From Onthophagus taurus (Eukaryota; Arthropoda; Insecta; Coleoptera; Scarabaeidae): a DNA stretch of 64,000 nt. A program made the translations under genes and the position numbers. The stretch is taken from the NCBI RefSeq assembly GCF_036711975.1, contig NC_091972.1, forward strand, positions 4,841,001 through 4,905,000. Reading direction: 5' to 3'. The notes beneath the pieces are model-generated. The model searched no databases and was not told the DNA's origin. It saw only the letters and a list, made by a program, of their open reading frames with translations. Position 1 is the stretch's first letter; each line of letters opens with the position of its first letter. This document shows, piece after piece, positions 1-64,000 of the stretch.

Positions 1-240
1 AGTAAAGTTATTTATAAACCTTGAAAACAGACAAATCCAAATATGTAAAAATATACAGGGTGTTCCATTTAAAAAAATAAAGTAGGTGGCGATTTCCGGT
101 ATAACCGGAAGTGCTAGAAATCTGAAAATATTTTAGATGAAGAGAACGTAATTGATAATACTTAATTCTGCATTCTCAAATTTTTTGTTTGGCCAGAACC
201 CCAGAAACGTCTAATGACCGGTCTCGCTGAGACACCTGTA
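1..240. repeat. Terminal arm of a long-TIR transposon, cut by the window start
   Basis: Nearly identical to the right arm of the complete palindromic element at 53,963-55,837. It shares the text from GTTATTTATAAACCTT to the outer end GAGACACCTG, followed by TA (239-240). The window therefore starts inside another copy of that family, and its other half lies outside. Confidence 0.85.
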
Positions 241-618
241 TTTATGTTTAATCTAGTTAGAGATTATTAGAAAGAAAATGGAGTGTTTCCAGAAAATCTT
301 GATCCTGCCGCCGTATCTAAAGAGATCGCAATAAATGGAATCATAAAGTGAAGAACAAGACACAGGGATAAATAACAATTTTTGGTGATCTGGTTATATA
401 AACAAAAACCCATAATTTCTTTAAGATATTGATTGCCAAAGTTATAATAAATATTATGACTGTCGAGGAATGTCAAAGAATATCGGAAAAAAGTCAAATG
501 TAACCTAAAAGACTTAAATCTTTGCTCTGTTCTTACTCCGGATGTAGAAGTGTGTATCAATTTGTGTTATTTCCTTACAAAGTGAGAATAAAATTATATA
601 AACATGCATAGATGGAAA
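241..618. other. AT-rich stretch, nothing recognised
   Basis: Open frames here lack any family motif or splice context. I see no gene or clear repeat. Confidence 0.4.
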
Positions 619-819
619 GTATGTCAGCACCTTAGAAGTAAGGTATGTTAAGTCACAAACTCGAAATTGTTAAGGAGAGGGATTTGAAAGAGGACTTAAC
701 CCATTAGCTGCCACGAACCCCATTTGGGGATTTTAAATTTTAACAAATACACATGGTGGAGATCTCATTTCGCAAAAAAATGTGACTTAACACATCTTAC
801 CTCTGAGGTGCTGATATAC
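619..819. mobile_element. Short non-autonomous TIR element (MITE)
   Basis: About 40-bp imperfect inverted ends: GTATGTCAGCACCTTAGAAG on the left and CTCTGAGGTGCTGATATAC on the right, with TTAAGTCACA / TGTGACTTAA deeper in the arms. The interior is about 120 bp with no coding capacity. The family is unknown. Confidence 0.6.
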
Positions 820-3180
820 ACATGATTTAAAGTTTATTGTTAAAGAGAACTTGCGATTACTTAATTGTGTAAAAAGTAGCCTGATCAATTTCAATCCTTA
901 ACTAACAATTAAAATCACTAATTATACTTAAGCATTTTCGGTTTTACCTCGGCGTACCTATTGTTAAAGTAAATGGATCGTTAAATCTGCTCCGTGTGTT
1001 ATACGGTACCCTTCAATGAAGGGAAGACAATTGGCTTTGTTTGGCACTTGAATAACGATGTTCTACTAACTAAATACACCATACATACTTTCTGATGGAT
1101 CTAATTTATCTAAGAAAACCGTCTTTTTAACTACTTTATTTACAACATCTCTATCGTTGAAAGTAAAATCGAGAGTGTAACAATAAAATGTAAAGGGATA
1201 TACATTGAATAGAAAAGATGTGTGAAAATGGGACGATCTCTGAATTCTTTGGAACAGATTGAAACCAGCTTATCTATTCAAGCTCGAAGAAAATATCAAA
1301 TTTATAAGTGTCAATAGCAGCTATTGTAGACGTGTGTCCTGAAATCATACACGACTAGATCGACTTATTTTCCTTGAAAAGCGTTTGAAAGGTTTAGAGT
1401 TGAATATCCGTCTGTATACTGTTGTATCAAATGTAAAATGTTTATTCAACTTTTTTTTTAATTTCAATTTTTCTCGATGTGATGTTAAAACACAATAAAA
1501 TTACTACTTCCCTTATAACCCAAGGAAAGTAATATGCGAATTATTTGGATGAAAAAGCGAGAAACATAATTTAATAAACCCGTTTTCTATATGAACCTAG
1601 TTTTCTAGCACCAAAAATTTAATATTTATGCCGGGAGAAATATAATTACGCGCCACTGCCCGAAAATTGAGCAAAAGATTCTTTACAACAAGAATTTTAA
1701 AATGAATTTCCTTTTGTTTACTCTTAATGAACCACATAGATATATAAGAAAAAGAATTAAAAAAATATATAAATATAAATTCTTCCGAATTATTTTCGAT
1801 TTGGAATGTGAAGGATAAAAACGAAAAAAAAAAAAAACAGTTCGTTGGTAAAGATAAAGGTCGGGGTTGCGCTGATATCAAAAAGGGGCTCTCGTCAACT
1901 CACTTGAGGCGGTTTTCCGGATGGACTCCGTACATAATACGCTATTTACAAAGGGCGTTGGCATTTTCCAAAGCTCCGCGAGAGAGCTTTATGAGAAAGT
2001 TAATTTTACGAAGACCTCGTCGTTTTCCTCTTTGGCCGCTTAGCCGGAAACCGAGCCGAGGAAGTGGGAAAGAATGAAATAAAAATCGATGTGTGTGTCG
2101 CAACCGCCCGTATGCTCCAACATTAGCAGGTGAAAAGTTTCACGTTATCGTAGCTTTTTATCAGTTTACTGAAGTGGGCACATGTTACTATGCTTGTTTA
2201 CTTTAACACATCTGCTAGAAGTAGCACTGTGTATCTTTATTATATTAAAATCAATTTGGTATTTACGAAAAATTCAATTTCAATCCATTAAAAGTAACCC
2301 CAAGAAATTGATTTAAAAAGTAAAAAGAATTTTCAATTAATTTGTTCTTCCAAAATGCGAACTTTAAATTGTGCTAAAAAATTGTAAACATCTTAAAATC
2401 CTTTATAGGGTGGTGCTCGAAAACATATGTTTTCTTAGATTACACGTTCAAAGAAAAAAAGAATTGAAAGAGCCGGATCGAAAATCAAAAAGGAAAGGAA
2501 AAGAAAGAAAAATGGGTAAATACTACAAACGAGCTTACCTTTTGTTAGTTGAAAGGATTTGGAACAGACCGAACCGACGGCGATCTGTGACTGTTTGGTC
2601 GCTGATGAGCTTTTGTGTGGAGGAAAAACGCCAAGTTGGTTTGGGAAAGCTCGGTCCCGCTCTGCGATGTTAAAGCTACAAGCTGTTCACAAGCTACTGA
2701 ATTATCATAGAAAGGCAGTAGTCGCCACACCCCATACGAACGGAAAACGCCTGCGCCATTTCCACCACCCCTACGGGAATCAACCCCGAACGCGTATACA
2801 GTCATCCGGGATTCTTGTGTGTTTCCAAAGGACATTGATGGGGAAGAAACCGATACATTGCGTTATTATAGAAATCCAATTCCGGTATAATTAGGAATGT
2901 TACATGGAGAGTTCTATATATATAAATATATATATTTTTTATAAAAAAAATATTTCGAATAATAAAATTCAAAACTTCATTTTGACAATATTAAAATTAT
3001 GTAGAGTATCTTTTAGAGAGGTAGTTGATGCAACTTTAATTTTGTCTTGAAATTATGTATAATTAATTATAATTAATAATTGTTACAACAAATTTTGAAC
3101 TGATTTTGAATTATACAGAGTGTTTAACAGCGATTCGTTAATTTTTTTTTATTTGATTACGAAGTCTTTGAAATTTAGTT
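820..3180. other. Non-genic DNA with two GC-richer islands
   Basis: No coding exon is recognised. Two stretches, about 1,860-2,110 and 2,460-2,830, are clearly richer in GC than the AT-rich surroundings. Their short open frames on both strands resemble no family I know. They could be conserved non-coding or regulatory DNA, or lone exons. The rest is plain AT-rich DNA. Confidence 0.3.
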
Positions 3181-5790
3181 GTTGGACTAGTGTTAGTTCT
3201 ACTTTTAGTTCAATAAATATACCGGGTGAGGCATAATTGAGACGACCTTGAAACTCATAAACTATCAATTTTATAAAAAAAAGTTTCAGATAAAACTTTA
3301 TTATTCTGTATGGTTTTCATTGTATTGTAGAAGCGCCATCTAGGCCTTTCAATTGTTAAGTAAGTTTTTTTAAATGGATACATATATTTTTTTCATCACT
3401 ATACATCATATTTAAGTATAGTTAAGTAAGCATAACAACCTTGATATTTCTGGCTGCTTCTTCATAAACAAAGAACATTTCAATTTTTTTCAACAACCGT
3501 ATGTCTTTTCAAGCTTAATTAATGAAACGTAACGAATGAATTTGTAGCTAAGGGAAATTTTGATAGATATGGGTACTAAAACAACTGCCACCTGCTTTGG
3601 CCACCTTAATATTTCCAGAATACTTGATGTTAATTGTGGTGGTTCCTGGTTGCACCTTGAATTTGTATTGTCCGTAATGTTCATTAAATAAAAATATTTA
3701 TTTGATCAGGGAGAATACCATAGTTATGAAAAAAATGTATGTATCCATTTAAAAAAACTTACTTAACAATTGAAAGACATAGATGGCGCTTCTAAAATAC
3801 AACGAAAACCATACAGAATATTTTCCCCCTTCGTATTATGCAAGTCTTATCTGAAACGTTTTTTTGATAAAATTTATGGTTTATGAGTTATAAGGTCGTC
3901 TCCATTTAAATGCCTCACCCGGTATATAACAATCTAGCGCTGCATAACAATTAAAACTAGAACTAACACTAGACATAGAACTAGAAACATTCGTCTGAAG
4001 ATGCACGGCTAAACCCAAAAATTTTCTACTACTTGGTCTAGTGTTAGTTTTAGTTTTAGCACTGTTCCTATGTAGAACCAACACTATACATAGAACTAGA
4101 ATCATTTGAGTTTACCCGCACGTCTCTAAAAACTGCTAAACCCGAATGATTCTAGTTCTAGGTATAGTGTTAGTTCTAGTTTTACACTAGCACTGTTAAA
4201 GTGTAGAACTAACACTATACCTAGCACTAGAATCATTTGGGTTTAGCCGCACGTTAAAGACGGCTAAACCCGAATGATTCTAGCTCTAGGTCTAGTGTCA
4301 GTTCTAGCGACAGTGCTAGTGTAAAACTAGAACTAACACGAGACCTAGAACTAGAATCATTCGGCTTTAGCCGTCTTATAAGAAGCATGGCTAAACCCGA
4401 ATGTTTCTAGTTCTAAATCTAGTGTTAGTTCTAGTTTTGCACTATCACTAGAAATAACAGAAGACCTAGAACTAGGATCATTCGGGTTTAGCCGTCTTGA
4501 GAGACGTGCGGCTAAATCCGAATGTTTCTAGTTCTAAATCTAGTGTTAGTTCTAGTTTTGCACTAGCACTATCACTAGAACTAACTCAAGAACTAGAATC
4601 ATTCGGGTTTAGCCGTCTTGAGAGACGTGCGGCTAAATCCGAAACTTTCTAGTTCCAGGTCTAGTGTTAGTTCTAGTTTTACATTAGCACTTTTACTATG
4701 TAGAACTAACACTATACCTAGCACTAGAATCATTTGGGTTTAGCCGCACGTCTCTAAAAACTGCTAAACCCGAATGATTCTAGTTCTAGGTATAGTGTTA
4801 GTTCTAGTTTTACACTAGCACTGTTAAAGTGTAGAACTAACACTATACCTAGCACTAGAATCATTTGGGTTTAGCCGCACGTTAAAGACGGCTAAACCCG
4901 AATGATTCTAGCTCTAGGTCTAGTGTCAGTTCTAGTGACAGTGCAAGTGTAAACCTAGAACTAACACGAGACCTAGAACTAGAATCATTCGGCTTTAGCC
5001 GTCTTATGAGAAGCATGGCTAAACCCGAATGTTTCTAGTTTTTGGTCTAGTGTTAGTTTTAGTTTTGCACTATCACTAGAACTAACAGAAGACCTAGAAC
5101 TAGGATCATTCGGGTTTAGCCGTCTTGAGAGACGTGCGGCTAAATCCGAAACTTTCTAGTTTCAGGTCTAATGTTAGTTCTAGTTTTAATTGTTATGCAG
5201 CACTAGATTGTTGTATATTTTTATTATTGAATTAAAAGTAGAACTAACACTAGACCAAGAACTGGAATCATTCGGCTTTAGCCGTCTTATGAGACGCACG
5301 GTTAAACCCGAACGTTTCTAGTTCTAGGTCTAGTGTTAGCACTAGTTTTACACTAGCACTTTTACTATGTAGAACTAACACTATACCTAGCACTAGAATC
5401 ATTTGGGTTTAGCCGCACGTCTTTAAAGACGGCTAAACCCGAACGTTTCTAGTTCTAGGTCTAGTGTTAGCACTAGTTTTACACTAGCACTTTTACTATG
5501 TAGAACTAACACTATACCTAGCACTAGAATCATTTGGGTTTAGCCGCAAGTCTCTAAAGACGGCTAAACCCAAATGATTCTAGTGCTAGGTCTAGTGTTA
5601 GTTCTGGTATTACACTAGCACTTTTACTATGTAGAACTAACACTATACCTAGCACTAGAATCATTTAGGTTTAGCCGCACGTCTCTAAAGACGGCTAAAC
5701 CCGAATGATTCTAGTTCTAGGTCTAGTGTTAGTTCTAGTTTTACACTTGCACTGTCACTAGAACTAACAGTAGACCTAGAAGTTTTATTA
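3181..5790. repeat. Palindromic tandem array, GGCTAAACCCGAATG family (copy 1)
   Basis: The sequence is built from two alternating blocks in both orientations: GGCTAAACCCGAATGATTCT, and TTCTAGGTCTAGTGTTAGTT with variants. Blocks recur roughly every 120-130 bp and alternate with their reverse complements, so the region is a chain of inverted repeats. A 701-bp TIR element (3,222-3,922) interrupts it near the left end. Related copies lie at 29,677-29,769 and 60,250-61,185. Short open frames in it are by-products of the repeat. Confidence 0.9.
3222..3922. mobile_element. 701-bp long-TIR non-autonomous element inserted in the palindromic array
   Basis: The ends are CCGGGTGAGGCAT and its complement ATGCCTCACCCGG. 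The inverted similarity runs about 180 bp inward, including GACGACCTT, AACTCATAAAC, TAGATGGCGCTTCT-like and TCCATTTAAAAAAACTTACT blocks. It is flanked by TATA on both sides. Uninterrupted copies of the target exist near 5,205-5,235 (reverse strand) and 60,325-60,355, which supports TATA or TA duplication. No transposase is visible. Confidence 0.75.
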
Positions 5791-7790
5791 GCTGATACAG
5801 CTCGCTGCTTGTTGAGAAGTTGTTGAAAAACTCCTCTTTGTTGAGAAGTTGCTCGTCTCTCACTCTCGTACATCACTCCTAGTCTCACAATGGTATGGTA
5901 TATTTGGACTTTGATTCTCCGCGACAGCTATCATGGTATTAGCAAATATTAAGTACTGAAATGTGCTTTATTTCCAGCATTTAGTGTCTCCTTGATCTCT
6001 ATGTGATTTTCGTTATTTCAAGTGACAAATGAGCAAAGATATTTGAACATAAGCGCATTTAAACCTATAATGGCCGATTGTAATTGATGCCAACGCCGTG
6101 TTGGGGTTTCTGTTTCTTGTCATAAGCATATATTTTTAACTGCAAGCCCATCTCTTGATTCTTCCTCAAACTGTGCAAAGCTCTCCACTAAGTCTCCTTT
6201 TGTCCTTGCCAGCAAATCAACATCATCAGCATGCGCTAAATAATGCACTAATCTATTCAGTAATGTTATATCAAGGTCAAATTAGAAAGTACACAAACAA
6301 GAGCATCTATTTATATTTATTTGAGGTAGCACAAAGCATCTCTCCATTTATTTGGTAATGAGGAACTGAGGATTCACTATTTGTGATATTGAGTTTTCGG
6401 TTTTAATTTAAACAGATTCTTTCAGTTAATTTTAATAATTAATGTAAAATCTTAAAATCTTTTGATCAAAACAATGGTAAAGATTTTTTTGTTTTTATAG
6501 TCTGAGAAATAAAGCCGAATAGATAAAATAGCTTTTACTATAGGGGTGTGTGTTAGTCCATGAACATGTTTGTGTTATTGATCAGAAACTCTTTGCTTTC
6601 TTAACCGCAACAAATCAATACCTCTCCATCAAAATTGCCAATAAATATTTATACGCAAAACGTGGTCGTTCGATTTCTCGATGACCCTGTATAGATAGGT
6701 ATATTTTCTGTAACACGACGACGTCTCCATTAAATCCTATCAAGCAAGAGCAAAGGAAAACGTCGAGTTCTTGCGTCAGTCGGGTATTGAATAGGAAAGT
6801 GATAGCTCAAAAGAATACGTTCTACTCTCTTCATCTGCTCATCCCAGCGTATGGTGGCGGACCTTTTAACGTTACCTTCGTGGCTTTCGATGGCTTTGCC
6901 CGGTCGATAATATCCTGTCCGGTAATCAGGTTACATAATACAACTCTCCCCATGTGGAACAACAACGGAACAGCAATATATGTATTTACCACGGCTTTGC
7001 AAAAAGCGACTCGTTAGTTAGCTATTAGTGTATAATCCAATTAAAAGTTTCGCTTTCGCTATTTCCTCTTTGATTGAAATAAGCTAACAATTTATTGTTA
7101 ACGTATTAAAATTAATTAACGATTTAAAATTGTATCTTTATTTTTTCATTATTTAAATTACTTTTCCATAAAAAAAAATAATTACAGATCGCCCTCATCG
7201 GTTGTTCATTTTACGACTTGAACCTCATTTCGCTCAACTTCTTAAGGCTTCTAATTTAACTTGTTAACTAGAGGCTGATCAGTATTTCCTGCGGATGGTT
7301 CCCTTCGCGCCGCCACCATCGAGATATTTTACTTTAAAAACCAATAATGAAAGCTCCGCGAGAAACCGCAAATATTAATATATTCCCTTTTTAAAAAGAG
7401 GAGCAATATCGGGCTGCGCGCGTTTTTAATAAAGTCGCGGTCGTTCTCGTTCGGCCCGCTCTCTGCCGGTCGCGGGAAACATTAGTGGCCGCACCTAAGT
7501 AATTTCATAATGGCCGGTTTTACGTGACAAGTGTAAACAGACCTTAATCGCTCGTAATTCATTAATTATCGATCACTTTTTTTTTAAGTATATCACGGAA
7601 AATGTTGCGTGTTTTCGTGACCGACAAAACAAAATGTTAAACAATGTTGTTCTTACTGTGTACTAAAAACAAATCTAATTATTTTACTAAATCATCAAAA
7701 AGTAAAAAAAGCAGTTTTATATATTATTAGATAATTAGAAGCGAGATCTATGTAAGGAAGCACAAGTTACAAGAGCAGTAACTAATATAT
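5791..7790. other. Non-genic region with two GC-richer islands
   Basis: No recognisable exon. Islands at about 6,700-7,020 and 7,270-7,570 stand out by GC content. The second contains a CpG-rich segment (about 7,410-7,490) followed by homeodomain-type AT cores such as TTCATTAATTATCGAT. This composition suggests regulatory DNA, but nothing proves it. Confidence 0.3.
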
Positions 7791-7794
7791 GGTA

Positions 7795-8075
7795 CCTAGA
7801 CGACAGCAGAAACAAATAAGACTAAGCAGAAGATGAGGGTGATGGAGATGAAAGTCTTGAGATCTATGTTAAATGTGACATTGCGAGATGGACAGACCAA
7901 TACATCTATTAGAGAGAGATGTAACGTAAAATGGACTAAAGGATGAAAGGAAAGGTGGAAGGAGCATGTGGAATGAATGGATGAGAGGAGATTGGCCAGA
8001 ATATGCATGTATGGACGACCGAAGGGAAAAAACACCAAGGACCTCCTCGTCTGCGGAATAAAGTCCAAACATAAA
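7795..8075 (+). pseudogene. RTE-type non-LTR retrotransposon fragment (RT C-terminal tail)
   Basis: The plus strand, read across frameshifts and stops, gives fragments such as MKVLRSMLNVTLRDGQTN and KWTKG..RKGGRSMWNEWMR, then a tail rich in R, K and P. This is the pattern of the region after the reverse transcriptase domain in RTE/BovB-like elements. It is a dead, 5'-truncated fragment. Confidence 0.5.
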
Positions 8076-8339
8076 GCTTCACACAAATTTAGAACAAGAA
8101 GAAAATAATTATTATTCCAATAATAGGCATTAACCGTACTATACAACTAGATTTTTGGTTAACACTACAGAATGAGTTGGGTTCTGTCAGAAAAGTTTTA
8201 AATTTGGTGTAAACACATTGAGGGTATTGAGCTGTACAAAAAGTAATTTTTTTTATCTGCGGAAAAACACTTTAAGAGGGGTGAAACACCCCTTTATGTA
8301 TTGAAGCGTGTGTTTATATTAACGGTTTCGTCAGGTTTT

Positions 8340-8640
8340 AGCAGCTCATAGGAAACACAGAACATTATCGTCCGAATATTGTACAATCCATCAAAATCAA
8401 TAGGTTAAGGTGGCTCGGCCATCTAGAAAGGATGGATGACAGGGAACCCCCACAGCAAAAGTTCCGCCAAATAGTTTTTGGAACCCGCAAAAGTGGCAGA
8501 CCTAGAAGTAGATATAAGGACCAGGTGGATGAAAGTTTAAAAATGGTGGGAGTTAGAAACTGGAAGGCTAATCCTAGAACAGGGCAAGATCCACCAGGAG
8601 TTATGGTGGCAATGATGATAATGAATACATCAATTTAAAG
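8340..8640 (+). pseudogene. Second RTE-type retrotransposon tail fragment
   Basis: The plus strand encodes RLRWLGHLERMDDREPPQQ, then KSGRPRSRYKDQVDESLK and GVRNWK. This is the classic C-terminal signature of RTE-like reverse transcriptases (WxGHxxRM, GRPxxRW, W). Only the tail remains. It abuts the 5' truncated end of the Penelope element. Confidence 0.65.
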
Positions 8641-9209
8641 ATTTACGAATATTATAGCTACTAATTAAAAATGCGAAATAGTTTAAATTATTTATTGATT
8701 ATAACAGACAATCAAAGAAAACATAACAGTAAATTCCCAAATTCTACGCCCTACCAAAAATTCACAAAGTTAATATGCCAATTAGACCTATAATAAGCTC
8801 AATAAATTCAAGCATCTATCATCTAAATAAAATTTTACAAAAGTTTATGAGGAATAACATTAACTTCAAACCGGAACATACAATAAATAACAGAAACCAA
8901 TTACCAGAAATAATTAATAACTTGGAACTGCCGAATCACTTTAGAATGATTTCTTTTGACGTTAGCAATCTCTGTACTAACGTACCCATAACAGAAACTC
9001 TACTCATTCTAAAAAAACTTATAAAAACAGAAATCAATGGCGATACTAAAACCGAAAGTTTCCATAATTTATTCCAACTATGCCTACAACAAAACTTTTA
9101 TCTTTTTAATGGTAAAATTTTTCAATACAACGATGGCCTTCCTATGGGCTCACCTTTAAGTGGAACCATGATAAGCTGACCTATTCATGGATAATCTAGA
9201 GAAAAACTA

Positions 9210-10627
9210 CACTGTTGGAAATAATTCACGAGCGCACCCTGTATAATCTAAACGCGTGTGTCTAGCGCAATAAAATTTGGTATGGAAGTAGTACTAAAGT
9301 AGTGTAACTTACTCTTACATGGAGAGCGGCACAACTCTGCTGGGAGGAGAAACATCAATAGCGAGAGTATCCTCCGTGAGCTTCGCGTACCATCGCTACA
9401 CGACGTGGCATGGAGTCTATAAGTCGCTGTATTGTAGCAAGAGGGATGGCCAACCATGCCACCTCAACTCGCCTCCATAGCTCCTCAACGTTAGCCGAGG
9501 AAGCCGGATAACGTAAAAGTCTCCGACCAGTCATTTCCCAAACATGTTTGATCGGATTCAGATGCGGAAACCGAGGTAGCCATGGAAGCATTCGTGTACG
9601 GTGCTCTTCCACAAAGGTCTGTACAACACGCTAGATGTGCTGTCGTACGTTGTCGTGCATGTATAGCAGACCTGGGAGCCGCCGAACGTAGGGAAGCACA
9701 ACGGACCGTAGCACCTCATCTACGTATCGTTGACCCGTCATGGTCTGCTATACACGCAGCAGACGTGTACGTCCACCATGTGTAATAGCACCCCAAACCA
9801 TAATGCTCGGTTGTCGGTGGATAGGGCATTCTTGCACGCACCGCTCGAGTAGACGATCACCACGTCTCCGACGAACTAAAATTCGCGCATCACCGGTGCT
9901 CAATTCGAATCTTGATTCGTCGGAAAACAAAATGTCCCTCTACTCGTCAACCCACTAATGCCTAGCGTTGACCCACTCGTGACGTATGCTGCGGTGCTCG
10001 GATGTTACTGGAATCCGCTGTTTCGCACGACGCACGCGCAGTCCACTATGTACCAAACGCCGCCGTACAGTTCGCGTAGTGAGTGCGCCTTCCCCTGCCG
10101 GTGGCCAAACAGCTTCAAGTTGCCTTGAGGAGGACTCACACGACGCTAAAGCGCTAAGCACAAGTGCGCGATCCTCGTGTGCTGGGGTCACGCAGGGCCC
10201 TCCCGGCCGCGGCTGAAGGTAGCTATGTCCTACCTCAGACCATTCTCGCCATGCCCGTTGCACTGCCGATAACGACCGGTCGAGACGACGCGCAATTTCA
10301 CGGAACGATACACCCTCAATGTGCATACCCTCAAACATTCCTCGCTTAAGTAACGCGATCGCCCATCCATTGCGCACAGAGTACGATAACAATGTGGTTT
10401 CTCACACTACACTAAAAATGACCGGTATTTTCCATCCACTTCGGTCTCCATAGCGACGGAATGTTCCACTTGGAAGAGCGGCTCAGTCAACAATGCCGCG
10501 ACGGAACAACTCGAAACTTGATGAATACACTCGTCTACAGCAAACCTTTGTGCTCCGCAAATATCATGGATTTATCTTCACGCGTTCAGATTACATAGGG
10601 TGTGCTCGTGAATTATGTCCAACAGTG
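9210..10627 (-). mobile_element. Tc1-like DNA transposon inserted in the Penelope element
   Basis: The element is 1,418 bp and bounded by TA (9,208-9,209 and 10,628-10,629). The TIRs start CACTGTTGGA and read on as TAATTCACGAGC on both ends. The transposase runs on the minus strand from about 10,392 to 9,355. It has an N-terminal helix-turn-helix (SFREIARRLDRSLSAVQRAW), then LFSDESRFEL with the first catalytic D, SIMVWGAI, a second D in MHDNV, and PRFPHLNPIKHVWE. The expected catalytic E of PIEHVW is K here. Several stops and frameshifts (for example after NARH near 9,955) kill the gene. Confidence 0.9.
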
Positions 10628-10999
10628 TATATTATCAACAATAACAATCCTTATCTTACAGAAATCATAACATGGATAAGATACGTCGATGACGTTCTGG
10701 TTTTTGTTAAAGATGAACATCAAATCAACAACCTTCACGAATACATAAATAGGCTGCACCCCAAAATTAATTTTACAGTGTAAACTGAAATCGAAAACAA
10801 AATCAATTTTCTCGATTTCACACTTGAACGTTGTCAACATAAAATAAAATTTGATATATACAGAAAACCTACCCAAACCATTACTATTATACAGTGTTGT
10901 AAAATACCTGGGTATTTATTTTCAAGGGAAAATTCCCTGGATATATACCCGGGGGTATTTACCTAAGATGGGTATTTAGAGGTATTTATAAAATTTGAT

Positions 11000-12780
11000 T
11001 TAAATTGATTTGATGGCAGTTTTGCAAGTACTTCAAGAATGCAGAGTCCATTATCGATACACCAAACTTATTTATAACATTTACAAGAATGCTACATTGA
11101 CGGTAAAATTGCATGAAAGTACTGACCAATGGGTATTCATTGGGCGTGGGATAAGACAAGGCGATATAATGTTGAACCCAAATTGTTCATCACAGTCCTG
11201 GGGAGTGCATTTAAACAACTGGATTGGACCCAAAAAGGTATAAACATTGATGGCAATACCTAAGTAATTTGCGCTACGCGGACGATATAGTCCTTATTTC
11301 TGATAGTCTTGGAGAGATGAAACTGATGCTGAACATATACAGGAGGCGTCTGCAAGAGTCGGGCTAAATATCAACAAAATTTAGGACAAATCTCGTTCCA
11401 AGCTCTAACATCAATATTGGTGATAATGAATACTTCTATCTTGAATACTTTCGATGGTATGTCATTGATCCCTGATGCCTTTCCATGTTTTGACGTAGTG
11501 ATTGCGTTTTGAACCTCACTGATTGACATAGGTTCCATGACACTATCCTTTCTTTGGTGTGATGGACTGCTCTATTTCCAAATCAGTTTCTATGCTTCAT
11601 AGGTTTAGGAAATAATTTTATTAAATGTCATTCACTTCATTCTCACATATTATTTTTCCTGTTCCATCTCAGCATAGAGCTGTGTGCGCTTTGTGCCTTT
11701 GTCTTAACTGTCTAACAAATTTATACACATTCCTGGTGTTATTTTCTTTAAAGTGTATTATGACATATAGTTCGGAAAAGTTTTTTTAGAAGATTTCTTT
11801 AATGCTTGAAAAACAACTTTGAATGTCCTGAATTGAGTATAAGTCTAATATTAATAACTAAATTCAGTTTTTGTGCTTCATTAATTCTTGTTGTTTGATT
11901 ATTTTCTAGTCACTTCCATCAAATCCAAGATTCCAAGATCCATGAGATTGTTGATTTCCAATTGAAAATTAAGTAGTTCGTTTAAGATCTTATTATTCTT
12001 CTTCTTTTATTCAGGTTGTAACCTGTTTTTTACGCATCATTCATGGTGTTTTATTAGAGCTGGAAATTCAACTTCCTGGTCTCCCGGGATCTCTTTCTAG
12101 CTAATCTTTGATCTCTTGCTGTCTTAATCAGCCAGGTTTCTTCCATTGGAAGTATTCATTAAATTTTTTTATTTTTCCCCTAGCAAATCTCATGACATCT
12201 CCGATTCCACAAAATTCTCTCACAATTTTGTTCCTAACTCTATCTCTTCTTGTTTTTTCCACTATTGCTGTTAAAGTACTCATCTCAGTTGGTTCGCATC
12301 GCAGCGATATATCTTGGCCATGAGGTTCGTGTATCGAGAGATAATAATCAAACAAGCGAACTAAACAGAAGGATGATACTCGCATGGGCAGCCTACAGGA
12401 AACTTAGAGACATCTTCATGAGCGATATTCTTGTATATTATTATTATTATTATATTATAATGTTAAAGTTTCGGAACCGTATGTCATAACCAAAGGAGAA
12501 AGCACGCATTGATTGAAAACAAAAGCTTTCAATCAATGCGTGCTTCCTCCTTTGGTTATGACATACGGTTCCGAAACTTTAACATTAACGGTGGCCATTA
12601 CCAGGAAGCTCAAAGTAACGCAAAGAAAGATGAAGAGGTCGATGCTGGGTGTAACCCTGAGGGACCACATACGAAATGAATACCTACGAAGAAGAACTGG
12701 CGTAAATGATGCGGTGAACATTGTGGCAAAGCTCAAGTGGAAATGGACGGATCATCGTCGCAAGAATGGAGACTGAGCAG
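11000..12780. pseudogene. RTE retrotransposon fragments inside the hAT element
   Basis: Plus strand: RT pieces at about 11,010-11,400 (KLIYNIYKNATLTVKL, GIRQGD, then LRYADDIVLISDS with the YADD catalytic motif), 12,310-12,430 (LGHEVRVSRDNNQTSELNRR) and 12,524-12,776 (FNQCVLPPL, YGSETLTLT, LGVTLRDHIRNEYLRRRTG, KLKWKWTDHR). Minus strand: about 11,430-11,570 (KASGINDIPSKVFK) and 12,130-12,260 (KTRRDRVRNKIVREFCGIGDV). These are several rearranged fragments of RTE-like elements, not one element. Confidence 0.65.
12458..12587. repeat. Long near-perfect inverted repeat (hairpin), arms about 60 bp
   Basis: The left arm, from TAATGTTAAAGTTTCGGAAC to GATTGAAA, returns in reverse complement after a spacer of a few bases, with about one mismatch. 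The right arm is coding RTE sequence (FNQCVLPPL..YGSET); the left arm is its inverted copy, inserted after a TTA/TAT microsatellite. Confidence 0.85.
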
Positions 12781-13722
12781 TTACCTGATTATAATACGTC
12801 TTTGATCGTAGACAATTCCACGTCTCCAACGCCCATTTCATCATGTTCCTCTACATTTTTGTCCGAATCTGTTATATTTTTACTTTTATATGTACTGCTT
12901 GGGTATTTACCCTGGGCCGGGGTAAATACCCAGATAAATACCCATTTTATAAATACCTACCCGCCGGGTATTTACCCAGCGCCCATCACTGCTATTTTAC
13001 CATATGATTCGTACCACGATCACAACCAAAAATTTGCAGCTTTTAGATCGTACATACATAGAGTCTTCACCTCGAATCTAGAACAACAAAAAATACAAAA
13101 GGAATTCCAAATTATCCAACAAATTGCTACCGAAAATGGTTTTCCACACTAACAATTCAAAGACTTACTGCAAAAATACAAGGGAAACTTGACTTAGAAA
13201 AAACAACTTCTCTTCACGACAACACAAAAAACGCAGAAACTACTTACAGATCGATTAACTTCCCGAGAGACCTTTCCTACAAAATCAAAAGAATATTTCA
13301 CAATAACAATATAATAATGTCTTTCAAGAACAAGAACACCATTAGAAACTTGTTGGTTAACAACAAAGACAGAACACCTCTATTATCCAAGAGTGGAGTT
13401 TATATGTTGCAATGTGATACATGTTGAGCAACATATATAGGTGAAACTGGGAGAAGCCTGCAAATCAGAATTAAAGAACATAAACTCAGCCCAAAATCCA
13501 ACTTCGGTAGACATTTAACCTTCAATAACCATGTGTTTCAACAAGATAAAAATGTTAAACTTCTACACCAATTAGAAAAGAGCAACTTAATGGAAATTAT
13601 CGAATCTTACGAAATTAATAGCTTTATCACGAACAATCAAAATATTATCAGTTTGAACGAACAAATTATTCCTAATACCAAACCTCCTAAACTAAATAAA
13701 TACAATTCAATTAAAAATTAAT

Positions 13723-14976
13723 AATATGTGCAAGTGGACGAGAGAAATGAGCTTGGTGGCGGCCCATTTTCTGCACCACTTGCAATATTGATATCTTCAT
13801 TCGCAATTTTTGAGATAAAAGCTACTTTGTTGTAAAATATCAAATTTGATATATTCCAATCAAATGAAATAAATAGTAAGAATGAATTTTGTAAATTACA
13901 AAAATAGATAGTAAGTACATGTAGTACGGTCAATAATGATAAACGAAAATGTAAACGGAAACAGTAAACATGTGAAGTACCACAAACTGCCCATTGCAAT
14001 ATGATTTATTAGGGATTCATTAGCCGGTAAATGAAATGAAGCGCAATCGCATCAGTCATAACTGTCAGAGCGGTAACCAAATAATTGAGTTCAAGTGGAT
14101 AAACATATAGGGGAAAGGGTTAAGCGTCATTATGACGAAATCCATTTTTAGAATGTAAAGATTCATTAATGAAGATATAGATTTACTAAAGTTATTGTAA
14201 TTTTATTCTAGTTTAATTCGCGGATAAAATTACGAGACGGGTTTCAAATGGGGGAGAGAGTTAAAAATGAGGGGAAGAAATCGGTACGTTTATAAGAGCC
14301 ATCCATAGAAATTTACATAGTAATTGCAACTTCGTATACAGAGTCAGGCCGATTTCTTCCGGTCCATTAAACTCAGTGTCCGCCGAGGAGCAAGTGTGAC
14401 AATTTCACGCTTAATTTCCCGGTCGCGTTAAAATGTTCATAACAACTCATGCAAATTAACGGCGAGGCGTCGCGACAGCGGTACATGAATTTCGATCGCG
14501 CGAGCGCCGCCCGACAGAGGGATGGTGCAATTAAATCTTTGCGTTTAATGAACCGATACGGATCCAACTCGAATTTAGTCAAGCACGTAAATAATGGGTT
14601 AAAGGGAGTCCTGAAGCCGTCCGGATACACGGTAGCTTGGAGGAAAACAACTTCCGAAAACTAGGGGACTTTTCCGGTACAGATATAGTAGTAAAGGGCA
14701 TGAAACTCCAGAACTTCTTCTTCGATACTTTACATCGTAGATCGTGACATAAAACTAAATAGTATTTTTAATATTTTAGGGGTTAATAACATCGCCATCT
14801 TAATTAACTGTTATTCTGTATAGTATTGCTGAATATGTAGGTGCTAGTAGGGTAATGTTATTGCAAAGCTGTGGATTCTCGGTATATGCGACATAAGCGA
14901 ATCACAGCAAGTAGTTCGACTTTGATGTGGAAATCCCAGTCGATGACAAGCAGAATTCTAGGTTATCTGATGCTAA
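13723..14976. other. Non-genic region with a GC-richer island
   Basis: No recognised exon. About 14,350-14,680 is GC-richer and CpG-containing, with open frames on both strands that resemble no known family. It is a candidate conserved non-coding element. The rest is AT-rich. Confidence 0.3.
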
Positions 14977-17900
14977 CGTTCAAGTTAACCCATTAATTAC
15001 AGTATATTGGAAATAATTAAAAATTTTAAAACAGAAGTATATATTCTTTCTAATAAAGCACAAACTCATGGTACATAAACAGTTATTTCGAATGCGATGT
15101 TTTTGTTAACACAACATTCATGATAACTTGAAAACTAAAGACGCCATAAAAAACATAAATGGACTTATGGATAAAAATTGTTTGCAATTAATTACCATAA
15201 CATTATCCGGAAACATTTATAACCCGTTTTTGGGCATAAATTTGACATTTAACAACAAAGTTCCTACTATCTTTTATCTCAAAAATTATAAATTGTGGAT
15301 GAGGATGATATCAATAAAAATCGTTGATCCATCCATCCATACAACAGCGCCACAGTCCAATTCGGATCTTGGCCTCTTCTATTTTCCTCCTCTAGGCCGG
15401 TCTGTCCCTCGCTATCGATTTCCAATTATGCACCTGTAGTATGGTTCGTGCACTGGTCTTCCCACTGGTCGTCTGCCTTCAAGTTCCTTCAGATGCACTT
15501 TTTTGGCCACTCTTGAAACGTCCATTCTTTCTATATGACAGAATCTTTCTCTCGAAAGCATTTAGGTTTGATTCTGCCTTTTGTGACAGCGTCTAAACTT
15601 CACTACCATCGCATGGGGCTAGTCTTATAATTGTCTTATAAACGTTCAAGTTAACCCATTAATTACAGTATATTGGAAATAATAAAAAATTTAAAAACAG
15701 AAGAATATATTCTTTCTAATAAAGCACAAACTCATGATACATAAACAGTTATTTCGAAAGCGATGTTTTTGTTAATACAACACTCATGATAACTTGAAAA
15801 CTAAAAACGTCATAAAAAACATAAATGGACTTATGGATAAAAATTGTTTGCAATTAATCACCATAACATTATCCGGAAACATTTATAATCCTTTTTTGGG
15901 CATAAATTTGACATTTAACAACAAAGTTCCTACTATCTTTTATCTCAAAAATTATAAATTGTGGATGAGGATGATATTAATAAAAATCGTTGATCCATCC
16001 ATCCATACAACAGCGCCACAATCCAATTCGGATCTTGGCCTCTTCTATTTTCCTCCTCTAGGCCGGTCTGTCCCTCGCTATCGATTTCCAATTATGCACC
16101 TGTAGTATGGTTCGTGCACTGGTCTTCCCACTGGTCGTCTGCCTTCAAGTTCCTTCAGATGCACTTTTTTGGCCACTCTTGAAACGTCCATTCTTTCTAT
16201 ATGACAGAATCTTTCTCTCGAAAGCATTTAGGTTTGATTCTGCCTTTTGTGATAGCGTCTAAACTTCACTACCATCGCATGGGGCTAGTCTTATAATTGT
16301 CTTATAAACGTTCAAGTTAACCCATTAATTACAGTATATTGGAAATAATTAAAAATTTTAAAACAGAAGTATATATTCTTTCTAATAAAGCACAAACTCA
16401 TGGTACATAAACAGTTATTTCGAAAGCGATGTTTTTGTTAATACAACACTCATGATAACTTGAAAACTAAAAACGCCATAAAAAACATAAACGGACTTAT
16501 GGATAAAAATTGTTTGCAATTAATCACCATAACATTATCCGGAAACATTTATAACCCTTTTTTGGGCATAAATTTGACATTTAACAACAAAGTACCTACT
16601 ATCTTTTATCTCAAAAATTATAAATTGTGGATGAGGATGATATCAATAAAAATCGTTGATCCATCCATCCATACAACAGCGCCACAGTCCAATTCGGATC
16701 TTGGCCTCTTCTATTTTCCTCCTCTAGGCCGGTCTGTCCCTCGCTATCGATTTCCAATTATGCACCTGTAGTATGGTTCGTGCACTGGTCTTCCCACTGG
16801 TCGTCTGCCTTCAAGTTCCTTCAGTTGCACTTTTATGACCACTCTTGAAACGTCCATTCTTTCTATATGACAGAATCTTTCTCTCGAAAGCATTTAGGTT
16901 TGATTCTGCCTTTTATGACAGCGTCTAAACTTCAATACCATCGCATAGGGCTAGTCTTATAATTGTCTTATAAACGTTCAAGTTAACCCATTAATTACAG
17001 TATATTGGAAATAATTAAAAATTTAAAAACAGAAGAATATATTCTTTCTAATAAAGCACAAACTCATGGTACATAAACAGTTATTTCGAAAGCGATGTTT
17101 TTGTTAACACAACACTCATGATAACTTGAAAACTAAAGACGCCATAAAAAACATAAATGGACTTATGGATAAAAATTGTTTGCAATTAATCACCATAACA
17201 TTATCCGGAAACATTTATAACCCTTTTTTGGGCATAAATTTGACATTTAACAACAAAGTACCTACTATCTTTTATCTCAAAAATTATAAATTGTGGATAA
17301 GGATGATATCAATAAAAATCGTTGATCCATCCATCCATACAACAGCGCCACAGTCCAATTCGGATCTTGGCCTCTTCTATTTTCCTCCTCTAGGCCGGTC
17401 TGTCCCTCGCTATCGATTTCCAATTATGCACCTGTAGTATGGTTCGTGCACTGGTCTTCCCACTGGTTGTCTGCCTTCAAGTTCCTTCAGATACACTTTT
17501 TTGGCCACTCTTGAAACTAACATTCTTTCTATATAACAGAATCTTTCTCTCGAAAGCATTTAGGTTTGATTCTGCCTTTTGTGACAGCGTCTAAACTTCA
17601 CTACCATCGCATGAGGCTAGTCTTATAATTGTCTTATAAACGTTCAAGTTAACCCATTAATTACAGTATATTGGAAATAATTAAAAATTTAAAAATAGAA
17701 GAATATATTCTTTCTAATAAAGCACAAACTCATGGTACATAAACAGTTATTTCGAAAGCGATGTTTTTGTTAATACAACACTCATGATAACTTGAAAACT
17801 AAAGACGCCATAAAAAACATAAACGGACTTATGGATAAAAATTGTTTGCAATTAATCAACATAACATTATCCTTAAACATTTATAACCCTTTTTTGGGCA

Positions 17901-19638
17901 TAAATTTGACATTTAACAACAAAGTACCTACTATCTTTTATCTCAAAAATTATAAATTGTGGATGAGGATGATATCAATAAAAATCGTTGATCCATCCAT
18001 CCATACAACAGCGCCACAGTCCAATTCGGATCTTGGCCTCTTCTATTTTCCTCCTCTAGGCCGGTCTGTCCCTCGCTATGGATTTCCAATTATGCACCTG
18101 TAGTATGGTTCGTGCACTGGTCTTCCCACTGGTCGTCTGCCTTCAAGTTCCTTCAGATGCACTTTTTTGGCCACTCTTGAAACGTCCATTCTTTCTATAT
18201 GACAGAATCTTTCTCTCGAAAGCATTTAGGTTTGATTCTGCCTTTTGTGACAGCGTCTAAACTTCACTACCATCGCATAGGGCTAGTCTTATAATTGTCT
18301 TATAAACGTTCAAGTTAACCCATTAATTACAGTATATTGGAAATAATTAAAAATTTAAAAACAGAAGAATATATTCTTTCTAATAAAGCACAAACTCATG
18401 GTACATAAACAGTTATTTCGAAAGCGATGTTTTTGTTAATACAACACTCATGATAACTTGAAAACTAAAAACGCCATAAAAAACATAAACGGACTTATGG
18501 ATAAAAATTGTTTGCAATTAATCACCATAACATTATCCGGAAACATTTATAACCCTTTTTTGGGCATAAATTTGACATTTAACAACAAAGTACCTACTAT
18601 CTTTTATCTCAAAAATTATAAATTGTGGATGAGGATGATACCAATAAAAATCGTTGATCCACCCATCCATACAACAGCGAAACAGTCCAATTCGGATCTT
18701 GGCCTCTTCTATTTTCCTCCTCTAGGCCGGTCTGTCCCTCGCTATCGATTTCCAATTATGCACCTGTAGTATGGTTCGTGCACTGGTCTTCCCACTGGTC
18801 GTCTGCCTTCAAGTTCCTTCAGATGCACTTTTTTGGCCACTCTTGAAACGTCCATTCTTTCTATATGACAGAATCTTTCTCTCGAAAGCATTTAGGTTTG
18901 ATTCTGCCTTTTGTGACAGCGTCTAAACTTCACTACCATCGCATAGGGCTAGTCTTATAATTGTCTTATAAACGTTCAAGTTAACCCATTAATTACAGTA
19001 TATTGGAAATAATTAAAAATTTAAAAACAGAAGAATATATTCTTTCTAATAAAGCACAAACTCATGGTACATAAACAGTTATTTCGAAAGCGATGTTTTT
19101 GTTAATACAACACTCATGATAACTTGAAAACTAAAGACGCCATAAAAAACATAAACGGACTTATGGATAAAAATTGTTTGCAATTAATCGCCATAACATT
19201 ATCCGGAAACATTTATAACCCTTTTTTGGGCATAAATTTGACATTTAACAACAAAGTACCTACTATCTTTTATCTCAAAAATTATAAATTGTGGATGAGG
19301 ATGATACCAATAAAAATCGTTGATCCACCCATCCATACAACAGCGAAACAGTCCAATTCGGATCTTGGCCTCTTCTATTTTCCTCCTCTAGGCCGGTCTG
19401 TCCCTCGCTATCGATTTCCAATTATGCACCTGTAGTATGGTTCGTGCACTGGTCTTCCCACTGGTCGTCTGCCTTCAAGTTCCTTCAGATGCACTTTTTT
19501 GGCCACTCTTGAAACGTCCATTCTTTCTATATGACAGAATCTTTCTCTCGAAAGCATTTAGGTTTGATTCTGCGTTTTGTGACAGCGTCTAAACTTCACT
19601 ACCATAGCATAGGGCTGGTCTTATAATTGTCTTATAAA
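14977..19638. repeat. 666-bp tandem array, exactly seven units
   Basis: The unit begins CGTTCAAGTTAACCCATTAA at 14,977, 15,643, 16,309, 16,975, 17,641, 18,307 and 18,973 and stops cleanly at 19,638, so 4,662 bp is 7 x 666. The units differ by a few substitutions and no evident indels. Each holds a 103-codon plus-strand open frame. The minus strand of the unit instead reads as the decayed 3' part of an RTE retrotransposon (YKTIIR, ESNLNAFERKIL-like, EGRRPVGRPVHEP-like pieces). The last unit runs into more of the same element at 19,639-20,064. Confidence 0.95.
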
Positions 19639-20065
19639 GCTGTATCTTTGTTTTTCCATGAACGTTTCCAGAGTTGAAAAGGTTGGACAGAACGTAGTAA
19701 GTCTTATTTGCGTTGGCAATTCTTCTGCGTATTTCACTCATTTAATCCCGGATACTATACCAAAAGTGATGCCACGATATACAAAGTCATTTACAACCTC
19801 AAAATTCCGATCCCCAAACGTTATATTTTGCTTTCTCGTTCTGTCTCGTTCTCTCCATGTGAAGGTTTCCCTCATGGCGTTCACATTCCTTCCATTATGT
19901 TAATGTCGTCCGCATATCCTACTAATTGTTTCGACTTATGTAATAGTGATGAGTTGACATCGACTGTTGTTTTTCTTACTGCATGTTCCAGCGTTACGTT
20001 GACTATCACTGGCGCTAATCCATCTCCTTGTTTCAAAACCTGTTTTATATTGAAAGCTTTTTGAT
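19639..20065 (-). pseudogene. RTE reverse transcriptase fragment from which the 666-bp array arose
   Basis: Reading the minus strand from 20,064 downward gives KQGDGLAPVIVNVTLEHAVR, then KQLVGYADDINIMEGM (the YADD catalytic motif), then FGDRNFEVVNDFVYRGITF. This is continuous RTE-like RT order and leads directly into unit 7 of the array. Stops and frameshifts are present, so it is not functional. Confidence 0.8.
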
Positions 20066-20930
20066 GTGAAGCCTGTTGATTCTCGTGATATGCACATTTT
20101 CATTTTACAAAAAATATAATCACATTGCACTAAATAACCATATTATACCATATGATATATCGTTGTTATGATTCTCAAATCGCAAACTTTGATGGTCGGT
20201 ATTTAATAATTGACTTGCCTATTGATTGCTTACTCAGCGATGTTAAATTAGATGCGTTACGGACTGACAACGTGCTTACACGGAATTTCCAATTGCCGAT
20301 TACGTTAATTGCCAGGTATTGGTAATGACGATGAGGGATAGTGAAAAAAGAAATTAATTACTATTATTGTAACTTATCTATTTCGTTATTATTCTAAGAA
20401 TTTAAAACAACGTTTTTTAAAAAATTGCTTTTTGATTGATTATTGGCAATTGCCATATATCTTTCTGCTTTTTTGGTCGGACACGTGGCATTCGTTCACT
20501 TGCTGAAAAATGGTCATAATATGTATTGTGCCGTAGAGATTTAATTGCGAATCTAGTTTGATGCGATCGTGTCGAACGCGTCCGGAAATAATCGACGTCG
20601 TTTCCTTGGCAACGAACGCAAACAGCGCGACCAAGTCATCCAGTGTTCATTGGTTTGCAAACCTCCACGGCAATGAACTAGGTTACTGCGATTAAGATAT
20701 ATCTGTGGTGGTCGACGTTGGATCGCTATAAATGGCACTGAATATTTCCCCATTACCTTACCCCAAACCATTCTGACTTTAATTGATGTTCAAAATTTAT
20801 TTTCACAATTATTTTATTTTTTTTCCAATACTTTTTAATGTTCTAGTGAAATGTGTAGAATTTTGAACAATTTTTATCTTTGATACATATTATTTTTACA
20901 TTTAGCGTTAAAAGTTACAGATTGTAATCA
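20066..20930. other. Non-genic, possible transposase remnant
   Basis: A minus-strand open frame (20,771-20,553) begins MVWGKVMG, faintly like the MVWG of Tc1 transposases, but the rest does not follow the family. Otherwise nothing is recognised. Confidence 0.25.
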
Positions 20931-20939
20931 ACGCCAATG

Positions 20940-21440
20940 AAGCTTCATCGAAGCGGCATGACCTCCACCAAGTATATGCCAGTGTGGGGCTCAAATCAAA
21001 ACAACCCAAACAAAACACGTGATGTAGCTACCTTCTAGTATTGAAGATGATGACGTGGAACTTGTAGAAAACTACATTTATCTTGGACACGAATAAAAAA
21101 CTTTAAGAGACAACCTATGGCAATATGTCTAAAACGCAAAAGATTTGATGAGTTTTGACGTACTGTGCTGAAACATTGACTTCTAAAACCTTCAAATTGC
21201 ACAGAGAAAATTGGAAAGGTCGATGCTTGGCGTTTTGCTTCGACCCGGAGTGATTAACGAGGATCTAAAAAAAGAACGAGTTTTACAGATGTGATTGCTT
21301 GAATTGTAAAATACAAATGGAATTGGACCGGGCACGTGGCCTCTTTGAAGGTGGACTAAGGGACTGCTCCAGTGGAGACCGAGAATGGATAAGACAAGTA
21401 GAGGAAGACGCTGGATTAACTATGTTCAGCAGTTGAGGGC
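20940..21440 (+). pseudogene. Degenerate RTE-like retrotransposon fragment
   Basis: Plus-strand pieces in changing frames include ELVENYIYLGHE, KRKRFDEF, a TEK..KVDAWRF segment and KYKWNWTGHVASL. These match the order of the RTE RT tail (YLGxxI, FNQCVLP, LGV, RWxGH). Many stops are present. Confidence 0.5.
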
Positions 21441-21499
21441 TTGAAGATGTTGAGTTAGCAAGATATCATTTTCTCCTTTGCATTTGCATAGACAAAGTG

Positions 21500-21919
21500 G
21501 CTAAAACTACCATTTACAGATTTAAGCAATATGGTCAAAACTGTTCAACATGTCCTACCAATGGGCTGCGGAAAACATTATAAGCACTGATAGTGTGCTA
21601 TCAATGCCGTCAGATTTAGCGGTATTACTATCAGTGATTAATGCTTGATACCAGATTGTACTGCCTTTGTGATAACAGAGTTTCTCTAATTTGGGTTCTA
21701 GGTCACTCTGGCTTTGTTGGCAATGAACTGGCAGATGAGCTAGCTCGAGAAGGCAGAGCTAAAGCGTTTGTGGGAGTTTGTACAGCAACTGGTGTATCAC
21801 TTGCGTTGGCCAAACATAGGATTGGACTGTGGGCTGTAGAGCAACTTCGCCTACTGTGGACCAGTTCTCCTGGAATGAGATATGCCAAGTTGTTTAATAA
21901 CATCGCCACTGGGGAATGA
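21500..21919 (+). pseudogene. Non-LTR retrotransposon RNase H fragment
   Basis: An open frame from 21,641 encodes VSLIWVLGHSGFVGNELADE followed by LAREG. This is the VxLxWVPGHxGxxGNExADxLA motif at the end of RNase H domains of I/R1/jockey-type elements (the last catalytic D lies in ELADE). The upstream half of the domain is broken by stops. Only this fragment remains. Confidence 0.75.
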
Positions 21920-21969
21920 TAATACAGTAATTTATGTAAATGTAAAGTTAAAGATCTTAAATTCATCAT

Positions 21970-23745
21970 CTTGTGCTTTGTCAGAAGTGAATGATCTGGA
22001 AATTAATCGTACTAATACATTTCATATATTTCTGCAAAACAAAATATTGTTACTAAATTAATGTAAGCCATGGGGTTACGGGGTTGTCACGTTTCCCTGA
22101 AGAGTATTTTTCAGTTGGAGAAGATTTCCGGGTTACACGACCACGAACCGTGGCAACGTTCCATTCGATTAATGTTTTTGACACTGTTGTCAATAAAATC
22201 GTTCGAGCATCACGCTATTGCGGCGACAAGAGCTTGATTATTTATCGAAAGGAAAGGAAATTTTGCCTCAATTTGCATACGCTACCGCCCGCTTAAACTT
22301 ACTTATGCGCGCGACGTTATCGATGAGGGCAGCACCGTCGACGATAACGGTGGCGGCGTCGGCGGCGTTGACGTGGCACCGCCGTCGCCGTCGTTGTAGC
22401 CGCGGTGGCTCACTTGTTTTTCACCCAGTGCCGCTCGCAGCGACCTCGCAGCAGGGGTGTGACGCGAATTAGAATGAACCGAAACGTCTAAATCAACGTG
22501 GATGTGGCAAATTAACGACAGATTGTCGGGGAGGGTTCCCCTCCGCCAGCCCGCAGCCATGTCGATTACGTTCGACTTTCCGACGACATGATATTAAGGC
22601 CAAACTTGGCCCGTTTTAACATCGCCTTAGGAAAGGGGATTGTTATAATTATTATTCAGCTTGCCTAGAGGTTCGTGGGTGTAATACGGACACCATTTCC
22701 GGTCCGTTATTATTTAGTTTACATCACACGTAGAAACTTTAATTGCTTCAAAACTGCATATAAAATGTTCGATAATCGCATTTAAATAAATCACAAAAAT
22801 GAATCAAGACAGATTAGAATCGTTGGATAAACGATGGAGGGAATGATATTAAAAAGATAGCTTTATATGGGTCAAAATGGAAAGGAAAACGAAACGGCAA
22901 ACAAAACGTCGTCTTTACTATCGTTTTACATCTCCACTTTCCCAACGGCCATAACTCCGCGGGTCGTTCAGTTCCCGGCCACAATGTCGTTAATATTTAA
23001 TGGCAAAGCAAAGATAAGGTGCGAACTTAATACGCCACCACCATCTGTAGTATATCGTCCTATCTTTATCTCATCGCCCGATCGAATCGTCGGACGCTTT
23101 TCCGCCTTGTTTGTTGTCCTGTCGCATTTGCGAATGACGCTCGAAAGATTTTCAATACATTAAAATCTACTTTTCTCGGAATTTCCCCTTTCTCTCCACT
23201 ACACTTGTAAAAATAAAAGCTGAGTATTTATCAGCAGAGTGTGTCGATGCGGCACTTGTGTATGATACCGTATAGTAAACGAGTCTGGCGCCAACCACCC
23301 GTTGTGGCCGACAAGTGACAGTCTAATTGTGGGGTTTCAATTACTGCTCGTAATAATTGGGCGTCAAACTGTGCACAAAATTAAATTAAATGTGACAGGG
23401 GAGTTTCTACTTAAAAGACTCCTCAATATCTAATTTAATATATTGAACTTAAAGGTTTTCTTATAGTCATTAATCACACAGCTGGGGTCTACTTACACAG
23501 TTTTATTTGTTTTAATAGGAAAATAATTAACACTCAATTGATACATAATATCCTAAATTCAAATGCAGCTACTAAAATTCATAAAAAATTTCTTAAAATT
23601 TTTCCTAGTAAGCAAGTTGACCATAGAAAGATTAATGTCTATATTTTGCCATAAATCCTCTTCAAATTGATCCATAGAAAGTCTTGCAAATATGGGCATT
23701 ATCGACATTGAGGAAATTTTTTTATAAGTCTGGTCATCATGTGAT
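21970..23745. other. Non-genic region with GC-rich islands
   Basis: About 22,090-22,620 and 22,860-23,350 are GC-rich for this window. The first includes a (GGCGGCGTC)-like trinucleotide tract near 22,350-22,400. Open frames exist on both strands without recognisable domains. GATAAG-type motifs and CpGs occur near 23,010-23,080. These are likely regulatory or conserved non-coding elements; an unrecognised exon is not excluded. Confidence 0.3.
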
Positions 23746-24135
23746 ACCAGATACTACTAATAAAAGACTAGATGCTGCTGGCAGAGGGTTACACACTGTT
23801 GATAGAGAGCAACTAGAAGACTAGGTATTACTGACTGAAGACCAGATAGTGCTCATAAAAGACTAGATACTGCTGGCAGAAGCCTACACATTTCATATAG
23901 AGAGCAGGATACTGCTAATAAAAGAATAGATACTAGCAGAAGATTACACATTTATTGATAAGCGATTAGATCCTGCCAATATAAGACTAGATGTTGCTGG
24001 CAGAAAACCAGATACTGCTAATGAAAGGCCGTGTACCACTATAGAAAATGATTAAATTATTGGCAGGAAACTCAAACACTGCTAGTAGAAGATTAGACAT
24101 TATTTACAGAAGACTGGATACTGCTAATGGATAAC
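23746..24135. repeat. Degenerate minisatellite, AGACTAGATACTGCTGGCAG motif
   Basis: About 10-12 imperfect repeats of roughly 30-40 bp around AGACTAGATACTGCTGGCAG and ATACTGCTAATAAAAGA. The same motif family returns at about 32,050-32,370. Confidence 0.7.
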
Positions 24136-24149
24136 TAATTCCCATTAAT

Positions 24150-24457
24150 TATGGTAAAGCCTCAACCCAATCCAACCTCAGAATCAACTTCTTACTTTTT
24201 TTTCTTACCGGATGAAACCGAAGCGTCATGGTTGAGGTTGAGCCTCATCCGCAAGCGACCTCGACTTCAATTTCTAGTCATCGTTCGAACAAAACGCATC
24301 AAAGTTATGGTAAAGCCTTAACCCAATCCAACCTCAGAATCAACTTCTTCCTTTCCTTTCCTTAATGGATGAAGACAAAGTGTCACCATTGAGGTAGAGC
24401 CTCGGCCGCAAGCGACCTCGGCTTAATTTTCGGGTCATCGTTCAAACACAAAGCATC
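24150..24457. repeat. Tandem duplication of about 155 bp
   Basis: Two diverged copies, each starting TTATGGTAAAGCCT and containing CCCAATCCAACCTCAGAATC and CGCAAGCGACCTCG. The second starts near 24,305. No coding sense. Confidence 0.8.
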
Positions 24458-24819
24458 GTGATTATAAAATCAAGGTATGATAATTAATTACCTGCAATAT
24501 TTTGGTATTGAAACTTTTTTAAATTTCTCACTCCAGAGTTTAGAGATTTTTCACCTGGTTTGTAACAAAATCGGTAATTTTAACTTTTGCGGGGCCGTTA
24601 TCGGTGATTTTTCTTATTACGCAACAACTTATTACTTAAAATTCTTTAAATATACAAAAAAATTTGTTATCGTTTTTGAAGGAAAAACTTAATTGTTGAA
24701 AAGAATTTATTTTTCCATTTTTTGTTAGTTATTTTTCACTTAAATGGTTGGAACAATTCCAAGTATAAATTAGAAAGCTAATGTTTGTAATTTAAACTTA
24801 AAAAAAAACTTGCACAACG

Positions 24820-25336
24820 ATGTTAAACTTTGTGCTATCTTTGTTAATCATTACAAGCTTCGTTGACTCAAATCCAATGAGTCCCCAAGATCTTTTAGAA
24901 AAAATTAAACCTAATTTCGAGGTAAATTCTTAATTATTTTTAGAATAAACAATTATTGCGAATCTAAGAATTTTAGATGGCGGAAAATGCAACTCAAAAT
25001 CAACCTGAATTGAGTGACGCCCACGAAAAAATTAACGACCTTTCCATAGCCATCGCTTCAATGTCCGCCGCTGAGAAGAAATTGAAAACTGAACTTCAAA
25101 CCCTCCACAGCAACTTAGATGAGCTCTTAAACGAAGCTAAGAACTCCGAAGAAAAAGCTAAAAAGGCCATGGTTGATTCCTCAAGATTAGCCGATGAACT
25201 CCGCGCGGAACAAGATCACGCCCAAACCCAAGAAAAACTCCAAAAAGCCCTCGCAAACCAAATTAAAAATCTCCAACTTCGTGTGGAAGAAGTCGAGGCT
25301 AAATTGGAGCAAAGGAGACTCGCAAAATGTAACTAA
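24820..25336 (+). CDS. Small chimeric gene: signal peptide joined to a muscle myosin heavy chain rod fragment
   Basis: Two exons (24,820-24,921 and 24,977-25,336) join in phase 0 across a 55-bp intron (GAG|GTAAAT ... TTTTAG|ATG) to give 153 residues. Exon 1 encodes a hydrophobic leader (MLNFVLSLLIITSFVDS) and SPQDLLEKIKPNFE, so the product is probably secreted. Exon 2 is almost entirely coiled coil and closely matches the light meromyosin rod of insect muscle myosin heavy chain: DAHEKINDLS, ELQTLHSNLDELLNEAKNSE, EKAKKAMVD, RLADELRAEQDHAQTQEKL. It ends in a divergent QRRLAKCN tail with a single Cys. No myosin motor or further rod exon is nearby. A TATA-like GTATAAAT lies about 55 bp upstream. 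An AATAAA occurs at 25,433. A perfect 12-bp inverted repeat with a 4-nt loop (25,342-25,369) starts just after the stop. The open frame is intact. A non-secreted reading from the exon 2 ATG (119 residues) is the alternative. The function is unknown. Confidence 0.7.
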
Positions 25337-25341
25337 TTAAT

Positions 25342-25369
25342 AATCGAAATGATCATAATCATTTCGATT
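25342..25369 (+). terminator. Perfect hairpin in the 3' UTR of the myosin-rod gene
   Basis: AATCGAAATGAT, loop CATA, ATCATTTCGATT: a 12-bp perfect stem five bases after the stop codon. Whether it acts on the mRNA is unknown. Confidence 0.5.
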
Positions 25370-25459
25370 CAGATTTAGAAGACAATCTTTTATTTAAAAA
25401 TCGAACGTTATGTTAGACGATTTCAATAATTAAATAAAAAAGATTATGGAAGGATTTGA

Positions 25460-27740
25460 AAACGATTTTACAATAACATAACCTCACATGTCAAAGTACA
25501 ATTTTTTTAGTAATTTTAATTTATTTAAGGTTGGCGGATTTGAAAAATGACAATCTTGTAAAATCTATTAATTTAAAATTTTAAAAAAACTTAAATTTTT
25601 AACAAAAATCTTCACTTACCATTCACGAAACGTACAAATATCGCTTTCTTGCGGTTTATTACCCGATATTAGCAACAAGAGTTATTTATTTTAAGAAAAA
25701 ATCTCACTTTAATTTAAACGCGACAAAAACGAACCCAATTACAACAATAACATAACCTCAAATGTCATTTTTTCATATTCTAATTTACTTAAGGTTGGCA
25801 GTCAATCGGTGTTAAGTTGAGATATGTCTAGGAAATTTTATTTTAATAAAATTTTTTTAAAATAAATGTGATTTATGATATTGTTTAAACCATTAAAATC
25901 AAATCTCATTTAGTAAGTAATGAGAATAGAATCATTAAAAGTATAAATTTAAAATTTTAAAAAATTTTGATTTTTAACAAAAATCTTCACTTACCTTTCA
26001 CGAAATGCACAAATATCACTTTCTTGTAGTTTATAACTCGATATTACACAACAAAACTTATTTATTTTAGGAGAAAAACTCACTTTAATTTAAACGCAAC
26101 CCAAACAATTTCAATCACAACAATAACATAACCTTAAATGTCAAATTGCAATTTTTCTATATTTTAATTTATTTAAGGTTGGCAGTCAATCGGTGTTAAG
26201 TTGAGATATGTCGCGGAAATTTTATTTTAATAAAAATTTTTTAAATAAATGTTATTTAGGATATTGTTTAAACCATTAAAATTAAATCCCGTTTAGTAAT
26301 TGATGAAAATAGAATCATTAAATGTAAAGATAACTATAAATTTAAAAATTTTAATTTTCAACAAAAATCTTCACTTTCCTTTCACGAAATGCACAAATAT
26401 CACTTTCTTGCGGTTTATAACTCGATATTACACAACAAAACTTATTTATTTTAGGAGAAAAACTCTCTTTAATTTAAACGCAACCCAAACAATTTCAATC
26501 ACAACAATAACATAACCTTAAATGTCAAATTGCAATTTTTCTATATTTTAATTTATTTAAGGTTGGCAGTCAATCGGTGTTAAGTTGAGATATGTCGCGG
26601 AATTTTTATTAAAAAAAAATTTTTTAAATAAATGTTATTTAGGATATTGTTTAAACCATTAAAATCAAATCCCATTTAGCAAGTGATGAGAATAGAATCA
26701 TTAAAAGTATAAATTTAAAATTTTAAAAAAATTTGATTTTTAACAAAAATCTTCACTTACCTTTCACGAAATGCACAAATATCACTTTCTTGCAGTTTAT
26801 AACTCGATATTACACAATAAAACTTATTTATTTTAGGAGAAAAACTCTCTTTAATTTAAACGCAACCCAAACAATTTCAATCACAACAATAACATAACCT
26901 TAAATGTCAAATTGCAATTTTTCTATATTTTAATTTATTTAAGGTTGGCAGTCAATCGGTGTTAAGTTGAGATATGTCGCGGAAATTTTATTTTAACAAA
27001 AATTTTTTAAATAAATGTTATTTAGGATATTGTTTAAACCATTAAAATCAAATCCCATTTAGCAAGTGATGAGAATAGAATCATTAAAAGTATAAATTTA
27101 AAATTTTAAAAAAATTTGATTTTTAACAAAAATCTTCACTTACCTTTCACGAAATGCACAAATATCACTTTCTTGCAGTTTATAACTCGATATTACACAA
27201 TAAAACTTATTTATTTTAGGAGAAAAACTCTCTTTAATTTAAACGCAACCCAAACAATTTCAATCACAACAATAACATAACCTTAAATGTCAAATTGCAA
27301 TTTTTCTATATTTTAATTTATTTAAGGTTGGCAGTCAATCGGTGTTAAGTTGAGATATGTCGCGGAAATTTTATTTTAACAAAAATTTTTTAAATAAATG
27401 TTATTTAGGATATTGTTTAAACCATTAAAATTAAATCCCGTTTAGTAATTGATGAAAATAGAATCATTAAATGTAAAGAAAACTATAAATTTAAAAATTT
27501 TAATTTTTAACAAAAATCTTCACTTTCCTTTCACGAAATGCACAAATATCACTTTCTTGCAGTTTATAACTCGATATTACACAACAAAACTTATTTATTT
27601 TAGGAGAAAAACTCTCTTTAATTTAAACGCAACCCAAACAATTTCAATCACAACAATAACATAACCATAAACGTCAAAGTGCAATTTTTTTTATATTTTA
27701 ATTTATTTAAAGTTGGCAGTCAATCGGTGTTAAGTTTGCT
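25460..27740. repeat. 383-bp AT-rich tandem array, about six units
   Basis: The unit block AAATCTTCACTTACCTTTCA recurs near 25,608, 25,982, 26,366, 26,746, 27,129 and 27,513; the inner spacing is about 383 bp, and 26,300 to 27,449 is exactly three units. Shared blocks include GGTTGGCAGTCAATCGGTGT and TAAACGCAACCCAAACAATT. The first and last units are diverged or partial. Short open frames inside it are repeat by-products. Confidence 0.93.
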
Positions 27741-27820
27741 TTCTTAAATAAAGGTAACTTATTCATGAACATTTTTGGAATAAATCCTTTTCCCATGGAA
27801 AATCTAGAATAGAAGGAACC

Positions 27821-28229
27821 TATACTCTGTTTTTAAACCAGGAGGAGTAAACGCGAAAGTCAGATTTACACTAGGAAAAATCACCAGAAAATATCACTAG
27901 ATATTTTGGCGGTAAATTTAAATTAATAATTATTATTATTTATTTATTTACTTATTATTGTATTTATTTTCGTTTGTTATCGTCAACACTAAACATACAA
28001 ATTAACTTTGAAGTTATGAGTGTATTTATTTCAAAATATAATAAAGAAGGGTTTAAGAACACAAAATTTACAATAATGACACGAAACTGTCGAATTGTCA
28101 ATAACCTAACCTTCAAATCAAAATTCAAAATTGCCTGTGTGTGAACCTTCCTCGCATTCAACCAATCACGTGCAAGGTCAATCTGGTGACAAATTTAAAA
28201 TACTCCTCCTGGCTTAAAAACAGAGTATA
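27821..28229. mobile_element. 409-bp non-autonomous TIR element (intact, empty reference copy)
   Basis: The ends are TATACTCTGTTTTTAAACCA and the complement of TGGCTTAAAAACAGAGTATA (TIR about 28 bp, including GGAGGAGTA). The interior is AT-rich, without a gene. It is the uninterrupted twin of the element at 29,770-31,954 and gives the empty-site sequence TTATTGTATTTATTTTCG for the nested insertion there. Confidence 0.85.
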
Positions 28230-28234
28230 ATTCC

Positions 28235-29670
28235 CAAAGAAAACTTCAAGGTATAATTAATGTTTGTAAACAAAACTAACCTTACCTAACATTCCTTCAC
28301 GCTATAATTGACATTACAAAAGAAAACTTCACGCTATAATTGCCATTACTAATTGCCAAAGAAAACTTCATGGTATAATTAATGTTTGTAAACAAAACTA
28401 ACCTTACCGAACATTCCTTCACGCTATAATTGACATTACAAAAGAAAACTTCACGTTATAATTGCCATTACAAATTGCCAAAGAATACTTCATGGTATAA
28501 TTAATGTTTGTAAACAAAACTAACCTTACCTCACATTCCTTCACGCTATAATTGACATTACAAAAGAAAACTTCACGCTATAATTGCCATTACTAATTGC
28601 CAAAGAAAACTTCATGGTATAATTAAAAGCTTTGTTCGTTGGGACTGCACTACTCTGCACGACATGGCACTCGTATGACGTCATAGTGCAATGAAGTGTA
28701 AGTCAGTGCAATGTCATGTCAACTTAGTGCAGGTCAGAAAAGTGTATAAACCGTGGTCGCAACGAACAGATTTTTATAAAAAAAGTGTATAATATTTGAA
28801 ATGGACGAACAGGAGATTGTCAGCGAAATACTCGTGGAAAATGAAATCATTGCAGAATGGATTTTTAGTAGCGATTCATCAATTATTATTATATTATTAT
28901 TATAATTTTTTTCAATTATTAGCGAAATATATTTTCTACCCCAAACTACTAACCCTTATTAGTTCTTTCAAACGTACTACTTAAGGTATAAAGAAATCAC
29001 ATGCTAAATTGCACCAAAATCGATAAGCAGTACTTGAAAAAAAAAAATTTGGGGTGGTGAGGGTAGTTAACCCCAGCCACCCCTAAATAAGAAAAAACAC
29101 ATAATTAATATTTTTAAATGTACTATAAGTGTATATAATGAAGCCAAAATCAACAGGGTAGTTTTTAAATTATTCCAAAAAAGTAGGGTTAGTTTTCTAC
29201 TACCTCTACTGGTATTGAATGTACTGTGTTCTCTAATACAACAAATATTAATTATTATAAGGTTTTATTAGGTTTTACGTGCTTTTAAATATTCCGCCAT
29301 TTTAGTTACACTGCACTTATTGAACTTAATCGAAAGCAGGTGCAACAAAATCTGCACTAACTTGCACCGGCTGCACTAAATTGCACTGCACCTGGCTCAA
29401 CGAACAGTATGAATGCAACTGCACTAAACTGCACTATCCCCAACGAACACACAACATCTGCACTAAACTGCATAGTGCAAGTGAGTGCAAGTAGTGCAGT
29501 CCCAACGAACAAAGCTAATGTTTGTAAACAAAACTAACCTTACCTCACATTCCTTCACGCTATAATTGACATTACAAAAGAAAACTTCACGCTATAATTG
29601 CCATTACTAATTGCCAAAGAATACTTCATGGTATAATTAATGTTTATAAACAAAACTAACCTTACCTAAC
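28235..29670. repeat. About 120-bp tandem repeats, split by a Harbinger-like element
   Basis: Units contain AATGTTTGTAAACAAAACTA, CATTCCTTCACGCTATAATT and AATTGCCAAAGAAAACTTCA. Three to four units run from 28,235 to 28,626, and more than one unit follows at 29,516-29,670. The element at 28,627-29,515 separates them. Confidence 0.85.
28627..29515 (+). mobile_element. PIF/Harbinger-like element, 889 bp
   Basis: Inverted ends AGCTTTGTTCGTTGGGACTG (TIR about 26 bp, continuing CACTAC) with TAA on both sides (28,624-28,626 and 29,516-29,518), the 3-bp target site typical of PIF/Harbinger. Both flanks are packed with short subterminal motifs, TGCACT/AGTGCA and AACGAACA, likely transposase binding sites. 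A short open frame starts at 28,801 (MDEQEIVSEILVENEIIAEW) and soon stops; it may be the start of a lost transposase or Myb-like gene. The element is inactive by itself. Confidence 0.7.
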
Positions 29671-29676
29671 ATTCAG

Positions 29677-29769
29677 CGTCTGAAGACACAGGGCTAAACC
29701 CGAAACTTAAAAATATACAACTTAGCGCTGAATAACAATTAAAACTAGAACTAACACTTGCACTAGAAC
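29677..29769. repeat. Fragment of the palindromic GGCTAAACCCGAATG family
   Basis: Contains GGGCTAAACCCGAAACTT, AATATACAACTTAGCGCTG and AACAATTAAAACTAGAACTA, as in the arrays at 3.2-5.8 kb and 60.2-61.2 kb. It ends directly at the next TIR element. Confidence 0.8.
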
Positions 29770-29908
29770 TATACTCTGTTTTTAAACCAGGAGGAGTAAA
29801 CGCGAAAGTCAGATTTACACTGGGAAAAATCACCAGAAAATATCACTAGATATCTTGGCGGTAAATTTAAATTAATAATTATTATTTATTTATTTACTTA
29901 TTATTGTA

Positions 29909-31678
29909 TAGTAGACACCACGAGAGCTGGCAGTAAATCATCGTTTTCCGTTCTTACAAATGAAATACGTAGTAAATTAAAATTCACAAACCGTGAAACC
30001 GTGAACATTATGTGTTAGAAAGAGATAGCATTAGTTTAATATGTCTGCTGTACAATTCAAATAGCCACGTCGAAAAAGTACGTCTGTTCTTTTAAGGGAT
30101 GTCACTCTATAATTATAACCTGAAATTGAAACGTCTTCTGAGCGTTGTCATGAATTTGTTGACATTTTTAAAAGCCGAAAATATGTTTTCTTTGAAAGGA
30201 AAATCATTAAATAAAAAATCTATGATGATGTTTATGAATGTTTTAAATTATTTTCGGCATACATACGCGAATGAAGGAGACACTAGAAACTTAGAGAAAA
30301 GTGCTACTGCTTGCGGAATTTCCGTAAGAACCACTTATCGAATCAAAAATCGAGTTGAAACCGCATCATTAGAAGGAACCTCTGCATCCTCACCCCAAAA
30401 AACACGTAATAGGCAAAAAGTAAGGTCGACTGATATTGATGACTTTGTGAAAGACCCCATACGTCGTAAAATTTATACAAACCACAATACACTACTTCCT
30501 GTTACTGTAAAATGTCTCAAAGAGGAGCTTCGTGAAAACAATGTCTTCAGTTTTTCAGCTACTAGCCTAAGACGGTGCTTGAAGTCTATAGGATTTACAT
30601 ATACCATTGACAATAATAGAAGAGGTTTGATGGAGCAACCGCATATTATGTCTTCTCGTGCAAAATTTTTGAGACTATATGGAAAATAAGACTGAGGAAT
30701 AAGACTTCTTGCTGAAGGTTCAGCAAGAAGAAGTTGGCATGATGACAATAAAGAATCTATTAGAAGAAAAAATTGAAGGAAAAAGATATATTGTTCTGCA
30801 TGCTGGTAACAGCGAAAGATTTATTGAAGGAGCAAATTTATTGTTTGTACCTACTTCAAACAAAAAAAAAAGTTGATTATCATGATAACATGAACGCTAA
30901 TTTATTTAAAAAATAATTTACAGAACAATTGCTGCCAAACTTAGAAAATCTTAGTATAAGCTTAATCTTAGCTAAAGATGCCCAAGTTACCCAAACGTAT
31001 GAAATTGATGAATTGGCGAATGAGTGGGGCCATAAAGTGTTTCGATTGCCACCTTATCATTGCCAATTCAATCCTACTGAATTAGTTTGGGCAAAATGTA
31101 AACTTTTTTACAACCAGCATAGTAATAGAGATGGATATGGTGATGATAAGGTTTTGGCAATGTGGTCAGAGGCTTTGTCACGCGTAAACGCAGAGGAATG
31201 GCGTCATTACATTAATCACGTTGAGAAAGAAATGGAGTCTTTCTGAGTATTACAAATCATCTGGAAAGAGTGCAGGCGCCATTAATTATTAATTTAAATC
31301 AGGAGAGCAGTGATGATGAAGAGGCTGATATGGACTAATTATAAATATTAAATAAAAATTATTAAATATTAAATATGAATTAAATATTAAATTAATTTAT
31401 TAAATATTGAATTAATTTATTAAATATTAAATTAATTTATTAAATATTAATTATTATTAAATAAATTAATAATTACATAAACTTTATTATAAATTAATAT
31501 AAACGTTTTTTCGCTGGTTAACCTCTCCTATCTTTGACAATGTTTGACATATAACCTCTATTACTAACATAACCTACATTCAAATGTATGTGGTGAAATA
31601 ATCTAAGTCGTACGTCCATATCTTGATTCATACGATTTTTAAACGTCAAGTCACTGCCAGCTCTCGTGGTTTCTACTA
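29909..31678 (+). mobile_element. Tc1/mariner (IS630-type) transposon, degenerate, clean TA insertion
   Basis: The element is 1,770 bp. The left end TAGTAGACACCACGAGAGCT and the complement of the right end, TAGTAGAAACCACGAGAGCT, form a 26-bp TIR with one mismatch, with TA duplicated on both sides. The plus-strand transposase is in pieces. 30,099-30,689 has the helix-turn-helix part (TACGISVRTTYRIKNRVETA, LRRCLKSIGFTY). After a frame break comes RYIVLHAGNSERFIEGANLL (about 30,780). 30,929-31,246 has EIDELANEWGHKVFRLPPYH and QFNPTELVWAKCK with the third catalytic acid. The stretches that should hold the first two catalytic Asp (DE..Y and MDNA.YH types) are missing, so the gene is inactive. Confidence 0.88.
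31340..31500. repeat. AT-only minisatellite inside the Tc1-like transposon
   Basis: Repeats of TATTAAATTAATTTATTAAA with few changes, in the 3' part of the nested transposon. Confidence 0.8.
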
Positions 31679-32049
31679 TATTTATTTTCGTTTGTTATCG
31701 TCAACACTATACATACAAATTAACATTGAAGTTATGAGTGTATTTATTTCAAAATATAACAAAAAAGGGTTTAAGAACACAAAATATACAATAATGACAC
31801 GAAACTGTCGAATTATCAATTACCTAACCTTTAAATTCAAAATCAAAATTTAAAATTGCCTGTGTGTGAACCTTCCTCGCATTCAACCAATCACGTGCAA
31901 GGTCAATCTGGTGACAAAGTTAAAATACTCCTCCTGGTTTAAAAACAGAGTATAGTAAATATGAGAACACTGCCGCGGTATCACTTATTTTTAAAAACTT
32001 TATAGAAATTGAATTGTGGGTTTAAAACTATCCCACTTTTCATTAAGTT

Positions 32050-32380
32050 CACTATGTTGTGACAACTTCTACTGAGAGGAAACTAGAAAATCTTGGTGGA
32101 GGACTAGATACTACAACTATAATCTGAGATACTGCTGGCAAAAGACAAGATACCGTTTATAGAAGACTAGATATTGTTGGTAGACCACTACATACTGCAC
32201 TAAAACAATGGATATTGCGGAGCGCAGACTAGAAATTGCAGCTGGAGACTAGATAGTGTTAATAAAAAACTAGATACAACTGGCAGAAGACGAGATACCT
32301 TTCGTAAAATACTGGTAGTAGGATCTAGCTGCTGACAAACTAGCAGATAATAGATTCTACTAATAGAAGACTAAACTGCT
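32050..32380. repeat. Degenerate minisatellite, GAAGACTAGATACTGCTGGCA family (copy 2)
   Basis: Imperfect repeats such as GAAGACTAGATATTGTTGG, ACTAGATACAACTGGCAGAA and GAGATACTGCTGGCAAAAGA. These are the same motifs as at 23,746-24,135. Confidence 0.65.
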
Positions 32381-32583
32381 GATCTTTATTGACATTAAAG
32401 ATGGTGAAATATGATGAGATAGTTGAAAAATCTAATCTTGTTCATTTCTAAATATTTTAGGTACTTGTATACTTACTAAGAACCTCTAATTCATGTAAAA
32501 AAATCATAATCTATATTTTTTTTGTTTTTATTATCTTCAAACAAAATTTTAGTTACGTGATTGTTGAGTGTGATATGATATAG

Positions 32584-32909
32584 ATCGGTTTTGGGGAAAT
32601 GGTAACGATAGAATCAATTTTTCTTGTAATGGTAACCCAATCCGACAAATCCTATCAAATCCAATGCATTTGACCCGCCAGTGGTTAAACAATTTGCCCC
32701 CGGGACTAGTATCCATAATGGACAACGTGGAAAACCGTGAGAGAATCGAATTGAAGCCCCGGCTATCATCTCTACCCATTAACATTAACGATTCAAATTT
32801 GGGATTCATTGTGCCGTACGGTCGTTTCTGTGCTCGCTTAATGCGTCGCATTGACACCCCCAGGGCACCGCGTCCCCCCAAATACGTAAAGGAAATTAAG
32901 AAAATGTAA
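32584..32909 (+). CDS. Possible 3'-terminal coding exon of an unrecognised gene
   Basis: An open frame runs from an AG at 32,582-32,583 to a TAA at 32,909. It begins RFWGNGNDRINFSCNGNPIR and includes MHLTRQWLNNLPPGLVSIMD and FIVPYGRFCARLMRRIDTPR, and ends KYVKEIKKM; an internal ATG is at 32,664. The stretch is visibly richer in GC than the AT-rich flanks, which is unusual here for non-coding DNA. I do not recognise the family. It has several basic pairs and two Cys but no clear membrane segment. Upstream exons were not found within several kb, and the minus strand also has a long open frame (32,917-32,549), so the strand is not certain. Confidence 0.4.
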
Positions 32910-33540
32910 ACGCACACTAATTATTTTAGAACTGAATTTAATTTGTGCAAAAGAATCGTGTTTGATTTATTGTAATTATGATATTGTATACGGCGACAGA
33001 AAGCGGAAGAAATGTTTTGTAATTATTTTAGGGTGCTACCCTTTTGAAACGCTAAAGAAACATAAATAATACAATTAAAATACAGTTGCGCCCAGTACGA
33101 GAACACCCTTGCGATAACATCTATATTGACGTCAGAAGTGGTAGCGATGGTCACCCTCTCTATGGATACCATTTCCCGTCCCCCGAAGAACCCCGCGTCG
33201 AGGCGCCGTTCTCGTCATCGTGTAGAGCGGGTTTCAAAACGCGACGGAAAAATCTTTTTCGACACTTTTCTTTCCCCCCGTTTTCGCCTCGTGTACACCG
33301 TTTTAAGGATTGACGACGATAGATCGGCGAGATCGAAAAAGTAGGGAAAAGGAGGGTGTTTACAAAACACGAAAAGGTCGATACCAATCGCAAATCAACA
33401 GTTACTTGGCAACAACGACGACGAACTTTTTTTTTATAAACCATGTACTCTCATTATAACGCGAGTACATTTGTATTTTTACCGGAAAATTGTAGGCTAC
33501 GTTCTGAAATCGTTATAGCATCTTTATAAAGTAGGTGAAA
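32910..33540. other. Non-genic DNA, GC-richer island
   Basis: About 33,080-33,430 is GC-rich with overlapping open frames on both strands and no recognisable domain. It could be 3' UTR or regulatory DNA of the exon before it. Confidence 0.3.
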
Positions 33541-33569
33541 GTCAAAAATGTAATGGAATTGGAGAAAAA

Positions 33570-33905
33570 ATAGTATTGGCTCTTCCGAAGCACAAATCGA
33601 AAATAAAGACCAGAAGAGATAGGGTATGAAACATCAGAGAAGAATTAAGCAAAAACCCCCTGCTACATGAAATAGAGGGGAAATAACTAAGTTGGTATGG
33701 TCATCTGGATCTAATGAAAGAACATAGAATACCTAAGAAAATGTTTAACATGAGGCCAGAAGGAAAGAGAAAGCGTGGTAAACCAAGAGCCCAATGGGAG
33801 GGAGAGATTGAGAAGATGGGTGAAAGAAGAGGGAAGAGACTTGTACCGACTATGGCCAAAGATAGGAAGATGTATAAAAGATGGATGCAAAACTCAACAC
33901 TATAA
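33570..33905 (+). pseudogene. Non-LTR retrotransposon tail fragment (RT C-terminus)
   Basis: The plus strand gives LVWSSG-like (degenerate W.GH), MKEHRIPKKMFNMRPEGKRK and RGKPRAQWEGEIEKM. This is the common xxRIPxxxxxxxPxGxRxRGRPxxxW end of RTE/CR1-like reverse transcriptases. It is dead and short. Confidence 0.75.
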
Positions 33906-34559
33906 AGTATAAATGGGAGAAAGAAGAAGTATTTGGAATGGTCAAAGTTTGTTTCAAATAGTTTAATTATCAATGATAAAATTGATAAAGTACAACTACT
34001 CAATGTGAATTTAATCGCCCTCTATACAAAGATTTCATAAATAAAAATTCGTATATTACAGAAATCTGTATTAAATTTATAAAAAATTTAAAATCTAAAG
34101 AATATTACCCTTATTTATAGATTCTTAATAATCAAGAAAATTTTATCTGATAGCTTTATTTCCACCAAATAAAGTCAATAAACAATGATAAAATCTAGAT
34201 TTTTGAAAGTATCTACCGGAACTCTGTCACATACGCATGTAAAGCAAACAAAAATAAAAAAATCGATTTCAAGTATAAATATGGAATTTTTTGTAATTAA
34301 TAACAATATTAAATAGAATAAATCACTTTTAACACACAATCACAGTTATTACTATTTTAATCCAATTAAAATCTAGGGAAATTACACTATATTTATAGGG
34401 AATATATTTGTACTAAACGTGGCAATACTGATTATGTGACTTAAACTGTAAATTGACGTTTCTTTTTATTTACGATAATTTGAAGAGGTTATTTAAATGT
34501 CAAATTAAACATTTTGCATAAAAATAATAACAATTTTCTTATTAGAATCTTTTTAAATA
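33906..34559. other. AT-rich intergenic DNA and promoter region of the C1orf43 homologue
   Basis: No open frame or repeat recognised. The last about 100 bases before the ATG at 34,560 presumably hold the 5' UTR. Confidence 0.4.
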
Positions 34560-35496
34560 ATGACTGAGGCATTATCGGGCGTAACGGTAGTAATAATAAT
34601 AGGTTTGGGTGTGTTAACATTCCTTTTGTTATTTATATTCGCAAAAAGGCAAATAATGAGGTTCGCTTTAAGATCTACGAGAGGTCCACATATACCTATA
34701 GGGCATGATGCTTCAAAGGTATTCTAATCTAATTAATTTCTATTATTATAACTGAATTATTTAAATTTATTTAGGTGTTAAGAAGAAATATTGAAACTTA
34801 CATTGATATTATACAAAGAATTTCCTGCGAGCCTTTACTTTTGAGTGTAAATAACTCAAGGTATATTGTATGCCCAACTCAACAAGTATCTAATCATTAT
34901 TATAGGTTAAAAGCTGTTGATGATATTAAATTATTAGGTATGTTGAATTTATGAATTTAATTAATTAACTAATAGTTTTGTGTGTATTTTTAAGAAAAAG
35001 AAATTACAAAACAAGATAAAGATTTAGTTCGACAACCAAATGAAAACTTAAGGGCTTATTTATTATCAACATTAGCAGCTCCTTTAAATGGTTCAGGACA
35101 AAGACTTATTCATCAATTTTGCGATTTGTACGAACATGCAAGGCATGACCCTAATAATTTCATGGAAGATGAATATCAAACTTATAGCAGATTACTTTTA
35201 AAGTTAATAGATGCGTAAGAATAGTGTATTAATCAAAAACTCATTTTAAAAATCTTTTTTTTTATTTTAGAGCAAAAATGTTGAAATCTTTCAATAGTAG
35301 ACGGTCATCACCAAATCGAACACCCCAAAGATTTAAAGAAAAAAATCGTAACATGCTTGATCCATCAAAATTAACTCCTTTCCGTGGATTTTTTAGTGTA
35401 CCAGAAAATAATGAAACAAACAGTGATTATACAGAAACTAGAACAGTTTCGATGGGTGTTACTACTACAAGTGGAGAGAACGAATCTACTGTATGA
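34560..35496 (+). CDS. C1orf43 / NICE-3 family membrane protein
   Basis: Four coding exons (34,560-34,718; 34,775-34,937; 34,995-35,214; 35,271-35,496), all GT-AG and phase-consistent, give 255 residues, close to the human protein (about 250). Residues 6-28 form one N-terminal membrane segment (VVIIIGLGVLTFLLLFIF), followed by the family signature KRQIMRFALRSTRGPHIPIG. Later blocks (YRLKAVDDIKLLE, RAYLLSTLAAPLNGSGQRLI, YEHARHDPNNF) also follow the family. The C-terminal tail from about residue 180 is Ser/Thr-rich and variable. Human C1orf43 is a membrane protein tied to Golgi and mitochondria and reported in phagocytosis screens; the insect role is not established. An AATAAA signal is at 35,692. 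The gene converges on NDUFAF1. Confidence 0.93.
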
Positions 35497-35691
35497 CATT
35501 AGAAGCATGTATTGTTTTATAGTTTTATTGTGTAATTCATTTAAATTTTTTTTAGTAAAGAATACAACTTAAAATTGCCCTAAAATTATTTCAACAAAAT
35601 ATGAAGCAAATACAAGAGGAGTATTTATTAGATAAATAATAATTTAAAATAGGATCTAATTGCTGTATTTTTAGTATTTATTAAGTTATGA

Positions 35692-35721
35692 AATAAAATG
35701 CATTAATAAAACTTATTTATT
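35692..35721. terminator. Opposed poly(A) signals of two convergent genes
   Basis: AATAAA on the plus strand at 35,692-35,697 (C1orf43 homologue) and on the minus strand at 35,721-35,716 (NDUFAF1). With cleavage normally 10-30 bases downstream, the two transcripts should overlap at their 3' ends. Confidence 0.6.
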
Positions 35722-35761
35722 GGATTAATAAATATACAATTCCCTAATAAAGAAAACTGGA

Positions 35762-36755
35762 TTAAACTCCAACAATATATTTATCAGCTTGATACAATTC
35801 ATAAGCAAATTCTTCTCTATGATCAGGATCAAATTCAACTCCAATGTATTGTACCTCTAAACTGAATGGACCATTGACTTTATCACCTAAACTAATACTA
35901 AAATTAGTCACTTTGTCAGTTGCTAAAGGAAATTGTCGATCTTGAATACGCCCTTTTGATGATAAAAAGAACTTTGAAAATGGCAACTAAAAATAAATAA
36001 CAATTAACATAAACATATATTATTTATAATCTGTATTACCCTTGTAACTTGCCAATAAGGTCCCCCCCTCGTATACAAAACATAACTATAAACATCATTC
36101 CACATAAGATCATAATAACCTCTTGTATGTATATTTATAATGTAAGATCGCCCGTCTCCCCTAACTTTCATAACTAACATATTATAAGCGGTCCAATCCA
36201 AAAATGCTTCTCTTTTAAAAGATTTCTAAATGATCAATCATAATTAATATGATTATATAACCAAAAAAATCTGTAAGTACTTACTCTATGTCGGACTGTT
36301 TTAATATTGCAATAACCAGCTCTTTTAATGCGCCCATCCTTAGGCACTCTAGTATCCAAAACACCACTAAAAAGAGCATTTTTATTTTGATCTAAAGTTA
36401 AACTACATTTACTATATCCCTCGTTATTATCGCTATCGCTGGTAACGACCCATTGCTTTAAAGACTCTTCATCGGGAAAATCCCAAACAACGTCGGTTTC
36501 ACCAGATCTAAACACTATAAGAGGATCATAATCAAAGCGATCTTTCACTTCTTCAGTCCACAATTTAATTTCCGATTTAAGTTCTTTAAAACCTTCCCTT
36601 ATAAACTGCGTGGTTGAAGGTTTTTTTCTATTATCTTTATAACCACCTTTGTCGTCCGATTCATGGAATAAACCCATCAAACGCTGAGTAGTGGGGAAAT
36701 AATTAAATTGGGACGAATTCTTTAAAAGTTTAAACGTTAATTGTCGAGGAAACAT
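35762..36755 (-). CDS. NDUFAF1: Complex I assembly factor CIA30 (NDUFAF1)
   Basis: Three exons (36,755-36,285; 36,225-36,040; 35,986-35,762) give 293 residues. The first about 40 residues are basic and Ser/Thr-rich, as expected of a mitochondrial targeting sequence (MFPRQLTFKLLKNSSQFNYF). The CIA30 domain fills the C-terminal two thirds: VVWDFPDEESLKQWVVTSDS, GYSKCSLTLDQNKNALFSG, GYCNIKTVRHR, then AYNMLVMKVRGDGRSYIINI, DVYSYVLYTRGGPYWQ, LPFSKFFLSSKGRIQD, and FSISLGDKVNGPFSLEVQYI near the end. NDUFAF1 is a chaperone of the mitochondrial complex I assembly (MCIA) complex in the inner membrane. Length and introns fit a functional gene. Confidence 0.95.
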
Positions 36756-37204
36756 TTTGACTTATTTGAGGTTATATTGATGTAATTTTGAGGTTATATA
36801 ATTTTTATTTTATTCAATCATTTATTATTCTAAAATAAATATTACCATTTAAATAACTTAATTTATTATTAACTAGGCATTATTAAAATCTTCAAAATGT
36901 TATTTTATTATTATTGAACGAAAGAATTAATTTTTTGGCTTATTTGAGGTTATGTTGATGTAATTTTGAGGGTATATAAAGAACCTTGAATCTTTTTGAT
37001 TATTTTGATCAATTTAATAACTTTTTCCTTTGATGATAATGTTAGTTTATTGATTTAAAATTAGGGTTTATTTTAAATGTACAGAAATCATTTGCGTTCT
37101 TTATTATTAATCTAACTAATTAACACCTTATAAACAAAACTTATTGACAATCTTTGAAAAAAATATTAAAAATAATCCTCACAACATTCAAACACACATA
37201 AAGC
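36756..37204. other. Intergenic spacer between NDUFAF1 and TFIIA gamma
   Basis: AT-rich. It contains NDUFAF1 upstream sequence, and the phrase TTATTTGAGGTTATRTTGATGTAATTTTGAG occurs twice (near 36,763 and 36,940), suggesting a short duplication of promoter DNA. Confidence 0.4.
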
Positions 37205-37657
37205 TTATTTTTTCGAACCACCTTCTTCCGGTACATCTAAAGCAAGAAAAGAAATGATAAATTAATAGGATTTTATTGTGGTTAGAAATTAACTTACTTT
37301 TCCCATCACACGCTACAATTTTTACTTTGTCAATCCGCGTAATTTCTTGTACCTCTCGAAACTCAACATCATTCAACATGAACGTCCAAACGTTATCGCA
37401 AAATCTATATGTGTTGAGTTTATTCGCTTTAAAGGTTAATCGAGATTTAATTTTAGTTGCCAAAGTCTGATTTATGGATTTATCGAATTGTAACAGAACT
37501 TTACATGCCAATTGAGGTGTAATTTGTCCATACTAAAAATTTGTCTCATAAAAATGTATAACCAAAAAAAAATTTCTTTTTTTACCTGAATCAATTCATC
37601 TAAACTTTCTTGCAACGTATGACCAAGAGTTGTATTTCTATACAATTGGTAAGTCAT
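37205..37657 (-). CDS. TfIIA-S: Transcription initiation factor IIA gamma (small) subunit
   Basis: Three exons (37,657-37,586; 37,532-37,298; 37,236-37,205) give 112 residues, near the usual 106-109. The N-terminal helical-bundle start ([20 protein letters not shown]), [38 protein letters not shown] and [20 protein letters not shown] are diagnostic of TFIIA gamma. The tail ends [13 protein letters not shown] gamma pairs with TFIIA alpha/beta, and the beta-barrel they form binds TBP on the TATA box in the RNA polymerase II preinitiation complex. The last 32-nt exon was assigned by phase. Confidence 0.96.
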
Positions 37658-38222
37658 TTTTGTTGAGTTTAAGAAGCAAATTTCGTCTTAATATCGATTT
37701 GGTTTTTGATAAAGTAGGGAGTTCTCAAAGTAAACGAAAAAGTGAAATGGAATGATTAAGAATCGCTTTAGTTGGAAAGAGAGGGGATGCGATTTCGTTA
37801 AAACTAACCTCAAATATTGAATTGTTATTGTTGCGCCATCTACAAGTTAATAATTGATTTATATAATTAAGGTAATAAAAGATTGTTATTATCATAATTT
37901 ATAAATATAGGGTGAAATTATAAATAAAAATTAAGAGATATTGTCTTATTAGAGGCAAATTAACTAATTTTATTAAATAAAGCAATATCAGGGATATTGG
38001 AGATATATTTACAAGTAAAGCAATAAAATACTAAAAAAAAGTAACTTGCAAAAGTGTTATATTTATTATTACTTTCGTACAAATTATCACATAATCTGTA
38101 ATTTAAATTACAACAAGGTGTGTCAACAAAAAAAAATAAATCCACTTCCAAGTTAAAAAAATGAACATTGGAACAAAGATAAAACATAAACTTGTTTTAA
38201 GTGCCTATTATTCTGGATTCGA
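37658..38222. other. Intergenic spacer between TFIIA gamma and STT3B
   Basis: AT-rich. It includes the TFIIA gamma upstream region and the STT3B 3' UTR. No further feature recognised. Confidence 0.4.
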
Positions 38223-41200
38223 CTAGGACTGTTTCACCGTTCGCTTCCCTTTCACAATAACCGGCTTATCTTTTATAGATCCCTTTTTTCGCTTCGAATT
38301 CTAAAAATGAAACCAAATTAAAAGTAATAAAATAAATTTATTCAAAATTAACCTTCTTAGATGATGCACTTGAAGTTTTTACTAGCCGACTAGCTACCGG
38401 TATTCTAGGTCTGTTAAATTCATCAGGTTTTTTAACTCTACAAAAAAATAAAATTTCATTAAAGTGTAAATTAAAAAAATTTTTGGTTTAAAGTTACCTG
38501 TATATCCTCACTAACCAATGTTCAGTTGTATAAGCCTCTTCTAAATAAGTTAACGAAAAATCTTTATTACCTATAACGGTATTTCGAGTTCTATCATAGC
38601 CAGCAGCGCTACGATAATCCAATTTGAATTCGCCAAATCGATAGTAACTCAATTTGTACATCAAACAGTTGAGCAAAGTCGGCGATCCATGAACATCAAC
38701 TCTAAATTCCCCATTTTCCGTAAAATAATCACTTTCCCTAATCTCTTTGGGATGCTCTCCTTCCGCAATCCTCACCATCCACAAAAACTTGTTAATATCA
38801 TCACCAGAATATCCAATAACCCCTCCAAATATCACCAAAACATAATCAACATCAAGAGATGTCATTATATCGTAAGCGGCACTTTCATTTGAAGACATCG
38901 CCTTTCCAACTAACGCTATATGACTATTATTCCACGTGTTATTATCAACCAGAGTCGTCCGATTAGCCATTCCAGCTATTTGATAACCATAATCCCACCA
39001 ACTCATTATGCGAGCATCATCGCCGGTATTTTGAGATAACCAAAAGTAAGCTTCCCTGAAATCATCGAGAATTTGTCTCGACCCATCGCCACCATAAGAT
39101 GCCAAAACGACACTTGGACTTGAATATGCATTACTGGTAACCCAGGTACAATGTACAGCAAAGAGCATTAAAAGCAACATGATTATAACCAAAATTATGC
39201 TGCGTAAATTTGGTCCAATTGCATCTGATTCGCGTTGTTGTTGCTCGTGTTTCATTTTTGGTACACGACCCGCCTATAAAAATTTAAAAAATAACTAAAG
39301 AAAATGTTTCTAAATTATTAACTGGTTACTTTATCATAGAGTTTACTTCCAGAGCTGCTTTCTTCGACTTCTTGGCCGTCGGTTTCCGAGATAACCTCTT
39401 CTTTAAAGAACAAATCCAATAACCCAGAAAATGCAATTCCACTTAACACACAAACCACGGGTGTTAAAGTCAACATCAATCTCACCATAACCCCAGCGAA
39501 ATAAACAGCGCTCAAAGCGTACAAAACAACTAAAATTAAATTGATTAGATGTAGACTTAAAAAAATTATAATCATTTACCGAATACTCTTTCGTCGTTTA
39601 TGTTTTTAATGCAGTACCAAAGACCGGCTGGAAAAGTAGTTACCAAAATGTGTAAATCAAAGAAAAATGAGAACCATGTTGTGGGTTGATGTTCCGAAAC
39701 GGAAGCTATAATGGGAATGTGAATTTTAGCGTAACCCGTATCCCATAAGGAATAGAAACGACCACTCCAAGGAGCAATGTAACCCGCGTAAGTAAGAACA
39801 ACAACCGATAAAAACACAACCCCCGCAGCACTTAGTACACCAAAAATAAAGATGGATTTAAATTCGGATTTTGAAAGAACGCTTTGAAGATATTTCAAGA
39901 CAGCAACTGCTACTGATAAAGCAAAAACACCTAAAAAAAGAAATTAATTAATTTAGTTTTTAAACGAGGTTTTTTTTAAGTTACCAGAAGCTGCCATATG
40001 TTCACTTGTTCGAATTGGTTGGAATCCGACGAAAGGAATTTGCATAGATAGTAATAATCCAAGAATATAGAAGGTGGTGTAACTTGTAAACACTTTATTG
40101 GAGAATCTTCCCATTAAAATTAAAACGAAAACGTGAAGTGGGATTAAATTTATGATGAAAACATATCCACCCCATGCTGACACCTAAAAATTATGATATA
40201 AATAATAATAATGGTGTACTTGGAAACTTGGAAATCTTGGAAAATTGTAGAGACTTGCAGTAAAAAATTTAATAACTAAAGTGGCTAAGAGAAAATTCTC
40301 GAAATTAGTTTCAGGTTTCTAAGATGCCGCTAGGGGGCGCAAGCGCCATCTTGAATTAGAAAATGCAACTTTTCTCGAAATTCCGCTATATTAACATAAA
40401 AAGGGTATGCCTTTTAAAGCTTATATCCCACCTTATTTGAAGTGATTGTAAGTTACTGCATCGGCACAAGAGGGCATTTTTCGATATTACAATACAGTAC
40501 GTTTTTTTCTATAATACCTGTCAAATTGTTGTAAAGTTGGCAACATTAACAGGGAGTTTTGTTTTATCACGTTTTGAAATAAATATGTCACATTGACGTT
40601 TATTTGAGCTTTCCTTATTCAAAAAGTCAAAAGAAGGAATAAGAATGGTTCTGAATTACGCAAACGGGTAAAAGACGATGATTATGACGATGTTTGGTTA
40701 ACATTAAAATAAAAAGTGAAGGAGACAGGTTTACTGTACTACATGCAGGTTACAGAGGTGGCTCTTTAGAACATTTCTTGTTACTTTTACAAGACGATGA
40801 GTTTCCAAATCTTTTAAACTTGGTCAACAAAAATCTAATTGCAGCAGTGCAAAATTTATCTGGCAAACATGTAGTGATAATGGATAATGTGCCCTATCAT
40901 TCCTCAAAGAAAAACACCCACGCGAACATCAAAGAAAATTGTTTTAATGCAATTTTTTATCCAAATAATCTAAATCATGCCATTTTTGCAGCAAAATACA
41001 AAAAGATATGTCGTCGATGATCTTCTTCTGCAGAATAATCTTGAAGTGTTGTGACTTGCTCTTTATCATTGTAAGCATAATGCAATTGAACTAGTTTTGG
41101 GCCTATTGCAAGACCTATTATAATAAACATATCAACGATGTCCTTCAAAGAGAAAAATCGTGACAGTAAGGTGTGGGATACTGCTTTGTTAAATTGTATA

Positions 41201-44200
41201 GCAGAATTATTGAACAACTGTATAAATCACGTTAAAAAGTTAATTGAAAAAGAGTGGCATATTCATATGGGTAATACTTCCTTTAAAGATCTTCCTCCAT
41301 TCATCATAAACTTGAATATGATGCATAAAAAATGTTTTGGGGTGTTTATTTGCGATTTGTTTACCTACAAAAAGGTGTTTTGTTCTATACAATTACTTTG
41401 TAGCACGTTTTTACAATAAATATGTACTTCGTTAAAATCGTATTTATCTAACAATGTATTAGTATTTTAACCTCAACTATTTAGTTACTGAAAATGTTAC
41501 TAAAAATCAGGAGAACAACATACATTTTATAAGGGTCCTAGGTAATACCAACAGAAACCCTAAAAATTTACCTTGCCAAGTATTATACATAGAAAAAAAA
41601 GAACTATAGATATTGTGAATTTTATTAGAAAAGTTAAATCTTTAGTATTACTTTCTTTTCACAAAAAAACTGTAAAATGAATCCCAAGCAAGCTAGTGAA
41701 AACCGTACCTCGATTTCATGTTCCTAACCAAAAATATCATTGAAAGAAGATTATATGAATAAATTCAATAGATTTCACTCAGTTTTTTTTTACATTTTTT
41801 AAAGTGCCTTAGTTTAGAAGATACTTCACCTCACTTTTGAGAGGTGTTTGTTTTTTAGTCCATTTAGAAGTGAAAATTTGGCATATTGACAAAAATAAAC
41901 ATAATTTTAATCACATAAGAATTGTAAAACCAACTACTACTAATTGCCCCAAAGAAATTATCTCGGGCTTCTAAAAATTTGTTTAATGCCTCCTTAAATA
42001 CTCAAATTGGAATCCATCACGTTCTATTAATTGCTGGAGCCTCTCTTGCGTAGAAAAAACTCCACCTTAAATTTCTGCTCTTGGAAGGTTGTGAAAGGTC
42101 TTGTCTTTGAAACACCATTAACCACCCCCATAAATAAATATTCAAACAAGTGTGGGGATCTGGGTGGCCATGGAAATAGGCTTTTCTAAGAAAACTCACA
42201 ATTTCTATTGTAACATCGAAAAATGCGCTCTAGTAGCAACATACCAAATTGCAATCACCACAAATAAGGTAGGATTTGTAGTCCAAGAAAAACTCTTTTC
42301 AACGTTACCAGGCTTATTAAATTTCGTTCAGCCATTTTGAAATTATTGACATTTATTCACAAACATTTTCTAACCACCTTTATTTTAAAAGATAGGACAA
42401 AAAGTGTTTTAACAAAAAACACTATAACTTTTCTAAACTTTAAATTGCACATACTTTTTTGTTGTGTTAATACGGTGGATTTCCTAGAAAAACCACATTT
42501 TTTAATAAAATTCAAGATGGCGGTTGCGCCCCCTAGTGATCATCTTAGAAACTAGAAAATAATTTCCAGGATTTTCTTTTAGCTACTTTAGTCGTTAAAT
42601 TTTTTAACGCAAATCTCTACCAGTAGTAGCCGAAATACAGTACTTTGCACGTTTATTTAGCCAGCCTGTATAAAAAAAATTTCTTACCATGTAAAAATAG
42701 GATAAAGCGGTCATACAAGCCCAAAATATCGAGCCAGTCTTGACGGATTTTACCCATAGAAAATAAGTAAATTGTAAGGCGAAAATAGCGATCCCCTCAT
42801 TGTCATAACTGCCAGCTACAGATCTACTGATATAACCAGGTACTATGGCAATGAAACAAGCAGCGAATAAACCTGCCCCTTTTGACCATAATTCTTTGGT
42901 CAATAAATATGTTGAAATTGCGGTTAGTCCACTGAAAAATTTAAAACAAATTAATATATTAAAGGGAATTAAACTTGAATAGATAAAGAAAAAAATGGAT
43001 TTAACACATTACATAACAAACGTTTTTTAGGTTTTATAAAAGCTTATATTGTGGTTGTTCTCAAAGTATCTAAAGTTGCATTATTTAGGACTTTGTATAA
43101 ACTTTCAGCAGTAGCTGATGTTTAACCTAAGGTTATATCAAATTTGAAGTTTCCAATACAAATAGTTTTTTTGGTAAATATGTTTAAAAATCGCCAATTT
43201 GAATTTTCTTGAAAGTGAGGTTATAAAAGTTTTTCATCAAATTTATTTAGATTTAATTAATAAAACTTTTCGAGGTTATTAAAGGCTGTTTGTGGTGAAG
43301 TTATGCGTAATTTTAAGTTTCCAATGTAACCAGTTCTTTTTATAAAAATGTTTAAAAATCACCAATTTGAAATTAACATTTATTGAAAATAAGGTTAAAT
43401 AACTTTTTATTCTTTTTTACTATTTCAATTAAACTACCTCAGCTAGTTTTGAAGTCGTCAAACAATGTTTTAGTACATTTTTAATCATTTGAGAATCTAT
43501 TTCATCAAAAACAACTTTAATTGCGGTTTATAAAACCTCAACCGCCTCTAAATGATTAAGTTAACATTTGTAATTGATAAATCCCATAAATAAATAATAA
43601 TCTATCAGAAACAAATTGAAACTATGAAATAAAAAATCAGTTAAGATGGTATATTAATGATCAGCATTGAATGTTAGCCTGAAAAAATGCCAATTATCAC
43701 ATCATTTTTGATGCATTAGCTTGTAAATTGGCACATATGGATTTTCACAGCCCTAAATATGACAGTTTTACTTTTTTACATTTCCAAGATGGATTGCTGG
43801 ATAAAATAATCCATTTAGAATTACAAAAATATGTTGTCTTCATGTTGAAATAGTTACTCCACTTGAAATTAATTCTATTTGTTATTAATTATCACTACTA
43901 ATATCAAATCAACATAGAATATATACTTAAATTTTAAAATGTGTTCTTTATATCAATCTTATTCTTTATCTAAACGTTTGATAATTTGATAATGTTTTTA
44001 TACAAATAAACTTATCATTGAACAGAAAGTTCAATAAATTGACTTACCTAAAAATGGGTGCTAGAAAAACACAAATATCCCTAATATGAACATTAATATG
44101 TAACAAATGTAAGAAATAATGAATAGTCCCAGAAGTGAGCATCAACCCAGGATAAACGGTTCCACCAACAATCCTTCCCAAAGGGTACCAGGCTCGTTCA

Positions 44201-44505
44201 TCAAACCAGTTAAGAAAATTATAAAATCCATGCTTAACCATGTAAGCGGTGGCCCTGTAGTTAAACCTGACAAATTTCAAATAAAAAAATTAAGTTAACG
44301 GACGAAAATAGAGCACGAAACGGATTTTTTCTACTTACCATGGATCAAATTCATGAATAATGCTTTCGAATCTGATAACGGCAAATAACCTGGATGAGAA
44401 GCCGGCGAGCCATGCGAGCAATAAAACCACAAATATAATTAGGCTGCTAATACCTGTTTTAGTATTAAATTTCGAGATTGATTTTTTGGTGCCGGTTTGA
44501 ACCAT
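38223..44505 (-). CDS. STT3B: Oligosaccharyltransferase catalytic subunit STT3B
   Basis: Nine coding exons (44,505-44,339; 44,266-44,048; 42,931-42,688; 40,183-39,985; 39,930-39,580; 39,529-39,330; 39,273-38,498; 38,437-38,353; 38,300-38,223), in phase throughout, give 772 residues. It transfers the lipid-linked oligosaccharide to Asn-X-Ser/Thr sites in the ER membrane. Seen: first-loop acidic motif [42 protein letters not shown], the catalytic [20 protein letters not shown] with [13 protein letters not shown] after it, about a dozen membrane segments, and a luminal C-terminal domain. The LSYYRFGEF block, the charged loop around [20 protein letters not shown] and the Lys-rich tail ([20 protein letters not shown]) point to STT3B (post-translational glycosylation of skipped sites) rather than STT3A. 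Intron 3 is swollen by a transposon; the coding sequence is intact. Confidence 0.96.
40250..42617. mobile_element. Degenerate long-TIR Tc1/mariner-like element in STT3B intron 3
   Basis: TIRs of about 110 bp: GAGACTTGCAGTAAAAAATT on the left and the complement GAGATTTGCGTTAAAAAATT on the right, continuing to CTAGGGGGCGCAA and GCCATCTTGAATT. It is flanked by TA. Plus-strand relics of an IS630-type transposase are 40,700-40,960 ([33 protein letters not shown] with the second catalytic Asp) and about 41,040-41,100 ([12 protein letters not shown]). A minus-strand piece at 42,199-42,017 ([20 protein letters not shown]) resembles the LTPLDFFLWG end of another transposase type. All are riddled with stops. 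Confidence 0.8.
43100..43420. repeat. Diverged tandem duplication in STT3B intron 2
   Basis: Two copies about 180 bp apart share AAGTTTCCAAT, ATGTTTAAAAATC and CCAATTTGAA, followed by a similar AGGTTA tract. Confidence 0.5.
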
Positions 44506-45008
44506 TTTTGACAGTCAAAAACATGACACGCATGCACACATAGGTTACTCGATATTACGCGGTATCACCACCGTTGGCCCCACTTCGCGCAGAGTTCACC
44601 ACGTTCACTTAAGCCAAGTGAAGTTTGACACGTCATAAGAAAAATTACACCAACCTTAAAAAAAAATAAAAAATAAAAAAACGATTAATTGTTTCGACGA
44701 TCCCAGAGATATAAATCAAGTCGAAGTTGTTCCAAAAACAGATTCTATATCCTAAAATTATTTATAAAAAAGGAATTTATGAAAATAGTTGGTACCACCA
44801 ACCATTAACTCCATCTAATTGTCAAAATACAAACGTCGAATATAATGCAAGAATAACCTCACATTTATTTATTTATAATACATAAATAATGAAATAGTTA
44901 CTTTAAACGTACTAATAATAAATAAGTAAGTAAATTAAATAATTTTAATTAAATTCATCATATATATATAATCGGGCAAATTTTTATAATAATTTTAGAT
45001 TAAAAAAA
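44506..45008. promoter_or_regulatory. Shared divergent promoter region of STT3B and METAP1D
   Basis: The two start codons (44,505 minus, 45,009 plus) face away from each other across 503 bp. The STT3B side (44,520-44,620) is GC-richer with CpGs; the METAP1D side is AT-rich. No TATA box can be assigned safely. Confidence 0.5.
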
Positions 45009-46142
45009 ATGTTAATTACGCTAACTTCTAAGACTACAAAGTCTACAATTTCAAAATTTCGTAACACTTGTAAATATTTTTGGAGTAAAAAACGGTGAGT
45101 AAACATTTTTTCTTATCATATTTTATTTATCATTCACCAATTCTTTCTAAAAATTAACAGTAATTTTGGAGAATATGCTCTTGTAGAGCCTGCATTTGTA
45201 ACAAAAATGAAACCTGTACCTATTACAATAAGAAAACCTGATTATTACAAATCAGGATCAACTATGATTACACCTGAAGAGCCTGAAATCAAAAATGCTA
45301 AACAAATCCAGCGTATGAGGGAAAGTTGTAAATTAGCTGCACAAATTTTAAATAAAATTGGAAAATTTATTCGAGTATTATATAACAAATAATTTTAAAA
45401 AAATAACATGTATTATCTAATTCATTTAAGTTTATAGGTGGGAATTACAACGGACGAGGTTGATTCATTTGCTCATAATTTAATAATTGCAAATAGAGCT
45501 TATCCTTCTCCTCTAAATTATAAACAATTTCCAAAATCGATTTGTACATCTGTTAATAATGTGGCTTGTCATGGTATACCAGATTGCAGACCCCTTTTGG
45601 ATGGAGATATCATTAATGTAGATGTAACAGTGTTTTTTAACGGTTATCATGGAGATTGTTCAAAAACTTTCTTAGTAGGAAATGTTGATCAATTTGGGAG
45701 AGACTTAGTTAAAGCTACCGAAACCTGTCTTTATCAAGGTATTTCCGTTTGCAAGCCAGGCGAAAGATTTTCAACAATTGGGCAATGTATTGAAAGGAAA
45801 GCATACCAATTTGGATATTCAGTTGTACCATGTTTTGTTGGTCATGGAATTGGGAAATATTTTCATGGTCCCCCAGATATTTGCCATTTTGGTAATACTT
45901 AAATTTTGAGTACATTAATTTTAATGTTCTGTTGGTTTCAAATTTTAGCTAATTACAATAATGAAACTATGGAACCAGGAATGACGTTTACTATTGAACC
46001 TGTTTTATCACAAGGCTCACAAGAAATTACTATTTTAGAAGATGGCTGGACTGCTATAACTACTGATGGTGCTAGAACTGCACAGTTTGAACATACCGTT
46101 TTAATTACTCAGACAGGAGTGGAAATTTTAACTGAAGAATAA
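45009..46142 (+). CDS. METAP1D: Mitochondrial methionine aminopeptidase 1D
   Basis: Four exons (45,009-45,094; 45,161-45,374; 45,438-45,891; 45,949-46,142), in phase, give 315 residues. A basic, Ser/Thr-rich N-terminus without acids ([20 protein letters not shown]) fits a mitochondrial presequence. The type I pita-bread fold is complete: [19 protein letters not shown] with the substrate His, [17 protein letters not shown] with two metal-binding Asp, [14 protein letters not shown] with the metal His, MTFTIEP and AQFEHTVL with the two metal Glu. It removes the initiator Met from mitochondrially made proteins. The short divergence from cytosolic MetAP1 (no zinc-finger N-terminus) supports the 1D type. 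An AATAAA overlaps the stop codon (46,138-46,143). Confidence 0.95.
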
Positions 46143-47718
46143 AATTATAATCTTTTAAAATGAGTAACTTATTTCAACCTATTTCACCTTATAAAGTACC
46201 ACTTTATCCAATAGTGGTATAAAGTTGCTTTATTCCACTAGTGGAATAATGAAAAATACAATCTTAAATCAATCACATCCTATTTATTATTTATATTAAT
46301 AGATATTTCATTCTTTGATTTGCCATATTTTACTTCCTTTCCATTAATAACAATTCCATTGGACAGTTGCTTCTTCAGCTTCCTCAAGATTTATTTCTTG
46401 GGAACATACATAATCACTTTCTTCCATTTTTCACCAACTTTACCTTTACAACTTTCACACTTTTACAAATGAAGTTGATAAACATATGAAAATAAATAGC
46501 AACAATTCAACATCTCCCAATGGTTTTTTAGTTAATTGCAATGATTTTTGATGTGACAGCTGCTGTCAGTCATTTTTTGATAACATCAGATGAAATTTTG
46601 ACGATTCTGATTCTAAATGAGTGTGATTTAGGATAAAACGTTGTATGCATGCGTGTTTTAGATGAATTTTTATTCATTATGCATTTATTATTTGTTTATT
46701 AATAAAATGCTGTCTAAAACACTTACACAATAAATAACTATTACATCTTTTGATTATGATGTGTATTTTAGGAGTGGTATTTGATTCATAAACACATTTT
46801 TTAGCAGAATTTGTATTAAACAACATATAAATAATTATTACAGAAAATATTTTCATTTTAGCTTTTATTCTTACTTCATTATAACTACACAAAATATTCA
46901 ATCATTTTATATAAGTAAATATGTAAATCTGTCTTAATAAAATGAATGTTATTTTACAATAGATTCATTAATAAGAGAGTGCAATAAGTGAAGACATAAA
47001 CTAAAAAGACAAAAAAAGAAACAGCGTTTGTGTAAATGACGCATCAGTCGATTATTAATATTTTTAAAATTGTTAAAGCGGAAATATACGTATTTGAATA
47101 TTTATACAGAGGCCGGTCATAGAAAGGAAATTAAAAGATATGCCCCTTGTTATACTAGAATATGTGTAATATATATACTGGGAATGTGCATATTTTAGTC
47201 TTTGTAAATGTCAAAAATTCACAAACACTTGTGCAAATTTCCTTCTTACAAGATTTTCAGTCTTTACATATCATCTCACAGCGGCACAAGAACGAAGTAC
47301 TCAATAAACATTTAAAAAAAAAAATAAATTAATAAAAGATGTACCTAAAAAACACACGAAATTATATTGTTAAACAAAAAATATACGTGCAATTTTAACG
47401 AATCAATTTCAATATGAATACACAATTTAGGTGTTCCTTCGTTAACAAGATAGATAAATTTAGTGATTTACAAAAAAGTTTCGTCGTTATCAAGAAGAAA
47501 TATAACAAATGTATCAATAAATAACGTTTTTTTTAAAACATAGATATATTATTATTTTATTGTATAAAGGAGATAAAAAAATAAGATTTCCAAACAATTA
47601 AAACGATTTCATTTTTCTTTTGTCATCTCCATTAAAAATACTGCCAATTTAAATTAATTTTTTCCTTTTTTCGCAAATAAATGTTGCAGCTATACAGTAA
47701 TCGCACTGTAAGCGGTTT
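46143..47718. other. AT-rich spacer between two convergent genes
   Basis: No coding exon recognised. A perfect palindrome, ATTCCACTAGTGGAAT, lies near 46,234-46,249. The rightmost part should be the 3' UTR of the DLGAP gene. Confidence 0.4.
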
Positions 47719-50700
47719 TCAGCTAGATTCAGGCACGTAAATCTCAATGTTTTGCCGGGATGATTTATTTTGTTGTTGTTCGCGCATTGCTTTTCGTTTC
47801 TCTTCAATCAACTTTTTCCTTTGGATTTCGCGGAGTTTCCTTTCTACTGTTACAGCACTTGAAGGTCTTGGTACTTTTACGACCTTTTTAGTTTCTTTAA
47901 CGTTTTTACCATTTGTTGAAACATTACTTGGAACTGGGCTTTCCTAATTAAAAAATTTTTTTTTATTAAGATTCACAAAAAAAATCGTTTAATTTTACCT
48001 CCCAATTATTTGCTTTTAATGTTTCGAGTTCGGCAAATAAATTATCGATTTGTATGACTTGTAACATGAGCATATCCCAAAAACCTTGGAGGTCTTCATT
48101 GGTAGTTGGAAAAGCTTCATCTGGTACCTATATAAAATATTTCATAATAAATAAATGTTTATTAATTAATAAATTTTCACCAACCTGTGTTACATTATTT
48201 CTACATAATCCTTTAAATTGTTGCATCTTTTGAGTAACTAAAAGCCTGGCTTTTCCAGATGCTGATCTTAAAAATCCTTTGGCATCTTCGCTTAAATCTG
48301 GAGATTCTAATTCCTCTTCAGCTTTTATTGCTAAAGCGAGTAAACGTTGGGATTCCTTTTCTATTATCATCATAAAGTAATGCCCATCTTTAACAGCTGT
48401 AACCATGACGACCGTTAATATTTATTTGACCAATTACATAACTCATTAAAATTAAAAAAGACAAGTGTATTTGCTACTATCTATTGTAGATAAGCACATT
48501 ATTTGATAAGATACTATTAATATATTAATTGGGTTGTTTTTAAATAACACGAGTTTAACTTACTGCTTTCACGCGTTTGATTGCGGGGCTTATTCCTATC
48601 ACAGACATCATTGCTCTTTTTACACGGAGTACTTTGTTTGAGTTCGTTGCGAAATCCGCAGTTCATCTCGTCCGCTGGATTACAATGGCCATTAACGGAT
48701 TCTTCCTCTTGGACTATATTAATTGAGGGGATTTTTTGCGGAGATGTGTTTTCACTGGTGCGTTTTTTCGTTACTGTTAAAGGCAATTGAGCTCGAAATT
48801 CAGGTCTTAAATGTCTTAATACAGGTAAAGTCGATTTTGATTTTGAATCTAAAAAAAAATAATAAATACAATTCCAAATATACTATAATCAATATTTAAT
48901 AAAATATTATCAGATTAACATTTTCTATTAAAATTAACAAAAACATTGATTATTTTATACATTGATTAAGGAAGTTTGGGAAAATAGAATTTTTTTGTAA
49001 TATTAAAGTATGATAGTTCCAATTTAATCAATAAGCAATTTCTATCCAACCTAAGTTATTAATGCAAGTGGTTAACTGAAGATCTGTTTTTTTTATCCAC
49101 ATCTAGTAAATCTAGTTAAGCTCCAACCTGTTGAATTAAACCATTCTTAGAGGGATTTGGCAGCGACATAGATGGAGAGAAGGAAGTCAGTGATCAATGA
49201 TTATCATTAGGTAGCGTTTGGAATTCACCTAACAACTGAAGTCATATGGGGTCAACACAATCATTTCAGGATCTTTTATCATTAACATTGTTTCTGCAAA
49301 AGTTAATTCTTGCGAAATCTTGATGCTATAATTTTTGAACTATAGCAATTTTGTACAGATGAAAATTGTCTTCATGAAGCTCCAATAGAGTTATCTCCAT
49401 TATTATTTTCGATATTTCCATCGCCGTTTTGTACGAACCCTGAAATGCGTTCCATATTGTTTATGACATTTCTCAATACTGAACTGGTCTCGCTTATCAT
49501 CATTTAATCATTCCATTCAATATCATCTCTGATCTTCCAACATTAGCTACCTCATCATTATCTAATGCATCCCACTATATTGTTCTTGAAAAATATAGCG
49601 TCATTGATACACTGAAGATATATAGATATGTAATAGATAATAAGATATGTAGTAGAGCCATTAATAATTTTCTTATGGCCTTTCCTGCATAACGTAAATT
49701 AGCTTTTCAAAAGCATTTTCTGATAGAATTTGATGAAGATGTGCTTTGTTAATCAATGTTAGTGGACAAGAGTTTCATTAAAAGTACTCCAAGTACTTGG
49801 TTGATCATTTGATATAATCACCATATTATTCTAAGAGACAAATTTTGAATGTTTTTTTTTTGCAATTAAAAGCTGTAAACACCAGCTTTAGTTGAGCTCA
49901 AAGTGTATTATCTATTCTTAGATTATTTGGTAAACCTCTGAATTAATCTTCAGGTTTTTATCTTGAACATTATTACCATTAAATCAATATTTGGTATATT
50001 TTGTAAATGATTAAAATTATTAACTAAAGTAAATTTTTCTTCTACAAACAAAAAATAGATCTTATGTGCCTGATATAAATAACAATCTTACCTGATATAT
50101 TACAAAAAAATACTATATTTATACTAATTCTTGACTTCTATAAAGAATTGAAGAATAGTTATAAAGAAAAACACATGATTTTTTTAAAATATGTTTTGAC
50201 AATTTGGTATGTTAACTTGTTCTGACACTGACATAGTTGGTTGCATGATATAGTATTATCTAATACATCCCACTATATTGTTCTTGAAAAATATCGCGTC
50301 ATTGAAACACTGAAGATATATTTCTACTGATTATAGTGCCTCATGTTGAATTTCTAATCCGTTGTAGTAGAGCCATTAATAATTTTCTTATGGCCTTTCC
50401 TGCATAACGTAAATTGGCTTTTCAAAAACATTTTCTGATAGAATTTGATGAAGATGTGCTTTGTTAATCAATGTTAGTGGACAAGAGTTTCATTAAAAGT
50501 ACTCCAAGTACTTGGTTGATCATTTGATATAATCACCATATTATTCTAAGAGACAAATTTTGAATGTTTTCTTTTTCAATTAAAAGCTGTAAACACCAGC
50601 TTTAGTTGAGCTCAAAGTGTATTATCTTTTCTTAGATTATTTGGTAATCCTCTGAATTAATCTTCAGGTTATTATCTTGAACATTATTATCATTAAATCA

Positions 50701-52992
50701 ATATTTGGTATATTTTGTAAATGATTAAAATCCTTAACTAAAGTAAATTTTTCTTCTACAAACAAAAAATAGATCTTATGTGCCTGATATAAATAACAAT
50801 CTTACCTGATATATTACAAAAAAATACTATATTTATACTAATTCTTGACTTCTATAAAGAATTGAAGAATAGTTATAAAGAAAAACACGATTTTTTTAAA
50901 TATGTTTTGACAATTTGGTATGTTAACTTGTTCTGACACTGACATAGTTGGTTGCATGATGTAATAGTAAATATTAATGAAATTGTAAAAAAAATCACAG
51001 TTCAATAAGTAGAAAAAATTTAAATGTTTTTGTTAAAATAATAATTTTTTTACTTACCACCATCAGAAGTATCATCATCATGACGAAAACCTTGCTCGTT
51101 CATCGACTTTGAGTGCTTTTCACTAGCAGCCTTACACCTGGCAATATGTTCAAGTTCATAGCTTTTATTTTTCTGCTTTTTCATAACAAAAAATCCTTGA
51201 GCGAGCGCCCCTGGTCCGTACAACCGCTCAACACGTTGCTGTATAAACGATTTGGAGTTATTATTTTCTTTATCGCAGCTCGAAACTATATTAGAACCCT
51301 TAAAACCATTGTTGGCGCATGTATCTACAGTATCGGACGAAGCGAGATTATAAGACATAGTTAAGCTATTTGATAATTGGTGATGATGGTATTCGTGTCT
51401 GTATGTGGTGGTGGATTGAGTGGTAATTGTAACGCCGTTTTCCGACATGTTGACGTCGGCGGTGTCGTGGTCCGAAATTGGCGGTAATGGGACGAGATTC
51501 GGTGGCGAAAGTAAATTGTTGCAAACGGTGTACGCGGTGGTCAAACCGTCGACATTGTGGCCGAACGGCCGATGTGGTGAGGCGTCCCTAGAACGGGCTA
51601 ACCTTTCAGGATCGTAGTTTGTCGTCGAGGAATAACCGTTCACTGTACACGCCAAACTCAGGTACGATGGTAATCGGTGTTCACCTCCACAACCAGTTGA
51701 TGCACGGGATGCTTTTATTGCTTCTGAACTTGAAGAATTGTGATCGAAATTTAAATCTAGAATAAATATTAAAAAAATTATTTTTAATTATATTTGTGAG
51801 TTAAAAGAAAAAACAGAAGTAAACTTGATAAGATTTCTAAAACTTTGTTAGCAAAGTGAGTAAGAAGATGCATGTGATTAAAATTAATAAATGGATGAAT
51901 TATGGAAAAGATCGAAAATCTTAGTTTATTTATGTCTTATTAAGATTATTATGTAATATGTATATCAAGTTGCAACAACTACTTCAAGTAATCTCAAAAA
52001 ACATAAATAAACGCAGAATATTATGAAATAAAGCGAAAATAAAATGTTGGGTGATTCATGGTTTATTTTTATGACACAACAAGAATTTAAAAAAAAAAAA
52101 AAATATGTTAGCTGTAAATTCCTAAAAAAAATCCAAGTGTAATAGGAAATAGCAGAAATGAAGTGCCGAGGGAGATGCTTTCAACATATAAAATCACCAT
52201 TCCAAGAAACAATATACCTTTAGTATCCGCGGAATTAATTGAAGCACCTACACGGTGCCCCTCCGTGTCTATATCATCCATAATAGCTACAGTTTCGCTT
52301 GGAGCAAGAACAACAGGGAGCACATCGTTAACTTGCACGCTTGGATAACGTTCGGTAGCAGTGGTAGCTGTAGTAGTAGTGGGTAACGTATTTTCCTTGC
52401 ACGGCGTAACAACAAATTTCTTCCTTACGACCGTTTTACTTTGCGCACCATCCTTCTTGGGCAGCGCGTTCGACGACGGTTGAACTGTAGCGGTTAAAAC
52501 ACCCCGCGGAGTGCTCTTTGGAGATGTCGGAATTTTCGCGACCCCCAGAAGTAAAACCGGGGACCGATCGTCCGGCAGGTCACTGAGGACGATACTGATT
52601 ATAAAGAGAAAAAAACGCCGCATGCACAAAACGAACACGAGGACAAACTAACTATTTTAATAAGAACAACGGTCCTCCGGACGAACAAATACGTAGCCAA
52701 CACTGCGTGCAACAATGCGTATAATGAGCGAATTGGTTGAATACACATAGACAAATAAAAATTAAGCGTAACAACAATCAAGCGTTTAAAAACAAATCAA
52801 AATATAAAAATAGAAAAAATGTTAGGGGTGCGGAAAAGAAAAAAAAATCTAATACTTAACATGATTTAGTTTAATCGAAGAAAAAACCACACGTAAAAAA
52901 AAAGAAAAAGAAAAACCACACATTTTTATTCACACATCGAACCTTCTCATCCATCTCGATATTAGACGATTCATTTTCTTCTTTTTTCCCAT
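47719..52992 (-). CDS. vlc: DLGAP / GKAP family scaffold protein (vulcan-like)
   Basis: The six exons 52,594-52,218; 51,756-51,058; 48,848-48,564; 48,396-48,185; 48,127-47,999; 47,943-47,719 join in phase. A 50-nt exon 52,992-52,943 (MGKKKKMNRLISRWMR) would supply a start in the right phase, but this is tentative; the total would be 658 residues. The first two thirds are low-complexity, with HRLPSYLSLACTVNGYS and YDPERLARSRDASPHRPFG. The C-terminal GKAP domain shows DGHYFMMIIEKESQRLLAL, GFLRSASGKARLLVTQKMQQ, FKGLCRNN, GFWDMLMLQV, LKANNWE and a basic helix (VERKLREIQRKKLIEEKRKA). DLGAPs link guanylate kinases (Dlg/PSD-95) to Shank under the membrane; the paralogue HURP/Mars acts on spindles. 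The protein ends IEIYVPESS, without the QTRL PDZ ligand of vertebrate members. True 5' exons may lie further upstream. Confidence 0.85.
49559..50960. repeat. Direct duplication of about 695 bp in a DLGAP intron
   Basis: Two near-identical copies, about 49,559-50,253 and 50,255-50,960, start ATCTAATGCATCCCACTATA / ATCTAATACATCCCACTATA and end CATAGTTGGTTGCATGAT. They differ by scattered substitutions and one replaced segment (near 49,617-49,650 against 50,313-50,365). There is no coding sense. Confidence 0.88.
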
Positions 52993-53960
52993 GTCAAAGG
53001 GATGATGCGTGAACAGAGATGGAATTTTTTCGCACCGGATACTTTCGAAACGGAGAAGAACGAGGACGACGATGTGCACCTATTCAAACCGAACCCCAGA
53101 ATTAGAACGAAGCTCCCCGTTCGGAACACGTCCTACGGCACGGTCGTTCTCTCTGTATAATACTATTAATAGACACCCTCACTATTTTCAACTAAATTCA
53201 CGATGCCGAACCGACGGTACCGAAATTTCAACCCGGTCGCCACTTCTTGTCCTCATTTTAACCGATTTAGCTTTAAGTTATTTGAACTAATTTGATTCAA
53301 TAAAGTTAGGTAATACAATTTGAACACAATTCACACAATAACAACTAAAATAAAATAATATAAATGAATTAAAACATTCATAAGCATGAAGTAATTATGG
53401 CCATCTAAATCATGCAATTACAACTATAAAGTTAAATTTTTGATTATGTCATTTTAATTTGGTTATAAATTTTGATTCTAATGTAGCGGATATCTTAAAT
53501 AAGTTAAGAGATGAAAAATGTACTTGAAAAAATTAGCAAAAAAAAAGCATTCAACTTCGAGAAACATTTGCAGATCCCAAAGAATTTCCCAGGAAGTTGT
53601 TAAAAGTTTCTAACGATTTTCTTGGGTTTCTAGGACTTTAACTTAAGGGAGTTCTCAGATAGTTTGTAAAGAGTTCCTTAGAAACTTAGGAATATGTTGA
53701 AAAATATATCATCAATGAGACGATGAAGCTTAACCCTACAAAAAAATATTACTACTTACAACTTATAAAGAATTTGGATATTTTATGAATAAAATAATGC
53801 AGACTAAGAGATTTTTTAAAGCGAAGCACCATATCGAATCAGTTGTACCAATCTTAACAAGGGCAGACTCTACTACATGAAGGAATATATAAGATCTTCA
53901 AGAATCGTAATTCTCGAACATTTCAACAATTAACAGTGATCATTGAGAATTATTTATTTA
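52993..53960. other. Probable 5' region of the DLGAP gene, then AT-rich spacer
   Basis: About 53,000-53,270 is GC-rich and on the minus strand would be 5' UTR or promoter, directly upstream of the tentative start at 52,992. Beyond 53,290 it is AT-rich without features. Confidence 0.35.
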
Positions 53961-53962
53961 TA

Positions 53963-55837
53963 CAGGGTGTCTCAGCGAAACCGGTCATTACACGTTTCTG
54001 GGGTTCTGGCGAAAATAAAAATTTGAGAATTCAGACTTAAGTATTATCAATTACGATCTCTTCGTCTAAAATATTTTCAGATTTCTTGCACTTCCGGTTA
54101 TGCCGGAAGTCGCCACCAACTTTATTTTTTTAAATGGAACATCCTGTATATTTTTACATATTTGGATTTGTCTGTTTTCAATAACTTTACTTTTTGCAAT
54201 TTGATTCGGTCGTTCTCGAGTTATTCGAATTTTTCTAGAGAAATCTGCTCCAGCAGACATTTGTTCAAAAAATCAGAAAACACTCAATTTTTGGGATATC
54301 AATTTAGTATTCAGAACATGCTTAAGCAACATGATGGAGTATGTTTTGGTGCCGAGAACTGCGGTCTAGAACGTTTGATCACTTTACTATGACACGTTAA
54401 CTTTTCAAAATTTGGAAGTACCATAACTTCATTTTTTTAAATGGCACCCCCCATATTTTATTTTTGAGTCGTCTTCGGTGTCTCATTCTACATCTTTTAT
54501 ATCCCATATGACCCACACCTAATATTAATAGTTTGGGAGATAATTAGGGTTTTTTGAAAAATGCACACATATATGGATATTTAGCCTAGTGTGCCATGTA
54601 AAACAAGCCTTCTCAATGAGTTCTTGTCAAAGACTCACTTGTTTACGTCGTTTTATGCATGTGAGCTAATAATTATCTGTTATGTCCCTTAATATTAGTA
54701 CTGAAACGAGTTAAAATCGATAACAATAACGAAAGTAATATTTACACAAATCAAGAAATTCTTAATTTATTTTTTTTGCATGAAAAGAGCGACAAAGTTC
54801 GTAGTATGATTCCTAGATCTTCTTTGGCAGCTCGAATTGAGGTGTTGGGACTGGGCTCGAAATAAGCCAAGATTCACCTCTTCCGTTGCATTATCTACTA
54901 CATTTTTTGGTCAGTTTAACACGTGATTAATTCGTCCAAAATGCAAAAAATTTGCTTCTATTCCTCTAAATTTACCTTTTGTCATCGGAGATAAATGTGG
55001 ATAATTTTCATTAAACATTCTGCAAGTTCTACTAAGAACTTTGTCGCACTTTTCATGCACAAAAATAAATTATTGATTTCTTCATTTGTATAAACATTAT
55101 TTACGTTATTAATATCCATTTTAACTGGTTTTAGACTCACAAGCATCAAACAACCTAAATTAGACGTTTATCAATAAGTCATTAAACATTTGTTTTCCAT
55201 GGCACACTAGGTTAATATCCATATGATATGAGCATTTTTCAAAAAACCCTAATTATTTCTCAAACTATTAATGTTAGGCATAGGACATATGGAATATAAA
55301 AGATGTAAAATGAGACGCCTAAGACGACTAAGTAATAAAATATGGGGGGTGCCATTTAAAAAAATGAAGTTATGGTGCTTCCAAATTTCGAAAAGTTAAC
55401 GTATCATAGTAAAGTGACCAAACGATCTAGACAGCCGTTCTCGGCACCAAAACATACTCCATCATGTTGTTTAGGCATGCTCTGAATCCTAAATTGATAT
55501 CTCAAAAATTGAGTGTTCTATGATTTTTTAAACAAATGTCCGCTGGAGGAAATTTTTCTAGAAAAATTCGAATAACTCGAGAATTGCTGGTTCAAATTGC
55601 AAAAAGTTATTTATAAACCTTCAAAACAGACAAATCCAAATATGTAAAAATATATAGGGTGTTCCATTTAAAAAAATAGAGTAGGTGGCGACTTCCGGTA
55701 TAACCGGAAGTGCTAGAAATCTGAAAATATTTTAGATGAAGAGAACGTAATTGATAATACTTAAGTCTGCATTCTCAAATTTTTTGTTTGGCTAGAACCC
55801 CAAAAACGTCTAATGACCGGTCTCGCTGAGACACCTG
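53963..55837. mobile_element. Giant foldback transposon with about 0.8-kb inverted arms
   Basis: The outer ends CAGGGTGTCTCAGCGAAACC and the complement CAGGTGTCTCAGCGAGACC are flanked by TA. The left arm (53,963 to about 54,808) is mirrored by the right arm (about 55,030 to 55,837), including TTCCGGTTATGCCGGAAG-type blocks, ATGATGGAGTATGTTTTGGTG, the chain AAAAAACCCTAATTA and even AGTTAAAAT...GCATGAAAAG near the centre. A relic transposase N-terminus is readable on the minus strand from about 55,120 (MDINNVNNVYTNEEINNLF; FNENYPHLSPMTKGKFRGIE; FEPSPNTSIRAAKEDLG). The same start is mirrored on the plus strand near 54,720. A third arm of this family sits at 1-240. Confidence 0.88.
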
Positions 55838-58233
55838 TATATACATGGAGGAAGCGATAGGACAAGTCCAATTAGGAGCTAAATCACAACTATACTATAC
55901 ATATGTAATTTAACAAAAGGCACTACGTTACGACGGTTGTACAAGAACCTATCTGGGTACAAAAGAGAGTATGGCGCTTCGAATAACACGTCTATAATTG
56001 TACTGCTCTTTCCATCCGCACTATTGGAGAATTCTTATAAGAACTAGTTCGAGCTGTTGGTGCGTAAAATAAGAAATCATATCATAACCCGCGAGGAGGA
56101 AGCAAGTCAATTTTTGAGAGAAGATATGGGGAGTCGCAGTAACCATTAACCAACCTGAACATAAAGCGAACATCACTAGATCATTTACACTGTTAAAGCA
56201 TGGGCATATGATAGTTTTGGCAGGCAGACAAATAATCTATATAATGATGACAGAATCGACAGGAAAGGTGTTTCAGAAACCTAATCTCATTAGTAAAAGA
56301 TTCGGACAAACGCATTACAAAGCCCATCATCCTATTAGCTCTAGCCACAACTTCATCAATGTGTTGACCAAAAAGTAATTTATTATCTAAAATGAAATTT
56401 GAAAAAATTATAAATGAGTTTTTCCAAAAATTTTCCCATTATTGGTAGAATAGATAGGACGATAGTTGTTTACAAGACATCAATCACCAGATTTAAAAAT
56501 AAGAGTAATTTTAGACTGTTTCTAAAAGAAAGAATTATGCACAAACTTGACATTTATCTGTCAAAAATGACAGCTTGAACTTTACACTTTTCATATCATG
56601 ATAGTGAAAAAACGTCAACTTTAAGAGATTCTTTATAACTAACAAAAACTTGAAGGTTGACAATTAAATGTTGAAATGTGAGAATTCTCTGCTGAATGCT
56701 TGCAATGGGATCTTCACAATAAACACAAATTTGACACTTAAATGTCAAAAAGTGACAAATTTAACATCAACAAATTTTAATTGGTTGAATTTTCTTCGTT
56801 ATTTTTATTACTTTAACCATAATTAATACTTAACGAGACTCTCATTCAGGTTAAAAATGATCTAATTGACCTATGTGTCATATATTATCTGTTATAGGTC
56901 CAAATAATAATCTTCTCGCGAGTCATACTAATAACAATAAATTATGATCATTATAGCAAACCCAATTAACTCATTATTCTCTTAATATTGTTATTAATAC
57001 GTTTCAGAGTTAAGGAATTTACAATTCGCATCATTACAATAAAGGAAAGCGGTAATTTATGATGAAAAACAGGGTCATCAGTCTCTAAAGAACCATCAAA
57101 TCAGTTCAATAAACGTCTCTAACCTAGTTTCCATCCTACTTAATCATTTATCCTTTTTTTTCATTGTAATTGTTGTTGCATACTAAAGTGTCACAATCTA
57201 ACAACTTTATTCTACATCATAATGCAAATTAAGCAATAAATAAGAAAAAATCGCCCACTCTTATATTGTTCGCCCATCTAAAAACGTAATGTCAAGTTCT
57301 CCATAAAAGCACGTGTCTCTATATAGCGGTTTTCAAACAGGATTGAATGGCGTGACTTGCTCCTTTCACACAATGGATGCCGGTTTTTCACGAATTTGTT
57401 CCTATTTCCACAATGACATTTTGAAAGATTCATTTCTGTTAAAGAAAATTGTTAAATATTCATGTGTGTATTTATGTTAAATAGGATGAAATCTTTATGA
57501 AACAAATCTTTTCTTAAAATCGCCCCAGAAAGTTATTCTAGAAGATGATGACAATATATTTTTTTCACCTTCGAACCTGACCTCGAAAAAAAAACATTAT
57601 TGAGCCGTAAAAATTAATTTAAGCGTAAACGCAAGAAATTCTTAAATACTAAAAAAAAGATTGAGGTTAAGTATTCCTGGAGCACCCGAAGAAAAAATCG
57701 ACTTCTCCCGTTTTTAATAAATGACATGTTGATAAAATCATCATGCAAAGATACGATTAATTATATAGCGTGAAATGCAAGCATACAACGTACAATATTT
57801 GTATGTACAATTTTTTTGAAGGTGCACACGTTCGGTTAACCTTTTTTTAGGGTACAAAAAAATTGGGTTATTTAGTCGGAATCTTTTACTCACCTTTAAT
57901 AGGGCGTGTTGTAACCTCGAAGATGAAATTATCGGCGTCAAATTTAAGGTGTATTACATGTGGAATTTCGTGAGCAGCTGAAGAGGGTGTGACGCGGATC
58001 GCGACCAAATCAAAATGCTGCACTTCGCAGCCTACACGTCAAAAAAACGGCAGACATATTCGATTTTGAAATGCGCCCAAGAGAACTTGACAGACTTCTC
58101 TCTTTGCTGAGTCGATAATAATGTAAATTCTGACAGCTTAATAGTTTTTGTTTGTACACATAGATGACGTTAGTTACCATCGCCATTACATCCATTTTTG
58201 TTAAATTTAAATCTTTGGTGTGTTTTATCGACG
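55838..58233. other. AT-rich intergenic DNA
   Basis: No coding exon recognised. TGACA/TGTCA words are frequent around 56,550-56,760. About 57,900-58,030 is somewhat GC-richer and precedes the VPS4-like gene, so it may contain its promoter. Confidence 0.35.
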
Positions 58234-60079
58234 ATGGAAGAAAATTCTTCGCCAATGGCTTATTTAACAGATTATTATAATAATATTTGTACAAGGTTTG
58301 GTTAATTAGGTTAGTTTAAATATTTTTATATAAAAGGTTATTTTTATTTAGCTGTGTTCAAATTCAAACTTTAATTGAAAATGGTTACCTAGAACAAGCT
58401 GATGTTGAGATCAAAAATTGTACGAAGAAGATTAATGATTTGATAAGCAAGCAAGTATTTCTCCCAGGAATTCATGTAAGTAAATAGTTTTTTTAAATTT
58501 ATTTGTTTATGAGTACAACAAATAAATATTGAACAAAAAAGGAAGAAAATGTGGCAGCAATATCCTCGACGATAAAAAGACTAAGAACAATTGTAACTAC
58601 TGCAAGATCGCAATGTGTAAGCTGTATAAAATAGATATTTACTTTTTGAGACTTTGAAGTATTGCAGTTTTGTATTTACAACTACCTTTATTATAACAGT
58701 GTAAACATGACTATCTCAAAAAAATCAAGATGTGTATCAACATTTAAATTCGATTACTTACCTTGAACACATTTTAACAACTTGCACTTTAAACAAAAAT
58801 GAACGTTTAATATATTACATGTCTAATTTTTAATAGGTCTCAATTTTTAACAAAGTTCTGCAAGAACTCAAACAAAACACAATACAATTAAAGGATTTAA
58901 TTAACAAGAAATCCGCCGCCTCAAACGCCCAAAATTCCACGCAGATTCCTTCAACGTCTCCTTCTGTTGATAATAAAAACCAAGTTAATCTGAAAAATTG
59001 TGAGATTAACACATTGGGACAAGGATTTCAAAATATCGCGGGTTTACAAGAAATTAAATCGGCTTTAACCAGTAATGTTATATTACCGTTTAAGCAGCCA
59101 CAACTTTTTAAAGGATTGAAGCTAAATTGTATATTACTTTTCGGTCCACCTGGTAATTATTCATTTTTTATTTAATTTAATTGGTAACTTACAAAAATAA
59201 ATTTTAAGGTACTGGAAAAACTAAATTGGTCTTAGCAACCGCTGCGGAAGCTGGTGCTAAATTAATATCAATTTCCAGCAGTGATATTCTGTCACCTTAT
59301 GTTGGAGAATCAGAAAAGTATGATAAATAAAAATTAAAAAAATATATTTACGATGTTTTTTAGGTTTATAGCAAAAACTTTTAATCAAATCAAAACTAGT
59401 GGGGAGCCTACAATTTTATTTATAGATGAAATTGATTCTTTGTGTCGAAGTAGAAAGGAAAATGAAGCAGATCATTCTAGGAGGTACTAATTTTTTGTTA
59501 TTTTTTTATTATTTTATGACTTATTTTTTTGGATTCAGAGTGAAAACAGAATTTTTATGTCAACTTTCCACCTTCACCGAAATACCACATGTCTACTTAA
59601 TATGCGCAACAAATTGTCCTTGGCAATTAGACGTTGCGTTTAAAAGACGTTTTCAACGACACTTATTTGTTCCATTACCAAATCCCTGCGAACGATACGA
59701 AATTTTTAAATTATTTACGCGTAGCACGCCGTTGGAAAAATTTGAACATTTATTGGAAACTATAGTGCACCAAACCGAAGGATATTCCGGTTCGGACATT
59801 GAAAGATTTATTGGTCACGCACTGGTTAAGTCGATTGAACGATTGCAACATATACACGTTTGGATTAAATTAAAAGACGAAATGTATGTTCCATACACGC
59901 CTAATAATAATTATGATGGGGTTTGGGAAGATATAAAGACGTGTAAAATCGATGAGTTGCCACCAAACAGTATTCAATTACCTGAAACAACAGAAGCTGA
60001 TGTGTTAGAGGCTTTAAAGGAAAGTCGCGCCAGTATTACTTCTGATGAATATAAAAAATATGAAAATTATGTAATGTAA
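58234..60079 (+). CDS. Divergent VPS4-like AAA ATPase (meiotic clade)
   Basis: Seven exons (58,234-58,295; 58,352-58,475; 58,542-58,616; 58,837-59,152; 59,209-59,317; 59,364-59,483; 59,539-60,079) give 448 residues in phase. Residues 1-140 are helical and Gln/Asn/Lys-rich and do not show a standard MIT domain. Then comes one AAA module: NIAGLQEIKSALTSNVILPF, Walker A GPPGTGKTK, pore loop PYVGESEKF (Tyr where VPS4 has Trp), Walker B ILFIDEIDSLCRSR, sensor ICATNCPWQLD, Arg fingers FKRRFQRHLFVPLPNP, GYSGSDIERF. A VPS4-type C-terminal region follows (PETTEADVLEALKESRASIT..YKKYENYVM), ending early. VPS4 disassembles ESCRT-III; katanin, spastin and fidgetin cut microtubules. The catalytic residues suggest an active ATPase, but the substrate is unclear because the N-terminal adaptor is atypical. 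AATAAA is at 60,118. Confidence 0.85.
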
Positions 60080-60249
60080 GTAATTGTTTAAAAATGTATT
60101 TAATTAATGTTGAGTTTAATAAAGAAATTTTTTTAAATTTATTGCATTTATTGTACTTGCACTGTCCCACATAAAATGGAACATAGCTTAATAGCATAGG
60201 CATTGGGTAGTTTTGCAAAGGTGACGTTCTTATGATAACTCTGAGTTTC

Positions 60250-61185
60250 CGTCTTAAGAGAAGCATGGCTAAACCTGAATGTTTTTGGTTCTAGGTCTGT
60301 TGTTAGTTCTACTTTTCATTCAATAAAAATATACTACAATCTCATGCTGAATAACAATTAAAACTAGAACTAACACTAGACCTAGAACTAGAAACATTCG
60401 GATTTTGTGGCATGTCTCTCAATACGAGTAAATCCGAATGATTCTAGTTCTAGGTCTTGTGTAGGTTCTAGTTTTGCACTAGCACTGTTATTATGTGAAC
60501 TAGAATGAAAGATTCTAGAATGAAACTAGAATCATTTGGGTTTAGCCGCACGTCTGTAAAGACGGCTAAACCCGAATGATTCTAGTTCTAGGTATAGTAT
60601 TAGTTCTAGTGACAGTGCAAGTGTAAAACTAGAACTAACACTAGAATTAGAAACATTCGGATTAAGCCGCACGTCTCTCAAGACGGCCAAACCCGAATGA
60701 TTCTAGTTCTAGGTCTGGTGTTAGTTCTAATGATAGTGCAAAACTAGAACTAACAATAGACGTAGGACAAGAAATATTCGGATTTAGCCGCACGTCTCTT
60801 AAGACGGCTAAACCCGAATGATTCTAGTTCTAACTCTTGTGTTAGTTCTAGTGATAGTGCAAAACTAGAACTAACACTAGATCTAGAACTGGAAACATTT
60901 GGATTTAGCCGCACGTCTCTCAAGACGGCTAAAGCCGAATGATTCTAATTCTGGGTCTTGTGTTAGTTCTAGTAATAGTGCAAAACTAGGACTAACACTA
61001 GACCTACAACTAGAAATATTCGGGTTTAGCCGCACGTCTCTCAAGACGGCTAAACCCGAAACTTTCTAGTTGTAGGTCTAGTGTTAGTTCTAGTTTTAGT
61101 GCAATAAACATATGTATGCAACATAGTGATATTTTATGTTAACTAGCCACCTACCAACCACTCTAGGTCTAGTGTTAGTTCTAGT
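60250..61185. repeat. Palindromic GGCTAAACCCGAATG array (copy 2)
   Basis: The same alternating inverted blocks as at 3.2-5.8 kb: GACGGCTAAACCCGAATGAT, TTCTAGGTCTAGTGTTAGTT and complements, about 125-bp spacing, roughly seven blocks. It also has the AATATACTACAATCTCATGC segment that is the empty target of the element at 3,222. It fills the space between the VPS4-like gene and the wit-like gene. Confidence 0.9.
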
Positions 61186-61692
61186 TTTATAAAATGTCAA
61201 ATTATATTGAAATGTTGCATTTTATATGGGACAAAGTAAGTACCTACTTACCTACCCTATTTTCTATGGAAATATATTTTTGTATATTGCATCTGAAGTG
61301 AAATTCACTGTATATTAAGCTATCCTATAAACCTACATTTAATTTTTTTTGTATTCAAAATAAAAAGCCATCTTATTTGAATACATATATTTGCAAACAA
61401 TTTTATTTATTAATTGCCATTATTGTTTATACATACAATATTTATATAATATTATGAATTGTATAAATAATTAAAATATTTACAAATTACTAATAATCAA
61501 AACAAATCCTACATTAACATCTTTTTGGTTTAACAATACATCTTGTTCAATTTGTTCAACTTAAGGCAAATAAATAAAAAATAAAATAGAAAAAAAAACA
61601 AATAATCTTTGGTAAACGCCATCACTTACACAATCTAAGCCATAAATCTTAACTACAAACTTTCTTGTTTTAAGTACATCTTTATAATTTCT
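61186..61692. other. AT-rich 3' flank of the wit-like gene
   Basis: This is probably the 3' UTR of the minus-strand receptor gene, with a minus-strand AATAAA near 61,404-61,410. No coding exon recognised. Confidence 0.4.
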
Positions 61693-63933
61693 TTAAAAAC
61701 TACTCACGCTATCTCTATCGTATATATCACTGATTTGTAATGGTTTAGCTTGTTCTTCTGGTTCCAAATTTGGTGCGCTTCCCCATTGCCCTTGACTCAT
61801 CATTCGGTCGTCGTACAAAGAAAATCGTGCGGAATCTTTAGCTGCTTTTCCTCTCGTCCGACGAACGGAAGGTGGTACATCTCCTGGAGTTTTAATTCTT
61901 TGAGCAGGATCTTTTAGTCTTGACAGATCCGACGTGGACGTAAAAACTTCCGCGAATTGTTCTAACGAACGTTGCTTCGTTAAACTATTTTTGCGGCATT
62001 TTAAAACTTGTCGAATTCCCGATTGATTACATTTCGTATCGGTGTTGTGTTGTAGTGGTAAAGTAGAAGGCCGCTTTGTGTCCGTTCGTTTTAATAAGGA
62101 AGTTGTAACGCCATTTTGGCCAAAACTATTTGTTAATTTTGAAGGGACCACCTTTACTTGAGTGTCCTTACGAATTGTAAAATGATTTTTCTCGCCTCTA
62201 TTCATAAATAAATTTCTTATATTGGACCATTTTAGTTTTTTTCTTTGCGGAACATTTACTTTTTCCTCGGATGTACTATAAACGGCGTTTTGAACGTAAG
62301 AAATCGGTGCCGCTCGATGATTTACTTGGTAATTTAAATAATCGTTTGCAATTAAATTCTGAGATTCGGAACTGGTACAATGTTTTGACGACTTATCAAT
62401 AAGTAAACTATCTATTGAACTTGTTAATAAGTTCCTTTCCATGCAAGGATTTCTTCCTTGGTAGGGTTGAATTGGAGAGGAACAAACCACTAATTGATTA
62501 GAATTTTTAAAATTTTCTTCGGAGGGAGAAAGAAGCGTTTCTACAGTTCCTACAGATAAATTCATACTGTGTTCATGAAGATGGTTATTGTTTATTAATG
62601 GGGTAGGACTAACTGGAGGTCTCATCGGGTGTAACACCCTTCCTTTTAACGCTGGTAACTCTAAAAATCTTTCCACAACACAAAGCGAAGTTAAACGAGC
62701 TTCCGCATCTTGATCCCAACAATCTTCAGCGGTTTCACACAACAATCTAGCTGACGCAGTATCTTTCCATGACGTTGGCCACAATGGTCGAGCTTTTCTT
62801 CTACTAACCAACGCTTGCATTTGTTCAAGAGATGGATTATCGCCGGCTTCTTTATGGAACGGAGGATTATATGGAGGGGGCTCAGTTAATTGCATGTCAG
62901 TACATCTTATCCCCAACTCCCATAACACTAAACCCAAAGCGTAAACGTCGATTTGTTTTAAAGCGCTTTCACAATCTCTTAAATTAACCGCTCCTTCAAG
63001 CACTTCCGGTGCCATATAACGTAAAGTTCCAGCCTCGCTTAATGATTTATTTTCAGTTTTGCGCGGAATAACAGCCAAACCTAAAAAATTAATTTATTTG
63101 GTAAATTTAATTTTAAAAAAAAATCTTCAACCTACCTAAATCACAAATACAACAAGATAAATCATATTTAACTAAAATATTTCTTGAATTAAGATCTCTA
63201 TGTACAATACACGATTTATAAAGATCTGAATGTAAATGTGCAAGTCCTTTAGCTACTGAAAGACTCATTTTGCATAAAGTGTTTAAGTCGAGAGTATTAC
63301 GTTTAAGATATTCTTGTAGGCACTCTTTTTCTAAGCTTAAAATTAAGAGGTAGTCAGTAGATCCACATGGAGTGATACGTTCTCCTCCTCCCAAACACTT
63401 CAACAACGCCACATGGCTCATAGCCTCTTTGTACATTTCCCGTTCATTCACGAAATAATTACGATGGTGAGCCGGAAATACTTTCACGGCGACTTCGTGG
63501 TCTTCAGTGACCCCTCGCCAAACACTTCCATAACGACCTTGCCCTATATTTTTCACTAAAACCAATTTATCCAAACAATATTCTGGGGAAGAAGGCGGCG
63601 AATGTTGGCCAAGTTCCACGTCGGCTTTTTGAGTTCTTTTGGCACTCCAGCATAAGTAGATCGAAGCAACGATTAACATAGAAAGCATCGAGAATATTCC
63701 GGATGATATCCAAATTATGGGTTTTAAGGTTTGATCAATCGCTTGTTCCGGTGGGGGGTTCTCGATGATGTTTTGAGTGTTAATTGGAAGTGCAGTGAAA
63801 TTTTCGTTGCACATGTCGCCGGAACAGCAACAGAATTTCGTCATGGGGAGCGGAGATGCTTGAGAATTTCGGTTGTCGGAAACGCATTTATTGTGTTGAC
63901 AATCGTGGGGTTTACTCGCAACTTTCCAGCAAC
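61693..63933 (-). CDS. wit: BMP type II receptor, wishful thinking / BMPR2 type (5' end outside the window)
   Basis: Two exons are visible: 63,933-63,136 and 63,080-61,693, joined in phase; the signal peptide and most of the ectodomain lie beyond 64,000. The first visible part is the end of the activin-receptor domain (GCWKVASKPHDCQHNKCVSD, KFCCCSGDMCNENF). Then come one membrane segment (PIIWISSGIFSMLSMLIVAS) and a kinase: NIGQGRYGSVWRG, VAVKVFPAHH, IVHRDLNSRNILV, ICDLGLAVIP, AGTLRYMAPEVLEG, DVYALGLVLWELG. A long C-terminal tail of about 300 residues, characteristic of BMPR2/Wit, includes RIKTPGDVPPSVRRTRGKAA. In insects Wit carries retrograde Gbb signals at neuromuscular synapses. The kinase has DLG in place of DFG. 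The reading frame stops at 61,693, but a strong donor (AGC|GTGAGTA at 61,708) leaves another 3' exon possible. Confidence 0.93.
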
Positions 63934-64000
63934 CTTAAATAACAATTTCATATTAATAAACGAAACTGATAATAAAAACTTAAATTATAGTATATTATTA
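63934..64000 (-). other. Intron of the wit-like gene, window end
   Basis: AT-rich sequence upstream of the acceptor at 63,934-63,935. It is the intron that continues beyond the window. Confidence 0.6.

Follow-up and report, generated by a model that had tools for sequence, protein, structure and literature searches.

A small two-exon gene in Onthophagus taurus, most likely a lineage-specific chimera in which a ready-made gene front meets a muscle myosin rod segment

The stretch of DNA under study (the window) spans 64,000 nucleotides of the Onthophagus taurus genome (C7:4841001-4905000), and all genome searches were performed in the window's own assembly of 290.8 Mb in 33 contigs. Positions prefixed L010 refer to the region of the muscle myosin heavy chain gene (Mhc) on contig C5, where L010:4849-5147 corresponds to C5:4526849-4527147. 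On its plus strand the window holds a compact putative two-exon gene, below called the chimera, in which sequence from two sources meets. These are a host gene, represented by one relative elsewhere on C7, and Mhc as the donor. The features of the locus and its immediate surroundings are as follows.

24564..24626, minus strand: decayed remnant of a small gene of secreted type (by eye resembling a lipocalin), in divergent orientation to the chimera
24666..24744, plus strand: promoter-proximal block, 81% identical over 79 bp to C7:24515665-24515740 (E 1.5e-10), also found upstream of the C6 copy of the neighbour gene
24763-24770, plus strand: TATA-like box GTATAAAT; in the alignment the relative has a TATA box too
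24820..24921, plus strand: exon 1, 34 codons with the ATG at 24820; a hydrophobic leader, then MSPQDLLEKIKPNFE
24922..24976, plus strand: GT-AG intron of 55 nt in phase 0, equal in length and phase to the relative's
24977..25336, plus strand: exon 2, open until the TAA at 25334-25336
24977..25003, plus strand: 5' junction, the first bases of host exon 2 running into a short match to DNA downstream of Mhc
25004..25302, plus strand: light-meromyosin segment of Mhc, 99 codons that keep the Mhc frame, with 0 indels; 259 of 299 sites identical to L010:4849-5147
25303..25336, plus strand: 3' junction zone, where 33 bp of Mhc are missing in frame between GCTAA repeats and the sequence then jumps downstream
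25310..26184, plus strand: DNA duplicated from downstream of Mhc (L010:6695-7603), with 747 identical sites among 846 aligned and 17 indels
25342..25369, plus strand: hairpin with a perfect 12-bp stem and a 4-nt loop, fold z -4.2
25433-25438, plus strand: poly(A) signal AATAAA, within the copied donor DNA
25566..27736, no strand assigned: tandem array of 5.7 units of 383 bp, related to sequence downstream of Mhc

From the ATG at 24820, located 50 bp downstream of the TATA-like box, exon 1 reads MLNFVLSLLIITSFVDSNPMSPQDLLEKIKPNFE. As a preliminary description of this gene had proposed, the GT-AG intron joins the two exons in phase, and the spliced product of 153 residues has a frame that is open throughout, with no stop before the TAA at 25334-25336. 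If left unspliced, the exon 1 frame reaches a stop at intron codon 4, and the first codon of exon 2 is itself an ATG. The TATA-like box, the poly(A) signal and the perfect 3' hairpin of that description were likewise all found, at the positions given above.

Elsewhere in the window, ordinary genes are located at 36234-36761, 45438-45902, 38494-43008 and 61693-63934; Pfam identifies CIA30 and Peptidase_M24 among them, and inspection by eye adds an STT3-like oligosaccharyltransferase and a receptor serine/threonine kinase. At 15110-19435, an open frame of 109 codons (YNTHDNLKTK...) occurs seven times at exact 666-bp steps, forming a coding-length tandem array. Remains of mobile elements lie at 8733-9179, 9955-10401 and 30096-31246, and among them are a reverse-transcriptase-like piece (a weak Pfam match, Penelope-like by eye), the helix-turn-helix of a Tc3-type transposase, and a transposase that by eye is mariner-like. 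A palindromic satellite (CTAGAACTAACACTAGACCTAGAAC...), built of 121-131-bp units and matching its own sequence in either orientation, is present on several chromosomes. Its sites include 4024-5781 and 60269-61104 of the window, C5:4496614-4496967 and, by eye, C6 near 4250560-4250760. Outside the window, C1:21446788-21448128 carries a COX1 sequence within a 44-Mb contig. Read with the invertebrate mitochondrial code, it stays open for 527 codons between stops, so that either mitochondrial DNA was inserted here very recently or the join was made in assembly.

We compared exon 2 of the chimera with solved structures using phmmer and obtained matches to 8u95_A (residues 1699-1802, E 3.3e-36) and 7kog_B (E 2e-35), both of which carry the name myosin heavy chain and which we take to be Drosophila Mhc and Lethocerus Mhc, respectively. 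In the genome, exon 2 has a single close relative, C5:4526837-4527148, with 76% protein identity, and at the DNA level it is 87% identical to the beetle's own Mhc over 301 bp (C5:4526847-4527147). A third genomic match, on C1, is distant (29%). The donor exon on C5 is rod-coding, with 305 open codons, and further rod exons lie upstream of it. These comparisons bear out the earlier assignment of exon 2 to muscle Mhc light meromyosin and the claim that part of Mhc had been copied, and the phase-0 join to 99 codons in the Mhc frame does the same for the claimed in-frame fusion with a leader-bearing exon. Like muscle Mhc light meromyosin, the chimera has 99 consecutive in-frame residues, encoded at 87% DNA identity, over which the heptad register of Mhc is retained. 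Unlike muscle Mhc, it has neither motor nor neck domain, amounts to ~5% of a heavy chain, is cut at both ends and is fused to a non-myosin exon. In Pfam, Myosin_tail_1 matched the product at 20.1 bits, under its gathering cut-off of 38.1, and the best model for the whole product, NET2A (a coiled coil), scored 26 bits, under a cut-off of 33.1.

High identity to Mhc is also what would be expected if exon 2 simply belonged, as a normal exon, to a longer myosin gene, and we considered whether this could be the case. The Mhc locus and its other rod exons are situated on another contig, C5, and the myosin similarity in the window is bounded at 25002 and 25302, with other sequence on either side, which leaves this reading with practically no probability. 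Within the coding part, the DNA match between the window and the Mhc region is confined to 25002-25302, and the gene ends at 25336. A second C5 match starts 1.5 kb further downstream, is ~0.9 kb long and lies past the last Mhc exons (exons read by eye); it runs on into repeat units that are tandemly arrayed in the window. A retrocopy of Mhc mRNA, inserted beside a leader exon, would agree with a copied Mhc part that lies inside one exon, and because it does so, intron loss is uninformative either way. Since homology continues for 0.9 kb past the last Mhc exons and into repeats, it argues for duplication at the DNA level and against a retrocopy. No poly(A) tract was found at the end of the Mhc match in the window, and we rejected the retrocopy as a very improbable origin. 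A dispersed repeat as carrier of the downstream block was also discarded for L010:6540-7220, which in a genome search that skips very common words matched C5 and the window only, besides two 35-bp matches. With the source of 25310-26184 restricted to C5 and the window, the Mhc segment and the downstream DNA would most simply have arrived as a single block that lost its middle by internal deletion. Judging from the alignment, the hairpin, whose parent in the C5 DNA has an 11-bp stem and a 6-nt loop, and the poly(A) signal are inherited from DNA downstream of Mhc and were not assembled for the chimera.

At the 5' junction, 24979-25001 matches L010:6703 at 19 of 23 positions, compared with 14/23 on the same strand and 15/23 on the other strand for the next best matches in 10 kb. 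Because these bases both match DNA downstream of Mhc and resemble the start of host exon 2, a short common motif joins host and donor here. At the 3' side, the 33-bp deletion removes 11 codons, and the jump into downstream DNA takes place at CAAAGG and supplies RLAKCN plus the stop; 14 bp are missing just past this jump. Two routes fit the letters at this end, namely a direct jump after the LEQ codons, or an extra 39-bp in-frame deletion between GAACAA repeats preceding it. Since the joins coincide with short matches, they suggest that the junctions were formed by replication template switching at microhomology.

The 5' side of the chimera matches C7:24515665-24515919, in the same order and on the same strand. 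The relative at this site (C7:24515665-24516217) is a small two-exon gene, in which MSDKDILEKIKAFLENQDIHQNITSNNLQ is followed by a 55-nt phase-0 intron and then by MVENTTHRPDF..., the stop following after 64 codons. The window aligns with this gene at the TATA box, the intron ends and the exon-2 start (ATGGTTGAAAACACAACTCA in the relative, ATGGCGGAAAATGCAACTCA in the window), and the relative's promoter block is 83% identical to C6 over 72 bp. When 24745-25001 was aligned with the relative, the score was 138, as compared to a mean of 88.5 (sd 8.1, max 120) for shuffled sequence (n=2000). Homology of exon 1 itself rests on 37 bp in the correct order and strand, with 32/37 identical bases at 24876-24912 (genome-wide E 0.003), and the last 15 residues of exon 1 show 60% identity to the start of the relative's protein. 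Gapped alignments pair exon 1 differently from the BLAST match, and exon 1 is therefore the weakest of the homology links. Altogether, the chimera appears from these alignments to reuse a ready gene front made up of promoter block, TATA box and splice layout.

When the genome was searched for a third member of the host family, using exon 2 of the relative, a single weak candidate came up on C11 (23%, E 3, interrupted by a stop), and tblastn over 51 records returned the C11 locus again (25%, E 0.027) and otherwise the window and the relative only. The C11 locus was not accepted as a family member because its match is so weak. Against Pfam, the relative gave one match, which was below the cut-off and unconvincing. 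The residues PQDLLEKIKP had raised the suspicion that exon 1 derives from an odorant-binding protein, an idea rejected on position and on Pfam. Up to E 10, Pfam returned nothing for exon 1. Of 43 scored candidates, 34 were PBP_GOBP matches in the genome, and the ones located on C7 are at 1.2 and 16.6 Mb, with the window at 4.84-4.91 Mb. There is a dense cluster of PBP_GOBP (odorant-binding-protein) matches at C7:16581173-16677237.

Upstream of the chimera, the decayed minus-strand fragment (CCVIRKITDNGPAKVKITDFV) matched the copy at 24.5 Mb of C7 with a tblastn E of 0.002 when nothing but the window was searched, and local alignment of 24481-24760 with a copy on C6 gave a score of 150 (shuffled mean 68, sd 7.6, max 95; n=500). 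The copy near the relative (C7:24516500-24516895) is broken, with an in-frame stop in its leader. The C6 copy (about 4251818-4252430) is open, with 167 residues in three exons chosen by eye; the one TAA that its unspliced match counts is located beyond the chosen splice site, and its upstream region carries the block common to the host gene's promoter. Membership of this neighbour gene in the lipocalins was a by-eye assignment that we did not retain beyond the label lipocalin-like, as it had no Pfam match to E 0.01 and no match to a solved structure to E 5.

Two donors, the junctions between them, an open frame and a common splice layout are demonstrable for this locus. From the alignments, we regard a chimeric origin at the DNA level as almost certain, and a lineage-specific chimeric gene as the most likely identity of the locus. 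In the scenario that we propose, a block from the 3' end of Mhc on C5, comprising part of one light-meromyosin exon and DNA beyond the gene with ~1.5 kb lost between them, would have been joined into exon 2 of the small two-exon gene on C7 via short matching stretches, presumably by microhomology template switching, and the myosin piece would have replaced the remainder of host exon 2. From the host would thereby have come the promoter with its TATA box, exon 1, the intron and the opening bases of exon 2, whereas 99 coiled-coil codons, the stop codon and a 3' region with the poly(A) signal would stem from the donor. If transcribed from the host promoter, the locus would yield a short spliced mRNA, whose product may undergo Sec-dependent entry, cleavage near residue 17 and secretion. 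The mature part is predicted to form a short parallel two-stranded coiled coil of ~14 heptads; because it is too short and lacks the parts for filament building, it would probably serve as a dimerised spacer or binding rod, and not as a myosin.

The hydrophobic leader claimed for exon 1 in the preliminary description is indeed there. It passes a home-made signal-like rule, which differs from SignalP, and has a plausible cleavage site. Among ATG frames of at least 30 codons, however, 59 of 529 pass the same rule in 124 kb of genome (both strands), as do 41 of 612 in DNA shuffled in two-base blocks, so that the chance rate of signal-like frames is 7-11%. The leader alone is no more than chance yields, and it counts for something because of its position shortly after the shared TATA box, which is no proof. 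The relative, the sole one found, lacks a leader: its frame opens at the equivalent of chimera residue M20, with an in-frame stop 13 codons upstream, and the leader-coding part is missing or altered. Given a leaderless relative with an in-frame stop upstream of its ATG, the earlier claim that the myosin segment was captured by a secretory leader does not hold as the founding step. The start of the relative at the M20 equivalent, together with the ATG that opens exon 2, would also fit a coding gene without secretion of its product. Begun at either position, translation would give an intracellular coiled coil that could dimerise with the myosin rod or with others. This is opposed by the location of the longer frame's ATG 50 bp past the TATA-like box and by a leader that passes the simple rule, and we consider such a product unlikely. 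If the locus is coding, secretion of its product is plausible and has our preference.

We then asked how the open frame compares with that of a neutral copy. Relative to Mhc, the 99-codon copy has 40 differences, 0 indels and 21 changed residues, with Ka 0.10 and Ks 0.35. The dN/dS comparison with the source Mhc exon, proposed earlier as a check, did not reject the neutral-copy model, as 22.5/40 differences were nonsynonymous versus 65% expected for a neutral copy beside a constrained parent (P 0.11-0.19). The first half holds 11 replacements; set against two insect rows, 8 of them are derived in the copy and 3 are not polarisable. When neutral copies with 31 changes were simulated, the frame stayed open in 26-33% of runs (17-39% over nine settings). 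The actual replacements were more conservative than in these neutral copies, with a mean BLOSUM of 0.52 versus -0.14 to -0.29 (P 0.008-0.015 with 31 changes; 0.001-0.030 over nine settings). Using the register that fits the parent best, the a/d core of the coiled coil was more hydrophobic than both the neutral core and the parent's (2.11 versus 1.74; P 0.012-0.017), one example of a core-position change being N to I. Frame-shifting indels number 0 in the 99 codons versus 13 in the 846 downstream aligned sites, for which the chance probability is 0.010 by site, 0.017 per substitution and ~0.10 when only the copy's half of the downstream change is counted. The tests of replacements, core and frameshifts are not mutually independent, and the neutral simulations lend modest support to a maintained frame.

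The differences from Mhc, previously described as spread out, turned out to be clustered, with a nearly unchanged centre between diverged ends. Their density is 15/54 (28%) at 25004-25057, 10/70 (14%) up to 25127, 3/114 (2.6%) up to 25241 and 12/59 (20%) up to 25300, and the first 238 bp of the noncoding copy differ at 18/238 sites (7.6%). The longest identical run measures 58 bp (P 0.004 under uniform scatter), and within 25130-25240 two neighbouring codons differ, both Ala to Ser. This patchwork suggests either that Mhc later converted the copy or that errors or mutations came in a burst near the joins at copying, and divergence this uneven weakens every one of the maintenance tests.

These results bear directly on the possibility that the locus is a chimeric pseudogene, in which the fusion took place as proposed but the frame has stayed open by chance, with neither a product nor selection. 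A dN/dS consistent with neutrality and a neutral open-frame survival of 26-33% at matched divergence both speak for it, as do the decay of the adjacent divergent gene, the stop in the leader of that gene's copy beside the relative, and the fact that the locus abuts the 383-bp tandem array. The coding part is nonetheless without indels, its replacements are conservative and its hydrophobic core is kept, while promoter block, TATA box, splice sites and phase agree with the relative. We consider a pseudogene a substantial possibility, with somewhat under an even chance, and put the chances that the locus is still a maintained coding gene at roughly even. The best explanation overall, to which we give even odds as well, is a chimeric gene formed by DNA-level duplication and encoding a small, possibly secreted coiled coil. 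More tentatively, and with a lower probability, the product could be a selected secreted protein derived from the muscle myosin rod, for which the host gene gained, or alone kept, a signal peptide and later changes strengthened the hydrophobic core.

Chimeric genes that arise by DNA duplication are an already known kind. In Drosophila, jingwei, Sdic and Quetzalcoatl are lineage-specific fusions of pieces of two genes whose expression has been shown, and Sdic and Quetzalcoatl arose by DNA duplication; to our knowledge none of the three uses muscle myosin. The chimera resembles them as a lineage-specific fusion of two genes, but theirs are expressed and ours is known as a sequence. In the notothenioid antifreeze glycoprotein gene, a leader-bearing 5' part is combined with a different coding body, and both the origin of its leader and its secretion are known; the leader of the chimera, in contrast, is absent from its only relative. 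A gene family of Schistosoma japonicum shares a similar core promoter and signal sequence, was spread by DNA-level recombination and is found in one species only (PMC3434034). The parallel with this family lies in a DNA-level mechanism with sharing of promoter and signal; the family is dispersed and its expression was shown, whereas the chimera is a single fusion with a conserved muscle gene, described from its DNA. Among the matches listed in the open-licence literature, there was no earlier report of a leader-bearing muscle-myosin chimera, which is weak evidence of novelty, and the open-licence literature on coiled-coil silk gave no match.

For this gene, two parental loci were identified, the donor on C5 including DNA outside the gene, and the host relative on C7. 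Because donors, junctions and host relative are all contained in one genome, the steps in the birth of a chimeric gene are directly traceable here, from a DNA copy taken from past the end of a gene, through joins at short matches, to the reuse of a ready promoter and splice layout. If its product is made and secreted, a highly conserved rod of the muscle filament would have been reused outside the cell.
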